A DNA stretch of 64,000 bases from assembly GCA_030765065.1 (NCBI GenBank), contig CM060984.1, positions 82,485,988 through 82,549,987 on the forward strand. Reading direction: 5' to 3'. How positions within the stretch are numbered: the first letter of the stretch is position 1; every line of letters starts with the position of its first letter. Source of the stretch: Deroplatys truncata (Eukaryota > Arthropoda > Insecta > Mantodea > Mantidae). The notes under the pieces were generated by a model. That model saw only the letters and a list, made by a program, of their open reading frames with translations, searched no databases and was not told the DNA's origin. A program made the translations under genes and the position numbers. This document shows, one piece after another, positions 1 through 64,000 of the stretch.

Positions 1-504
1 CATGGCAACACTGGACGGTGGTTCTGTGCCGGTGAAGCCTGGTTAACTGGACAGTGAGCGAGCCCCAATTCTCGGGCATGCGCATTGAGTGCAATCACTT
101 CATTCTAGCGGCAGCAGTACTCCGAGTAACATCTCTTGCCAGCCGTCTGTTTATGACTTTATCCTACCTTGAACTTTCTGTTTATAAATTAGTTACTATA
201 TGTTTCTGTAGGAGCGTCATTTCAGTTGCTGCATGCGGGGCGGGGGGGGGGGATGGAGATTGCTTGGAGCAGTTTTCCGAATTTTCATGTGGATTTTAAC
301 GATATATTTGGCCCAAAAGAAAATAGTATTTTATTTCTTAAATGTGAAATATTTGTATTTAAAGTACAGATGTCGCAAATTTTCTTTTGGTAGAGCAATA
401 ATGTAACCTAATTATTTCTTGTAGCTTAGGGGGAGAGGGCAAATGACACCCTGCCCCCCTAAATGAGCTCCTGTGTTTCTGTAATTAAACTTGAATTGTA
501 TATA
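1..504. other. No recognisable gene or repeat
   Basis: I see no conserved protein motif, RNA gene or tandem repeat here apart from a G run at about 237-252. The open frame at 54-299 shows no recognisable domain. It may be flanking sequence of the transposase relic that follows. Confidence 0.5.
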
Positions 505-1195
505 TTGTGCGTTTATTGGAGGTTCCTGCTTTCTGCGAATTTTTATGTAAAAATAAAAAAGTTAATATAATACAAAATGATGGGGAAAAATACAAAAAAT
601 GGCTAATGGAAAAATTAATTTCTAACTTGCCTTCCAGATCTGTTTTAGTGATTGATAACGCACAGTACCATAGCGCGCAGTTGGAAAAGGCCCGAAAGTC
701 TCATACCAAAAGAAGCGGGGCTTGCTCCATTCCATGAAAGGATGCTAAGTTTGGAGCTTTACAACCTAAGTAAGGGTCAAAGCCTGTTCCGAAAATTTAC
801 GCTGATAGTTTGTAGGGCATGCACACAATGTTCTCCGATTACCTCCGTATTCATCGGGTCTTAATTGAGTAAAACTCATCTGGGCTGATATAACGCAATG
901 GGTAGCTTGGTAGAACACACTTTTAAATTAGATGATGTTATTCATGAAGCTTAGCTACCAACATGCTGACGACATATCGTGGAAAAGTGGGAAAAGTATG
1001 AAGACAAATATATTGAAGAAGAACAAGGCCTGTTTGGAAATTACATAAGAAGGTTTTGTAATCAAAGATAGGGAATATAGCGACAGCGAAAGAGAAGAAG
1101 ACTGAAGACGATTAAAGGGAAATATCTGAAGAAGATGAAAGGGAAAGTCTTGCAGAAGAAAACGACGGTGGTGATATTTCTGGTGTAGTGTGTTT
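505..1195 (+). pseudogene. DDE-type (Tc1-like, DDE_3) transposase relic
   Basis: The frame at 507-737 reads LVIDNAQYHSAQLEKA, close to the LVIDNAxYHxxQxxKxPT block around the second catalytic Asp of DDE_3 (Tc1-like) transposases. After frame changes, about 860-950 reads like ELIWADI-QW followed by FKLDDVI, the conserved block after the third acidic residue. Positions 960-1190 resemble the charged C-terminal tail (E/K/D-rich, with SDSE). The N-terminal half, including the DNA-binding domain and first Asp, is not visible. Stops and frameshifts break the frame, so this is a dead 3' fragment. The superfamily is fairly clear; the family within it is not. Confidence 0.6.
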
Positions 1196-2000
1196 ATCAC
1201 ATTAATAAAGCGCCTGCTAGTTTAAGACAATGCATTCGTATGACAAGGTTTGTGTATAATGTGTAAATATAAAAGAATGATAGAGCAATCTGAACACAGT
1301 GACAATAAACCAGCCAAGCAGTGGTGTGGTGTTGTGTGTTTATGTCGAAGCCCGTCTTCCAGCAGACAGACAGCTGCCTGTAGGAGAGTAACTGGCATAG
1401 ACCATGGATGGCGAAAACGCCTTCCTTCCGCAAGTCACCAAATATGCAACACGCACTGCATCACTCAGCAGCACGTGAAAAGCAAATGGGAATGTGTTAG
1501 AGAGGGAACAGAGCCTGCGAGTCAAAATAACTCGCGAGTCACGTTTTCGCCACCTCTGGCATAGACTCTCTTCAGTGCGTTAGGAAAGTAGGTCACCGGC
1601 ACAGAACTATTGTCCCTACTTTAAACATGTCAGGCCGCTTCTTTGTATGTAGAAGCAACATGTCTTTGTTAAATGGAATGGGAATTGTAGTCAAAATAAC
1701 CCTCATAAATCTGTATGGTCAGGAAAGAATGACAACTTTTATCATTTCTTTCAAACAGCATATCATTTGAACCTTTTCTAAATTTTGAAACAACTATACC
1801 AGCAGGACGAAAGGGGATTTTAGGAGTAGAAGTTTCTCGGAAATGGTATGTTAATAGCACCTCTGGAAATATCAGTAAATTCTACTGCGCGCAAATGTCA
1901 CTCCGCTCTTCTGTCACAAACTCGTCAAAAATAACTTCTATAAATTAAGCTCTGGGTCGCATAAACCTGTAGAGATTGTTAGCCCAATGTAGCATAATTA
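1196..2000. other. No recognisable feature
   Basis: Short open frames on both strands in 1250-1564 show no recognisable domains or codon pattern. I see no repeat structure. Confidence 0.5.
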
Positions 2001-2449
2001 AGGCTGGTTCACAACCGCCCAAGAACTGTAACCAGAACGGAAACGAGAACGGAAGCAATGCACCATGCAAGATATTGGTTCACAACAGCCCGGTAACGAG
2101 AACGGGAATGCATATCGATCACAAAGTGAAAGTCGATTTTGCGCATTGGGATTTCATTTGTTTTTAACTGACCAATGACTTTTTTCACCTACTTCCAATT
2201 TAGCCAAACCAACGTCAAAATGCGATAGAGTAAACATTATCTAAATGTATATCCATTACATTTCCGATCCCTCTAGTTATGCCAAGCTTTCATTCCTTTA
2301 TTTAATGGCATACATTAAAATTGTCTATTGTTCTTTTTGCATTTCCACCGGTTTTAGCTGTTCTTTGTAGCTTTTGCCATTGTTTTTTAGGTAATAGCCA
2401 GTTTTGAGTTGCATATAAACAAACTACAAATGACCCGAATTAATTGTTC

Positions 2450-2541
2450 TTTCACACAAGCCGTGTGTTGGACAGGGTTGGGAAGGTAGAATCAGATGAC
2501 TGAAAAATTCAATGCCATAGCCGGGATTTGAACCACGGTTG
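2450..2541 (-). mobile_element. tRNA-derived SINE (family A), truncated, inverted
   Basis: On the minus strand this reads a B-box-like GGTTCAAATCCCGGC followed by the same tail (ATTGAATTTTTCAGTCATC) seen at 2757-2790 and 27105-27130, and it ends with the CCTGCACACGGCTTG-like segment of the 27-kb copy. The A-box half of the tRNA region is missing. Confidence 0.65.
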
Positions 2542-2684
2542 AAACTAAAAGCCCGGGACTTAAGTATTTACAAAGAATGTAAGTTGCCATTGGGGTATGA
2601 CATCTTAATACATTTGAGATCTCCTTGTGGTTTACCGGGAAAAATGCGAGTCAGTTGGAGAATTTAATGGCGTGCCGGCATGTT

Positions 2685-2790
2685 GCCATGGTAGCTCAGT
2701 GGTTAGAGCAACCGGACGGAGACCGGGAGATCCGTGGTTCAAATCCCGGCTATGGCATTGAATTTTTCAGTCATCTGATTCTACCTTTAC
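2685..2790 (+). mobile_element. tRNA-derived SINE (family A)
   Basis: A tRNA-like head starts at GCCATGGTAGCTCAGTGG (A box) and reaches TTCAAATCCCGGCTATGGC (B box plus the 3' acceptor strand, which pairs with GCCATGG). The T stem is imperfect and position 33 of the anticodon loop is C instead of U. It runs straight into a non-tRNA tail shared with 2450-2541 and 27055-27175. This marks a SINE with an internal RNA polymerase III promoter, not a tRNA gene. Confidence 0.7.
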
Positions 2791-3351
2791 AAATGACCCC
2801 TTCACCAGAAGAAGCAACGCTGATTAGATATGCGGGTGTCGGGATGAGGTTAGGAAGCACATTTACTACTAATTCCTTCCAGTTCAATGTTTCCAGCTTG
2901 CGACTATAGAGAGCACTAGTGGCTGTTTCATGTCACGGCCGCCTAAAACAACCTCTAGAGTGAAGAGACTAATATGAACAATAGGGATCTAATATGCCGT
3001 GCCCGGGAACGAGAACGAGAAAGTTAAAAGTTGGGCAACTCTTCTTTCCCGTTCCCGGAGCCCGGGAAGGCTTCTCGTCGGTTGTGAACATTCCCATTTG
3101 AATACATGTGTTTCAACTTTCTCGTCCTCGTTCTGGTTACCGTTCTCGTTGGTTGTGAACCAACCTTGAGAAGGAGGGTTGAGTGAGGTATCTGCAGTGC
3201 CCAAATGCACGTCATTATATTTATGTCAAACGTTTCTTCTGAACCAGATATTGAAATGAGATCTAAAAGTGCCATTATGGAATTATTGTCCCAAGTTGTA
3301 TTTGTCAAGTTCAGTATTTATTACTTTGGTCCATAATCATTTAACTACCAG

Positions 3352-3352
3352 C

Positions 3353-3401
<49 letters not shown>
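3352..3401. repeat. (AAT)n microsatellite
   Basis: About 16 uninterrupted AAT units, directly followed by a LINE 3'-end relic. Confidence 0.97.
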
Positions 3402-3402
<1 letters not shown>

Positions 3403-3700
3403 GACATATTAAATGAACTCAAACAGGATCACAAAACAAATAATTGAATTCTACGAAAATAGAAGTATCAAGTAGATACTATGAAGTAGATTGATGAGGT
3501 AAAAAATTACTTAATATTGGCAGGAATTACACAAGAAGATATCCTAAACAGAGATATCTTTAGAATCAATACATAAGTGAAAAGTTGACCAAGATAACAA
3601 ATCGAAGAAAAAACTGGAATATGAACAGACGAAAGAAAGAAAGCCCACAGCCAAGAATGGGAGAACTATGGATTCAAAGGAAAACAAAGAAACGGCTCTA
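3402..3700 (+). pseudogene. Relic of the 3' end of a LINE endonuclease-RT ORF
   Basis: Across frames this reads RWIDEVKN-LILAGITQEDIL and NRDIFRIN, which resembles the WxDxVxxDLxxxGIxxxDIxxRxxFR segment at the C-terminus of insect RTE-like endonuclease/reverse transcriptase proteins. No RT motif is present and the frame is broken. The match is by eye over about 40 residues. Confidence 0.35.
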
Positions 3701-5289
3701 AGTACTTTGTGTAGTCCTACATGGGTTCATTTGCAATCATAAACAGTAAATAGTGATAACGCCATACACTGGTTGTACTCTTGCGTCCTGTCACATAATC
3801 CTGATCTTTCTCACGTAGGTCAGCTGTAGGTAATCAGAGTAGTTGATAAGTGAGTGACGACAAAAGACAAAGGCTGATTAAAGAAATCTAATATGGAAAT
3901 TTTCACAAATCAGTATCAATTAATTCACTAGAAAGTAGGATGGAGCGCTAAAGGGCAGCCGAAACTTTGTCAAACTAAATTTGCCAGCAAAAGCTCGTCA
4001 GCTCGTTGGATGACCATTGTTAAATGAAGACGAAGTTAATGCAATGCCTAATGCCTACAGAGAGATCGAGAAGTACTTCCTAAATTCTTGAAGCAGGAGA
4101 ATGAATTCTATAAACATGGAATAAATTCTAGAAAGGTGTAAGGAAAAAAGTAGAATGAATGACTGGAAATTTTCAGTGAATTACTTTAGAGATATTAACA
4201 AATGCTGTGAACAAATACTGTTTTATCTTTTCTTATGATTCAGCGTGTTAATGAAAGGGATTTTGAGCGCCATAGGACTTTGTCCGTGAGTGCTACATCA
4301 GTACATGAGCGACATATTAATGGGACGCTCTTCACATGTTTTACAGAACATGCTATCTTCTGTTTTCATAGCAAATATGAATGGACAACCCATATGACCT
4401 TAGATGTTAAAGGTGTCATATGAGTGGAACAATGAATTATGAACACATAAAAATGCGAACGTCGAAAGGCTAGAACAGTTTCAAGAATTACTTATAAAAA
4501 GCTTCATTTTATGTAATTTTAATTTTATTTTCACTGCATTAATATGAATGTTTGCTTTGTATTACCGCACAAGTTTTGCGTAGCACCTTTTATTAATAGT
4601 ATATTATTTTACAAATATTAATGTATTATTAAAGAAGCTACGATATACCCCAATGTTTTAATTAATTTTATGAATAGCTTTCCATTTCAAATTGAAGTGT
4701 CCAGGCGTCCCCAAGGTGCACGCTCTGAGTCATTAAAAGAAAGATGTCCAATCGTGGCAATATAAAGGTAAAGAGCGCTTATGATCATCAGCGAAGTTGC
4801 AGACATGAATATGTTCGACACATTCGTGGTGCGGATAAAAATTAAACCTACTCTGTGGTGAATCGAACCCTCACATGACCATTGACCCATTGGCATCTTT
4901 CACGCAGGAAGGCAGATGGTCTTCAACAAGCACAGTGACAAGCTTAACGCCCACTAGAAATCTTCCGGCCAATCAGATCAAGCTGTTAAGTTCGTGGTTA
5001 CGGTTGCCTGCAGTTTAGATCGTGTATGTGTAAACAGTACGGTGGTGACGGAAGTGACTTATTTAAGGTGTGTTAACTCAGCAATAATTATAAGTAACAC
5101 GTATGTATTGTTGCAAACAGCACCTACCTCATGAATTCCGCAGGCATTATTCACTGATGGTCTCTTAGAAAGCCTGAGAGGAAGAGATAAAAAAATTAAA
5201 TTGAGTTTTATTTATGGACGCTCTTTAACTGCTGTGGTTCTTAGCGTGTCATTCTTTATTGGGCGTGAAAGGCCGGTAATTTTGCTCAG
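3701..5289. other. No recognisable feature
   Basis: AT-rich sequence with only short open frames (for example 4235-4423). I see no conserved domain, tandem repeat or RNA gene. Confidence 0.5.
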
Positions 5290-5488
5290 AGGCCTCTTTA
5301 CGTACCGCAAATCTACCACACGGGACCACCAGCTTTACTTCCTTCCGAAGGAAGCCATGCTAAGGATTTTTGCGCCCGAAAAAATCCATCGCCCTCCACC
5401 GGGTTTGAACCCGCGACCTCGGGAACTAGAGGCTAAGCATGGTAACCATCACACCACGGCGGACGACGTGAGGAATATACAACTATGT
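5290..5488 (-). mobile_element. tRNA-derived SINE (family D)
   Basis: The minus strand starts with GCCGTGGTGTGATGGTTACC (A box) and continues to CGCGGGTTCAAACCCGG (a well-paired T arm and B box). A tail follows with TTCCTTCGGAAGGAAGTAAAGC and a GGTCCCGTGTGGTAGATTTG-like block, as in widespread insect SINE tails. The tRNA-like head lacks a clean anticodon arm, and the element continues past the head, so it is a SINE rather than a tRNA gene. Confidence 0.65.
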
Positions 5489-5909
5489 ATTCCTTCCTTC
5501 GCTGTCTCCTAAAGGAGTAGCACTCCAGAAATGACAACACAGTGCAGTAACCCAATCCTTGCATCGTGTTTATATTCCGCTGCTAATGATGAAACAGGAA
5601 CGCGTGTAGTTCCTCCTGCCGAGGTTCAGTCAAGTCTTAAAATACGTTATGATGACATTCGTGATAGGCGCCATTGGGGTAACGAAGTGATCGGTAAGTA
5701 TTATCTTCAGGCGATTCGATATATGAGTAAGAGCAATGTCCTGCAACGGGCGCTAGTAAATCCAGCGGTCCATTACTTATTCTGAAATATACACACATCC
5801 TAAAACAGGTGTGTGTTTAGAGTGCTGTTAAAAATCAAACATAAAGAAAGTGGCGATAATTTTATTCATGGGATTATCCAAGCAATGCTTCCCGTAACCA
5901 GTTACTTAC

Positions 5910-6073
5910 CTTGCTAAGTTGCCAGTCAAATTCATCGACATATGGATTATCAGCTGGAAACATGAACTCGTCATCGTAATCGTCGTATTCCACTGGTGGT
6001 GCAGCTGGGGTAGGGTGTATGCATTCTTTAGCTTCGAGTTGAACACCGCTGAGCAGCACCATCACCGTTATAC
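5910..6073 (-). CDS. Candidate internal exon of an unidentified host gene (acidic, possibly secreted protein)
   Basis: On the minus strand a pyrimidine-rich stretch ending TTTATTTCATTAG is followed by 164 nt open in one frame and then AAG|GTAAGT, a perfect donor. The exon supplies two bases of a split codon and 54 whole codons, so it goes from phase 1 to phase 0. It reads ITVMVLLSGVQLEAKE, a hydrophobic stretch ending like a signal-peptide cleavage region. An acidic, aromatic part with YDDYDDEFMFPAD and DEFDWQLSK follows. I do not recognise the protein. No partner exon could be identified nearby on the same strand. An intact exon among decayed repeats and its codon-like composition favour a real gene; a chance frame remains possible. 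Confidence 0.42.
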
Positions 6074-6244
6074 CTAATGAAATAAACAAAAAACTTGAAT
6101 AATAACTAATTAACTGCTGCCGACTTAACCACTCGGTCCCCAATACAAGCCCTCAAACGCGTAACAGGAATTTAGTTACATTGTGTATATTCATATATAT
6201 TCGAGATATGGAGAATTCGAGTAGTAGATATATAATCCATCCCA

Positions 6245-6362
6245 GCATTCGCGACCTGGGAAAACCACGAAGAAACCCAAAGTCAGGGTGGCCGGTCTAA
6301 CAGCAATCGAACCCGAATGCGAACCTCAAGCCCTACCGTCTAAGCCATCCCTTTCGCTCTCT
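6245..6362 (-). mobile_element. tRNA-derived SINE (family C), 5' part
   Basis: The minus strand reads a GGATGGCTTAGACGG A-box region, a CGGGTTCGATTGC B box, and then GGTTTTCCCAGGTCGCGAATG. The last matches the GGTTTCCCAGGCGAATG block just after the tRNA-like head in the copies at 28455-28965 and 40780-41170. Confidence 0.55.
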
Positions 6363-7469
6363 GAAAATTTAATTCAGTTGGTTAAATCTTTCCCACAAGC
6401 TCCTAATTGGAGGACGAAAATCAGTTATTTCATACTGCCTTAGGTAAAACATGGTTTATTGAAACTACATGGAAGTAACCCAATAGAAATTTCTGAATTG
6501 CTTCAAGAAATGTTTGATGACTCTGGGTGACCATCCCACAAGTGAAGAGTGAGGGGCAAAAACTCACAAAAAAGAACATTTAAGGAATTTTAGGGATACA
6601 GCACAGCATGAAATTGATCATAATCCTAATACCGTTCTTATTTTATAAATATAAAAATGATTTCACTGTTATATATGTTTCAATTAAAAAGCATTATAGA
6701 GGAGGTTTTATGACGCAAAAGGGAGAAATTAGCATATCAGTTGCAGGCGTTTCCCTAAAATATTAATATATTACTGAATTTCTTTTATAAAAATAAGTTC
6801 TAAGACAAGAAAGTCCTATCCATCCATAAACTATTTCTACCTTTTTTCTATCTGCTTAACGTTAATGAGATGCCTGAACGTTTGCAGAAAACCATTTCAT
6901 TGAAAACACAATGGGGATACAGTAGACTGAGGCGATAGTCAAATATTTATAAGGAGCGGGTCGCTATACGCTGACTTTGAAATTTTACTCCACGAGAAGC
7001 AAAGAATCGCAACTTAACAGTTAAAGTATTTGACAATTCAAGCCGATAATGACGAATATCCTGAAATGTCTAATGCCACAAAACATTGCATTTGACTTAA
7101 ATTGTGTGTTTTAACGTGATCTTCATTTTTGTGCAGTATCTAAGTTTTGTCTCTCTTATGGCTTACCAACTATACAAAAACATGGAAATTCACTTGGAAA
7201 GAAGCGGACTTCACAGGATCGTAGCAAATTCAACATATACATTTTAGTTGTTATGTAAACATTTTAAATATATGTCATTTTAATCCAAATCATTACAGGC
7301 ATAGCAAATAAAAAATAAGTAAACATTTTCCATGAAAAGGGTAGTTTGGCTTGCGAAAAAGTTCTTGAAAATGTTTCTGTTATACCTTTGGAAGATACTG
7401 AACTATATGAAATATGACACTAACAACCTTTTTCCTTTTCAGTTTTACTGCTTACACACACGCGCGCGC
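6363..7469. other. No recognisable feature
   Basis: AT-rich sequence. A short stretch around 6900-6960 (GGGATACAGTAGACTGAGGCGATAG and following bases) faintly resembles the dominant repeat family, but is too short to call. Confidence 0.45.
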
Positions 7470-10400
7470 GCACATGGACTTTCTGTTTTCTCTACTGTGC
7501 CTTAGTAAGTGGGGAAAGTATTGTATTCTACCCAAAAATTCGATACCATATTTCACTGGAAATATATATTTTGAGACCTTCTGAATTAAAAACAAAAACA
7601 TTTTTAGAAAAATGTCCGTGTGTATGTATGTCTGGCTGTCTAACTATTATGTGTGTCAGCGAATAGCATAACTCAAAAATGAAAATTCGGATAACCAAAG
7701 TTCAGTGAGTTCAGTAGATCTAGGTTCAGTACCTTCCAAAGATGCAACACGAAGATTGTCAAGAACATCCCCTACCCCAAACTCTCCTTTGCATGGAAGT
7801 CTTTCGAAATTTTCAGTTTTTTTTCAAACATTTCTCTAACTATGTTGATTAAAATACCGTACTTTAAAGATATTTACAGAACACATAAAGTTTATATCTT
7901 GAATTTTCTGGGAATATCCTGTGAAGACCTCATCATTCGGAAGGAGTTTCCTAGAATCTTTTTTTTTTGTTGAATTTTTTTAAAGCCGCGCTAACTACAA
8001 GGTCATATACAACTCGTCAATTAATTACATTAATTCACAATAAGACAAAACAGTTACAAAGGCAGCTCTAAAAAATTAACAAAACAAATAAATTATAGCA
8101 TATTACAACACAAGTAACTTAGTATAAAGAGAACATAAACTAAAGAATGTAATTACAGCGTTAGTTTTAACATTATCATATAAATATTTACATAAAGATT
8201 GCTATTCAGGTATGAGCGAAAAAAAATATTACATATTGGTTGAAACATTTTATATCTTGTTGAGAAGGTCGATGTTCAAAGAATTTCTGTAGTTTTAGAT
8301 AGGCCACTTGAGTATCTACTGCAGTGTGGAGGTAGAAGAAAATCTCTTCAGTTCTGCGATAGTTATCATATTGTCGGCATGTGCATAGTAAATGCTCAAC
8401 AGTGAGTCTTGTAGTGCAGAAACATTCAGGAGGTGATGAGGTATAAGCTAGTAAGTTTTGTATGTCCAATCCGTAATCTAGCAGTATTTACTTGGTCGTG
8501 ACGGTTCAAGGCGGTATATGGGAAGGGACTGCTAGCATGTACAATAGTTTACTGCTTGAGGTCTGGATCCACTGATGCTTCCAAAGGCTGTGGATCGCTC
8601 TTTGAAGGTGTGATGCACCATTCTGACAAGGAATTTTGTTGGATTGGCCAACTAATGATTGTCGAGTGGCTATTTGTCTGCTAGGTCAGCCTGTTCATTA
8701 TCTTTACTGCCGATGTGTAATGGGATCCAGACAAGGGTTACATTACGATATTCAGTTAGAATAAATTGAAGAATATGCTGAATGTCAGGTACCGGTGGGT
8801 GAGATGTGAATCCAAGTTGAAGAGCTTGGAGTGCACTTTTGGAATCTGTAAATATTATGAAATGTTTACTGTCTATTGAACGAATTAATATTATTGCCTT
8901 CTAATTGCCATTAATTCACACGAAAAATTGGAATACAAACGGGAGGGAATATTTCATTTGTATTTGTAATAAGTGCATATCCAATCTGTCATCTGTCTTT
9001 GACTGATCAGTGAATATGTCATTTTAGTTTGATAAAAAGCAACATGTTCATGGAACAACTGCATATATATATATATATATCTGACCAAATTTTTGCTACG
9101 ATTCAAATTTACACGAGGAAGCTGGGTTCTCCATGGCGGAAAATTGGAAAGCTTCGGCGTGATTACTTGAGGAAATGGTACGTTAACTTCGTTTAATATG
9201 TCTGAAATCTTCTATATACGAAAGAACTAATTCGTGGAGATGCAGTACTCAAGAATACGTAACCAAATATCCTTGAGGATGGTCTAGATGCTATTTTCAA
9301 TGTATAAGAATTTAAGAGCTGTTTCCATCTAACTGGGAGGGGTGGCTCATCAGCCTCAATTTGTAGGCTAGATATACGGCTCTTCCTGAATGTTCAAAGG
9401 GTTATTCGGAGCGCAGAGGATTATATAGGATCCAGTGTTTTCAATATTGACGGCTTTGGGGATGAATATACAGCTGATCCATATTCTAATCGTGAGCGAA
9501 TAATTGCTGGGTATACGGAAAGCAACGCTTGGTAATCCGCTCCCCAATTTTGTGCCGATAAGGATCGAAGAATACTATGCTTCCTGAGGCAGTCAGAAAA
9601 GCGTATAGCTTTAATGTGATCAATCCAAGAAAGTTTTTCATCGAAAAGCATCCCGAGTAAATTTAGAGTTCTAGTGTATTAGACTTGTTGATTGTTCATG
9701 TGTATTGTTAGAAGGGATATTTTTTTCTTGTAAAGGTGATGCATGTTGTTTTATTCGCTGAAACCTAAATCCTGTGGTGAGGCACCATTTTTGAAGGTCA
9801 GTAATTGTATCTTCAGAAGGTTTTTTTATAGTTTCAATGTTTCTCCCAGCACATGAAATTGTTAAATCATCTGCAAAAATATTGTTTTAATGGGACTTTG
9901 ATGAAGATGGGTAACTCATTTATTGCCACTAAAAATAAAGTTACGCTAAGAATGGAGCCTTGTGGAATCGGAATTTTTATGTTGAAGCTTTTTGATAGCG
10001 TGTTGTATATTGTATTATTGTATATTGCATGTATTGTATTGTAGAATCTTGTATAACTGGTAAACGTTAAGCGATAGACTGGTAAATGTTAAGTGATATA
10101 CGGAAACGCACTACTCAAAACATTTAGGACTGTTTAAAACGCACAATTTATTTCAAATAACTTTCCTTATGGTATAAGCAATTTCCGAGATATCTGTTAT
10201 TAATGGTTCGAATTTTCCAAAGCTTTGCCATTCTTTTAAACTCCTGTTGAACATTCAGTTGTTTCTCGCGGTTGCATATAAAGAATGTGGAGTTTTAAGG
10301 CCAGCATATAGCGTTCAGTTCTGAAACATTTGACTGTCATTGTTCCCTTTGCATTTATAACGAAATGTGTAATGTAACTATTTCTGCAATGGTTTATCTC

Positions 10401-10515
10401 GATTAAAATGAAGTAGACAGAAAAATAAGCTATCGTAAGATAATGTTTATACCCACTAATAAATTATACAGGGTAGAGAAAGCTATGCGAGTATAACACA
10501 TGAGATTTTTTTATC
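7470..10515 (+). repeat. Dominant dispersed repeat, copy 1, split by a LINE
   Basis: The 5' half (7470-7960) has the family start TTTCTCTACT, the CACCCAAAAATTCGATACC-like block, the GTCCGTGTGT microsatellite position and the ATAACTCAAAAA block. The 3' half (10042-10515) has TATAACTGGTAAACG, TTTCTCGCG, TATCTCGATTAAAATGAAGTAGA and the terminal GTAGAGAAAG-TAACACATGAGATTTT segment. The two halves join at a duplicated TAGAATCTT around the LINE at 7961-10041. There is no open reading frame. Confidence 0.8.
7961..10041 (-). mobile_element. 5'-truncated RNase H-type LINE with 9-bp TSD
   Basis: TAGAATCTT occurs at 7952-7960 and 10042-10050, and uninterrupted family copies (for example 24720-24740) show a single TATAATCTT there. 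The minus strand ends in a poly(A) tract (poly-T at 7959-7968 on the plus strand). The 9421-9651 frame reads LFDEKLSWIDHI, NWGADYQALL and IRSRLEYGSAVY, matching the region after the RT palm in insect jockey/I-type LINEs. The 8206-8469 frame holds CFCTTRLTVEHLLCTC, the cysteine/histidine knuckle that follows RNase H in such elements. Positions 8500-9100 correspond to decayed RNase H. The 5' truncation removes endonuclease and RT catalytic motifs, and stops make it dead. Confidence 0.75.
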
Positions 10516-11837
10516 TAAAAATGATTTTGACGGGATTTATTAGGACTCAAAACATATAATTGAGGTGAAATTTCGATATCGAGTTTTTAGATGGAATATA
10601 ACATTTCCTTTACCTACCATAGATAAGTTGCACAGGAAACATTTTACTTGTAGACCTACTAATGTATTTCTTCAGCACATTATATTGCTTTTGTTAAAAT
10701 GCACGCTTCTCGTTGCTTCTTTCACATGCTAAAATATCTTCATGGTTGTGTTTTTCCCTTCTTACCACAGTCCTCATTGGAACTGCACCTTGAACCATTG
10801 CAATCACTTTCTTTTCCATGTTCATAAAATTATAATTCGCTATTGCCAACTTCTAACTCATTACAGGAAACCAGAAGCGAAGTATTGGCAGAAATGATAA
10901 TTCGAGTAAAACAATTTGCCAACATTAATATTTCTAGATGCTAAATATTATAAGTTAACCAGGGCTACATCAAGGAAAACATTGTATTTTGAAGTGTCGA
11001 AAATTACCAAAAAAACTTGACACATGAAGATTATTGAAAAGAAAAGGAAGAATAACGCATACATATTTGTGGAACAAACACTGAGGCACGCGCGATAATG
11101 TAAAAAGGTCTTAACGTACGAATTGTTCCGAAAAATTCCGGACGGTGGTCACTCAACAGTGGTGATGTTACATCAGAGAGCAACAAACTCCCACAGAAAA
11201 CCAAGCTATAGACTTCACTGCAGAGGTTATTGTTGTCAATATTTGAAATAACACAAGGGTAGTGTGGGAGTGGATAGAATGCATTACCTATATTCAAAAC
11301 ATCGGTGCAACGCACCTAAGCAGAGGATCTTGAAGGGATTTCGTAGCATGTACAGATTACGTTGTCAAGACGATGGGCATGTACTGACCGATTACAATTG
11401 GAAATAACCCTCACTTACAGTACGGGTATAAATTCACCTGATTATATCCTTTTCCGAAACTGAAAACATTTTGGAATCAGTCTAAAATGTTAAATGATTT
11501 GAATAGAATTGTGATCCGGCGTATCCGAGCGTTGTTAAGGCAATACACTGCAAAAAACATTAAAGCCCAAAATCGTCATTTGAACATCTGAAACTTTTAT
11601 TGCAATATAGTAGTTTAGTATAAAATTTGTATATAAAATGTTAATGAGATATATGTATTTGTATGGTATTTTTTGCTGTTCTTGATTTAATCAATCTTTA
11701 TATGTTAAATAAAAATGCGCCGCGTATCAAGCAGTTTATTACATTCAAAACTTTGCCCTATCAGATCATTATAAAGAAAGCCACAATGCAGTTTTTTAAA
11801 ACTTAAATGAAGCTGTATCAGTTTCCGATTTTATAAA
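10516..11837. other. Fragment of the dominant repeat, otherwise nothing recognised
   Basis: About 10560-10630 resembles the 5' end of the dominant family on the minus strand (GTGAAATTTCGATATCGAG, GATGGAATATAAC, CCTACC). The rest, to 11837, is AT-rich without recognisable domains. Confidence 0.45.
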
Positions 11838-11839
11838 TA

Positions 11840-13287
11840 CACAAGAACCTGGTTTATCTGGATTTGGTGGGACCGGAAGTAATTCGGACCAACGCAAATG
11901 CGAATAATCCGGAAACAAACTATTAAATGAGCACAAATGTTGATATACGATGGTGAAAATTAGATCACTGCAACAGCAGAAGAGAAAATAACTAATTAAA
12001 AGCCATCCAGATGAGACGTCATGATTGTCATGAAAACTAATGAAACATAATATCACACACTTTAATTTTGTTGTTCTATGGTAACGGTACTTATTATTAG
12101 CTTGAAGCACGCTTATGCTAATAAGAGTCGGGGTCCCCGAAGGCTCTGGACTATCCCCTGTGCTATTTAGCATCTACGTGACCGATATACCTGCAGAGCA
12201 ACACGTCAATAGAGCTCAATATGCTGACGACGTATTGCTACACTGTAGAGACAGAAATTCACGCAGAGCCTTCAAGCCAATACAACAATTCAGCCTCATG
12301 CAAGATTGGTGCAGGCGTTGGCGATTGTCCATCCGGAAAAACCCTCGGCATTCTTCTAACAAAGCGACACTTACCCACATTCACGTATCTCAGGCCTAGG
12401 ACTGAGTGGACGAATACAATTTCCTACTTGGGTGTTAAGCTTTCAAGGAGCACATCATGGACCCATTGCATCAGTTTCTGGGGTATGCCTCTTTGTTCCC
12501 CATTCTAAGGGGAACGCGTTTTCCGAACTCTTATAATCCCCGCCCTTCTATATGCCTACGAGAACCGCAGACTTCGATCTACTATAATTGCAGCGGGTGC
12601 AGAGTAAAGGTCTTTGGCCATTTATCTGTGTACCGTTCCTTCCCCGTGAGACTGCTTCACGAAACCTCATTTCTTCCATACATGGGGAATGAAATTAGAT
12701 GCCAGGTTGGAAAATGTTACGACTCAGTGCCACACCATCGGAGTGCCCTCGTTCGGTCTCTTGGGGATTATAATCCCAGACAACGCCGCTTGAGGCATCA
12801 CGGGTTCCTCCCATGGCACACGGGCACACCCGATAACACAGCATCAATTCCATACAGTAATAAAAGCTGAGCTCCTCAACAATCCTCCAAGAGATGCTTG
12901 GATAAATAAGAACTTCAAAAGCATCCTCTAAAATATACTTTTAGGAGAGCCGTTGTATCCTGACCTGCAACTGTCGAGGAGCAAATCTTGTTACCTCCCT
13001 TCACTCCAATAACTTATTCACACCTGTCATCCTGCAACCCCTCATCCCGCCTCAAGTGGTTAAGTGGTGAAGTAGATAGATACGCTTACAAACACTCCAT
13101 TGGGCTGCGCTTAGCCTGGCAACACCTGATTGGATTGGATTACGATAGACAACGATCTCTACAGGGTGTCAAGTTTACAACCATATGTATTTATCTAAGG
13201 ACGCACATATTTTCGTGGTGAAAAAGAAATTAAAAATCATTCCGGATAAACCAGACATCGGGATTAATGGTAAACGAGGTTCCTGTG
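11840..13287. mobile_element. pogo/Tigger-like TIR element hosting a LINE relic
   Basis: The left end CACAAGAACCTGGTTTATC and the inverted right end CACAGGAACCTCGTTTACC are near-matching terminal repeats. TA flanks both outer ends (11838-11839 and 13288-13289). A GGTTTATCCGG motif occurs near both termini, as in pogo/Tigger elements. No transposase is visible; the interior is taken by LINE sequence (about 12105-13215). Confidence 0.55.
12105..12870 (+). pseudogene. LINE reverse transcriptase relic (jockey-type)
   Basis: The 12115-12399 frame reads GVPEGSGLSPVLFSIYVTDI, corresponding to the RT GVPQGSxLSPxLF block. AQYADDVLLH follows, the YADD catalytic box, and then QDWCRRWRLSI. The frame then shifts through 12221-12508 (YLGVKL, after the palm) and continues as scattered C-terminal remnants to about 13215. 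Endonuclease and the first half of RT are missing. It lies inside the pogo-like element. Confidence 0.7.
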
Positions 13288-13884
13288 TATCAAGCTATGA
13301 AACTGCTTAATAAAAAGTAATGTAGTTAGCAATTTCAAAAAGGACATTTAAGTCTCATTAGTAACAACTTAAGTTTTATTGACAACTAGAAGTTAACTGG
13401 TCAAAATGTTTGATGAGTGGAGAATATAAAGTAGCTCATGAAAAATGCTAAGAAAAATGTTGGCGAAAATGACATTTAAAATTTAAATGTGCATCAGAAG
13501 TATTTAAATGTGCATATAGGACTTTAAAGATTTCCGACATTGGTACATCAAAAGCCCCAAATGAGGCATGCGGTATAAGCATAATGAAAAGTAAACGATA
13601 AAGGTTTCGAAAGATTTCCATGTTTTACCCTATTTTATAGGTACAGGATTACCTTAAACTTCATAAGGAAATTAAATGGCACACAACAACTCTCAAACTA
13701 TTGAGAAGCAGCCATTGAACTCCGGGGGGAGTTAGAACGATCTTGATGTAAGTGTGCTCAAAAATAAAAAGTTCTTTATATTTGCGATCGCCTTCATAAG
13801 ACGAGATTGGCTTCTTTGGTGATTGGACATAGGGCTTAATGCAGTTGCTCTTTACTTTCCCTAGCACCTGCACCCTAGCACCTA
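13288..13884. other. No recognisable feature
   Basis: AT-rich, with a short local duplication around 13475-13525 (AAATGTGCATCAGAAG / AAATGTGCATATAGG). No domain is seen. Confidence 0.45.
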
Positions 13885-14525
13885 AAAATTCGATTTAGAG
13901 ATTTCACCGCAAATGTTTGAGGTACCATGAATTCAAAACGTAACTTTTAGAAAACGGCGCACGGGCGTGCATGTATGCAGTGTTTCTGTCTGTCTATCTG
14001 TGAAAGGCATAACTCCAAAACAAAAAGTCAGACAAATATCAAAAAGAATTTCAAGAAAATTCCTCCATCCAAGCTACCTTTTACATGGAAAATGTTTCGA
14101 TATTTTTTATTTTATCGAAAATGGTTCTAACGGTATTTATTAAAATAACGTTTAAGGTAATCGGATGGCAAATAAAATGCATATCTTGTATTTGCTGGAA
14201 ATAGCTTGTGAAGTTATCATCAGAATGAAGTTTATATAATTTTGTGTAACTGGTAAACCACAAGATATGGACGAAAGCTTACTACACGAAATGTGTACAT
14301 CAAGTGGTCACGCAAAGTGCGGAATTTCAAAGCCAGCATAGAACGAGCCACTTTTGAAAGTTTTGAATATAGTTTCCTGTATCGTTCTTGTACGCACAAC
14401 GCAATGTGTAATGAAACTATTAAGGGAAATGTTTATCTTGATTAACATGAAGTAAATAGAATAGGTAAGCTTTAATAACAATATTGAGTAGGTAAAGTCG
14501 TCTGAATGTAACACATAGGATTCTG
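13885..14525 (+). repeat. Dominant dispersed repeat, copy 3 (diverged)
   Basis: The family blocks occur in order: CCTAAAAATTCGAT, ATTTCACCG, a GTCTGTCTATCTGTGAA tract, CATAACTCCAAAAC, CCTTTTACATGGAA, AAATGGTTCTAACGG, GTGTAACTGGTAAACC, GAAATGTGTACATC, ATCTTGATTAACATGAAGTA and a degraded GTAGGTAAAG-TGTAACACAT terminus. The first few tens of bases are missing. Confidence 0.75.
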
Positions 14526-14544
14526 GATGAATGAATAAATCGGT

Positions 14545-14655
14545 ATTATGGTCGAGTGATTAACGTTCTGGCTTCTCAATGTAACAGTTCTGCTTCGATT
14601 TCTGGACCTTTTCCTACCCCCGCAGAGTTTGGAAGTGAGGATCAGAGTGAATTTC
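14545..14655 (+). mobile_element. tRNA-derived SINE relic (family B-like)
   Basis: An ATGGTCGAGTGATTAACG A-box region and a CTGCTTCGATTTC B-box region are followed by CCTACCCCCGCAGAGTTTGG. That resembles the CCTATCCTCCCCAGAGTCTGG tail block of the SINEs at 21788-22357. Confidence 0.5.
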
Positions 14656-14991
14656 ACGGCAGAAATGATTAAATCCAACGTTAAAACTTAAGTTTAGAAA
14701 GATACTAATGTCATTAGTCATTTCTCGTATTAAAGCCTCCGATATGACTATAGAAGTCAAACGGGCTATACAAATGAAGAAAATTCTAAAACTGAATGTA
14801 TCTATTGTGTTTATATATTGTTACTAATGCTGTACTCGGGATTCTTCCGTGTGATGAAGCAGAAGACAGGTGCAAATGAATACAATTCTACTGTAATAAA
14901 AAAATTAATTACATAAATAAATAAATAAATAAAGAAGCCTACGGCAGGGATTTTTTTCGAACTTGTATTAGTAAGAGATGTAAAAGTACTA

Positions 14992-16288
14992 CAGGATGAT
15001 TTATGAAGAACTAACACATTTATTTCTTTAAATATTCTGTTCGAAATTCACTCAATGCCCCAATTTTAGCACCAAATTGAGCATAATGTTCTCGAGTTTC
15101 GATTGCCTGTCACTAGATGCGCGATGTTCATGTTTATTCATAATTGTTAGTTTTATTGTCGGCAACTGTTTTTGAGATTTTCTTCTAGTCAACGTGAAAA
15201 TGGAGTGCACATTAAATGAACGACTCTTCCTTGTAACGCAATACTGGATTACGAATTCAATTACAGCTACTCAAAGGGCATAGCAGAGGGAATTTGGTGT
15301 TCGGAATCCTCCCCAAAGAAACACAATACTGGGACTGGAAAGCAAATTAGAAACAACTGGATCTCTGGTGAGTGAAAAAGGCAAAACTGTTCATTAGGCT
15401 TCCCACGGTTGTTGTTGACGTAAGAGCACGACTGGATCAGTCACCCAAAAAATCATTAAGACGTTTCTCGCAGGAGTCAAAGTACAGCTACTCAATGCGT
15501 CAGAGAGCTGTGAAAAGTGCAGGCCTAAAGCCGTATAGGATTACGGTTGTCCATCAGTTACAGGAACCAGATAAGGATAGACGATTGAATTATTGTTGTT
15601 GTTTTCAGGCGTTCATTGTGCAATATCCTGCCATGTTGTCTATCACATGGTTCACAGATGCATGGTTCCATTTATCCGGCTATGTGAACTCACATATGCA
15701 CCCGGTTAAAATCGGAGTTTGGTGCGCAATATCCGCACAGAGAATAGTGAGACCAATTTTTTTTTAAACAATGTGAACACTGCAGAGTACCGACGGATTT
15801 TCATGGAGTTTGTGAGCAACTAGACGATGTAGAGCTGAATCAAAGATATTTTCAGCAGGACGGCGCTACATGCCATATACCAAATCAATCCATGGCACTA
15901 ATTGCAAGTTTCTTTGACGACCGTATAATTTCCAAGAACCTGTGGCCACCGAGATCACCGGATTTGACATCGCCGGACTTCTTTCTATGGGGTTATTTAA
16001 AAGACGGGTTTATGCCACACGTCCCCAGATATTGGACGATCTGAGGCACAACATTACACAGGAGATTCAAACTATTGACAACAGAGTCCTCCAACGAGTG
16101 GCCAATAACATGGAACGACGTGTTGATTTGTGCCTTATGCAGGATGGAGGACATTTCCAACATTTGCTATAGAGGTAAATAATCTCCCAAAATTTCTCTG
16201 CATTTCAGGTATAATAAGTTGTCGCTAGCATAACTCGTTTTGAAACAATTAAAGAAATAAATGTGCCAGTTCCTCATAAATCATCCTG
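14992..16288 (+). mobile_element. Tc1/mariner-superfamily transposon with complete TIRs
   Basis: The ends are inverted repeats of about 40 bp starting CAGGATGATTTATGA and running through CACATTTATTTCTTTAA on both sides. They are flanked by TA at 14990-14991 and 16289-16290. Length (1,297 bp) and a single transposase gene fit the superfamily. Confidence 0.9.
15200..16172 (+). pseudogene. Tc1/mariner-like transposase, inactivated
   Basis: ATG at 15200 opens MECTLNERLFLVTQYW, the start of the helix-turn-helix seen in insect 'transposable element-related' transposases. NTILGLESKLETTGSL follows. Later blocks are ITWFTDAWFHLSGYVNSH (first catalytic Asp), FQQDGATCH (second Asp) and WPPRSPDLTSPDFFLWGYLK (third acidic position). 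Stops and frameshifts near 15280, 15765, 15830 and 16020 divide it, so no active protein can be made. It fills the space between the TIRs, so the element was once autonomous. Confidence 0.85.
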
Positions 16289-18634
16289 TATTACATATTG
16301 GTAGGATAATGCAGGAAATAGAAAAAATAATAATGGGTTACTGTAGTAATCTTTCTCTGCTGGCAATCCGGTGAATTAGATTATGCAACGTTTCCTGGTA
16401 ATTCCCTTCAATTGTTTAGCAGATTTTCCCTAAAGAAATATCGGGGGACAGCCCACCTGAGTCATTTGTGCGATATGGATTTACCAGGAAATTAATCATT
16501 TTATGTTATAAGCTGAAGTTCCAAAATTTAGAGATATGCTGCCGTTTAAATCTGCAATTAATATTCCTGAAAAATGTTATCTTTGCCTACTGATTATAAG
16601 CAGAGGATATGTTTGTTTCACTCTTTTTGCTCCCAGGACAACATCAGTTTGATAATTCTCCCACAGTTGAATATCTCCTTTCTTTCTGCTGATCATGTAT
16701 GATCTGGTATTTTAGGCTTTAGGCCTAGGTACGTTTTATGTGTAGAAATAAACTAAAACCACTTAAATATCTTTACGTTTAATATAAAAAGAGAGTTTGT
16801 GGTGCCTAAAATACCTATTTTTACCTCTGAGACCTTCGACATCAAAGCTCATCACTGCCTATTTTATTATTTGTGCTGTTTCATGCTTTTTGTTCATGCA
16901 ACAATGAAAGATAAAATGGTGAATATCATGGGGTTGGTTTGGTTCAAAGACTTTGTAACAGTTTGGTTGTAGGATTGAGAAATTCTTGTAAAGGGACAGG
17001 TTTATTTTAGTACTTTGGCAGGTAGCGTCCGTGTAATTGTCCTTTTGTTAGTATCCTGTTATATAGAAAGAGAATACTTGCCCTCTCTAACTATCTTTGT
17101 ATATCCTTTGGTATCGGTCGGTGACTGCAGTACGACAGAAATCCCTTCCACCAAAGAGCAAGAAGGTTCGGTGGCGTCGATTCCTGACTCACATATCTCG
17201 TACTCTTCGTTATCAAATGTTTCAAGTTAATGTGCATTGTTGTCACTGTCTAAGGTTTCAAACAAACCAATCTCGTCTCTTAAAGTATCCATCTCCCAAT
17301 AAAACTGTTGAACTTTAAGTACAAACTTTTCTTCTGGTTTTCTCCGTCGCTTTTTCAACTACATTTATTTTACATTTCTGTTTGTGAACAATATATTGTG
17401 TTTTACAAACACCATTTGGTGGGGAAAGGTGAGTCCGTTAAAGCTCTAGAGCCTATAAGCCGCAATGATATGTCCGTAGTGTATGGTGCACTGAATAAGT
17501 TATTCAGTAATTTTTAGAGTGATCTTTGTAACTTTATTAGTGCATACGAATATTATATATTTGCAAATAAATTCATAGTTTAATAGAAATATTCTAGTCA
17601 TAATAATTTGATAACTTTACTGCTTTTTTGCTGTTCTAATGCTCACAAATTAATTTAATTTTTAAACTTATTTTAATTTTAGAAAGGAGAGATACTTTTA
17701 AATGCATAAAATACGATGTTTAGCTCTTGGAAACAGCATTTTTAGATACCTATAACAGTTTTTAGTGCCAATTTTCATAATTTTAGAGCTTATTTTAGGT
17801 ACATAAAGTTTGTTTTAAGGGCTAAAAATCCTAGTTCTAAATATCAGCTATATGAAACTTCTAACAGTTTTAAAACTTATCTCATTTATCATTCCTCTGA
17901 ATATCAATACCAGGATTTTTTGTTCTCTGCTTCAGTTTTAACGTGATTTGAGTGGCTCAGGGTCTACTGCTTAAATCAGAAATGTAAACAATGACGATTT
18001 TGTTCGAAACCACTCAGTCGATTTGGATATTCTTTCGCTGTTGAATAGCTAGTTTCTTTCCGGTGGTAATCGATTTTATGACATTTCTAAAAGTAAGTTT
18101 CGAAGGGGGTCTTAGCGTGTCTATTAATATACTGATATTTTTTCCCCCAAGCTTCCCTCCGTTTTATCACGGGAATTTGTGAAACTCAAATGCTAAGCAC
18201 CCCCCCTTAAAAAAAGTCGGATTCAAAATATTTGCAGTTCAATGCTCAGAAAGTATTCTACTACTTTTGATAATTCTTTCGCCAATGAACAGTCTTCGCT
18301 TGTGCTACATGTCTTTTACAACATTTCAACATTGGATTTTAATGAACTACGTAGCCAGAAAATCAGAGTTTTATTAACAAACTACCCGACGTCGCACAGG
18401 TGAATTTTAACCCTGAGTGACAACTTAATTAATTTCATTTATCTCTTCTTTATGAAGTTATTGCACCTTTTCCTCTTGTAATTTGGTAAAGTTGTGATAT
18501 TTCTAATATCGAAAGAAGGATCTTCTGAAATTCAAACAAACTAGCCTGAAATACTAGCGTATTTTATATTTTTGAGCTTTTAAACCTCTCGCTGAGAGTC
18601 ATCTAAATTCTGAAAAGATTGTATAGCCTGTAAG
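16289..18634. other. No confidently recognisable feature
   Basis: AT-rich. Around 16730-16830 and 17690-17840 there are diffuse similar stretches (AGGTAC, TTTTAAGGGC and TTAGAGCTTATTTTAGG motifs) that may be a decayed transposon. The frame at 17097-17318 contains basic LPPKSKKVRWRRF without a domain I can name. At 18185-18215 there is a C/A homopolymer-rich patch. Confidence 0.4.
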
Positions 18635-18636
18635 TA

Positions 18637-19298
18637 TGAGGGGTGTCCAGAAAGTAACCTCCGTTCATGCATAGCACGAGAAGTAGTGGGATAGCGCTGC
18701 CATTTGGACATCAGCATGCGCAGTGGCTCAGTACGATTCTAGCTGTGCAAGGTGGAGCAACGTACTGTCGCGTGTTTGCTAGTTATAACCTAACAAAGTG
18801 AGCGCCAAAATAACAAATCCCGCCAAGTGTGAAGTGCATGTGAAGTGTGAAAAGGCTAAGAAGAGCAATCCAAAATAAGCGTCGTGATCTTCTGACATCT
18901 GTTGTGTTTTTTCATGACAACGCTCGCCCTCACACAGCAAACAACACAAATGAACTTTTGATCAAGTTCAAAGGGACATTTTTTACCATCCCCCGCACAG
19001 CCCGGACTTGGCCCCTATCGGTTTCCATCTGTTCCCTACATAAAACACTGGCTTGCAGCTCAGCGCTTTGGCAATGACGAAGAGCTTCAAAACGCCATGA
19101 CAGATTGGCTTAGTTCATAGGCGGCAGAATTTTATGCAGAGGGTATTTCAAGACTGTGAAAAGGTATGACAAGTGCTTGGAGACTATGGAGAAGGATAGA
19201 GAAAAGCTGTAGCTTTCAGGTGTATATAATGAAACTTTTGTATGTATATCGATTTCATGTTTATTTCAAAACGGAGGTTACTTTCTGGACAGCCCTCG
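18637..19298 (+). mobile_element. Internally deleted mariner element
   Basis: The left TIR TGAGGGGTGTCCAGAAAGTA and the inverted right TIR (CGAGGGCTGTCCAGAAAGTA) extend through ACCTCCGTT and are flanked by TA at 18635-18636 and 19299-19300. Inside, after a 5' untranslated stretch, the frame reads VVFFHDNARPHTANNTNELL, the mariner block around the second catalytic Asp. The HLFPTLKHWLAAQRF and C-terminal regions follow in a shifted frame. The N-terminal two-thirds of the transposase is missing (662 bp in total versus about 1.3 kb for a full mariner). Confidence 0.88.
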
Positions 19299-20060
19299 TA
19301 TATTACAGCGTTTCATGAAAAATGGTTCAGTAATTTTAAACAACCACAAAATATGAGGTTTTGGACTTTTATTCTTTCTCTTTAGAACCGTATGTATTTA
19401 ATAACATAAATGCATCAGGGTTCTCACAATAATACAGGATCCCCTGACATCAACATTTAACGAAATGGAGGAGAAACTGGTGAATATGAAGATTTCCCCG
19501 CCTGAGGGCGGATAAATCTTAAGCATTAAGATTAATAAAAAAACACATAGTCTGTAACGATAAAGAAAAATAGTCTTCTCCGCTGTTAATTATAAATATC
19601 GGTTGAATAGTTCCTGATATTCTTGAACATCATTTTCTCTCTTTTTATTTAACATACACTAGTAATGAACATGATCACAACATACAGAGATGAAACACAG
19701 CAAAACTGCCTTACATACATAAGAAAAATTAAAAGGCTTTTGGAATCTTGAAACTTCACTGAATTATACACAGAATTAAAATGAAAGTTGCTCGGATGTT
19801 TTAATACTAAATCCTGCATACAGTGGAAGTATTTGAATAAAATGTTATTTAAAGAAAAAGTATCTCATACATAGCATACCGTTATAATCGGATCAGATTG
19901 TCTTTTGTTCTTCTGTTTCTCAGTTATTAAATCATGATTCTGTATATTTAGGAATTAAAATTAGAAAGTGTTTTATAACTTATGTCCATCGCGGAGAATA
20001 GTACTTTTAAAAGCGAAAGCATTATCTAAATCGATTGAATGGTTTCAAAGATGAATCCAC
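19299..20060. other. No recognisable feature
   Basis: AT-rich; no domain, repeat or RNA gene is seen. Confidence 0.45.
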
Positions 20061-20067
20061 ACAAACA

Positions 20068-20110
<43 letters not shown>

Positions 20111-20116
20111 ACACAT
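20061..20116. repeat. (AC)n microsatellite
   Basis: Nearly pure AC dinucleotides with one ACAT interruption. It is not at the usual microsatellite position of the dominant family. Confidence 0.95.
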
Positions 20117-20317
20117 TCTACTATCTTTATAATACTGAGTATGAATATAGATATTATTTGTATATATTAAAATATAATTTTTTTAAATATTGCAGGCAAC
20201 ACTTGCCACCCGGATTTTGGCAGAAGTTCAACCTCTTTAAAATAGTCACTTCTGACTAAAACAAATTAGAGGCTAATTTCGTCACGTTCATTTACCATAA
20301 ACTAGTAGGTAGTAATA

Positions 20318-21395
20318 CTTTTTACTTTCTCTACTACGTATAGTAAGTAGGGGAAGTATTGTATTCCACCCAAAAATTCGATACCGAGATTTCAGCGGAA
20401 ATACATGTTTTGAGACCCCCTGAATCCAAAAAAAATGCATTTTTGCTTTCTCTACTACGTATAGTAAGTAGGGGAAGTATTGTATTCCACCCAAAAATTC
20501 GATACCGAGATTTCACCGGAAATACATGTTTTGAGACCCACTGAATCCAAAAAAAGCATTTTTGGAAACATGTCCGTGTGTGTGTCTGTGTGTCTGTGTG
20601 TCTGTGAACAGCATAACTCAGAAACGAACAGTCGGATAAACACCAAACTTGGTATTTAGGTTCAGTATCCTCCAGAGATGTAACACGAAGGTTTTCAAGA
20701 AAATCCCCCACCCCAGATTACCCTTTACATGGAAGATTTATCGAAAATTTTAATTTTCTCAAAAATGGCTCTAACGATTTTGATTAAAATATCATATGTT
20801 TAAGATATTTTCAACAAACAAAATGTATATCTTGAATTTTCTGGGAATGTCTCCAAAGGTATTCTTCATGTGAATGACTTTTGCATAATGGGTAAACCAT
20901 AAGAGAAAGACAAAATTTTACTACACAAAAAATGTAGATTGCGTTAAAATACACAATTTATGTCATATACATTTTTTGTTGTTGAGTGAACCATTTTCGA
21001 GATATTACCTGTTATTCCCTTAAATTTTTCGATACTTATTTTCTCAACTGGGAATTCGTTATTCATTTTCTTGTGTTGGATATGCAAAGAGTATTAATGG
21101 TGCTGCACATAGCATTCAGCTATTAAGAGATATGTCTATGCTTAAAGGCTAGTGTATTTCCATATTGCTCATGCAAACACAAAACAAGGGGAACATAGTA
21201 GGCCTTAGGCGATAGTCAAATATTTTTAGAACTGCTCGCTATGTGTAAAATGTAATTCCCTTTGCATGTCAAAGATCGTTTCTGCAAATGATTATCTCGA
21301 TTAATATAAAATAGATGGAGAATAAGAGTTTGTAAAAATAGTTTGTACAAGAGTAGAGAAAGTCATGTGAGTGTAACATAAGTTTCTTTCATTAA
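20318..21395 (+). repeat. Dominant dispersed repeat, copy 4, long, with duplicated 5' end
   Basis: One of the most complete copies: TTTACTTTCTCTACTACG start, CACCCAAAAATTCGATACC, GTTTTGAGACC, GTCCGTGTGTGTGTCTGTG tract, ATAACTCAGAAACG, CCCTTTACATGG, ATGGCTCTAACGATTTTG, GGTAAACCATAAGAG, TTCGAGATATTACC, ATCTCGATTAATAT, and the end GAGTAGAGAAAGTCATGTG. The first 125 bp or so occur twice in tandem (20318-20442 and 20443 onward). No coding sequence. Positions 21116-21135 supply the empty site for the element at 36921-38711. Confidence 0.85.
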
Positions 21396-21787
21396 TAACA
21401 TACTTTAGGTAAAATCAACATATTTTTATACGCGCTGAAAGTTTGAAAGCTCTGCTGTTAACCGTTACAGAGAAATTCAGAAATATACCCACTGAAAAAG
21501 TCTGATGTGATACATTCACATTTCTCTACCCTTATCTTTATTAGTGGGTATACAAACTATTCTTACTAAAGCTTATTTTTCTATCTACTACATTTTAATC
21601 TAAATAAACCTTTGAAGAAATTGTTACATTACACATTTCGTTAAGCATACAAAAAGAACAGCGATAGTCAAATATTTAAGAACTGGATGCTATATACTTG
21701 CCTTAAAATTCCATAATGTTTCCATGAAAACGCGAAACAAATTAAAATTGATTTAAGTTAAAAAGAATGACAGGTATTAAACAATTC

Positions 21788-22357
21788 CAACCTTGTGCGA
21801 GGGGTCCCGGGTTCGATTCCCGGCTGGGGGTGGGAATTTTTCTCTAGCCAAGAGTAATTCCTATCCTCCCCAGAGTCTGGAAGAATAAATGAGAGTGTGA
21901 ATGTGTGTAATCTAATGACTAAAAATCCAAAAGTACAAGAAACCCAACAACAAGAGTTGCACGAGTTAACATTATTGCCAATAGGCAATAAGACCAATGT
22001 AGTTAAATGCGGGGTATAATTGGAAGCAAAAAAAATAAAAAAATCCAACCTTTGCTGGCCCCGTAGCGCAGTCGGTAGACCACCTGCCAGCAGTGTGAGG
22101 GGACCCAGGTTCGATCCCCGGCTGGGGAGGTGGGAATTTTTCTCTAGCCTAGATCTAACCCTATCCTCCCCAGAGTCTAGAAGTATGAATGTGTATGTGT
22201 GTGTATGAGATCCGATGATTAAAATCCAAAAAGTACAAGAAACTCAAAGACAAAGAATACAAGTTAACACCATTGCCAATTGGTTCCAAAGGAGAGGCGG
22301 CCGATAAGACCAATGTAGTTAAAGGCAGGATATAAATGGAACTAAAAAAAATCCAAC
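21788..22357 (+). mobile_element. Two tandem tRNA-derived SINEs (family B)
   Basis: SINE 1 (about 21793-22048) is 5'-truncated: it starts at GTCCCGGGTTCGATTCCCGG (B box) and lacks the A box. SINE 2 (about 22056-22340) is complete: GGCCCCGTAGCGCAGTCGG (A box) and AGGTTCGATCCCCGGCTGGGG (B box and acceptor). Both carry TGGGAATTTTTCTCTAGCC, the CCTATCCTCCCCAGAGTCTGG-type block and a shared A-rich 3' end. CCAACCTT occurs before, between and after them, so both used the same target or a dimer inserted. Confidence 0.8.
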
Positions 22358-22785
22358 CTTTAATAACGGATATCTCAGAAACGGCTTATGCCAAAAAAAA
22401 TCAAAAAAATTATTTGAAATAAATTGTGTGTTTTAAAGAGATCTACATTTCTGTGTGGTACTTTTCGTCTATCGCTTAACGTTTGCCAGTTGTACAAGAT
22501 TATGTAGAATTCCTTTCGAATGAAGAGGACTTCACAGGCTATTTTTGGAAAATTCAAGATATACATTTTATTTGTAATGTAAATATCTTTAATAGATGGT
22601 ATTTGAATCAAAATCGTCAGGACCATATTTTAGAAAGTTTGGAAAAATGTTCCACGTAAAGGGTAGTTTGGGATGGGAGGATTTTGTTGAAAATCTTCGT
22701 GTCGCATCTTTGGAAGGTACTGAACCCAAATAACAAGTTCGGTATTTATCCGACTTTTCGGTTTTTGAGTTATGCTCTCAAAGAC

Positions 22786-22841
<56 letters not shown>
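22786..22841. repeat. (AC)n microsatellite inside the dominant repeat
   Basis: Pure AC repeat of about 28 units at the position where other family copies have GTCCGTGTGTGTGTCTG. Confidence 0.97.
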
Positions 22842-22843
<2 letters not shown>

Positions 22844-22999
22844 CTTTTTCTAAAAATGCCTTTTGGATTCAGGCGGTCTCAAAACACGCATTTCCGGTGA
22901 AATCTCGGTATTGAATTTTTGGGTGGAATGCAATACCTTCTCAACTTACTATGCAAGTGACAGAGAAAGGAAAAATTGGATTGCAAAGTTGCGTGAAAA

Positions 23000-23180
23000 C
23001 ATACATTTCTCTACTATTTACCTACAGTAAGAAGAGAAAGTATTATATTCCATCCAAAAGTTCAGTATTGAGATTTAATCGGAAATGCACTTTTGGAATA
23101 CATGAACTCCTCCTCCCCCAAAGCAGTTTTACAAAAATGTCCGTGTGTGTCTTGGTTTTGTGTAACTGTTTTTCTCATTC

Positions 23181-23227
<47 letters not shown>

Positions 23228-24250
23228 ATATCTGTGAACAACATAACTCAAAAACGAAATGATGGTTAAATATGAGGCAGTATTTTTAACACTTATATGA
23301 TATCAGTCTAATTATATAATATAAAATATAATAACAGCCCGCCTTAAAGCAATATGTGTATAATAATATATAAAATGTATGTAACAGTCATTGTATTAAG
23401 TTTATATTATTATGTACATGTATAATAATGTTATGTGAATGTATTACGTAGTTTTAACAACGTAGGAGCTGTGAGAATTGAAGCAAGCTGCCTTTCGTAG
23501 CAAATAGAATTACAAGGTAGAAGCCGAAAAGTTGCTAACAATGAGGTAATCTTGAGACAACAATAAATTAGAAAGTTTAATAATGCTACTAATAGTTCTT
23601 GGAAGAAGAATAATGTAATATTTAAAACAGTTTATAAATAGCCAATCAAAGACTAGAAAAGGCTTAAGTTAAATAAAAGTATTCTATTGGAGTAGGCTTA
23701 GCCTATCACAGACTTTAAATACAGAAAAAAGTACAAATTCAGGCGGCAGGCGCTACAAGGTTGCGTACCTGAGCAGTTCGTTATGATACGTGTTCAGTGG
23801 TGAGACATAAAAAAATTAATTTCTGTGAGAATAATATAAAGTTTACCTGTTAAAAGTGCAAGCAACAATAATCTCACAGCTCTATAGTAGGATATATAAG
23901 TGAAATGTTATTTAATCGTGTGAAGGATTAATAAACAAAGCACAATGCAATTATAATTTGTGTAAGCCTTGTTCTTTAGCCACACCAGCCCTTCTAAGAG
24001 ATACGTGCTCTAAAAAAATTACTATTGACGCAGCCGAGGCATACATATATAGTATTTAAATAAACATTAAAATACAAAGTTGATTTTTAAACGTGGGGCG
24101 AAGGCCACCGTAAAAGTATAACTGGTAAACGGTAAGAGATAAGACCAAAAACTACAAAAAGTACAAGAGTGTACTTACATCCTGTCACTTACATATGCCA
24201 AATAAATGTGCTGTGGATTAACCATTTCCGAGATATTGTTTGTTATTGGT
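23000..24250 (+). repeat. Dominant dispersed repeat, copy 6, with an unidentified insert
   Basis: The family 5' part is at 23005-23262 (TTCTCTACTATTTACC, CATCCAAAAGTTCAGTATTG), with a (TC)n tract at 23192-23223 in the microsatellite position. Family sequence resumes at about 24118 (TATAACTGGTAAACGG) and runs to 24250. Between them, 23270-24110 is unassigned. It has a TATATAAG at 23896-23903 and AATAAAC at 23931-23937 on the plus strand, which could be a promoter and polyadenylation signal of an LTR-like element, but I see no TG...CA boundaries or clear target duplication. Confidence 0.55.
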
Positions 24251-24251
24251 A

Positions 24252-25400
24252 TAAGTACTTTTTACTTTCTCTACAACGTACACAGAGAAGGTATTGCATT
24301 CCACCCAAAAATTCGATACCGACATTTCACCGAAAATACTTGTTTTGGGGCCCCCTAACAAAAAAAAAGGCATTCTTAGAAAAAGATCTGTGGGGTGTGT
24401 GTGAGTGTGTGTGTGTGTGAGTGCGCGCGCGCGTTAGGGTGTCTGTGGACATAATAACTCAAAAACGAAGAATCGGATAAATCCAAACTTGGGATTCAGA
24501 TTTAGTATCTTCCAAGAATGCGAACGAAGATTTTCAACAAAATCTCCCCACCCGAACTACCCTTTACATGGGACATTTTTCGAAAATGTTGACTATCTAA
24601 AAGACGGCTTTAACGATTTTGATTAAAATACCGTATATGAAAGATATTTACATTACAAATAAAATGTATATCTTGAATTTTCTGGGAATAGCCTTTGAAG
24701 TCCTCTTCATTCGGAAGGAATTTTGTATAATCTTGTATAACTGCTAAACGTTAAGTGATAGACGAGAACGTAATGCACAAAAAATGTAGATCTCTTTCAA
24801 AAAGCAGAATTTATTTCAAATACTTTTTTGTGGCATAAGCCATTTCTGAGATATCCGTTATTAATGGTTGGAATTGTTCATTTCTTGGTCATTCTTTAAA
24901 GTCGTTTCAACATTCAGTTGTTTCTCGCGATTGCATCGAAACAGTATGGAATTTTAAGACTAGCATATATGTCCAGTAAATTATATTTGACTATCGCTGA
25001 TCTGTTTTAACCATAATGAAGTGCGTAATGTAGCGATTTCTGCAAAGGTTTATTTGGATTAAAACATAGTACATAGAGAAATAAGCTTTAGTAAGGATAG
25101 TTTGTATATCCACAATGGACGATAGAAGGTACAGAAAGCATATGAATGTATCACAACAGATTTTTTGTCGTGATCATACAAAGACTGTGGAATTTAAACG
25201 CGTCACATAACGATCCACTTTCTAAAGACCTGTTTATCGCTTCAAGCCTTCTGTGGTCCTCTTATACCCACGACGAAAACTGTAATGAAACAATTTCTGC
25301 AAACGTTTGTTTCGATTAACAAGAAGTAGATAGAAGAATGAGCTTTACAGAATAGTGTTTAGAAGACTGGATAGAGATATTCATGCGAATGACACATCTG
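24252..25400 (+). repeat. Dominant dispersed repeat, copy 7, with repeated 3' end
   Basis: The family is continuous from TACTTTTTACTTTCTCTAC (24257) through a mixed GT/GC tract (24394-24434), TTTACATGGGACATTTTTCG, TATAACTGCTAAACG, TTTCTCGCGATTGCATCG and TTTATTTGGATTAAAACA, to ACAGAAAGCATATG at about 25130-25160. A second 3'-end segment (TTTGTTTCGATTAACAAGAA to GATGACACATCTGTC-like sequence) follows at 25170-25400, so the 3' third is present twice. Confidence 0.78.
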
Positions 25401-26519
25401 TCTTTTATAATAGATATGGTATATTGTTTGGGTTAATTGTAATATATATTTAGTTATAACCGTTGTCAAATTTTCATACAGTGAAGAAAGCAAACAATGA
25501 AAATCTACTACTTTCAACAAATTTCGTATAGACCTTTAAGTTTTTATTTTCTTCACTACGTATGTGCCTCTTCACGCTTTGACCTATGTACAGTGGGCTT
25601 CAAATGTTTTCCGATGGACCAAGGGGTGTAGAGGAAGAGGGGGAATGTCTAGAAGATTAGTCATGCCTGGGTATAACTGACAGTAAGTGCCAGTTCAAAG
25701 GTCACATTTACTTTTTTGTATGCTCGTATAATTCAGCAACCTGGCTCTAGGGGAAAAGAAGACGAAACTAAATACTTTGCTCTTTACTAGATTTATCCAA
25801 GCGAAGTAAATTAACATTTTCTTTACATAATATGTTCTTTAAAAATCAAATATTGCACTGTTTATGCGGGTGCTTCAGAAGTTTAAGATGCATTATTCAG
25901 TAATTTTCTTGAGAAACAAGGTGCACATTATGTATATTTAGCTTTTAACGTTTGTTGCTGCTGTTAATAATAATAATAATAATAAAAATTATCGTTTCAT
26001 AACTACCATTAATAATATTGATGTCAAACTGTTAGCAGTTTGAGTACAATTAAGTGCAACATTCAGTTTTCTCCAAAATGAGATATATTTTGCGTTTGTT
26101 ACTGAAAAACAAATATAGATTGTTTTATTTCAAACATAATTCCTCCTTCACATACTCACAAGACAAAGGAAGATAAAGCGTGTCAACAATATAGTGGATG
26201 CTATTGTATCTAAAAGGAGAAAGTGTTAATAGATACGAGGAAACAACGTTTAGCGCAAAATATGCAGTTTCTATACAGCTGTTTTATTCGGTTAGGATAA
26301 CATATATAAGCTACATTTTAAAATACTGATCCGAAAGTGTTAATGCAGAACGGTTGGTGTGCTTTTGTTGCAATTGGTTCATTTCAAAGCATTCTATTCT
26401 GAAAATTAAATTGCTTTCAAAAGTAAACTTACTTTCAAATTACAAATCTGAAGAAAGCAAAAAAAGAAAAAGAAGATTTAGATACTTTGTACTACGATTC
26501 ACGATCTGAATTCTTAAAA
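25401..26519. other. No recognisable feature
   Basis: AT-rich; a short (AAT)n run at about 25966-25985. No domain or RNA gene is seen. Confidence 0.45.
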
Positions 26520-27054
26520 TGCTTCTCTTCCCTGGCCTGGAATGGAATGGGGATTCAACCCCGATCCAGTGAATGAGTATATTGTGCTTGTGCCCTCAAG
26601 GGTGCGCCCCCGGGATGGAGAAAGTGAGGGAGGGATACCGAGCGGCCGGAACCAGGAGTGACGGCACAGCAATAACAAGGTTCCTATAGTTTCCAGATTG
26701 AAACGCACCGACAGTCGGGCAGGCAAACCGGCGACTCCACCCCACACAGAGGTCCAACGCTCTCCAAGAGGCAACGGGCCGAAGATCGAGAGACGGATGA
26801 GGTTCTACAGAGATCATGCTTTTTCCCTGCCAAGCCGCTCCGGAACACCAACGCCGACACTTCTAACCCTGAAACAGACCTAACGGGGTTAGGGATGGAT
26901 GAAATGAGGAATGGAACGATATTCGGAGGCTGAGAGAATCAGCATTCGCCTGATGACCCAAGAAAACTACCGAAAACCCCATGGGTCAGAGTGGGCGGTC
27001 GCCGGGAAGCAAACTAGGGATCTTTCGAATTCGAGTCCACGCGTTACCGCAGCG
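26520..27054 (-). mobile_element. tRNA-derived SINE (family C), long copy
   Basis: The minus strand reads GCGCTGCGGTAACGCGTGG, then a CTCGAATTCG B-box-like block, CATCAGGCGAATGCTG, CCTCCGAATATCGTTCC, TTTCAGGGTTAGAAGTGTCG, GGCAGGGAAAAAGCATG and CCGTCACTCCTGGTTCCGGC. These blocks recur in order at 28455-28965 and, in the other orientation, at 40780-41170. The GC content is well above that of the surroundings. Confidence 0.65.
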
Positions 27055-27175
27055 CCACCTGGACGGAAACTGGAAGATCGGAAGTTCAAATTTCGGCTAT
27101 GACATTGAATTTTTCAATCTGATTCTATCTTTCCAACCTTGTCCTGCACACGGCTTGAGTGAAAGTCTTCTTGTT
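27055..27175 (+). mobile_element. tRNA-derived SINE (family A), 5'-truncated
   Basis: Reads GGAAGTTCAAATTTCGGCTATG (B box), then the family A tail ATTGAATTTTTCAATCTG and TTCCAACCTTGTCCTGCAC, which matches the inverted copy at 2450-2541. It abuts the family C SINE directly. Confidence 0.65.
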
Positions 27176-27254
27176 AATTGAGATGAACTGCCATTACAAA
27201 CTTCGTTGTAAGTATAAGAAGAATGCAGTAGCTAAAACGATTTTTATGTGGTGC

Positions 27255-28245
27255 CTTTGAAACTCCACGTTCATTACATTACCACGAGAAAAATCTAACG
27301 TGTTGTATTCCCATAACTTTCTCTTCTCACCGTTCTACAAACTATTTTTACTAAATTTTATTTTTCTGTCTACTTCTTATGATCCAGATAAACTTCCAAT
27401 TCACATTTAGTCCATTTCTGTGGTGTGCGGGTCTGCCTCACATTCAAAAGGTCCCGAGTGCGAATCTCGGTTAGAGCGAGTTACCTGGATAAAGTTTTTC
27501 CAGGGTTTCCTCTTATCCTGAGAAGATGAATGTCGGATAACCCCAAGCTCTAGGGACCTCGGGCCCATTTGAGCATCATTTTAACCATTTCGTTCATTCA
27601 CCGTCCGTATTGCCCTATCCGGTTAAAAGACTTTAATTAAATACCAAAAGAAGAAGCTCACATATAAACATTTCGTTGTATTATATGCAAATAAAGCGAT
27701 AGTCACATTTTCAAAAAGCACGTCACTACGTGATGCTTTGAAATTCTATGCTGTTTGTATGACCACGACAAAAACAAAACGAATAGCGACTTCTCAGTTA
27801 CAAATAGTATTCAAACCATAACAAAACGTATCTGGGAAATAGTTAATCTCATAAAATATATGTATGAGAAACTGCGTGCTTTATCAGGGTCTGCATTTCT
27901 TGTGTAGCAAAACTTAGTCCAGTTTTTTAGAACTTACCAATTACACAAAAGTCATTCAGAACGAAGAAGACTTGAGAGGCTCTTCTCAGAAAATTCAAAA
28001 TATATATTTCGTTTGTCATGAAATTATCTTAAACAGAGAGTATTTCAATCAAACTCGTTAGAGCCATTTTTGAGAAAATAACACATTTCGAACATTTTTC
28101 TATCTAAAGGGTTGCTCGGGGTGGGGGAGATTTTCTTGAAAATCTTTGTGTCACATCTTTGAAAGATGGTGAACTTAAATATCAAGCTTGGTATTTAACC
28201 GACTTTTCGTTCTGGAGTTATGTTGTTCACAGAACATAAAAGCAT
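27255..28245 (-). repeat. Dominant dispersed repeat, copy 8, interrupted by a SINE
   Basis: The minus-strand 3' end at 27280-27420 (AATCTAACGTGTTGTATTCC, TAACTTTCTCTTCTCACCG) and the remainder at 27656-28245 (CAATTACACAAAAGTCATTC, AGAGCCATTTTTGAG, GGGTTGCTCGGGGTGGGG, TTTTCGTTCTGGAGTTATG). The 5'-most 150 bp are missing. Confidence 0.75.
27425..27655 (+). mobile_element. tRNA-derived SINE (family E)
   Basis: A tRNA-like head (GTGTGCGGGTCTGCCTC, then GAGTGCGAATCTCGG as B box) is followed by ACCTGGATAAAGTTTTTCC, CCTCGGGCCCATTTGAGC and GGTTAAAAGACTTTAATTAA. The last third recurs at 42533-42635. It sits inside copy 8 of the dominant repeat. Confidence 0.65.
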
Positions 28246-28454
28246 ATGGAGCCTTTGCTATAAAATATGTGTTGCATTACCATGATTTCCTCTACTCACT
28301 CTTCGACAAGCTATTCTTACAAAGCTTATTCTTGCATCTATTTCATGTTAATACAAACAAACATTCATCCTTATTTACGCAATTCGTTGTAAGTATAGGT
28401 AGAACACATTAAGTTAAAGCGATAGCCAAACCCCTTAAAGCTGATCGTTATGTG

Positions 28455-28965
28455 ATAGCTTTGGATTGGTTGGCTAGGGTGGGGACTCGGCATTGATCCA
28501 CATAGGATGAGACGAGAGGAGACACCGGGCGGCCGGAAATAGAAGTGACGGCACAGGAATGGCAGTGTCCCTAATTTTTCAGAAGAGACTCCCTATCTGA
28601 CAGGCAGACAGACCGGGGAACCCACCCCGCACAGAGGGGGTCCAACGCCGCTCAAGGGAGTTAGGATACCCCGATAGCCAGCCGAAAGCCGAGGGACGGA
28701 GAGAGTCACAAAGAGCATCCTTTTCCCCTGCCAAACTGCACCGAAACACCATCACTGACACTTCCAACTCTGAAAGAAACCAACGGATGAAAGATGTAGC
28801 GAAATGAGAATTGAGATGAAATGGAGAGACAGGAAATTCGGAGATGTGAGAATCCTTCCGAGCATTCGCCTGGGAAACCCCCAGAAGAAAAAACATGAAT
28901 CAGGAAGGTCGGCCACAGGAATCGAACCCATGACTTCCCGCTTGCGAGCCACAGACGTAATAATT
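28455..28965 (-). mobile_element. tRNA-derived SINE (family C)
   Basis: The minus strand reads GGGTTCGATTCCTGTGGCCG (B box), GGTTTCCCAGGCGAATGCTC, CACATCTCCGAATTTCCTG, TTTCAGAGTTGGAAGTGTCA, GGCAGGGGAAAAGGATGCTC and TGCCGTCACTTCTATTTCCG. It interrupts copy 9 of the dominant family. Confidence 0.7.
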
Positions 28966-28993
28966 TTGAGATTCTGCTCTCTTTGTATGAATA

Positions 28994-28995
28994 CG

Positions 28996-29030
<35 letters not shown>

Positions 29031-29032
29031 AG
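28994..29032 (+). repeat. (GAAA)n microsatellite with a degenerate purine extension
   Basis: About ten GAAA units, followed by GGAAG/GAAGTAAG-type purine sequence to about 29140. The 28706-29155 minus-strand frame is a by-product of this composition. Confidence 0.93.
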
Positions 29033-30062
29033 GAACGAGGGAAAGAAGGAATGAAGTAAGGAAGGAAGTAAGCGAAGAAGGAGCGGCAGAAGGGAAGTAA
29101 GGGAAGTTAGGGAACTAAGAGAAGTAAGGAAGTAGGGAAGCAAGGAAAAAAACAATAGCTATTTGCAGTTGAGAGAAGTTTAAAGTATTTGAAAATTCAA
29201 ACTAATAACAAAGAATATTTCAGAATAGGTAAAATATAAAAATGTTATTTGACATAAAAATAAAAATGTTATTTGATATAAATTTTGCGCATTATCAAGA
29301 TCTACATTTATTGTGCAGTAAGATTTTGTCTCTCTCTTACGATTTACTAGATATCAAAAGTCATTCACAATAAAGACGAATTTACAGACTATTCCTAGAG
29401 AATTAAATATATACTTTTTATTTATCATTAAAATTAGCTTAAACATATGTATTTTAATCTAAATCCTTAGAGCCATTTTTAAAAGAATAAAATATTTCGG
29501 AAAATGTCCAATGTAAAGGGTAATTTGGAGTGGGGATTTTCTTTAAAATCTCTCTGTCGCGTTCTTGGAAGAAGTTGAACTTAAACACTAAGTTGGGTTT
29601 TTAACCAACTTTTTGTTTTTGAGTTATGCTGTTCGGGGATAAGCAAACAAACAAACACACATACACATCCACACACACTTGGACCTTTTTCTAAAAACAA
29701 ATTCATTGGATTCAGAGAGTCGCAAACGTGATTTCTGATGAAATTATGACATTGAATTTTTGGGTGGAACACAATACTTTCTCTACCTCCTTTAGCTATG
29801 TAGTAGAAAGAGTAAAAACGCTTTCTTTAGTTTCAGCGAGTCTCAAAACGTGTATTTCTGGTATTCTCTTTATTGAATTTTGGGTGGAATACGATACTTT
29901 CTCTACCTCCTGTAGCTATGTAATAGAGAAGGTAAAAATGCTTTCTTTGGATTCAGGGGGTTTCAAAGCGTGTATTTCCGGTGAATCTCGTTTTTTAATA
30001 TTTGGGTGGAATACAGTACTTTCCCTACTTATTATAGGTAAATAGTAGAGACAGTAAAAAGA

Positions 30063-30949
30063 AGAGTTGTCGTTACGGCATCTTGCATGCAACCAAATAG
30101 AGAAAACTGTAACTTGGACTATAACTTAAAATAATTTCTGGCCTAAACTGTTGTCACGATTAAGGTAAAGTTGCACAGAAAAACCATACTTTATAAGGAC
30201 AATATGATAAATAAAGAACATATGTTAGTTGATAATGGGTAGAAAAAGCAGTGAATATTGAAAACCAAACCATTTTGTTTTAGCGCTTGCTTGTTATACA
30301 ACAATATGATGCCTCTAATTCCTAAAAATTAGTTTGTATACTGCTTCTGTCGCTGTGTTGTAATGTTATTATTGTTTTCTTTTCACAGTTGTTACATTCT
30401 TACAGCCAAGTCTAAGGGAAACGTATTGGAGTGATATTTTCTTTAGCACTACCCTTTAGCATTCCCTAACCTTGTAGAGCCAATATGAGCTAAGGCATCT
30501 GGCATAACCTCTCGATAACACATCCCGCTTGCCCCGCTACAGGTGGAACGGAAAACATTTGGAGCCGCCTGTACGTGAGGTTTAAGTTTAAACATGACCA
30601 GTTTGACGCTACCTGACCGGTCTAGGAGTGCGGGGTTGTGCTAATGACAAACTCTGCCACAGTAACCCTTCACTGCCTAGTCTCTCAGATCAGGTCTACA
30701 GTGTTGTTGCCAGTTGCACTTTCGGCAGTGAAATAATGGAAAATATCCTTATATCCTCGGACGTCCTTGCTTCTCTGGCTTTCGTTGTTACAAGCAGGTG
30801 TTGGTTGTTCTCTTCGAAATTTCATGTTTTCAATACGTTTCAATAGTAACGATTCTAGGATTAGGCATTAATGGTCACCTACCAACTGTTGTATGGAATA
30901 TAATGCTATTTCTTTCTACTCTCCATGTTTCAACTTAAAGCAAATGCAC
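30063..30949. other. No recognisable feature
   Basis: Mixed composition, less AT-rich at 30470-30680, without a recognisable RNA gene or domain. Confidence 0.45.
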
Positions 30950-31058
30950 CATAGTAGGTAGAGGAAATATTGCGTTCCACCCAGAAATTTCATATCGAGA
31001 TTTCAATGGAAATACGTGTTTTGAGCTCCCTGAATCAAAAAACTTTTTAGAAGAATGC

Positions 31059-31099
<41 letters not shown>

Positions 31100-31310
31100 C
31101 AGCATAACTCAAAAACAAAATATTGAATGAATGCTAAACTTCACTTACATGAAAATCCCCTACCCTAAACTGCCCTTTACATGGAACATTTTTCGAAATT
31201 AATTTTCTCTATTTTGATTAAATACCGTATATTTAAGATACTAAAATAAGAAATAAAATGTACGCGTTGAATTTTCTGGGAACAGCCTGTGAAGTACTCT
31301 TCATTCCGAA
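30950..31310 (+). repeat. Dominant dispersed repeat, copy 10 (3'-truncated)
   Basis: GTAGGTAGAGGAAATATTGC, CACCCAGAAATTTCATATCG, GTTTTGAGCTCCC, a pure (GT)n tract at 31061-31097, CATAACTCAAAAACA, CCCTTTACATGG and GAATTTTCTGGGAACAGCC, then abrupt loss at about 31320. Confidence 0.78.
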
Positions 31311-32559
31311 ATAATTTTATACATTCTGACCGCGCGTGCAAAGCTACCTGCGGCCGCCGGAATGCAATTCCGAAACGATGCCTGAGTGGGGCTCTCGACA
31401 GGCCTTCAGAACAATAGATGCGCAACGATCCCAATATGTGCCGCTTCCCCGCAGTGTGTAGAGTTCTCATGAAACACGTTTTTCTATCCCCTTATGCTCA
31501 GCGGGATAAATACATACATAAAAGCAATTTCAAATGCATTTTGTAGAAATTTAAGGAAACAGTCCGTCAAATTTGCAAATAAAGTAGCCTTTAAGTTATT
31601 AAACCAAAATTTTAACAATGGAAAAGTAATTGTGTTACAAAATTTTACTTCGCAATTCAACTGATTTTGAAATAGTAATCTTAATGGTTGATTAATTGGT
31701 CATTAAATTGCTTCAAGTAACGTGATTTTCGAAACATAAAATACATTTAACAAACAAAACAATAACAATGTATAGTATTTTATATGTTTTCTCTTAACGA
31801 GTTTTGTTCGGATAAATAAGTTATTTAAACATTATATTCTTCTCTTATTTTTACAATAAAAATAATTTTGAAGACAAGAAATAGTTCAAAAATGTAAACG
31901 ATATCATTTAATAGCATGAATCTGCAGTACAAAGTTTTAAAAATACCTTAAAAGTGTTATATGGGATATTTAAGCAATATATGCAATAAAAATAATTTAA
32001 AAGCACTAGAAGAAAAGGTAATACAATCATTTTAAAGTCACAAATGTATACAGCGATAACTGTAGAATATGTCCCATTAACTAAATGAACAAAAATTTAA
32101 TTCTATCCGTTTTTGTTAATATTTCATCCGATAGCTCATTCCTTTGACTTTAACCTTGATGTGCACTACTTGTAAATTTAAAGTTACAACATTATTTCAA
32201 AAATTATTCTCACATATATGTTATTTGAACTACAACTTTATATTTTATGATCTTTACATTTTTGCTATAACATTTTTGTCCACTTCTTTATAATTTACTA
32301 TTATAAAATTCCCCAAAAGTCAACCAGGCTTTATACAAATATATAGGATTTATTTTGTTACGACAATATCTAAACTCATATTTTAAATAAAAAGCCGATT
32401 AAACAAAGACATATTTGATGTGGCACAATCACACGAGTTTTCTTAGTCTAATGTATGGTTCCGCGAGTTACTTCTAAAAAGCTCGTGTTTTACATTCTTC
32501 TGTTAAACATGATAAATATTTTATAAATTTGTTTATACACATTCTGATGTAGGTACACA
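31311..32559. other. GC-rich patch followed by very AT-rich unassigned sequence
   Basis: About 31320-31475 is GC-rich (GACCGCGCGTGC, GGCCGCCGGAATG) and breaks the repeat copy before it. I cannot assign it. From 31500 to 32559 the sequence is very AT-rich with no domain or repeat I recognise. Confidence 0.45.
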
Positions 32560-33215
32560 AGAGCACAATGCAGGCTGAAGTGATAGTCAGCTATTTAAAA
32601 AGCAGATCGATTAAGTGTTAGCTTTTATTTTCCACTGTTTACATAAGCTCACGAGAAAGAAAGAAAGAAAGAAAGAAAGAATAAAAATGCTTAGTATTTA
32701 AAAATTGTATGGTTAAACAAAATTGGGACATTCAAACTATCAAGAAGGAATATCTCGGAAATGCTTAATGACAAAACTTTTACGTAAAGTGTATTTTTAA
32801 ATGAATCCTTTTTTTCCCCACCTACAAACCTTTGTGCATCACTTATAGTTCCCTAATTATATAAAATCCAATAAGATTAAAGGCTACTTCATAGCTGATT
32901 TACAGAAAATTTAAGATAAACACAATATAAGCTATGCCAGTATATTCAATATATGTTTTATTCCAAACCCTTAGTCATTGTTAAAATACCAAAAAACAAC
33001 GAAAATATTCCACGTAAATGGTTTTTTGTTATATGGAAGGCATTTCTTGTAAATCTTCGCCTATGTTCATAAAAGTTACCGCCTGAAATTTGAAAATAAA
33101 TAGAATTATCTGATTTTCCGTGTTTGAGTTATGCCAGTAACGAGTACACGCATCCGGGTTGAATAATACGTATCTGTTTTGGACACATATATTTGCAGGA
33201 GATCTCAAAATCGGA
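32560..33215 (-). repeat. Dominant dispersed repeat, copy 11 (diverged)
   Basis: Minus-strand family blocks: GAAGTGATAGTCAGCTATTT, ATATCTCGGAAATG, CATAGCTGATTTACAG-AATTTAAGATA, CACGTAAATGG, GATTTTCCGTGTTTGAGTTATG, ending near GGAGATCTCAAAATCG. An (AGAA)n run sits at 32653-32680. Confidence 0.6.
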
Positions 33216-34640
33216 TGAAAAATCTAATCTATGTAACTAAATATCAAAGTAAAAATAGGGTTTACTAAATTTAATTCTGTGCAAAGTACTTTCACGCCTG
33301 GCGCTACTTCATCCTAGTGACCCATATTTACCATTTCGTTAAAACAAATATAAAGGGGAATCCCCTGCCTAATCTTCTATGAGTATGAAGCAATAGCATT
33401 CATTGTACGCACTTACCTACAAGAGTAAGCGTTTCCATGCTGAGACAGCGGCGCTGTATCTCGGGCACACGACAGCTTACAATTGAATGCCGCACCTAGC
33501 GCTAGTTTTTTTGTTTTCTTAACGCTGACTCGTGCCTCTTTTCCCCCCTACTTCCCTCAAGAAACCCGGATATTAACAGGCGGAAAAACCCGCGCAATCC
33601 TTGCTCCCTGCGACCGACTTTGTATCTTACCTCTGTATCGGAAGTAGGGACATACTTCAGGTCAAGAGTCGCTGAACACAAAGCTGAAATGTAATAGTAT
33701 CCACACATTGGCAAACAGAATCGCGATTGATGCATGATTATATTTACAAACTAGAACGGGATAATCCAGCAGAAGACTAAAAGAAAACAACACAGTGATC
33801 GCGGGTACTTTTCCTAAATGAGTGGTTTTCAACGAGTGTGCAGCAGCACACGTCTGACGTATTGTGATATTGCTGATAAAATTAATTGAAGTAACGCTCC
33901 CCAACATTTATTTGAGAATGAACAACAAATCTGTATTAATGTTATAAAGAATAAAATCTATGTGTGCGCTCGTGTGATTTAGGGAAATCCCGGAAATCAG
34001 TTAATTAAATATGATAATTCCTTTACCGGTGAAAAACATTCTTCTTTCTGACAAACACAGCCTATAAGATAGCTTCTAATAAAAATTCTTAAATAACTAT
34101 AGGATTAAAAGAGATTCACAAGGTCTCGACACTAAAATAAGAACATATTGGAGATTTAAAAGAGCGTACTTTAAAGATGGTTTTGACCTTTATTTGAGAA
34201 TCCATGGACTACAAATAGTTATTATTGCCCGACAGAAAATGCGATTAAAAATAAGACAAAGCCGTGTAAATTCCATTCCAGGGAATGTACCTAGATGGTC
34301 ACGATTTAGCAACCAAGGAAACAGAGGACAGCAAAACAAATTACCTGCTTATAATGGCATACGAAAGTTATTTGATTGATATCTTACTCCAATTCAACAT
34401 AAGCAATGAGGTTTACTGTTGCCAAAACCTTTAAATGACGCTAACGTAACAAATTTTGCTGCATTTCCTCTGAATGTTTTGATCTACATTCATTACCAGC
34501 GTGATATAAACAGAGAAAATTGTGTGCAATTTAACATCAATTGCTCAAACGATATTTGTAACTAACAACTGAAAATATTATTTTCCTAGATAGTTATCTG
34601 TCATTTCAATAATGTTTAAACTGATAACCAAGGAGTATAT
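33216..34640. other. No recognisable feature
   Basis: Includes a moderately GC-rich patch at 33440-33650. The fragment GAGTGGTTTTCAACGAGTGTG at 33818-33838 faintly recalls hAT termini, but no second end or 8-bp duplication was found. Confidence 0.4.
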
Positions 34641-35115
34641 TGTAACAAATGACAACGCCAGTTGTTGCCGAACAGACTTTATTTGTCACTTAGGTGTTCA
34701 GCGTAGCACAAACTTTATACTTGAGATATTGTTGACACACAGTCAGAACAGAACACAACGTATCCGTCGAATCAAATCACAACTGAACTGCTGAGTCACA
34801 ACCCATAACTGAACTGCACTCGGCACTCTCCGCTCTTAACTGTCCAAACGCTTCGAGTTCTTGACTGCACTTAACCTCGTAACTTCTTAACTAACTCCCG
34901 GGCAAGAGCCTTATATACGCCCCGCATACAAAGTGGAATGTTCTAGAAACGGAACCTACTTGAACTGTCCAAAGGGATCCTCTGGAGCGGGGAAGTGGCA
35001 CATAGTTGGATATTGTTCCGCAGTTCTGAAGGGCGGCCGAGGACCCCACCCAGGTGCCGGGCCGGGATGCTCTTACCGACGGCCCACAGGTAGTTTCGCG
35101 CGCGTGGTCACGATA
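34641..35115 (-). mobile_element. Probable solo LTR of an LTR retrotransposon
   Basis: Read on the minus strand: a GC-rich U3-like part, a TATA box in GCGTATATAAGGC (34908-34920), then GAGTTAGTTAAGAAGTTACG as likely start region. About 235 bp downstream comes GACAAATAAAGTC (AATAAA at about 34678-34683), followed by GTTCGGCAACAACTGGCG and an end in GTTACA (34641). TATA box, R region with AATAAA and a CA terminus are the layout of an insect gypsy-like LTR. The outer U3 boundary and a target duplication could not be fixed, and no gag-pol lies next to it. Confidence 0.55.
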
Positions 35116-35672
35116 TTTACCATCATCGCCTTTATTTCTTTGAATAATGATGTCGAAAATTTCTGTATTATGTGAAAGCTGTGGAACTACACGTTGTTAA
35201 ATAACTGCCAATGAAGGGTACAACAATTTGAAATAATTTTGTCTGATGTCTAAAAAGTGTTTGGCCATCCCTTCAACACTAAAATATACTTCAGGCTATG
35301 TGACAGTTTCAGTGTGAAAATGTTGATGGGGGCAGGTTAAGGAAATCAGAAATACCACTGATATTTCATACCCAGGGGACTTTCCCTCGGTTCATAGGAA
35401 TATCACACAGAATTTACGAAATTAGTTATAGGGAGTAAAGGGAAGGACTAGTCTTAAAAACCTTCTATACGGTTATATTTTACCAGAGGTTCCTAAAGTA
35501 TTACAAGACAACATTTTTCCACTATTATGGCATAAGATTGAGTTGTTAGGCTCATCCAAAACCGACAACTCTTCCTAAAATAGCATCAGTTACATGTATC
35601 GTGAAAGTTAGTTATATCGTACGTTTTATCTTTGTAGCCAATAGGACACTATTAATAGTGAAGAGTCAATTG
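35116..35672. other. No recognisable feature
   Basis: AT-rich; no conserved motif is seen. Confidence 0.45.
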
Positions 35673-35788
35673 ATAAAATTATGGGTCGAAACGATATTAA
35701 AAGCCTTCACTTACATCAAGATCGTCCATCTTTTGACCATCTTGATGTAAGTGAAGGCTTTTAATATCATTTCAACTCATAATTTTAT
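35673..35788. repeat. Near-perfect 50-bp-arm hairpin
   Basis: Arm 1 (35673-35722) and arm 2 (35739-35788) are reverse complements with three mismatches that I can see, separated by a 16-base spacer. The innermost 30 bp of each arm (including AAGCCTTCACTTACATCAAG) match exactly. It could be a fold-back MITE, an inverted duplication or a structured RNA. No TA or other target duplication was assigned. Confidence 0.92.
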
Positions 35789-36714
35789 TATATCAAACCT
35801 GTTACGTTGGTGCCCTGTCGCAAGAGTTCAAACTTTGCACGCCGACAGTTTAGTCACTAAAGCTTGGCTCTCCTATACCTTAAACTATCATAAGGCAACT
35901 ATAATTCACCTCAAGTTTCCATCTCAATATACGTAGAGGAGTTTACAGGACCAATGAATGCTCCACTAGAATTTAAGTGTGTTGCATGCATTTATTTGTA
36001 GTTGTATATTTATTGGAGATAATTAAATTCGTAAATTCAAAGAACTCGCCGTGTATATCACAGCAATTCGTTAATGGTCTCTGCCTTAATTGTTTCAGCT
36101 CGCATTCTGGAGGTCTTGGGGTTGAAATCTCGTACACTGGCTAATCTGCTTGGTATATTTTTGTGGTTTCAAATAAACATGAAACTGAATACTCCTGTGC
36201 CATGATCCAAAGATTCACCATTCCCATGAAATCAGTGACAATAAAATAATACTGTGTCATATGTGGCACACATAGCCGACTACTACGCAGCGTTGCAACT
36301 TTTCAGCAGGTTATTCAAACAGATGGTACAGGAAGGGGACTACAGAACTACGTCATTTGTCTGTCATAACTGACAGGTATGCAGTCATTAACGGTAAAGT
36401 CGATACACCTAGTCAAAAATATAAGCATACAAAAACAGAAAAGCTGAATAAAAACAATGTCACTAACGGAGCTTAAGGGTGGGTTAGCAAAGACATCTCT
36501 ACATAGTTGATTACATGTTAGCATTAGAATATTTAGAAGACCTTAAAGGGAACCGATATGATGTAAAACTATGGAGGTGGTTATAAATCGTCACAAGCTG
36601 TGTATAATACAAACGAAAAGCCTTATAAACATGAGATAATCTCAAACCTAGTGCCAATGCCATGAAAATTCCTGGTGCTGTTTTGTAAAGGCCATCAGAA
36701 TACAGAAAAAAATC
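35789..36714. other. No recognisable feature
   Basis: No domain, tandem repeat or RNA gene is seen. Confidence 0.45.
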
Positions 36715-39415
36715 TGATGTGTTGCACTCGCATGACTTTCTCTACTCTTGTACAAACTATTTATACAAACGCTTAATCTCCATCTACTTCATGTTAATCG
36801 AGATAAACATTTGCAGAGTCTATCTTATTGCTAATTTTCTTGTAGATGTAAGGGGAATATATATTTACAAGGGCAATATAGAAATACAGTAGCCTATAAG
36901 CACATACATATCTCTTAATAGGTTTGTTCCCACACGATTCAGAATCGATTCCGAATTATCTGAGTGTGCGCAGTAGCTAAGTGGCGTTCCAACACGACAG
37001 AGAATCAGTTCAGAACCAATTCTGAATTTCCACTTTGCTGTTCCAACGTATTTGGGAACTAGTTCGGAACGAGTGAAATCGGTTCGTGATTAAGAATAGC
37101 AACTAAAAATTCCAGACATGCGCAGATTGTATGGTCTACAGCGCATAATCAGTTAATTCAGAATCGATTCTAATCGCTTGGAACAAACCCGACAGAGAGT
37201 ATTGAAAAAGCGACATACTCTCTGTATTCAGTAGAAGATAAATTTGAATATGTAATTTATTCCTCCATTCGTGTTTATTTCTCAATACGGAATAGCAAAG
37301 GTGTTTGGTAAGCAGTTGCTCGCTGTTGAGTAGTATGGCGACATACTTGAGGAAAAAAACAAACGTCTAACAAAGCCAGGGAGCAAAACAGCGCTCAAAG
37401 ATAACAATAATGAGTGATTTAGAAGGTGACAGTGATCTTTTTAATGATGCATCGACTTCCGAAGAAGAGGATTATTTCCATTCAAACATTATTCCGTTAT
37501 TTTGGGACCTTTACCCCTTTTTGGCACCTTTATACCATTTTCCCCCCAACCATGCCCATAATCCCCTTTTTTCTTTTAAGTTTCATTCCAATTTATTCTT
37601 TAACTTTCAGTTAACGTCTCCTCAGCTTATTGTGTACGTGCGAATAGTAAGTCTACCTCTTTCAGTAAACGCCGCGCGGGAATTGAAAGCACACCCGCAA
37701 CAATGGAAAATAATTGTGTGTTCGACGAAAACCTCTTTCTCTCACTTTACTGCTATAAAGTAGCCCGCAATAATGCAATTGACAGTGAGTGATTCTATCC
37801 CACCAGAATCAGTAGCCTGCTGTTCGTGAATGTGAGTTTGTTGCTGTGAGAGACGTCATCTGTTTGCGTGGAGACGAAGCCTGGGCAGGCAGAGACGACA
37901 ATAACCTCAACCGCGCAGTTCCGAGAATTATTAAGACTGGGCTATAATTCACAAAACAATTATATATAAAGAAATAAAAATTTCAGCCCAATTGAATGGA
38001 TAGTTTAGAAAATAGCAATTTCTGTTGTGCATCCCCTTAAATAAACCAGCACCTTATTGTGCCTTTTTTCACCTTATTTGAGCACCTTTTCCCTTCCTTT
38101 TTTCATCTGAAATTTGCAACTAAAAATCCTAACCCTGATCATAAGCATACATTGGTACCATGTAGTTTTGCATTATTTGCATTACGTTCGGAATAGAATT
38201 TATGTGGGGTGTCATTGTCTCAGAGTATTGGAGTTTTAAATTAAACATTGTGTTTAGAAGTTTCTGTAGCAGGAAACCTAATGTTAAATTGGAATTGTGT
38301 TAAATTACTTTTTCCGGGTTCTGGTTTAAATATAATATCTATATATTACAATTGTTATTCGCAATAACTCAGTATCAATGGCTTTAAGCCGATAAACGAA
38401 CGCGATTTATTTTTGCTCGAATATTAGGGCTGGAATCAGTATGAAAGAAACGCTTACGATATATATATACACACATACGTACATCGGCGGAGTTTGATTT
38501 CATTCATCAACGCTGTAAACGTAGATATTTGATCGTCTTCTGATTGACCGTGCAACGAAGAAGGCCGTGACAGAACGCGAACGGTTCAAGTAGTGTTCCA
38601 ACCACACAAAATTCCGAATTAGTTCTGTGAGCGTACCGGACTGGCGCATGTGCATTAGCATGTGTTGGAATTAGTTCGGAACCCGTTCAGAACCATATGT
38701 TGGAACAAACCTAATAGCTGGTTGCTAGGTGCAGCACCATTCCCTTTCCCACAGATTAATACTCTTTGCATATCCAAGACAAAAAATGAATAACGAATTC
38801 CCATTTGGGAAAATAAGTATTGAAAACTTTAAGGGAATAACAAGTAATATCTCGAAAATGGTTCACTCAACAAAAAAAATGTATATGACATAAATTGTGT
38901 ATTTTAACGCGATCTACATTTTTTGTGTAGTAAAATTTTGTCTATCTCTTATGGTTTACCAGTTATGCAAAAGTCGTTCACAATGAAGAATACTTTTGGA
39001 GACATTCCCAGGAAATTCAAGATATACATTTTATTTGTCATAAAATATCTTAAACATATGATATTTTAATCAAAATCGTTAGAGCCATTTTTGAGAAAAT
39101 TAAAATTTTCGAAAAATCTTCCATGTAAAGGGTACTATGGGGTGGGGGGATTTTCTTGAAAACCTTCATGTCGCATCCTTGAAAGATACTGAACCTAAAT
39201 ACCAAGTTTGGTGTTTATCCGACTGTTCTTTTCTGAGTTATGCTGTTCACAGACAGACACACACAGACACACACACGGACATGTTTCCAAAAATGCTTTT
39301 TTTGGATTCAGGGGTCTCAAAACATGTATTTCCGGTGAAATCTCGGTATCGAATTTTTGGGTGGAATACAATACTTCCCCTACTTACTAGACGTAGTAGA
39401 GAAAGTAAAAATATG
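36715..39415 (-). repeat. Dominant dispersed repeat, copy 12, interrupted by a TIR transposon
   Basis: The 3' end is at 36708-36920 (AATCTGATGTGTTGCACTC, GACTTTCTCTACTCTTGTAC, CATGTTAATCGAGATAAAC). The rest is at 38712-39415 (TAATAGCTGG, TATCTCGAAAATGGTTCAC, AGAGCCATTTTTGAG, GGTGAAATCTCGGTATCG, GTGGAATACAATACTTCCCC). The break is exactly the element at 36921-38711. Confidence 0.87.
36921..38711. mobile_element. 1.79-kb TIR DNA transposon with 5-bp TSD (TAATA)
   Basis: The left end GGTTTGTTCCCACACGATTC and the inverted right end (GGTTTGTTCCAACATATGG) are terminal repeats, with many subterminal GTTCCAACA and AGTTCGGAAC motifs in both orientations. TAATA lies at 36916-36920 and 38712-38716; the related uninterrupted copy at 21116-21135 has one TAATA. 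The short frame at 37410 (MSDLEGDSDLFNDASTSEEE) may be the start of a lost element protein. Positions 37490-38135 look like a further nested insert I cannot classify. Confidence 0.8.
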
Positions 39416-40429
39416 GAAAACACCTGCAGCTGTGTATAAAAAGCCTATAAATGCATACTAAAATGCTCTAAATTCCTGCTTTAGTGGTTAAAATACCCTC
39501 AAAATGCCTGCACCCATACCTAAACATCCCTGCTCCTCTTTCCAGAATGCCATTGAAACACCTGAAATTCTCATTCCAGTATACCAGAATGACCTTTAAA
39601 GTCAGTACCCATGAATGATTCCACTGTCTATAATACCTTTAAAGACCCTCAAATACTCATATGTAACTTTCGAAAAAATGCCCTTGGAAGTGACAAAATA
39701 CTTTAAAAGAGCATAAAATGGCTCAGGATAATCTAAAAACCTCTGACGTTCTAAAAACAATCAGTATACTCTAAAACCATGTGCCAATACCATAAAAAAT
39801 AGCCACTACAGCTTCTAGAAAGCCCTTCAGAATACTCTAAAGGCCTATGTCCATGCCACATCCATAGCCTAAAATACCTTAAAGAGCCACAAACACTCCT
39901 ATTAGTACCGTGAACATACTTGCAAAGATGTTAAAATACCTTAAAAGCAACATAAAATACATCGATATATTCCGAAAAACCTTAAAAACATATATCAATA
40001 CCCTGAACCTATCTGCTCCAGTTTCTAAAAAAATGCCGTTGAAACAGCTGAAATTCCCCTGCCGTGTACCAGAATGGGCTAAAAGCCTCTGCTGTATCTG
40101 AAAATGCCCTAAAGGAGTCAAACATACCTGTACGTACGTGTAAAAAATTCCTAAATGAATGTTAAAATGCTCCACAATTCCTAGTACACCGGCTAAATAC
40201 CTTCACAATGCTTGCACCAACACCTCAAATACGTACCTGTTTCTGTGTCTAAAAATGTTCTAAAGCCAGTAATATGCTGCCCAATGCACTGCATTAAAAC
40301 ACCATCAGAATACCTGCAGGGTAAGCTAAACATATATCCCCCCAAAAGGCTTCTAAGTGTCTTCTAAAATAGTTATATTGTGCCTGTGCTCTAGATAACC
40401 CCCTGAAAGTGTTACTCCTCCCTTCTGGA
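39416..40429. repeat. Degenerate satellite, about 486-bp higher-order period
   Basis: Built of irregular units around TAAAATGCCCTAAAA/CCTGCACC-like motifs. A longer block starting TTGAAACACCTGAAATTC at 39553 recurs as TTGAAACAGCTGAAATTC at 40039 with matching downstream sequence (CCAGAATG), giving a 486-bp offset. It merges into the 70-bp-type repeats at 40430. Confidence 0.55.
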
Positions 40430-40775
40430 AAATACCCTAAATATCCTCAGTCCCTGTCATTCTTAGCATTTCTCTCCGAATTCCCTATCTCTTCCCGTAT
40501 ATACGCATTTTTTAGTCCTCAACACCCTCCTATCCAGTATAAAGCCATATTCCTCCTTCAACATCCGTCTAACCTAGCATTTCTCCTTATATTCCCTGTT
40601 TCAGCCGTATGAACCCATATTCCGTCCTTCAATCCCTGTCTAGCCTGGCATCTCTCCTCGTATTCCCTATCTCTGCTATATAAACGTCTTTTCTAGTCTC
40701 CTACCCCACCTAGACTAGCACCTCTCCATGGTTTCCTATCTCTTCCATATAAAACGCATATTCTAACCTTCAACC
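40430..40775 (+). repeat. Detached block of the Polinton-like element's outer satellite
   Basis: About five units of the same roughly 70-bp repeat that fills 59440-60640 (motifs TTCCCTATCTCTTCC, ATATAAACGCAT, GTCTAGCCTAGCA, CTTCAACC), in the same orientation as that right arm. It is bounded on the right by a SINE at about 40780. No other part of the large element is adjacent, unless the degenerate satellite at 39416-40429 is a further part. Confidence 0.8.
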
Positions 40776-40779
40776 CGTG

Positions 40780-41170
40780 GTATGTCTCAGGCGGTAACGT
40801 CTGTGGTCCGTAGTCGGAGTCGAGGGTTCAATCCCAGGAACCTACACTCCTGACCCAAGAGGTTCTCAAGGTTTTCCCGGTAGCTAGGCGAACGCTGTGA
40901 AGGTTCATTTCATCTCCGAATTTTTCCTCCCCCCGTTTCACCCACATTTTCATTTTCTTTCATCTCCTTGGTTGTTTCAGGGTTGACAGTGTCGGAGGGA
41001 AGTATCGGTATACGCATAGCAAGGGAAAAGGATGCTCTCTGTAACTTTCATCCAAGAAATGAGGGTGATCTCCGAATCCTGGGCCTCTCAGGAGATGTGT
41101 AAGCCTTCAGCCCCGAGAAGAGCCACAGATTGTACCAACTACCCCCAGGGAATTTTTAATCCGTGAAAGG
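40780..41170 (+). mobile_element. tRNA-derived SINE (family C)
   Basis: A GTATGTCTCAGGCGGTAACG A-box region, a GAGGGTTCAATCCCAGG B box, then GGCGAACGCTGTGAAGG, CATCTCCGAATTTTTCC, GTTTCAGGGTTGACAGTGTC and AAGGGAAAAGGATGCTCTC. These are the same ordered blocks as the copies near 26.5 and 28.5 kb, in opposite orientation. Confidence 0.7.
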
Positions 41171-41819
41171 TAGGGCCCTGCCCTCTACCCTGTAGATGTT
41201 CGCTGTCTCCACTCACCTCACTCCTCCCACCCATGAAACTAAACTTCCCAGCAATGTCTGGATACTGTATTTTATATAGTAGAAATTCTCGTTAACTATC
41301 GTAGAAATTCATTAACACAATTTCCGTATCTGTCATTCTATAACTTTAGATGCTTTCAGCACACTTATAATTTTCCAGTCTATTCTGATTTTCAAGCGTA
41401 GATATCACTGAATTCTCGCCATATGGAAAAGTCAAACTAGTAAACACACGACATCTGGCGTATTCTGATTTCTAGCCCGCAGGAGACTCAAGTGTAGGAC
41501 TGAGAGTCGATTCAGTATAACATTTTCCTATATGCATCTAAAGTTTTGATAAAGAACGATTCTTTAAAATCCGTCCGCATATACAGCATTTAACGACTCC
41601 GCTTCCTCCGAGTTTAAGGGATGAAATATTGAATTTCTCATAAGTCGGTTGCATCGATTTTCTCCCATAATAGCTCATGAGGAAACTCTAAAAGAAATTT
41701 AATGAATACAGGAATGCTAATGCTCGAAGGAATTAAAAGCGAATGCATGAATTGATAACGCGCAACTATGTATATATCTCGAATGTGGGTAATGGAGGGT
41801 AGCCTCGGCATATGATAGC
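41171..41819. other. No recognisable feature
   Basis: No domain or repeat is seen apart from a GGTAGGGCCCTGCC block at 41170-41185 that belongs to the repeat at 41820-42300. Confidence 0.45.
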
Positions 41820-42300
41820 AGCGGAAAAGGAAACATTCGTCCTCAAGACAGCGATAGGTCTCAGGATCCGTAGACGCGAGGTTGGTCGGAACAGACTCCA
41901 GGTTTAAACCTTTAAAAGGTAGAGACCCCGCCCTTTGCCTGCGTAACCAGAAGATGGAGGCTGCGAGTGGAGGAAAAGGATGCTCTCTGGAAACTTTCGT
42001 CATCCAGACAGCGATCAGTCTCAGAGTCAGTACACGGGAGCTTGGATGGAACAGACTCCAAGTTCAAATCTTTAAAAAGTACGGACCCTGCCCTTTGTTT
42101 GTCATACCTCCTCGACCATACTAACCGCGTAACATGACGTAACCAGAAGATGGAGGCTGCGGGCAGAGGAAAAGGATGCTCTCTGGAAAAATTCGTCATC
42201 CAGGCAGCGAACGGTCTCAGAGTCAGTACACGTGAGCTTGGATGAAACGACTCCAAGTTCAAATCTTTAAAAGGTAGGGACCCTGCCCTTTGCTTTCATA
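41820..42300 (+). repeat. Three tandem units of a 150-195-bp repeat
   Basis: Units contain AGGAAAAGGATGCTCTCTGG, TCGTCATCCAGACAGCGA, GTCTCAGAGTCAGTACACG, GGAACAGACTCCAAGTTC and ACCCTGCCCTTTG. The AGGAAAAGGATG block recurs at 41971 and 42166 (195 bp apart), with a diverged first unit at about 41821. The GGAAAAGGATGCTCTCTG block is shared with the 3' part of the family C SINE, so this array probably grew from a SINE fragment. Confidence 0.75.
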
Positions 42301-42329
42301 CCTCCTGGACCGTCCTAACCTCGTAACAT

Positions 42330-42430
42330 CGCGAAACACAACGTTACATCATGTAACATCACGCAACACCACCACGTAACACTACGTAACACCGCGTAAC
42401 ACCACGAAACCTCACGTTACGTAACCTCAC
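42330..42430. repeat. Short degenerate tandem repeat (CGTAACAC-type)
   Basis: About ten variants of ACGTAACACC/ACGCAACACC in a row. Confidence 0.8.
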
Positions 42431-42532
42431 ATTGAAAGAGAAAAAGATGATGACCGGATGATGTCACCATTTTCGATTGTGCAGCAAAGTAACAGCACCA
42501 TAATCAAATAATATGAGGTGAATACCGCTACA

Positions 42533-42635
42533 AGTTCAATGGACCCCGAGCTCATTTGAGCGTCACTTCACCCATTTCATTCATCGTCCGATATGACCTA
42601 CCAGGTTAGAGGACATTAAACTTCAAGAACTTTCT
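42533..42635 (+). mobile_element. SINE (family E) 3' fragment
   Basis: Shares CATTTGAGCGTCACTTCACC, CATTTCATTCATCGTCC and GGTTAGAGGACATTAAACTT with the tail of the SINE at 27425-27655; the tRNA-like head is absent. Confidence 0.6.
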
Positions 42636-43450
42636 GATGGGATACATTCACGTTTTCTACCTCTATCGTTTATTAGTGGGTATACAAACTAGTCTTACTA
42701 AAACTTATTTTTATATCTACTTCATTTTGATCCGAATAAACGTTTGCAGAAAAGTTGCAATACACGTTTTGTTATAGATATAAAATGAACCGAGATAGTC
42801 AAATGTTTAAGAACTAGACGATATAGCTGGCCTTAAAATTCATACTGTTTCAATGAAATGTTGACAGAGCTTTAAAAGAGTGGCTAAGTATAGAACAATT
42901 CGAACCACTTAACAGATATCACACAAATGCCTGCAGCCACAAAAAATATTTGAAAGAAATTGTGTGTTTTAAAGAGATGTACATTTTTTGTGTAGTACGT
43001 TTTCATCTATCGTTTAACGTTTACCAGTTACACAAGATTATACAAAATTCCTTCCGTATGAAGAGGACTTCAAAGGTATTCCCTGAGAAGTCAAGATCTA
43101 CATTTTATTCGACAGTAAATATTTTTAATGTGTGGTATTTTAATCCAAATCGTTAGAGAATCAAAATTTTCGAAAAATGTCCCATGTAAAGGGTAGTTTG
43201 GGGTGAGCAAATTTTCTTAAAAATCGTTGAGTCGCATCAAATTTGGTGTTGACCCGACTTTTCGGTTTTGAGTTATGCTTTTCACGACACACGCGCCCGG
43301 CGCGCGCGAACCTATTTCTAGAATGCTTTGTTAGTATTCAAGGGGCCCCGAAACAGGTATTTCCGGTGAAACCACGGTACCGAATGTTTGAATGGAGTGC
43401 AATAACTTCTCTACCTACTAGGTACGTGGTAGAGAAAGTGCAAAGGTATG
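42636..43450 (-). repeat. Dominant dispersed repeat, copy 13
   Basis: The minus-strand family is continuous from the 3' end (TGATGGGATACATTCACG, TTATTAGTGGGTATACAAAC) to the 5' end (GGTGAAACCACGGTACCG, GTGCAATAACTTCTCTACC). The microsatellite position holds CACGACACACGCGCCCGGCG. Confidence 0.82.
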
Positions 43451-43904
43451 TTATATATTAAGTTTCATAACAATCAGTTCGGCCATTTTTGTGTGAACAT
43501 TTAGCGCGCACACGCACACACACAAATACTCACACCCACCTGCACAAACAGTTTCGAAATGCTATTTTTGCCTTGATACACGATTCTGCCAAATTATTAA
43601 ATATCCAAAATTCTAAATTAGCAGAAAATGTTGGTTGCAGTTTTATTATATGTATAGAGTACATGTATGCCATCAATAGGAAACTATAGTATATACATAG
43701 TATAAATATTGCATAATGTAAACTTCTAATTATGAAGCTATAGTTTCTCACAGTGGCGTTGATATAAATGTTGGCTACGTAAACTGTTATGAAAATTTAA
43801 CGGTTACCACTTGGTAACCTCACACCTGCTGAGGACAATTTGAAGTTTAAGCCATTGCAGTAAAGGATCAAAATGACGCTCTCGAGGAACCTGCCATCTT
43901 AAGC
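43451..43904. other. Spacer between two divergently oriented repeat copies
   Basis: Contains a short CACGCACACACAC tract (43508-43525) and AT-rich sequence; no gene is recognised. Confidence 0.45.
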
Positions 43905-44795
43905 CGGCCTTATTTTTACTTTCTCTACTACGTATAGTAAGTAGGGGAAGTATTGCATTCCACCCAAAAATTCGATACCGAGATTTCACCGGAAATACAC
44001 GTTTTGAGACCTCCTGAATCCAAAAAAAGCATTTTTGGAAACATGTCCGTGTGTGTGTCTGTGTGTGTGTCTGTGTGTCTGTGTGTGTGTCTGTGAACAG
44101 CATAACTCAAAAACGAACAATCGGATAAGCACCAGACTTGGTATTTAGGTTCAGTATCTTCCAGAGATGCGACACGAAGGTTTTCAAGAAAATCCCCCCA
44201 CCCCAGACTACCCTTTACATGGAAGATTTTTCGAAAATTTTAATTTTCTCAAAAATGGCTCTAACGATTTTGATGAAAATATCATATGTTTAGGGTAATG
44301 TCATGAGAAATGAAATGTATATCTCGAATTTTCTGGGAATGTCTCCAAAAGTATTCTTCATTGTGAACGACTTTTGCATAACTGGTAAACCATAAGAGAT
44401 AGACAAAATTTTACTACACAAAAAATGTAGATCGCGTTAAAATACACAACTTATGTCATATGCATTTCTTTTGTTGAGTGAACCGTTTTCGAGATATTGC
44501 TTGTTATTTCCTTAAATTTTCCAATACTTATACTTTTTATCAAATGCGTTATTCATTTTTTTTATGTCCTGGACATGCAAAGAGAATGGAATGCGTCACA
44601 TAGCAACCAGCGTTAAAATATTTGACTATCGCTTAAAAGCTACCATATTTTCCTTGCATCTACAAGAAAATTACCAATAAGATTGACATCTCGATATCTC
44701 GATTAACATGAAGTATATGGAGAATAGGCGTTTGTAAAATTAGGTTGTACAAGAGTAGAGAAAGTTATGTGAGTGTAACACATCAGATTTTTTTC
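43905..44795 (+). repeat. Dominant dispersed repeat, copy 14, near complete
   Basis: Starts TTTTTACTTTCTCTACTACG and ends GAGTAGAGAAAGTTATGTG then TAACACATCAGATTTTTTTC. All family blocks lie in order in between, including the GT/CT tract at 44045-44097. This 0.9-kb copy is a good reference for the family. Confidence 0.87.
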
Positions 44796-45059
44796 ATCAA
44801 ACTCAGGTCCTTTGGAATATCTTCGTGTTTCACGGAACCCTCCCACAGCCTCTTGTATCGTGATGTAGAGCGACAGCCTCTTAACTAAGGATACAACCAC
44901 CATTCATATCTCAGGCAATTCCATAATTGCAGCTAAAACTCGTTAAAAAAGTAAATACATAGGAACCCAAAATCAAATGTGTATAAGAAACTATAGCTAG
45001 TGAAACAAATAGAGAGCGGTAGATGCAATAGTAGGATTCAGGGTCACTTTTTAGGCATA

Positions 45060-46310
45060 TATGGGAAAGGATAGGGAAAACGAGGGTAGAAGCCAGGTTG
45101 AGAGAGGTTTCAAGGAGGAAAATGGATTTATATGGGAGAGATAGGGAATACGGCGACGATACTATGCTAGACAGAGGTTGCAGGAGGGAAATACGTTTAT
45201 ATGGAAGAGACAGTGCAGAGGTATTGGGCTAGACAGAGGTTGAGCAGTAGAGTATGGTTTATATGAGAGGTATAGGAAAACGAGCAGATGTGTAGGGCTA
45301 GACAGAGGTTGAGGAGTAGAGTATGCGTTTATAGAGAAAAATAGGGAAAACGAGGAGAGCTGTTAGACTAGACAGGGCGTGAAGGGTAGAATAAACGTTT
45401 ATATGAGAGAAATAGCAAACCGAGGAGAGGTATTAGGCTAGGAGAGTTTGAGTATGCATTTATAAGGAGAGACGAGAAAACGGAGAGAGATCCTATGCTA
45501 GAATAGACAGATGTTAAATGTAGAATGTGTTTTATATGGGTTAGATAGGAAACCAAGGTGAGATACTCAGCTAGACAGGAGGCAGGAGCGCTTTATGAGA
45601 GGTAGGGGGTACGAGGAGAAGTGCTAGGCCAAACAGATGTTGAGGAGTAGAGTATGCGTTTATATGGAAGAGATAGGGTTTACGGGGAGAGATGCTAGAC
45701 TAGACAGAGGTTGAGAGTAGAGTATTGCGTTTATATGTATGAGAGGTATAGGAACAGGAGGAGAGGAGTTAGGCTAGACAGATGCTCGAAATATGAGCTT
45801 ATATGCAGGAGAGATAGGGAATACGAGGGGAGGAGCTAGACTAGTTAGGACTTAAAGGATAGAATACGGCTTTTATATGGGAGAGATAGCAAACCGAGGA
45901 GAGGTATTAGGCTAGGAGGGTTTGAGTATGCGTTTATAAGCAGAGACGAGAAAACGGAGAGAGACCCTATGCTAGGAGAGAGTTGAAGGAGAGGGAAATG
46001 TGTTTTAAATGGGAGAGATAGGGCCTTCAAGAGGAAGTGCTAGGCCAGACAGATGTTGAGGAGTAGAGTATGCGTTTTTATGGAAATGATAGGGATTGCG
46101 GGGAGAGATGGTAGACTAGACAGAGGTTGAGAGTAGAGTATGCGTTTATATGTATGCGAGGTATAGGAACAGGAGGAGAGGTGTTAGGCTAGACAGATAC
46201 GAAGGAGTAGAAGTGTGAGCTTATATACAGAAGAGATAGGGAATACGAGGGGAGGAGCTAGGCTAGTTAGGATTTGAAGGGTAGAATATGCTTTTTATTT
46301 AGGAGAGTGA
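45060..46310. repeat. Roughly 70-bp satellite with a 474-bp higher-order repeat (left arm)
   Basis: About eighteen degenerate units share GAGATAGGGAATACGAGG, GCTAGACAGAGGTTGAG and AGAGTATGCGTTTATATGG. AAACCGAGGA recurs at 45417 and 45891, with the surrounding units matching over more than 150 bp, so several units were amplified together as a 474-bp block. The frames at 45368-45556 and 45845-46030 translate this block twice and are not genes. Confidence 0.88.
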
Positions 46311-46386
46311 AAACGACTTTAGACGCAATCGTCACGGAAAGGTGTTTACTGACAATGTTAGAGCGCTAATTCTAGACATCTCCATC

Positions 46387-47090
46387 ACGTAACCCACTAA
46401 CACAAAAAGATAACCCACTCACGCTAAAAAGGTAACCCACTCACGCAAAAAGGCAACCCACTCACGCAAAAAGGTAGCCCACTCACGTAAAAAGGTGACC
46501 CAATCACGGAAAAAGGTGACCCACTCACGCAAATGGGCGACCCAATCGCGTAAAAAGGTGATCCCCTCACGTAAAAGGGTGACCCACTCACGAAAAAGGT
46601 GACCCACTTACGTAGAAATGTGACCCACTCACGGAAAAAAGTGATCCTCTCACGGAAAAGGGTGACCCACTCACGGAAAAAAGGTGACGCACTCACGCAA
46701 AAAGGTGACCCACCAACGGAAAAAGGTGACCCCCTCGCAGCAATAGGCGACCCACTCACGGAAAAAGGTGAACCACTCACGCAAAAAATCAACCTACTCA
46801 CGCAAAAAGGTAGCCCACTCAGGTAAAAAGGTGACCCACTCACGCAAAAAGGTGACCCACTCACGCAAAAAGGTGACCCACTCACGCAAAAGGGTGGCCC
46901 ACTCGCGTAAAAGGTGCCCCCTCTTACAAAAAGGTCACTCACGAAAAAAGTGACCCACTCACGCAAAAGGTAACCACTCACGGAAAAAGGCGACCCACTC
47001 ATGGAAAAAGCCGACCCAATCACGGAAAAGGTGACCCACCCACGAAAAAACGTGACTCACTCACGTAAAAAGGTGACCCACTCACGCTAA
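46387..47090. repeat. 21-bp tandem satellite (left arm)
   Basis: About 33 units of GTGACCCACTCACGCAAAA plus AG, with variation mainly in the A run and at CGC/CGG/CGT. Because 21 is a multiple of 3, frames stay open: the 199-residue frame (46424-47023, minus strand) is only a CVSGSPF-like heptad repeat, and plus-strand frames read HSRKKVT. I see no evidence that it is translated. Confidence 0.95.
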
Positions 47091-47865
47091 AGGATAAGTA
47101 ATTCAGATAGTATCACAGGGTGGGACAGATATCGGGAAGTGGGTATAGCATAGTTCCGTATGATTCGACAGCTAATTCAGATAGTATCGTAGGTATTTAG
47201 GATAATTCAAGTATCATAGGTGTTTAGAGTCACTCAGCTTGTATCACAAGAGGTTAGATTCCAGGGGCAGGGCGTATCATAGCTGTATATCATTTCACAG
47301 GCAATTCAGCTAATTTAGCTAGTATCACAGGAGGATATAGATTCCAGGGGTTGGGTATTACATAGTTTCGTATTTCACAGGTAATTCAGAAGGTATCGTA
47401 GGTATTTAGGATAATTTAAGTATCATAGGTGTTTAGAGTAATTCAGTTAGCATTGCAGGAGGATAGGTTCCAGGACGGGTTATAACATATTTCGTATTTT
47501 ACAGATAGTTCATGTAATATCGTAAGTATGGTGTAATCAGCATAGTTTCAATATTCGTGGTAATATCGATCAGCGATTTGTATAACAGTTATTTAAGGTA
47601 ATTGCAGCTGATTCAGATTGTATCAAAGGTATTTTAGTGATTTTAACAGATAATTCAACTAGTATCAGTAATATTTAGGGTAAACCAGATAGCATCACAG
47701 GTGGTCGTGCTAATTTCGAGCAGGGATTAATATCAGAGCTATTTAAGGTAATTTCACATGATTCCGGAAGTATCACAAGCATTTAAGTCATTTTAACAGA
47801 TAATTCAGATAGTGTCACAGGTATTCATGGTAATATAAAGAGTAATTAGATTATAAACGGTTTTC
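47091..47865. repeat. Irregular TCAGATAGTATCACAGG repeats (left arm)
   Basis: Recurring AATTCAGATAGTATCACAGG, TATTTAGGGTAATT and TTTCGTATTTCACAG motifs at irregular spacing. The same order occurs inverted at 58155-58829 and 52780-52976 in the right arm. Confidence 0.85.
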
Positions 47866-48207
47866 ATCCCACGTTACAACACTTTATATACTTTTTTAAA
47901 TCTTACAAACCTTTTTATATGTAAAACATCTAGTGTGCGAGGCGGAGAGGAATAAACTGCATATAGGTTTACAAATTGAAAACTTTTGCGTCAACATACC
48001 TTTATTTTAGTTTGTCCTAGGTGCCTCTCACCTTTTATCTAGGCTTGAGAGTAGCACTACGATTGTTCCTAATGGCAGGGATAACACCTCCCCTTCCATC
48101 TTCTTCTTTCTTCATTAAGCGTCTGCTAAGTGTATACACTGCACACTGATAAACTTAAGTTTTTAAGACTGTAGACTCACGAGAAGATCTTCATCTTTGA
48201 CTTACAT

Positions 48208-49165
48208 TCTCTTAAGCACTGTTTGTAATACTATAATGCCCATACGCATAGGTAGGTATAGCATCCTCGACAATAACTCTTTTATCATCAAAGGGACTCA
48301 ATGTAGTTTTATTCACTTGCACTGCTGGTAACAGCGTGCTTTCGTGATAGGATTAGATTCATGGAAATTTTGGCTCCCTTCTAGGTTTATGTTTAATTCT
48401 TCAAGTAATTAATCAAAATCTTATATTATTTATTCGAGGAAAGGCTATATCTGGAGCTCCAAGTATTAAAGGAATTAATCAATTACCAAATCCACCAATT
48501 ATAATGATGATTTCACAGGTTTTAAGACAGTCTGTATAGCTGTCAAACGTAATGTACTGCTTAATAACGCTACGTTTTATAACTTTAATCTTTTTTATCA
48601 TCGAGGCCTTGAATATCTAAGGCATACATCTTAGGTCCTTGTCCATCAAAGCGTAGGATGATTTTGCTATTAGCCTCATCTTGAAATTTTCCAAGCACCT
48701 TCTTGTTTAGAGCTGAATGACATGTATGGTTTACAGGGTAATCATCAGCTGTATACAGATGCTCAAGAAAACGTAGCTTGTCCTGGTACACATCTTCAGT
48801 TGTCACACGATGAATGAATGTATCAGTGTCCATATACATAAGCTTCAGGTTTTTAGCTCCGTAATATGGTAACACATCATAATGATAGTGGTACATTAAT
48901 GTCTTAGAATGTCCAACACACTCATACCAATGTATATAGGCTTGTTGAACACAATCTGACGAGAAGCCATATGTACAGCAGCTAGATTAGCAGCATATAT
49001 CGTCCTATCGATAAACGTAGGCTTGGCGATCAGCTTCTCTAGAGTCTTCTCATTTGTCACCAGTCGTATATCCATACAGTTACGCAGGTTGTCCATAGTT
49101 TTTCCAAACATGGCGTTGTTAAAGAGCTTGTAGCGATCCTTCTCGAAGTAATTAGAGAGGCTTAG
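48208..49165 (-). pseudogene. Protein-primed DNA polymerase B, 3' half, left-arm copy
   Basis: The minus-strand frames 48896-49186 and 48585-48896 carry KLFNNAMFGKT (polymerase motif B region), PIYIGMSVLDI and YMDTDTF (motif C, with the two catalytic Asp residues). KKVLGKFQDEA and GPKMYALDIQG follow. The two frames meet at a frameshift near 48896. Further on, a 143-bp mitochondrial insert (48363-48505) interrupts the gene before the C-terminal end (DDKRVI-like, YAYGHYSI) near 48208. Some positions intact here are broken in the other copy (for example after LEH) and vice versa. In some protein-primed polymerase elements this gene lies next to the inverted terminus; here its 3' half is part of it. 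Confidence 0.85.
48363..48505. pseudogene. NUMT: fused cytb and inverted cox1 fragments
   Basis: Positions 48363-48408 on the plus strand translate (invertebrate mitochondrial code) as NFGSLLGLCLILQVI, the N-terminal region of cytochrome b. Positions 48409-48505 on the minus strand translate as [20 protein letters not shown], then FPRMNNMSFWL, a core segment of cytochrome c oxidase I. Both frames are intact. The right arm lacks all of it: there CTGTGAAATCATC continues directly into polymerase sequence (AGAACGCCCATGAATC, 51160-51180), and about nine of those bases are missing here. This is nuclear mtDNA captured at a break after the arms formed. Confidence 0.92.
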
Positions 49166-51323
49166 AAGATTTGTACATATTACCAATCATTGCTAAGCCT
49201 CTGAAACTTGCGGACTAACAGCAAAGGTATTTTGAGTCTTCTACGGCATGCTACCTGTGTGCAAAACCCTTTACAGAAGAGAACTACAAAGTACGCGACC
49301 TTGATCACATCAGCGGTGAATATCGTGGAAGTCTTTATAATGAATGCAATATAGCCTGCAAAACACCTAAATATATCCCCGTCTTCATGCATAGCCTTAG
49401 CGGATATGACTATCATGTCATTGTTAAGGAGTTGGGGTGTACAAGTGAACGTGTGGAGGTAATTCCTAGCTCTGAAGAAAGCTATAGATATCTCATTCAT
49501 CAAGTATGTAGGAGATATAAAGCTTCGGTTTGTGGATAGCTTTCGATTCCTCAGTACAACCTTGGAAAAGTTGGTAAAAAATCTAACCTCATATCCTGAA
49601 ACACTAAAGTACTTTGGAGAAGACAAATTGAAGTTGATGAGTCGTAAGGGAGTATTTCCATATGATTTTGTCACGTCATGGAATGTTTTGAACGAGAACT
49701 GCTTGCCTCCCAAGGACTCCTTCTACAATAGGTTAAATGAAGAAGAATTAGTGATGCTGACTACGATCATGCTAGAAATGTAAGGGAGCTGTTTAGTGTT
49801 AGAAACTTGGGCGAGTACAGCGATCTCTACTTAACTTCAGATATGCTTCTTCTAGCTGATGTCTTTGAGACGTTCAGACAGCAAACCCTCAAAACGCACA
49901 AAGTCGATCCGACCCATTATTTTACCTCTCCAGGACTTAAATGGGACGCCATGTTACTGTATACAGGAATTAAGCTGGAGCTGTTACAAGATTATAATCA
50001 ACTACCCATGGTGGAATCAGGTATAAGAGGAGGTTTCTGCCAAGTTTCCCATCGGTATGCAGAGGTTAATAACACATATATGGAGAAGTTTTATCCGTTG
50101 AGACCATCCCAATTTATCAAATACGAGAACGCCAATACCCAATATGGGTGGGCAATGTGTCACGCCCTTCCTTATGGTGGATTTCAGTGGGTTTCGCCTG
50201 AAGAAATCAACTTAGAAAGACTACAAGAAGATAATCCTCATGGTTACATATTAGAAGCTGATATCGAATATCCTGCAGAACTTCACGGTCTACACAACGA
50301 ACTACCTTTCCTGCCTGAGTGTATGAAACCGTTGGAATCATCTACAAAGAAACTGATATCTCATCTCGGACCTCGAAACACGTATGTAGTGCATTACATG
50401 GCTTTGAAGCAAACTCTTAATCATGGACTACGACTAACAAAATTCCATCGTGTGCTACAATTCCGACAGTCTCGGTGGATAAAAACCTTATGTGGAATTT
50501 AACAACCGGCTACGACAACAAGCTGCAAATGACTTCGAGAAGGTGCTCTACAAGCTCTTTAACAACGCCATGTTTGCAAAACTATGGAGAACCTGCGTAA
50601 CCGTATGGATATACGACTGGTGACAAATGAGCAGACTCTAGAGAAGCTGATCGCCAAGCCTACATTTATCGATAGGACGATATATGCTGCTAATCTAGCT
50701 GGTGTACATATGGCCTCTCGTCAGATTGTGTTCAACAAGCCTATATACATTGGTATGGGTGTATTTGGACATCTCCAAGACATTAATGTACCACTATCAT
50801 TATGATATGTTGTTACCATATTACGGAGCTGAAAACCTGAAGCTTATGTATATGGACACTGATTCATTCATTCATCGTGTCACAACTGAGGATGTGTACA
50901 AGGACAAGCTACGTTTTCTTGAGCATGTATACTGCCGATTACCCTGTCAACCATATATGCCATTCAGCTCTAAACAAGAAGATGCTTGGAAAATTTAAAG
51001 CTGAGGCTAATAGCAAAATCATCCTACGCTTTGTTGGACTACGACCTAAGATGTATGCCTTAGATATTCAAGGCTCGACGATAAAAAAGATCAAACGTAG
51101 CGCTATTAAGCAGTACATTACGTTTGACAGCTATACAGACTGTCTTAAAACCTGTGAAATCATCAGAACGCCCATGAATCTAATCCTATCACGAAAGCAC
51201 GCTGTTACCACAGTGGAAGTGAATAAAACTACATTGAGTCCCTTTGATGATAAAAGAGTTATTGCCGAGGATGTTATAACTACCTATGCGTATGGGCATT
51301 ATAGTATTATAAACAGTGCTTAA
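49166..51323 (+). pseudogene. Protein-primed DNA polymerase B, central part plus right-arm 3' half
   Basis: Type B polymerase of the organellar/viral protein-primed group. Visible in order: CYLCAKPF and DLDHISGEYRGSLYNECNI (about 49245-49350), FMHSLSGYDYHVIVKEL (exonuclease region), then 49532-49783 and 49807-50502 (ADVFETFRQQ, YTGIKLELL, GIRGGFCQVSHRYAEVNN). YENANTQYGWAM is motif A, where the family has Asp; an Asn stands at that position here. KLFNNAMF (motif B) and YMDTDSF (motif C) follow, and the C-terminus ends at 51323 after YAYGHYSIINSA. At least six frameshifts or stops break it. The N-terminal third is absent: sequence left of about 49205 belongs to the arm junction. Confidence 0.88.
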
Positions 51324-51575
51324 GATAATGTAATTCGAAGATGAAGATTTTCTCGTTAGTCTACAATCTTAAAAACTGATGTTTATCCGTGTGGAGTGTA
51401 TACACATAGCAGACGCTTGATGAAGAAAGAAGAAGATGGAAGGGGAGGTGTTAACCCTGCCATTAGGAGCAATCGTAGTGCTAGTCTCAAGCCTAGATAA
51501 AAGGGGAGAGGCAGCTAGGACGAACTAAAATAAACGTATGTTGACGCAAAGCTTTTTAATTTGTAAAGCTATTAG
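51324..51575. other. Polymerase downstream region, right arm
   Basis: Mirror of 47990-48207 in the left arm; contains GATGGAAGGGGAGGTGTTA, CTAAAATAAACGTATG and TGACGCAAA blocks found in both arms. No convincing gene. Confidence 0.75.
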
Positions 51576-52665
51576 GTTAGATTAGATTGTATTCTGTGAG
51601 TTCACTAGCAGCCATAAAGGCTTGTGAACATAGAACATGTCAAGGAAATGTACAAAAATTATATATAAACATAAATATTACATAGAATATGGAACATTTG
51701 AAATAAAATACAAATACTATATGCGTGTTAAGGAAATGTACAATAAAGTTACATATATACATAAATATTACATAGTATACAGAACATTAAAATAAAATAA
51801 AGACATATTATATACAAAATGAAAAAAATCAAGTGTAATTTTGTACAGAGTTGAATACCTCCTTACTGTTATAAGGTTAACATACGTATAGGCAAGAACA
51901 GTTATTTTAACATTCACTAGGATTTTACCTTTGTTCTATTTGATTTGTAATGCATAGCATTTACTGTCAGTTCTTAATATACATACATTTAAATAGCTTC
52001 ATTAATTCTAGAGCAGATATCAAATATAACTGGCAATTGTCATTAATATTTTCTAATACTACTTACAGAGCTATATAAGTATTATCATTAGGATAATTTG
52101 TCATTCAGATAATCTTGTACAGAATAATATGCTTTTGAGCATAGGTACTCTTTAACAGCAGTTTTAAAGACATTGAAACTGTCAACGTTTCTCTTAAGAT
52201 CATTAGGGAGAGTATTAAATATTTTTATGGTCTCGTAATATACACCTTTTTGGAAGCAAGAAAGCTTTGTACTGGGACGATGGATGTTACCCTTTTGTCT
52301 AGTGTTTATCTCATGAATTTCCATGTTTGTAATAAATGTGGTTCGATTGTATACATAGAATTTTAAGATTGAAAATATATGCATGCAAGGTAGGGTTAAT
52401 AACTTTAGTCTTCTAAAAAGATGTTTGCAAGAGTGTCTGCTCTGAGTGCTGGAAATGATTCTTATAACCTTCTTTTGCATGAGGAATATTCGTTGACTTT
52501 CTACCGAATTTCCCCAAAATAATATTCCATATTCAATGATAGAGTTAAAATATGCATAGTATACTAATTTAAGTGTATCTATAGAACTGACATTTACCAA
52601 TGCTCGGATAGCATAACATGCAGAACTGAGTTTGGGTATGATATACCTAATGTGAACTTTCCATA
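51576..52665 (-). mobile_element. 5'-truncated LINE (CR1/jockey-like, no RNase H seen)
   Basis: Absent from the left arm, where the two flanking sequences join (TGTAAACCTATATGCAGTTTATTCC on the minus strand). The minus-strand frame reads LSSACYAIRALV, LKLVYYAYFNSIIEYGILFWG, QKKVIRIIS and NTRQKGNIHRPS, the region downstream of the RT palm in CR1/jockey-type elements. It runs to a stop near 52090. The minus-strand 3' end is a short TAATC-type repeat (51576-51590 on the plus strand: TAGGTTAGATTAGATTG). No RT catalytic box remains. The first ten or so residues of the 202-residue frame (MCEAERNKLN) come from arm sequence, so the frame is a fusion and not a gene. Confidence 0.75.
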
Positions 52666-53374
52666 TATTCAGTTTATTCCTCTCCGCCTCGCACACTAGC
52701 TGTTTAACATATAAAAAGGTATGTAAGGTTTAAAAAAGTATATAAAGTGTTGTAACGTGGGATGAAAAATGTTTATAATCTAATTACTCTTTATATTACC
52801 ATGAATACCTGTGATACTATCTGAATTATGCGTTAAAATGACTTAAATACTTGTGATACTACCAGAATGATGTGAAATCACCTTAAATAGCTCTGATACG
52901 AATGCCTGCTCGAAATTAGCAAGACCACCTGTGATACTATCTGGTTTACCCTAAATATCAATGTACTAGTTGAATTCCTCCCCTAGGAGCCACAGGACCT
53001 TGTAGTTGGTGGGGAGGCTTCCGTGTACCAGTGATTTACTAAGCTGTGCTGGTAGAGGTACTCATGCCAGAGAGGTTCGTAATGAGGTACCAGACTAAGA
53101 AGTGGCTCAACAGAAAATCCAACCCAAAGGGTCTCCCAGTTGGAGAACCTTGAGGGACTCCCAGCTGGAGGACCTTCCAGGGGCTCTGGTCCACCCAATC
53201 CAAGGTGGGAATGCATCGTGCCGAGGGATGAATGGCACTGGGGTGGTAAAAAATGCAGTGTCGTGAACGATCTTTTCAGGGCACCAGGCGACACCCTGAA
53301 GTAATTAGCCTTCCCAATATATACAGGGCTCTGTATTGGGTGACTTTTATTTCCCTGGTACTCGTGGGACCAAT

Positions 53375-54412
53375 ATGGACCAAAATAAAATAAATACCAC
53401 CAAGGCGGGTGAGAGAGACTCTCCAGTTGAGAGAAATCTCTCACCTGACAAAGAAAAGTCAAGTGACAGAGACTCTCCAGCAGAGAGAAATCTGTCACTA
53501 GATAAACAAATGGGTGCAACAGCATCTGGAATTAATAGAATGCACCTGGACACTAAGAAGTTGTCAGGGGCAGCTAGAAGAAGAATAAAAAAAGCTAAGA
53601 AAATGAGTGAGGGCACAGGCAATGTAAACCCACAGAGTAAAGGGGTGGTGGTCCGTACTGATCCAGGGACTTCTAAAAGAACCAGGACAAGTGTGGATAC
53701 TCCTCCTTCGGATAAAGCCAAACCTGTTAAGAGGCCTAGGGGCACTGAACCTGGTGTCACTTACAGGGAAGCTTTGGCCGCTTTCAAGATGGCAATTGTG
53801 GAAGAGTCCTATCCTGAGAGAAAGCTGACTGGGGAGGACATTCGACCCATTCAGGCTGAGATTCTGAGGAAGATAGATGAGGCGCCAACCAGTGAATCTC
53901 TACCTAAACTCAGGTCCTTTTCTCTACAGGATGGGGCTCTGATATATTATTGTGATGATGAGCAGTCATGTAACTGGCTCCAAAAACATATTCAGGGAGC
54001 TAAAATCAAGGAGAGATTAGTTCTCAAAGTAGTAGATCCAAAAGATCTACCTAAGCCAGTCAAGGTGGCCCTTAAGACTCGGGACATTACAACTGATGAT
54101 CCTAAGGTGCTGCTAAGATGCATTCAAAGATTAAACCAGGAGCTGAATATAGAGCACTGGAAAATCATTGATAAGCAGGCAGACTCCTCTGGTCAACGCC
54201 TAGTCCTAATGGTGGACCAAGAGTCTGCTACGAAGATAAAGGAGCTTGGCATGTCGGCCTATACCGGGGTAGACAGGGCCCTTTTTAAGATCCTGTCTGA
54301 CCCGGAGGGGAAGGCAGTAGCAGACAAAGCGAAGAAGGCAGGCAGCGATGGCGGAGACAGTCCGGAGACGATGATAGGGGACTCTGGAGGATCCGCATCG
54401 GGTACTGCTTAA
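53375..54412 (+). CDS. LINE ORF1 protein with DUF4780-like domain
   Basis: 345 residues from ATG at 53375; the longer frame from 53336 begins at TTG, so this ATG is preferred. The N-terminal 130 residues are Ser/Lys/Arg-rich with a repeated DSPVERNLS/DSPAERNLS motif, plausibly RNA-binding. The C-terminal part (YREALAAFKMAIVEE, LTGEDIRPIQAEIL, DGALIYYCDDEQSCNWLQ, LKVVDPKDLPKPVKV) matches the insect DUF4780 type by recall. No CCHC zinc knuckles, which ORF1 of many related LINEs has. It overlaps nothing and ends 26 bp before the ORF2 ATG. The frame is intact. Role: presumably RNA chaperone or nucleoprotein of the retrotransposon. Confidence 0.85.
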   Translation: MDQNKINTTKAGERDSPVERNLSPDKEKSSDRDSPAERNLSLDKQMGATASGINRMHLDTKKLSGAARRRIKKAKKMSEGTGNVNPQSKGVVVRTDPGTSKRTRTSVDTPPSDKAKPVKRPRGTEPGVTYREALAAFKMAIVEESYPERKLTGEDIRPIQAEILRKIDEAPTSESLPKLRSFSLQDGALIYYCDDEQSCNWLQKHIQGAKIKERLVLKVVDPKDLPKPVKVALKTRDITTDDPKVLLRCIQRLNQELNIEHWKIIDKQADSSGQRLVLMVDQESATKIKELGMSAYTGVDRALFKILSDPEGKAVADKAKKAGSDGGDSPETMIGDSGGSASGTA

Positions 54413-54438
54413 GGTAAGTGTTGTGGGTTAATGCAATT

Positions 54439-57400
54439 ATGAAAATAGTTCAAATTAACTTGCAGCACTGTAAGGCAGCTTCAGCCATTCTCAGTAAGAG
54501 ACTTGTTGAAGACAATGTTGATATTGCTCTCATACAGGAACCTTGGCTCTTCAGAGGTTCAATTAGAGGGCTCAGTTGTACTAAGGGCACTATATATAGA
54601 CCTAGTAATAATAATCCAAGATCATGTATTTATGCTAAGAATTGGATAAACGCATTGCTTCTTACTGAGCACTGTTCTAGGGATGTAACTACAATCCAAA
54701 CAATAGTGGAGGAGGCAGGAGAGAGAAGAGTTTTAATACTCTCTTCTGTCTACCTCCCTTACGAAGACTCTGATCCACCATCGATAGCGGTGAGGGACCT
54801 TGTGACCCAATGCGGAGAGAATGGAAAGGAGTTAATCCTGGGGGTTGATGCCAATGCACACCACACACTGTGGGGGAGCACTGATATCAATCACAGAGGA
54901 GAAAAGTTAATGGAGTACTTGGTGAGTACAAACCTTAATATTCTAAATCGAGGTAATGAACCAACCTTTGTAACTTTGCTAAGGGAGGAAGTCATTGACA
55001 TAACGATAGGGACTAATATCATTGAGAACCTAATTTCAAGTTGGCGTGTATCATCGGAGATCACTCTCTCTGATCATAGATGCATATGCTTCAATATTAA
55101 AGCACAAGTCACTCTACCAGTGATTTACAGAAATCCGAGGAAAACTGACTGGGACGGTTATAGACGAGATCTATCAGCATTGACATCGGGTATCTCAAGG
55201 AACATTCGTTCGATATTGGATGTGGAGTTTGCCGTTGATGAAATACAACGGTCAATTCTCCTATCCTATTATCAAAATTGTCAGCCTAAGGTAGCTTACT
55301 CGCCAAAAGGCTTGTGCCTTGGTGGACTAAAGAGTTAAGCAGACTTAGGAAGAAAGCAAGGAAATTATTTAGACTTGCAATAAGAACTGGTGATTGGGAT
55401 TCATATAGACAAGCCCTCACCAATTATAACAAAGAAATACGTAAAGCCAAAAGGATTTCGTGGAGGGAGTACTGCCAGGGGATGGAGAATGTTCCCAGCA
55501 GTGCAAGATTCATGAAACATATGGCAAAGGGTGTTAAAAAAATTGTGAGCACTATTAAACTGCCTGATGGCACGTACACACAGTCTGGTTCTGAGACGCT
55601 CCTGCAACTTGCGAGGGCTCACTTTCCAGACTTTAAGGTAGCCAATGACAGCAATTCTGTGAAGGGGCAACCAAATCTGGACCATCTTTCTTTGGACAGA
55701 GAGGATTGGAACCTAATCAGGAGCGTAGTCAATGTCACTAAAATACGATGGGCTGTCAAGTCGTTCGGACCATATAAATCGGCAGGCCCAGATTTAATCA
55801 TCCCTGCATTTCTACAATATGGTATTGATTCAGTTCAATCCCTACTTTGTGGTATTTTTAGAGTTTGTCTAGCTTATGGATATATACCCATGGCTTGGAG
55901 ACAAACAAAGGTGGTGTTTATACCTAAACCAGGGCGTCCTAGTTACGCCCAGGCTAAGGCTTATCGCCCTATAAGTCTCTCCTCTTTTATGCTTAAAACT
56001 TTGGAGAGGTTAGTGGATAGGCACATTAGGGATTACGTTTTAATGGAACATCCATTAAACAAGTACCAATTTTCCTATCAAACAGGGAAATCAACGGAAG
56101 CAGCACTTCATCAAGTGGTCTCGACTATTGAGAAGGCGCTTAATACCAGAGAAATAGCCATTGGTGCTTTTCTTGATATTGAAGGTGCGTTTGACACGAC
56201 ATCTTGTGATGTCGTGACGAACGCCTTCTATGGACACGATGTACCTTCACTTCCTTGTGAGTGGATACGTTTTGTCTTACAACGTAGGAAGATAACCATG
56301 AATCTATGTGGGGAGACGCTGGATGTGTCCACGGAGAGGGGCTGCCCGCAGGGGGGTGTTTTATCACCCCTGCTATGGAACCTTGTAGTGGGCACACTTC
56401 TTTGCGCACTCAATAGTGATGGTTACTTCACAGTAGGTTTTGCAGATGATATTGCAATAATCATAACAGGTAAATTTCCTCACACAGTTTCTCAAGTGCT
56501 ACAAATGGCGCTTGAGAAAGTGGAAGCTTGGTGCAAGATGAATAATCTAACTGTTAATCCAAGCAAAACAGTAGTGGTACCCTTCACCAGGAGAAGGGGG
56601 CCTGATTTAACCAGACTCTCTCTCTCTTTGGTGAGGTAGTGCCCTATTCAACACAAGTTAAATATCTTGGGCTTGTTTTAGACAAGAAATTAACTTGGAA
56701 ACATCATATGGAATTATGTATTATCAAAGCCTACAGAGTCTTTTGGACTTGTAGAGGTATGCTTGGCAAGACATGGGGTCTGAAACCTAGCATAGTGTAT
56801 TGGATATACACTGCTATGGTGAGACCTATATTCTCTTATGCCGCACTGATGTGGTGGCCTAGAGTTAATTTAGAGGTGTGCAGAAAGGAACTCTGTAAAT
56901 TACAGAGGACCTTCTGCATTTCAATTATGGGAGCCTTCAAAACTACTCCAACTGCGGCTATGGAGATGCTGTTTGGGCTCACACCTCTCCACTTATGGAT
57001 GAAGGCAGAAGCCATGATCGCGTATCACCGTATTTGTCGCCAAACCAAAGTGTCTAACATTGGACATATTAATCATCTCAAGCTTCCTTGGGATAAGAAT
57101 GTACAACAGATACTCAACATGGGGACTGACATTCTTGAAACAATATTCAAGTTTGATTTGAAATTTACGGTATCCTATCCACAGCGGAGTGAATGGGAAA
57201 GACTGGTAAAACCTCACAATAACAAAGGCCCAATCTGGTATACTGATGGTTCTAGAACCAAATCGGGAACGGGGGCTGGGCTTTACGGTAATGGTACCAA
57301 GATTTCTTATAGTCTTGGTACCTTAGCTACAGTTTTCCAGGCTGAGGTTTATCCAATCCTAGCCAGTGTCATGGAAAGCATTAAAAGGAGATATAAGAAT

Positions 57401-58057
57401 AGAAGTGTTCTTATCCTCTCAGACAGTCAAGCTGCTCTTAAAGCACTTGAATCACCATCAATAAAATCAAAGCTCGTCTCAGAATGCCGGGAATCCTTAG
57501 TGGCACTGGCTGAACACAATAAGGTTCAACTTATGTGGGTGCCAGGACATATAGGTATACCAGGCAATGAGAAAGCAGATGAAGCAGCCAAGATTGGCAG
57601 TGAAATCCCATTTTTTGGTCCGGAGCCTGTACTGGGAGTGTCCTACAGACCAGTGAAACAGGCTATTAAGTGCTGGGCTCAAGCAGAACACAAGAACTAC
57701 TGGAACTCCATTGAGGGTTGCAGACATTCCAAGTTGTTCATTACAGACCTGGATAACAGCCGGGCAAAATATTTGCGCGGTCTTAGTAGAAGAAGACTTG
57801 CATGGGCAACAGGATTCATTACAGGACACTGTGCCCCAAAGTTTGATCTATACAGAATGGGATTGTTTAACAACCCTATCTGTAGTAGATGTCTAGAAGG
57901 AGATGAGACTGTTACTCATCTACTATGTGATTGCCCTGCTCTTGCGAGTCAAAGAGCAAGTATTTTTGGCAGTCACTTTCCAAAGATAGATGAACTATCG
58001 AAAGCCTCAGTTAGCAGTCTGGTTAAGTTCATATCGAGCAACAGACTACTTAACTGA
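54439..58057 (+). pseudogene. LINE ORF2: endonuclease, reverse transcriptase, RNase H; two frameshifts
   Basis: ATG at 54439 is preferred over the GTG-initiated frame from 54418. The endonuclease (54439-55110) shows QINLQHCKA, IQEPW, GVDANAHHTLWGS and SDHRCI. A 1-nt shift in an A run near 55305 leads into WWTKELSRLRKKARKLF. RT shows PKPGRPSYAQAKAYRPISL, FLDIEGAFDTT, QGGVLSPLLWNL and the FADD box at about 56437. A second shift in a CT run near 56625 leads to KYLGLVLDKKLTWK. RNase H has YTDGS (57239), AEVYP, LSDSQAALKAL and WVPGHIGIPGNEKADEAA, so all four acidic residues are present. The end has CSRCLEGDETVTHLLCDCPA (CCHC). Only the two slippage-type indels break it, so the insertion is recent. 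Confidence 0.92.
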
Positions 58058-58154
58058 TGAAAGGGGGGATGCGCAATAGATCTTAAGGTCGCAGTGCTTG
58101 GGCATAAAACCCACCCCTTCTCAAACTAGAACTAGAACTAGAACTAGTTGAATT

Positions 58155-58829
58155 ATCTATTAAAATCACTAAAATACCTTTGATACAACCTGAATCAGCT
58201 GCAATTACCTTAAATAGCTATTATACAAATCGCTGATCGAAATTACGACGAATATCTGTGAAACTATGCTGATTACCCCATACTTACGATATTACCTGAA
58301 CTATCTGTGAAATACAAAACTATGTTATAACCCACCCTGGAACCTATCCTCCTGTAATGCTAACTGAATTACTCTAAACACCTATGATACTTGAATTATC
58401 TTAAATACCTACGATACCTTTTGAATTACCTGTGAAATACGAAACTATGTAATAACCAACCCCTGGAATCTATCGTCCTGTGATACAAGCTGAATTAACA
58501 TAAATGTCTATGATACTAGCTGAATTGCCTGTGAAATCATACACAACTATGGTGCAGTCGGTCTCTGGAATCTAGCCTCCTGTGCTACTAGCTAAATTAG
58601 CTTAAATCCCACGATACTAGCTAAATTCCTGTGAAATCATATACAGCTATGATACGCCCTGCCCCTGGAATCTAACCTCCTGTGATACTAGCTGAGACAC
58701 TCTAAAAACGTATGATACTTGAATTATCCTAAATACCTACGATACTATTTGAATTAGCTGTGAAATCATACTGAACTATGCTTACTTCCCGGAATCTGTC
58801 CTACTCTGTGATACTATCTGAATTACTTA
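58155..58829. repeat. Irregular TGATACTATCTGAATTA repeats (right arm)
   Basis: Inverse counterpart of 47091-47665; motifs CCTGTGATACTAGCTGAATT, GAAATCATAC and CCTAAATACCTACGATAC recur. Confidence 0.85.
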
Positions 58830-59357
58830 TCTTTTAACGTGAGTTGGTCACCTTTTTTGCGTGAGTGGGTCACCTTTTTCCGTAAGTGGGTCGCCTTTTT
58901 CCGTGAAGGGGTCACCTTTTTCCGTGAGTGGGTCACATTTTTGCGTGATTGCGTCACCTTTTTCCGTGAGTGGGTCATTTTTTGCGTGAGTGAGTCTCCC
59001 TTTTGCGTGAGTGGTTCACCTTTTTACGTGAGTGGATCACCTTTTTACGTGAGTGGGTCACCTTTTTCCATGAGTGGGTCACCTTTTTACGTGAGTGGGT
59101 CACGTTTTTGCTTGAGTGGGTCACCTTTTTGCGTGAGTGGATCACCTTTTTACGCGAGTGGGTCACTCTTTTGCGTAAGTGGGTCATCTTTTTGCGTGAG
59201 TGGGTCACCATTTTGTGTGAGTGGGTCACCTCTTTCCGTGAGTAGGTCACCTTTTTACGTGAGTAGGCTACCGTTTTGCGTGAGTGGTTACTTTTTTGCG
59301 TGAGTGGGTTACCTTTTTAGCGTGAGTGGGTTATCTTTTTGCGTGAGTGGGTTACGT
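58830..59357. repeat. 21-bp tandem satellite (right arm)
   Basis: About 25 units of TTTTTGCGTGAGTGGGTCAC plus C, the reverse complement of the left-arm array (about 33 units). The unit number therefore differs between arms. Long frames here (58839-59303; 58975-59250) are heptad by-products. Confidence 0.95.
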
Positions 59358-59439
59358 GATGAAGATGTTAGAATTAGCGCTCTAACGTTGTCGGTAAACA
59401 GCTTTCCGTGACGATTGCGTCTAAAGCCGTTTTCACTCT

Positions 59440-60640
59440 CCTAAATAAAAAGCATATTCTACCCTTCAAATCCACACATTTCTACTCCTTCGTATCTGTC
59501 TAGCCTAACACCTCTCATCCTGTTCCTATGCCTCTCATACATATAAACGCATACTCTACTCTCAACCTCTGTCTAGTCTACCATCTCTCCCCGCAATCCC
59601 TATCTTTTCCATATAAACGCATACTCTACTCCTCAACATGTCTGGCCTAGCACTTCTCCTTGAAGGCCCTATCTCTCCCATATAAAACACATTTCCCTCT
59701 CCTTCAAATCTCTCCTAGCATAGGGTCTCTCTCCGGATTCTCGTCTCTCCTTATAAACGCATACTCAAACTCTCCTAGCCTAATACCCCTCCTCGGTTTG
59801 CCATCTCTCCCATATAAAAGCCGTATTCTATCCTTCAAGTCCTAACTAGTCTAGCTCCTTCCCTCGTATTCCCTATCTCTCCTGTATATAAGCTCATATT
59901 TCTACTCCTTCAGTATCTGTCTAGCCTAACACCTCTCCTCCTGTTCCTATACCTCTCATACATATAAACGCATACTCTACTCTCAACCTCTGTCTAGTCT
60001 AGCATCTCTCCCCGTAATCCCTATCTTTTCCATATAAACGTATACTCTACTCCTCAACATCTGTCTGACCTAGCACTTCTCCTCGTATCCCCTACCTCTC
60101 ATGAAGCGCTCCTGCCTCCTGTCTAGCTGAGTATCTCTCCTTGGTTTCCTATCTAACCCATATAAAACACATTCTAACTTTAACATCTGTGTATCCTAGC
60201 ATATGATCTCTCTCGGTTTTCTCGTCTCTCCTTATAAATGCATACTCAATTCTCTCTCTTAGCCTAATACCTCTCCTCGGTTTGCTATTTCTCTCATATA
60301 AAGGTTTATTCTACCCTTCAAGCCCTGTCTAATCTTACAGCTCTCCTTGTTTTCCCTATAAACGCACACTCTACTCCTCAACCTCTGTCTAGCCCTACAC
60401 CTCTGCTCGTTTTCCTATACCTCGCATATAAACCATACTCTACTGCTCAACCTCTGTCTAGCCTAACACCTCTCCATTATCTCTTCCATATAAACGTATT
60501 TGGCTCCTTCAACCTCTGTCTAGCATAGTATCGTCGTCGCATTCCCTATCTCTCTCATATAAACCCATTTTCCTCCTTGAAAGCTCTCTCAAGCTGGCAT
60601 CTACCCTCGTTTTCCCTATCCTTTCCCATATATGCCCAAA
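59440..60640. repeat. Roughly 70-bp satellite (right arm)
   Basis: Reverse-complement counterpart of 45060-46310, with units containing CCTATCTCTCCCATATAAA, CATACTCTACTCCTCAAC and CTGTCTAGCCTAACACC. The 59660-59845 frame is the same higher-order block that appears twice in the left arm. Confidence 0.9.
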
Positions 60641-60677
60641 ATTGGCCCAGAATCCTGCTATTGTATCTACTGAGAGC

Positions 60678-62019
60678 ACTTAAAAGAATTTGTATATATA
60701 ACTCTTCTCGTGCTTCTTGGCACTCAAAAGTCTAATATAACCTTGTTTGTATGACAATTCCGTTACAGAAGGCTTCATTCGGTTCATGTTTCTCGGAAGA
60801 AGTGACGTTTCTGCTAATGTTTCATCAACATAAAATGGATCCAAAATACAAGATTCTGAAACATGGAACTGTTGCTTAAAGTAAGATTAAGCTCTCCTTT
60901 ATATTGATTGGCAGTTCACCACGAGTAAGAATTTCACTCTCGTGCAAGTAAGTATCCAACAGTGGAAACAAAGACATACATCAGTATCAAATTCTCTTTG
61001 AACAATGAAACCAAGTTCTTTCCCAAAATTTCACCCATTATATCCTATACCAGGAATGAAGAAATATTAGTTCTTGTTCATTGATTAAGAATGCATCTAC
61101 CGGGTAAGGCAACTGGACAAGCTACAGTTATAGGCTGAAAAATTGAAAGAAACAGAGGATTTCTCAGAGAGAAAACTGCCCTTTATGCTTTCATTTTCAT
61201 GCCATCAAACGTACTATCTGTAATGTACGTATCATATCTAAAAAAAAAAAAAATACACGAATGTTCCTAAATGCTTTTATGTATTTGTTCATTTGGTAGA
61301 GCTAAGGCCATTTTCTTCTCTTCCACTCTTATCAGTTACATGAAAGAGAGTATAAATAAAATCACAAGTGGAGATTTCAATGCAGGGGTTAGAAACATTC
61401 GAAATGTTAACACTGAAACGCCCGTTAAGGGACAGATTAAAATAAAATGAACAAAATAAAATACACCATAAAATTAAACTAATAAACCATCAAGCGCCTT
61501 TATTTAAACGCTGTACTTAAGTAGAAGCCCAATATGTTTATTATACGCCTATCACTCACTATAGTTCTTCATCCATTGGTAGGTCCTTCAATGCAATCCC
61601 CAGCCATCTCCATTTTACTTCTCCGCAAATAATTTAACTCAGTGCACAGTCGCTCAGTATATGTGTATCATTTGGCAACTTCTCTAATACAAAATGTATT
61701 CTCCTTTACTATTCTTTTATTAGTCTCTTAACAAAACATTCCATTTCTCCAATGTACCAGACAATTTGAGTTACCCTCCCTGATCAGTGTCGCTATTGTT
61801 TTTTTTTCGTTTTCCACTCTTTCTGAAAAACATTCTTTAAAAGTTTACTTATCCATCTGATGCGTTCTTCATATCTACATCTCAAATACGTTCTATCTTT
61901 CTTTCTTCACTTCGTCACAATGTGTAATTTCCGCACTACAAAGCGTCACATTTTTATAAAAGGCACTTTAGTAATCTCTTCTTCAGTAGTTTCTTTAAGT
62001 GTCCATTGGCGATATATCT
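60678..62019. other. No recognisable feature
   Basis: AT-rich flank of the large element; an A run at about 61240-61253. No domain or RNA gene is seen. Confidence 0.45.
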
Positions 62020-62530
62020 TTATACTTTCTCTGCGACCAAATTCTAAAAGGATTCCACCCAAAATCTCGATATCGAGATTTCACCGGAAATACAAATTTT
62101 GAGGTCTACTGAACCCCAAAAAAGCATTTTTAGGAAAAGGTCTGTATATATGTGTGTGTGTGTGTGTGTGCAAACAGCATGACTCAAAAAGAGAAGTCGG
62201 ATAAACACCAAACATAGTACTTAAATTCAGCATCTTTCGAGTATGCGACGTGTAAATTTTCAAGAAAATAATTAAATTAACTTGGGAATATTTTCGTTAT
62301 TGTTATTTTCTCAAAACTGGTCTTAACAATTTTGATTAAAATACCGTATATTTAAGATGTTGGCATGACAAAATGTATATATTGAGCTTTCTGCGAATAG
62401 CCTGTGAAATCCTCTTATTCTGAATTAAATCTGTATAATGTTCTGTAATTATAACAGATAGAGAAAAACCTACTACACAAAAATGTAAATATGTTTATAA
62501 CATACAATTAGAGTCGAATTTATAGTCGTC
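62020..62530 (+). repeat. Dominant dispersed repeat, copy 15 (3'-truncated)
   Basis: TTATACTTTCTCTGCGACC, CACCCAAAATCTCGATATCG, GGAAATACAAATTTTGAGG, a (GT)n tract at 62149-62170, AAACAGCATGACTCAAAAAG, GATTAAAATACCGTATATTT and TAATTATAACAGATAGAG. Confidence 0.78.
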
Positions 62531-62589
62531 GCTTATTTCAAAGAAGTCCTTAAGCAGCGATTTTAATACACAGACACTACTCTTTCAGG

Positions 62590-63950
62590 CGAATAAGGAA
62601 ATGCTTATTCATATAAGCAAGCTTCGACCTCCGCTTATATGCAATAAGGAGAATCGACGCCATCTTGCATCAACTGCCTACAACGGAGGTTAACGATTAT
62701 AGCGATTTTGCGGAGTATATGGAATTTCTTAACGAAATTGTACTGTGCAATAATAAACGAATTTGCGTGATTTGCAGTATCTTGAAACGCATAGGGATGC
62801 TGAATTTAAGAAGTGATATCGGTTTACCAAAGCCGCTGTTGCAATAATATAATGTAACTGCTAAACAACGTAACCTTAACAAACAGAGGTAATGAAGTCA
62901 CAACATGAGACAGACTTAGTTGAAAAGATAATATACAGAATCTCAAGTGCTATAACATTATTCATATTCCACTATCCGTTTTCCTATTTATGTTGTCCAA
63001 AGTCCATAGGTCTCTAGAAAATGAGATTCCGCTGCACTTATTCAATCGTTTAATAAAATCGGAAATATTTATGCAATAAATAAAGCACATCTCTGCAGCG
63101 CTTTTCTCGAACAAATTGCCTATTTTGCATAATTACCACCACTGCAATGGATCACTTAACAAGTCGCACGTCTTTACCATTAATTCACAAATATACATTG
63201 GGTTATCAAAATCTTAAACAGAGGTTTACCGATTTCGCATGTAAAACCGGTGCTAAAGCCAAACATTGTAAGTTATTGTGTACTTTTGCTTTTCTGATTA
63301 CTGCCAGATGGTGTAGTAGTTGCATTTGTGATTTGCTTCCATGCATGCACATACACAGTACGCATATTGTAAATACTTCCAGCTACTAACACTTTACGCT
63401 AGAAAATCAGGTTTTCAGCTTTAAAACAGTCCACGAGTAAATACCACTCAAGGCCAGTACTTCACACAGCGTCCGATTGCCTGCATTCTACGATGTCTTT
63501 GTATTTCAGCACCAACTCTTTTAGTTGGTTTCTTTCCCGCTAGCTGCAATGTTTTCCTTTTGGCATATTTTCGAGCTAACTAATGTAACTGTATAACTAT
63601 TACTACAAACCCGTAACAAAAATCACAATCTACTTGATTTTGAACGAAAGTTAACTAATTAATAAATGTACCATTTAAAACTCGCAAACTTCTACCACGT
63701 GCTCAACGGCTGTTGTGCACAAAACAACAACGAAAATGAAAATGGCGGCTGGCTATGTGGTGACCTGCCTGTTCGTTTACACATTCCTTCGCGCATCTGA
63801 GTGGCTGTGAAACAGCTGAACCATGTTGCCACATGTTATTCGGGAATAAGTAAGCGTTTAGCCCTAAGCATATAAGTACCGTCTATGTATACAAAGGGTA
63901 ATAAGCGTTTCCTTATTAGAAGGAAATACTTATTGCTTATAGCTGGCGCA
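62590..63950. other. Region bounded by inverted AATAAGG motifs, possible TIR element
   Basis: GAATAAGGAAATGCTTATTC at 62591-62610 and its near inverse TAATAAGCGTTTCCTTATTA at 63900-63919 enclose about 1.3 kb. More AATAAG and GCTTATA motifs cluster at both ends. The inner frame 62665-62847 has no recognisable domain. No target duplication could be assigned, so this may be a DNA transposon or just local symmetry. The final 50 bases show nothing. Confidence 0.3.
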
Positions 63951-64000
63951 TAACTTCTGGAATCGTGACCCTGATTGCTATCCCAGCTGCCGAGCCTAGA

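Follow-up and report, generated by a model that had tools for sequence, protein, structure and literature searches.

The sequence at positions 45012-60677 of the window (the whole stretch of 64,000 nucleotides of Deroplatys truncata DNA analysed here) is an old, damaged copy of a palindromic mobile element. In our reading, to which we assign a probability of about 0.72, it has lost its centre and belongs to a non-autonomous family, derived from Polintons, that is nearly perfectly palindromic at full length and has been propagated as a palindrome. The features on which the description of the locus is based are the following.

45012..45017, no strand: left target site duplication GAGAGC, identical to 60672-60677
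45018..49153, plus: left arm with outer 1.4 kb, satellites, unique zone and inverted polymerase B 3' half (BLAST and zone alignment)
45217..46266, plus: subterminal satellite of about 70 bp, left arm
46309..46404, plus: decayed left-arm stub from the N-terminus of a packaging ATPase of Polinton type (tblastn against the ATPase ORF of L039: 65.6% over 32 aa, E 6e-7)
46389..47091, plus: 21-bp satellite (GTAACCCACTCACGCAAAAAG), left arm
48365..48504, plus: 140-bp chimeric mitochondrial filler, left arm, presumably a cytb piece followed by a reverse cox1 piece; missing from the right arm
48505..49153, minus: 3' half of polymerase B, inverted, in the left arm
49156..49192, minus: remaining piece of deeper left-arm sequence (h 5041-5077), marking a 1.3-kb left-arm deletion at 49154/49155
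49193..49194, no strand: fold point, where the turn, in half-element coordinates, takes about 29 nt (inverted h 5041-5077, then forward from h 5048)
49219..49536, plus: part of polymerase B, containing an Endonuclease VII-like domain (PF02945, E 3e-4, under the curated cut-off)
49741..50499, plus: polymerase B piece, DNA_pol_B_2 (PF03175, E 6e-5, under the curated cut-off)
50528..51572, plus: right arm with the 3' half of polymerase B and the zone next to it, inverted match to the left arm
51573..52663, no strand: later insertion lacking a left-arm counterpart, with a minus-strand ORF that resembles RT (labelled by inspection, no Pfam match)
52664..52976, plus: right arm, next stretch (BLAST)
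52977..58142, plus: later non-LTR retrotransposon with DUF4780 gag, endonuclease, RT and RNase H, and a 12-bp duplication (ACTAGTTGAATT)
58143..60671, plus: right arm out to the right terminus, with unique zone, 21-bp satellite at 58831-59352 and 70-bp satellite from 59495
59357..59434, minus: stub of the ATPase N-terminus in the right arm (80.8% over 26 aa by tblastn, E 3.5e-7)
60672..60677, no strand: right target site duplication GAGAGC, same letters as the left copy

An earlier note on this DNA had described a palindrome with mirrored arms bounded by GAGAGC, and the locus bears this out. Both edges carry GAGAGC; in the inward direction, the left terminus reads GGTAGATGCAATAG and the right terminus AGTAGATACAATAG, the left end being GGTAG as against the AGTAG-type ends of the family. 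The inverted BLAST match is unbroken in order from 45019 to 49153 (45019-47663 with 60670-58143, 47652-47965 with 52976-52664, 47963-48364 with 51572-51172, and 48505-49153 with 51165-50528). Zone by zone, identity between the arms with gaps excluded is 94.1, 90.7 (21-bp satellite), 93.8, 93.0, 93.0 and 92.0%, the last zone taking in a tail past the BLAST match; with gaps counted, the outer 1.9 kb are 87.8% identical. The satellites and the polymerase B 3' half map inside the arms, as had been claimed. The proposed innermost fold, a centre of 1.35 kb, does not hold: 49156-49192 still belongs to the left arm, as a remnant, and the right arm begins at 49195. The arms were reshaped by the left-arm deletion and by later insertions, two of which split the right arm with 6.26 kb in total; the 1.35-1.37-kb centre is thus not the fold loop, and the fold lies near 49193. 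The filler in the left arm gives NFGSLLGLCLILQ when read with table 5, and an additional reading of 21 residues on the reverse strand. The window copy probably descends from a longer palindrome by loss of the centre. Its fold may have come from copying, perhaps with the template switch of a protein-primed polymerase that the earlier note suggested, or from a break in the centre of such a longer palindrome. Its junction was not present in another copy among the other matches scored (best 40 of 3,414 candidates in a genome DNA search).

The structure recurs in the 4.29-Gb genome, where the copy numbers are lower bounds, since the DNA searches scored the best 40 of 1,042 to 4,703 candidates. All nine further copies fetched were palindromic; they were chosen from the 10 visible opposite-strand TIR pairs besides the window, leaving out C16:215174860/215212012 (37 kb), and three more such pairs from another TIR search stand outside this set. 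A young subfamily comprises at least 16 end-to-end pairs of 15.6-17.5 kb with identical 401-bp ends, most of these young copies measuring about 17.2-17.5 kb at full length. Each of the 16 carries AGTAGGATAT at both ends and is flanked by an exact 6-bp duplication, every time of a different sequence. Among the ten older copies, including that of the window, the duplication is exact in five, matches in 5 of 6 letters in three and is absent in two. The interior was inspected in 9 of the 16 young pairs: centred folds were found in six (C5:147, C4:83, C6:149, C2:39.9, C1:270 and C1:240), a displaced centre in C5:79.6, only a displaced centre match in C5:92.97, and a match on a single arm in C4:165. 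In the copy at C5:147100582-147118095 (17,514 bp) the terminal 200 bp are identical, the 2.4-kb centre is palindromic at 97.9%, the middle of the palindrome lies at most 1 bp from the midpoint of the element, and the palindrome extends within the fetched centre to a loop of about 73 nt.

Inverted pairs of internal probes give a similar view. At least 17 pairs were found for polymerase B, 11 of them spaced 6,848-6,885 bp on nine contigs and six shorter and all different; for the centre probe there are at least 14, twelve spaced 1,974-1,980 bp start to start and two wider. Unpaired single matches occurred, apart from the window, at 5 of 22 loci in the polymerase B search, and further at 8 of 24 in a TIR search and at 12 of 26 with the centre probe. 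Each half-element shows the order terminus, 70-bp satellite, ATPase stub, 21-bp satellite, unique zone, outward-facing polymerase B, spacer and fold. That the family spreads in palindromic form, as the earlier note had suspected, is well supported by the nine palindromic relatives and the 16 young insertions with exact duplications. The asymmetry of the old copy 307, whose fold lies 226 bp off the midpoint, counts against propagation as a palindrome.

Polymerase B is the sole recognisable gene of the half-element. The piece at 49741-50499 has 252 relatives at E values up to 0.001 (best 1.8e-76), and in the family copy L034 a family B DNA polymerase is recognised over the cut-off (PF03175, 1.7e-7). 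The ATPase stub of about 27 residues, which lies in both arms, ties the element to Polintons, an assignment already made in the earlier note and further upheld by the 6-bp duplication, the AGTAG ends and polymerase B. The claim that no integrase, ATPase, protease or capsid gene is left stands for integrase, protease and capsid, none of which was found in the half-element, and needs amendment for the ATPase, of which the stub remains and no full gene. A retroviral-type integrase was not detected by Pfam in 46 of the 52 ORFs of at least 55 aa from L034, L028 and L067, nor in 30 of 68 ORFs of at least 120 aa. The half-element ORFs scanned gave no match to a P- or Mutator-type transposase, and a PDB sequence search gave no match. 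Canonical Polinton genes occur elsewhere in the same genome.

The two arms of an element share the same variants, namely two SNPs, a length difference of about 170 bp and one deletion breakpoint present in all five arms of three elements. In three zones, the nearest relative of an arm was its own mate in 14 of 16, 13 of 14 and 9 of 12 cases. These mirrored sequence and length variants indicate, where tested, that the arms were copied together, and it is well supported that the two arms of one copy derive from a single template before insertion. Trees also group the arms by element, with exceptions: the arms of the window copy (W) are not separated, likewise those of 399, and the arms of 347a are not sisters in the polymerase zone. 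Polymerase B differences, summed by codon position, amount to 141/126/106 between arms and to 1417/1257/1855 between elements, the latter sum covering 36 non-independent pairs of copies other than the youngest. The excess at third positions between elements, and its lack between arms, argues for constraint on polymerase B before insertion and for none afterwards. Within the close groups 399/W/307, 347a/347b and 519/76/182 there is no clear third-position excess, and the selection could instead have acted in an unseen non-palindromic relative.

We propose the following course of propagation. New copies enter fresh sites as entire palindromes with 6-bp duplications, as shown for the copies tested. 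Protein-primed strand-displacement synthesis would release a self-complementary single strand, which may fold into a snap-back hairpin with one primed end; copying round the turn would yield a new palindromic duplex, and a Polinton integrase acting in trans might insert it. After insertion the arms would decay neutrally and the centre would often be lost, as in the window copy. A bolder version, which we put forward tentatively, is that a Polinton lineage has turned into a hairpin replicon, a folded strand of 8.7 kb, protein-primed at a single end, that borrows its integrase from canonical Polintons and is maybe still active. Copying round the turn would then regenerate a 17-kb palindrome with two outward polymerase genes, and both arms would be renewed from one template in each cycle.

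Each palindrome might instead be made afresh when an as yet undiscovered Polinton, not itself palindromic but sharing the ends and polymerase B of the family, folds back. This would account for the likeness of arms within an element and for the differing fold depths of shortened copies; it is also favoured by the canonical Polinton genes in the genome and by the C5 loop, which has no similarity to those of 307 and 519. However, the full-length copies C5, 307 and 519 have a common fold stem, which 347a and 76 share up to the centre edge, and the loop of 307 resembles that of 519 in the same orientation (0 of 500 shuffles). Furthermore, the spacing is nearly constant in 12 of the 14 pairs of the centre probe and in 11 of the 17 of polymerase B, and among the matches listed no TIR match, by eye, lies within 100 kb of an ATPase match. 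We thus regard fresh folding as unlikely.

Chromosomal palindromes can undergo gene conversion, so that an inherited palindrome might owe the likeness of its arms to this process and not to copying from one template. The older copies 76, 430 and 182, whose arms differ by just 1-3% or so, are in its favour. In W, 519, 347a and 307 the arms have diverged by 5-10%, for W roughly evenly (K2P 0.062-0.084 outside the satellite) and without third-codon excess, which argues that conversion did not maintain the likeness; in addition, mirrored variants are already present in very young copies with identical ends. This explanation is quite improbable. Rearrangement of the window copy alone, by TIR-anchored gap repair copying the right half into the left of a normal Polinton, would leave ends and duplication intact but would need the same event at every locus, given nine of nine relatives and the young copies with centred folds at independent sites, and is highly improbable. 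Palindromic chimeric reads exist, and an artefact of assembly has a practically negligible probability: the 16 young sites all join different flanks with matching 6-bp duplications, longer comparisons show differences of about 1-10% between arms, and the contigs are chromosome-sized. Conversion, single rearrangement and artefact were set aside on this evidence.

Snap-back or inverted-dimer genomes are found in protein-primed or hairpin replicons such as adenovirus deletants and self-complementary AAV. These resemble the element in their self-complementary genome with origins at the outer ends only, but are virus or vector forms, whereas here the family is inherited in the genome. Protein-primed linear plasmids of mitochondria (PMC10583447) are, to our knowledge, neither integrated with 6-bp duplications nor palindromic. 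They are similar in polymerase B, inverted ends and few genes. According to PMC8097293, intact vertebrate Polintons/Mavericks measure 12.7-24.6 kb, with 6-bp duplications, end motifs (AG)3 and (AGT)2 and inverted repeats of 46-1,447 bp (mean 402). The family agrees with them in 6-bp duplications, AGT-type ends, a length of about 17 kb, polymerase B and the ATPase stub; in contrast, its inverted repeats are half of the element (about 8.7 kb) and not short flanks of a single-copy gene centre, and polymerase B is doubled, facing outwards, while genes for integrase, protease or capsid were not found in the half-element. Foldback and Galileo (PMC3573991, PMC3169594) likewise have long, internally repetitive inverted termini, but are related by transposase to P or Mutator elements, unlike the present family with its 6-bp duplications, Polinton-type ends and polymerase B. 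Polinton-type ends and duplications, an incomplete gene set and a common gene remnant were all found, as in a non-autonomous Polinton derivative. No palindromic Polinton/Maverick family was found in the literature searched at listing level, which covered few subscription papers and bioRxiv preprints.

Long palindromes tend to be unstable; in this family the multiplying unit appears to be a palindrome of 17 kb, with identical ends at unlinked sites. The mirrored integrated arms record the copying of the element, a variant on both arms being the mark of one copying round, and in this way a Polinton replication intermediate becomes testable from genome sequence. The family suggests a route from a virus-like element to a polymerase-only parasite.

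The Polinton-like copy at 45012-60677, here called W, had been described in an earlier note as a giant palindrome with inverted termini and a GAGAGC target duplication, and this architecture is real, with arms that are collinear over about 4.1 kb. Arm-to-arm identity outside the 21-bp satellite amounts to about 92-94% (gaps not counted), and the K2P distance between the arms lies between 0.062 and 0.084, roughly even along the length and slightly higher inwards, as expected if both arms are of about the same age. The following additions interrupt the arms of W:

48365-48504, left arm: captured chimeric mitochondrial filler of 140 bp, read in the invertebrate mitochondrial code
51573-52663, right arm: later insertion
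52977-58142, right arm: later insertion of a non-LTR element with gag (DUF4780), endonuclease, RT and RNase H domains, flanked by ACTAGTTGAATT

In this code the filler translates as a cytb piece followed by a reversed cox1 piece. The closest match to the RT of the non-LTR element is an ENA protein (89% over 77%), and its best named relative comes from Periplaneta americana (67% over 69%). In addition, an isolated stretch at 40464-40775 resembles the 70-bp TIR satellite (66-80% alike), with no surrounding arm seen.

The fold of W was located with a coordinate h, counted inwards from base 8815 of L034, a fetched stretch containing one half of the older copy 307 (C16:307.9M); this base lies 72 bp inside the right end of that copy. 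The left arm of W reaches h 3733 (49153) and then, with no change of orientation, jumps to h 5041-5077 (49156-49192); at 49195 an outward run begins with h 5048 of L034. This remnant followed by the outward run indicates that W had been a palindrome whose fold, at about h 5.07 kb, had a very short turn. Thus, the 1.35-kb centre noted previously is only apparently single-copy and arose through deletion of 1.3 kb from the left arm, seen as the skip from h 3733 to 5041. A probe across the W junction detected no other copy spanning it among the matches listed. The same matches contain polymerase B stretches in 17 inverted pairs, 11 of which are spaced 6,848-6,885 bp on nine contigs, while the other six are shorter and all different. 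Shortened copies with unique folds, including W, fit a loss of the palindrome centre before or after insertion.

The window (G000:C10:82485988-82549987) belongs to a genome of 4.29 Gb, in which a TIR probe revealed many relatives of W (best 40 of 4,329 candidates scored). In each of the nine opposite-strand pairs fetched with the terminal probe, the same half-element forms a long inverted repeat. Full-depth folds at h of about 8.2-8.5 kb are present in four of these nine older copies (307, 347a, 519 and 76). An internal deletion of h 4000-6817 is common to copies 519, 76 and 182, with the same breakpoint in all five arms where it is visible, including both arms of 519 and 76. Among the ten older copies including W, the 6-bp duplication is exact in five, matches at five of six positions in three and does not match in two, namely 182 (4 of 6) and 347b (3 of 6 when no one-base indel is permitted); the duplications of 182, 347b and 307 were judged by eye. 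Copy 307 is asymmetric, its fold lying 226 bp off the midpoint. Older copies crowd on the 707-Mb contig C16 (23/40 and 25/40 scored matches in two TIR probes, counted by eye), a crowding that may partly result from the ordering of tied matches by contig; young copies account for 0/40 scored matches on C16 in both the end probe and the centre probe. Another palindromic family is represented by an element of about 10 kb nested in copy 182 (L024:3309 to L025:3411, C4:182218758-182228811), with ends AGTAGTATAAG; this element is bounded by the 6-bp duplication AGCCAG and has a centre of roughly 0.8 kb between arms of about 4.55 kb that match at 93-98%. Individual Pfam scans of three of its ORFs gave no family match.

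A burst of young copies is exemplified by the element C5:147.1M, the source of one of the 17 inverted polymerase B pairs, which extends from 147100582 to 147118095 (17,514 bp), is bounded by the duplication ATTTTT and has identical first 200 bp at both ends. Within its central 2.4 kb, the two sides mirror each other at 97.9%, and next to the fold there is a tandem array with units of about 416 bp (L067, C5:147108150-147110550), which recurs in mirror image on the opposite side. The end probe from this element gave identity over the full 401 bp in 40/40 scored matches, 32 of which form 16 pairs measuring 15,649-17,545 bp end to end. Both ends were read in the 15 further young pairs, and in all 15 the 6-bp duplications are exact and differ from pair to pair. 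The centre probe gave 40 scored full-length matches, which include 14 inverted pairs; in 12 of these pairs the spacing is 1,974-1,980 bp start to start.

Sequence variants are mirrored between the arms of young elements. Samples of 120 bp taken 7.57 kb from each end of C6:149.60M and C2:39.89M are exact reverse complements (117/117 and 119/119 aligned bases), and the two sites at which these elements differ carry each variant on both arms; in C5:79.59M, a third element sampled likewise, the centre is displaced. The distances from the centre probe to the two ends are 7,398/7,396 bp in C1:270.3M, 7,399/7,395 bp in C1:240.7M and 7,568/7,567 bp in C5:147.1M, so that the difference in length between young elements, about 170 bp, is mirrored too. 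In older copies, the two arms of an element group together in most tests (14/16, 13/14 and 9/12 arms in three zones); the trees gave no resolved grouping for the arms of W and of copy 399, and the 347a arms are non-sisters in one zone. Differences between arms show no third-position excess (141/126/106 by codon position), whereas those between elements do (1417/1257/1855 in sum), an excess that is not clear inside three close groups. The mirrored variants, the arm clustering and the codon-position pattern are best explained if both arms were copied from a single template before insertion and then decayed neutrally.

Polymerase B, with an Endonuclease VII-like part, is the sole recognisable gene in the half-element ORFs scanned, which also gave a weak DUF4293 match; a DUF659 match in the older copies is located within an insertion (L032). 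The supposed complete loss of the ATPase has to be revised, as an N-terminal stub is kept in the outer arm, ending immediately ahead of the P-loop. Complete ATPase frames exist elsewhere in the genome, with at least 38 matches, 35 of them without an inner stop (best 150 of 1,207 candidates scored). Adjoining ORFs contain a phospholipase A2 domain as well as Adeno_PX and adenovirus protease matches below the cut-off. Canonical Polinton gene blocks make up the fetched stretches L037-L066 and fall into at least three nucleotide groups, with a within-group similarity of 93.6-97.9% for two of these groups; most blocks have an open ATPase frame, together with a phospholipase A2 domain and a protein that weakly resembles the N-terminus of the T7 tail fibre. 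Given the lone polymerase B, the ATPase stub and the complete ATPase frames elsewhere, the palindrome family is best regarded as a non-autonomous Polinton derivative, and we infer that its integration occurs in trans. For intact vertebrate Mavericks, PMC8097293 gives inverted repeats of 46-1,447 bp, 6-bp duplications and AG/AGT end motifs; PMC6431247 and PMC2836005 served as further background. A literature search at listing depth found no palindromic Polinton family.

The fold stem is common to C5:147.1M, 307 and 519, and up to the centre edge also to 347a and 76. The loops of 307 and 519 are alike (0/500 shuffles), and the C5:147.1M loop showed no similarity to either. Protein-primed polymerases act by strand displacement, and the displaced strand of a perfect palindrome, being its own complement, would fold into a hairpin. 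Copying of this hairpin from its single open end would restore the palindrome with every mutation mirrored and no second template needed. Such hairpin copying would account for the mirrored variants, the near-exact symmetry of the three young copies measured and the fixed fold with its short loop.
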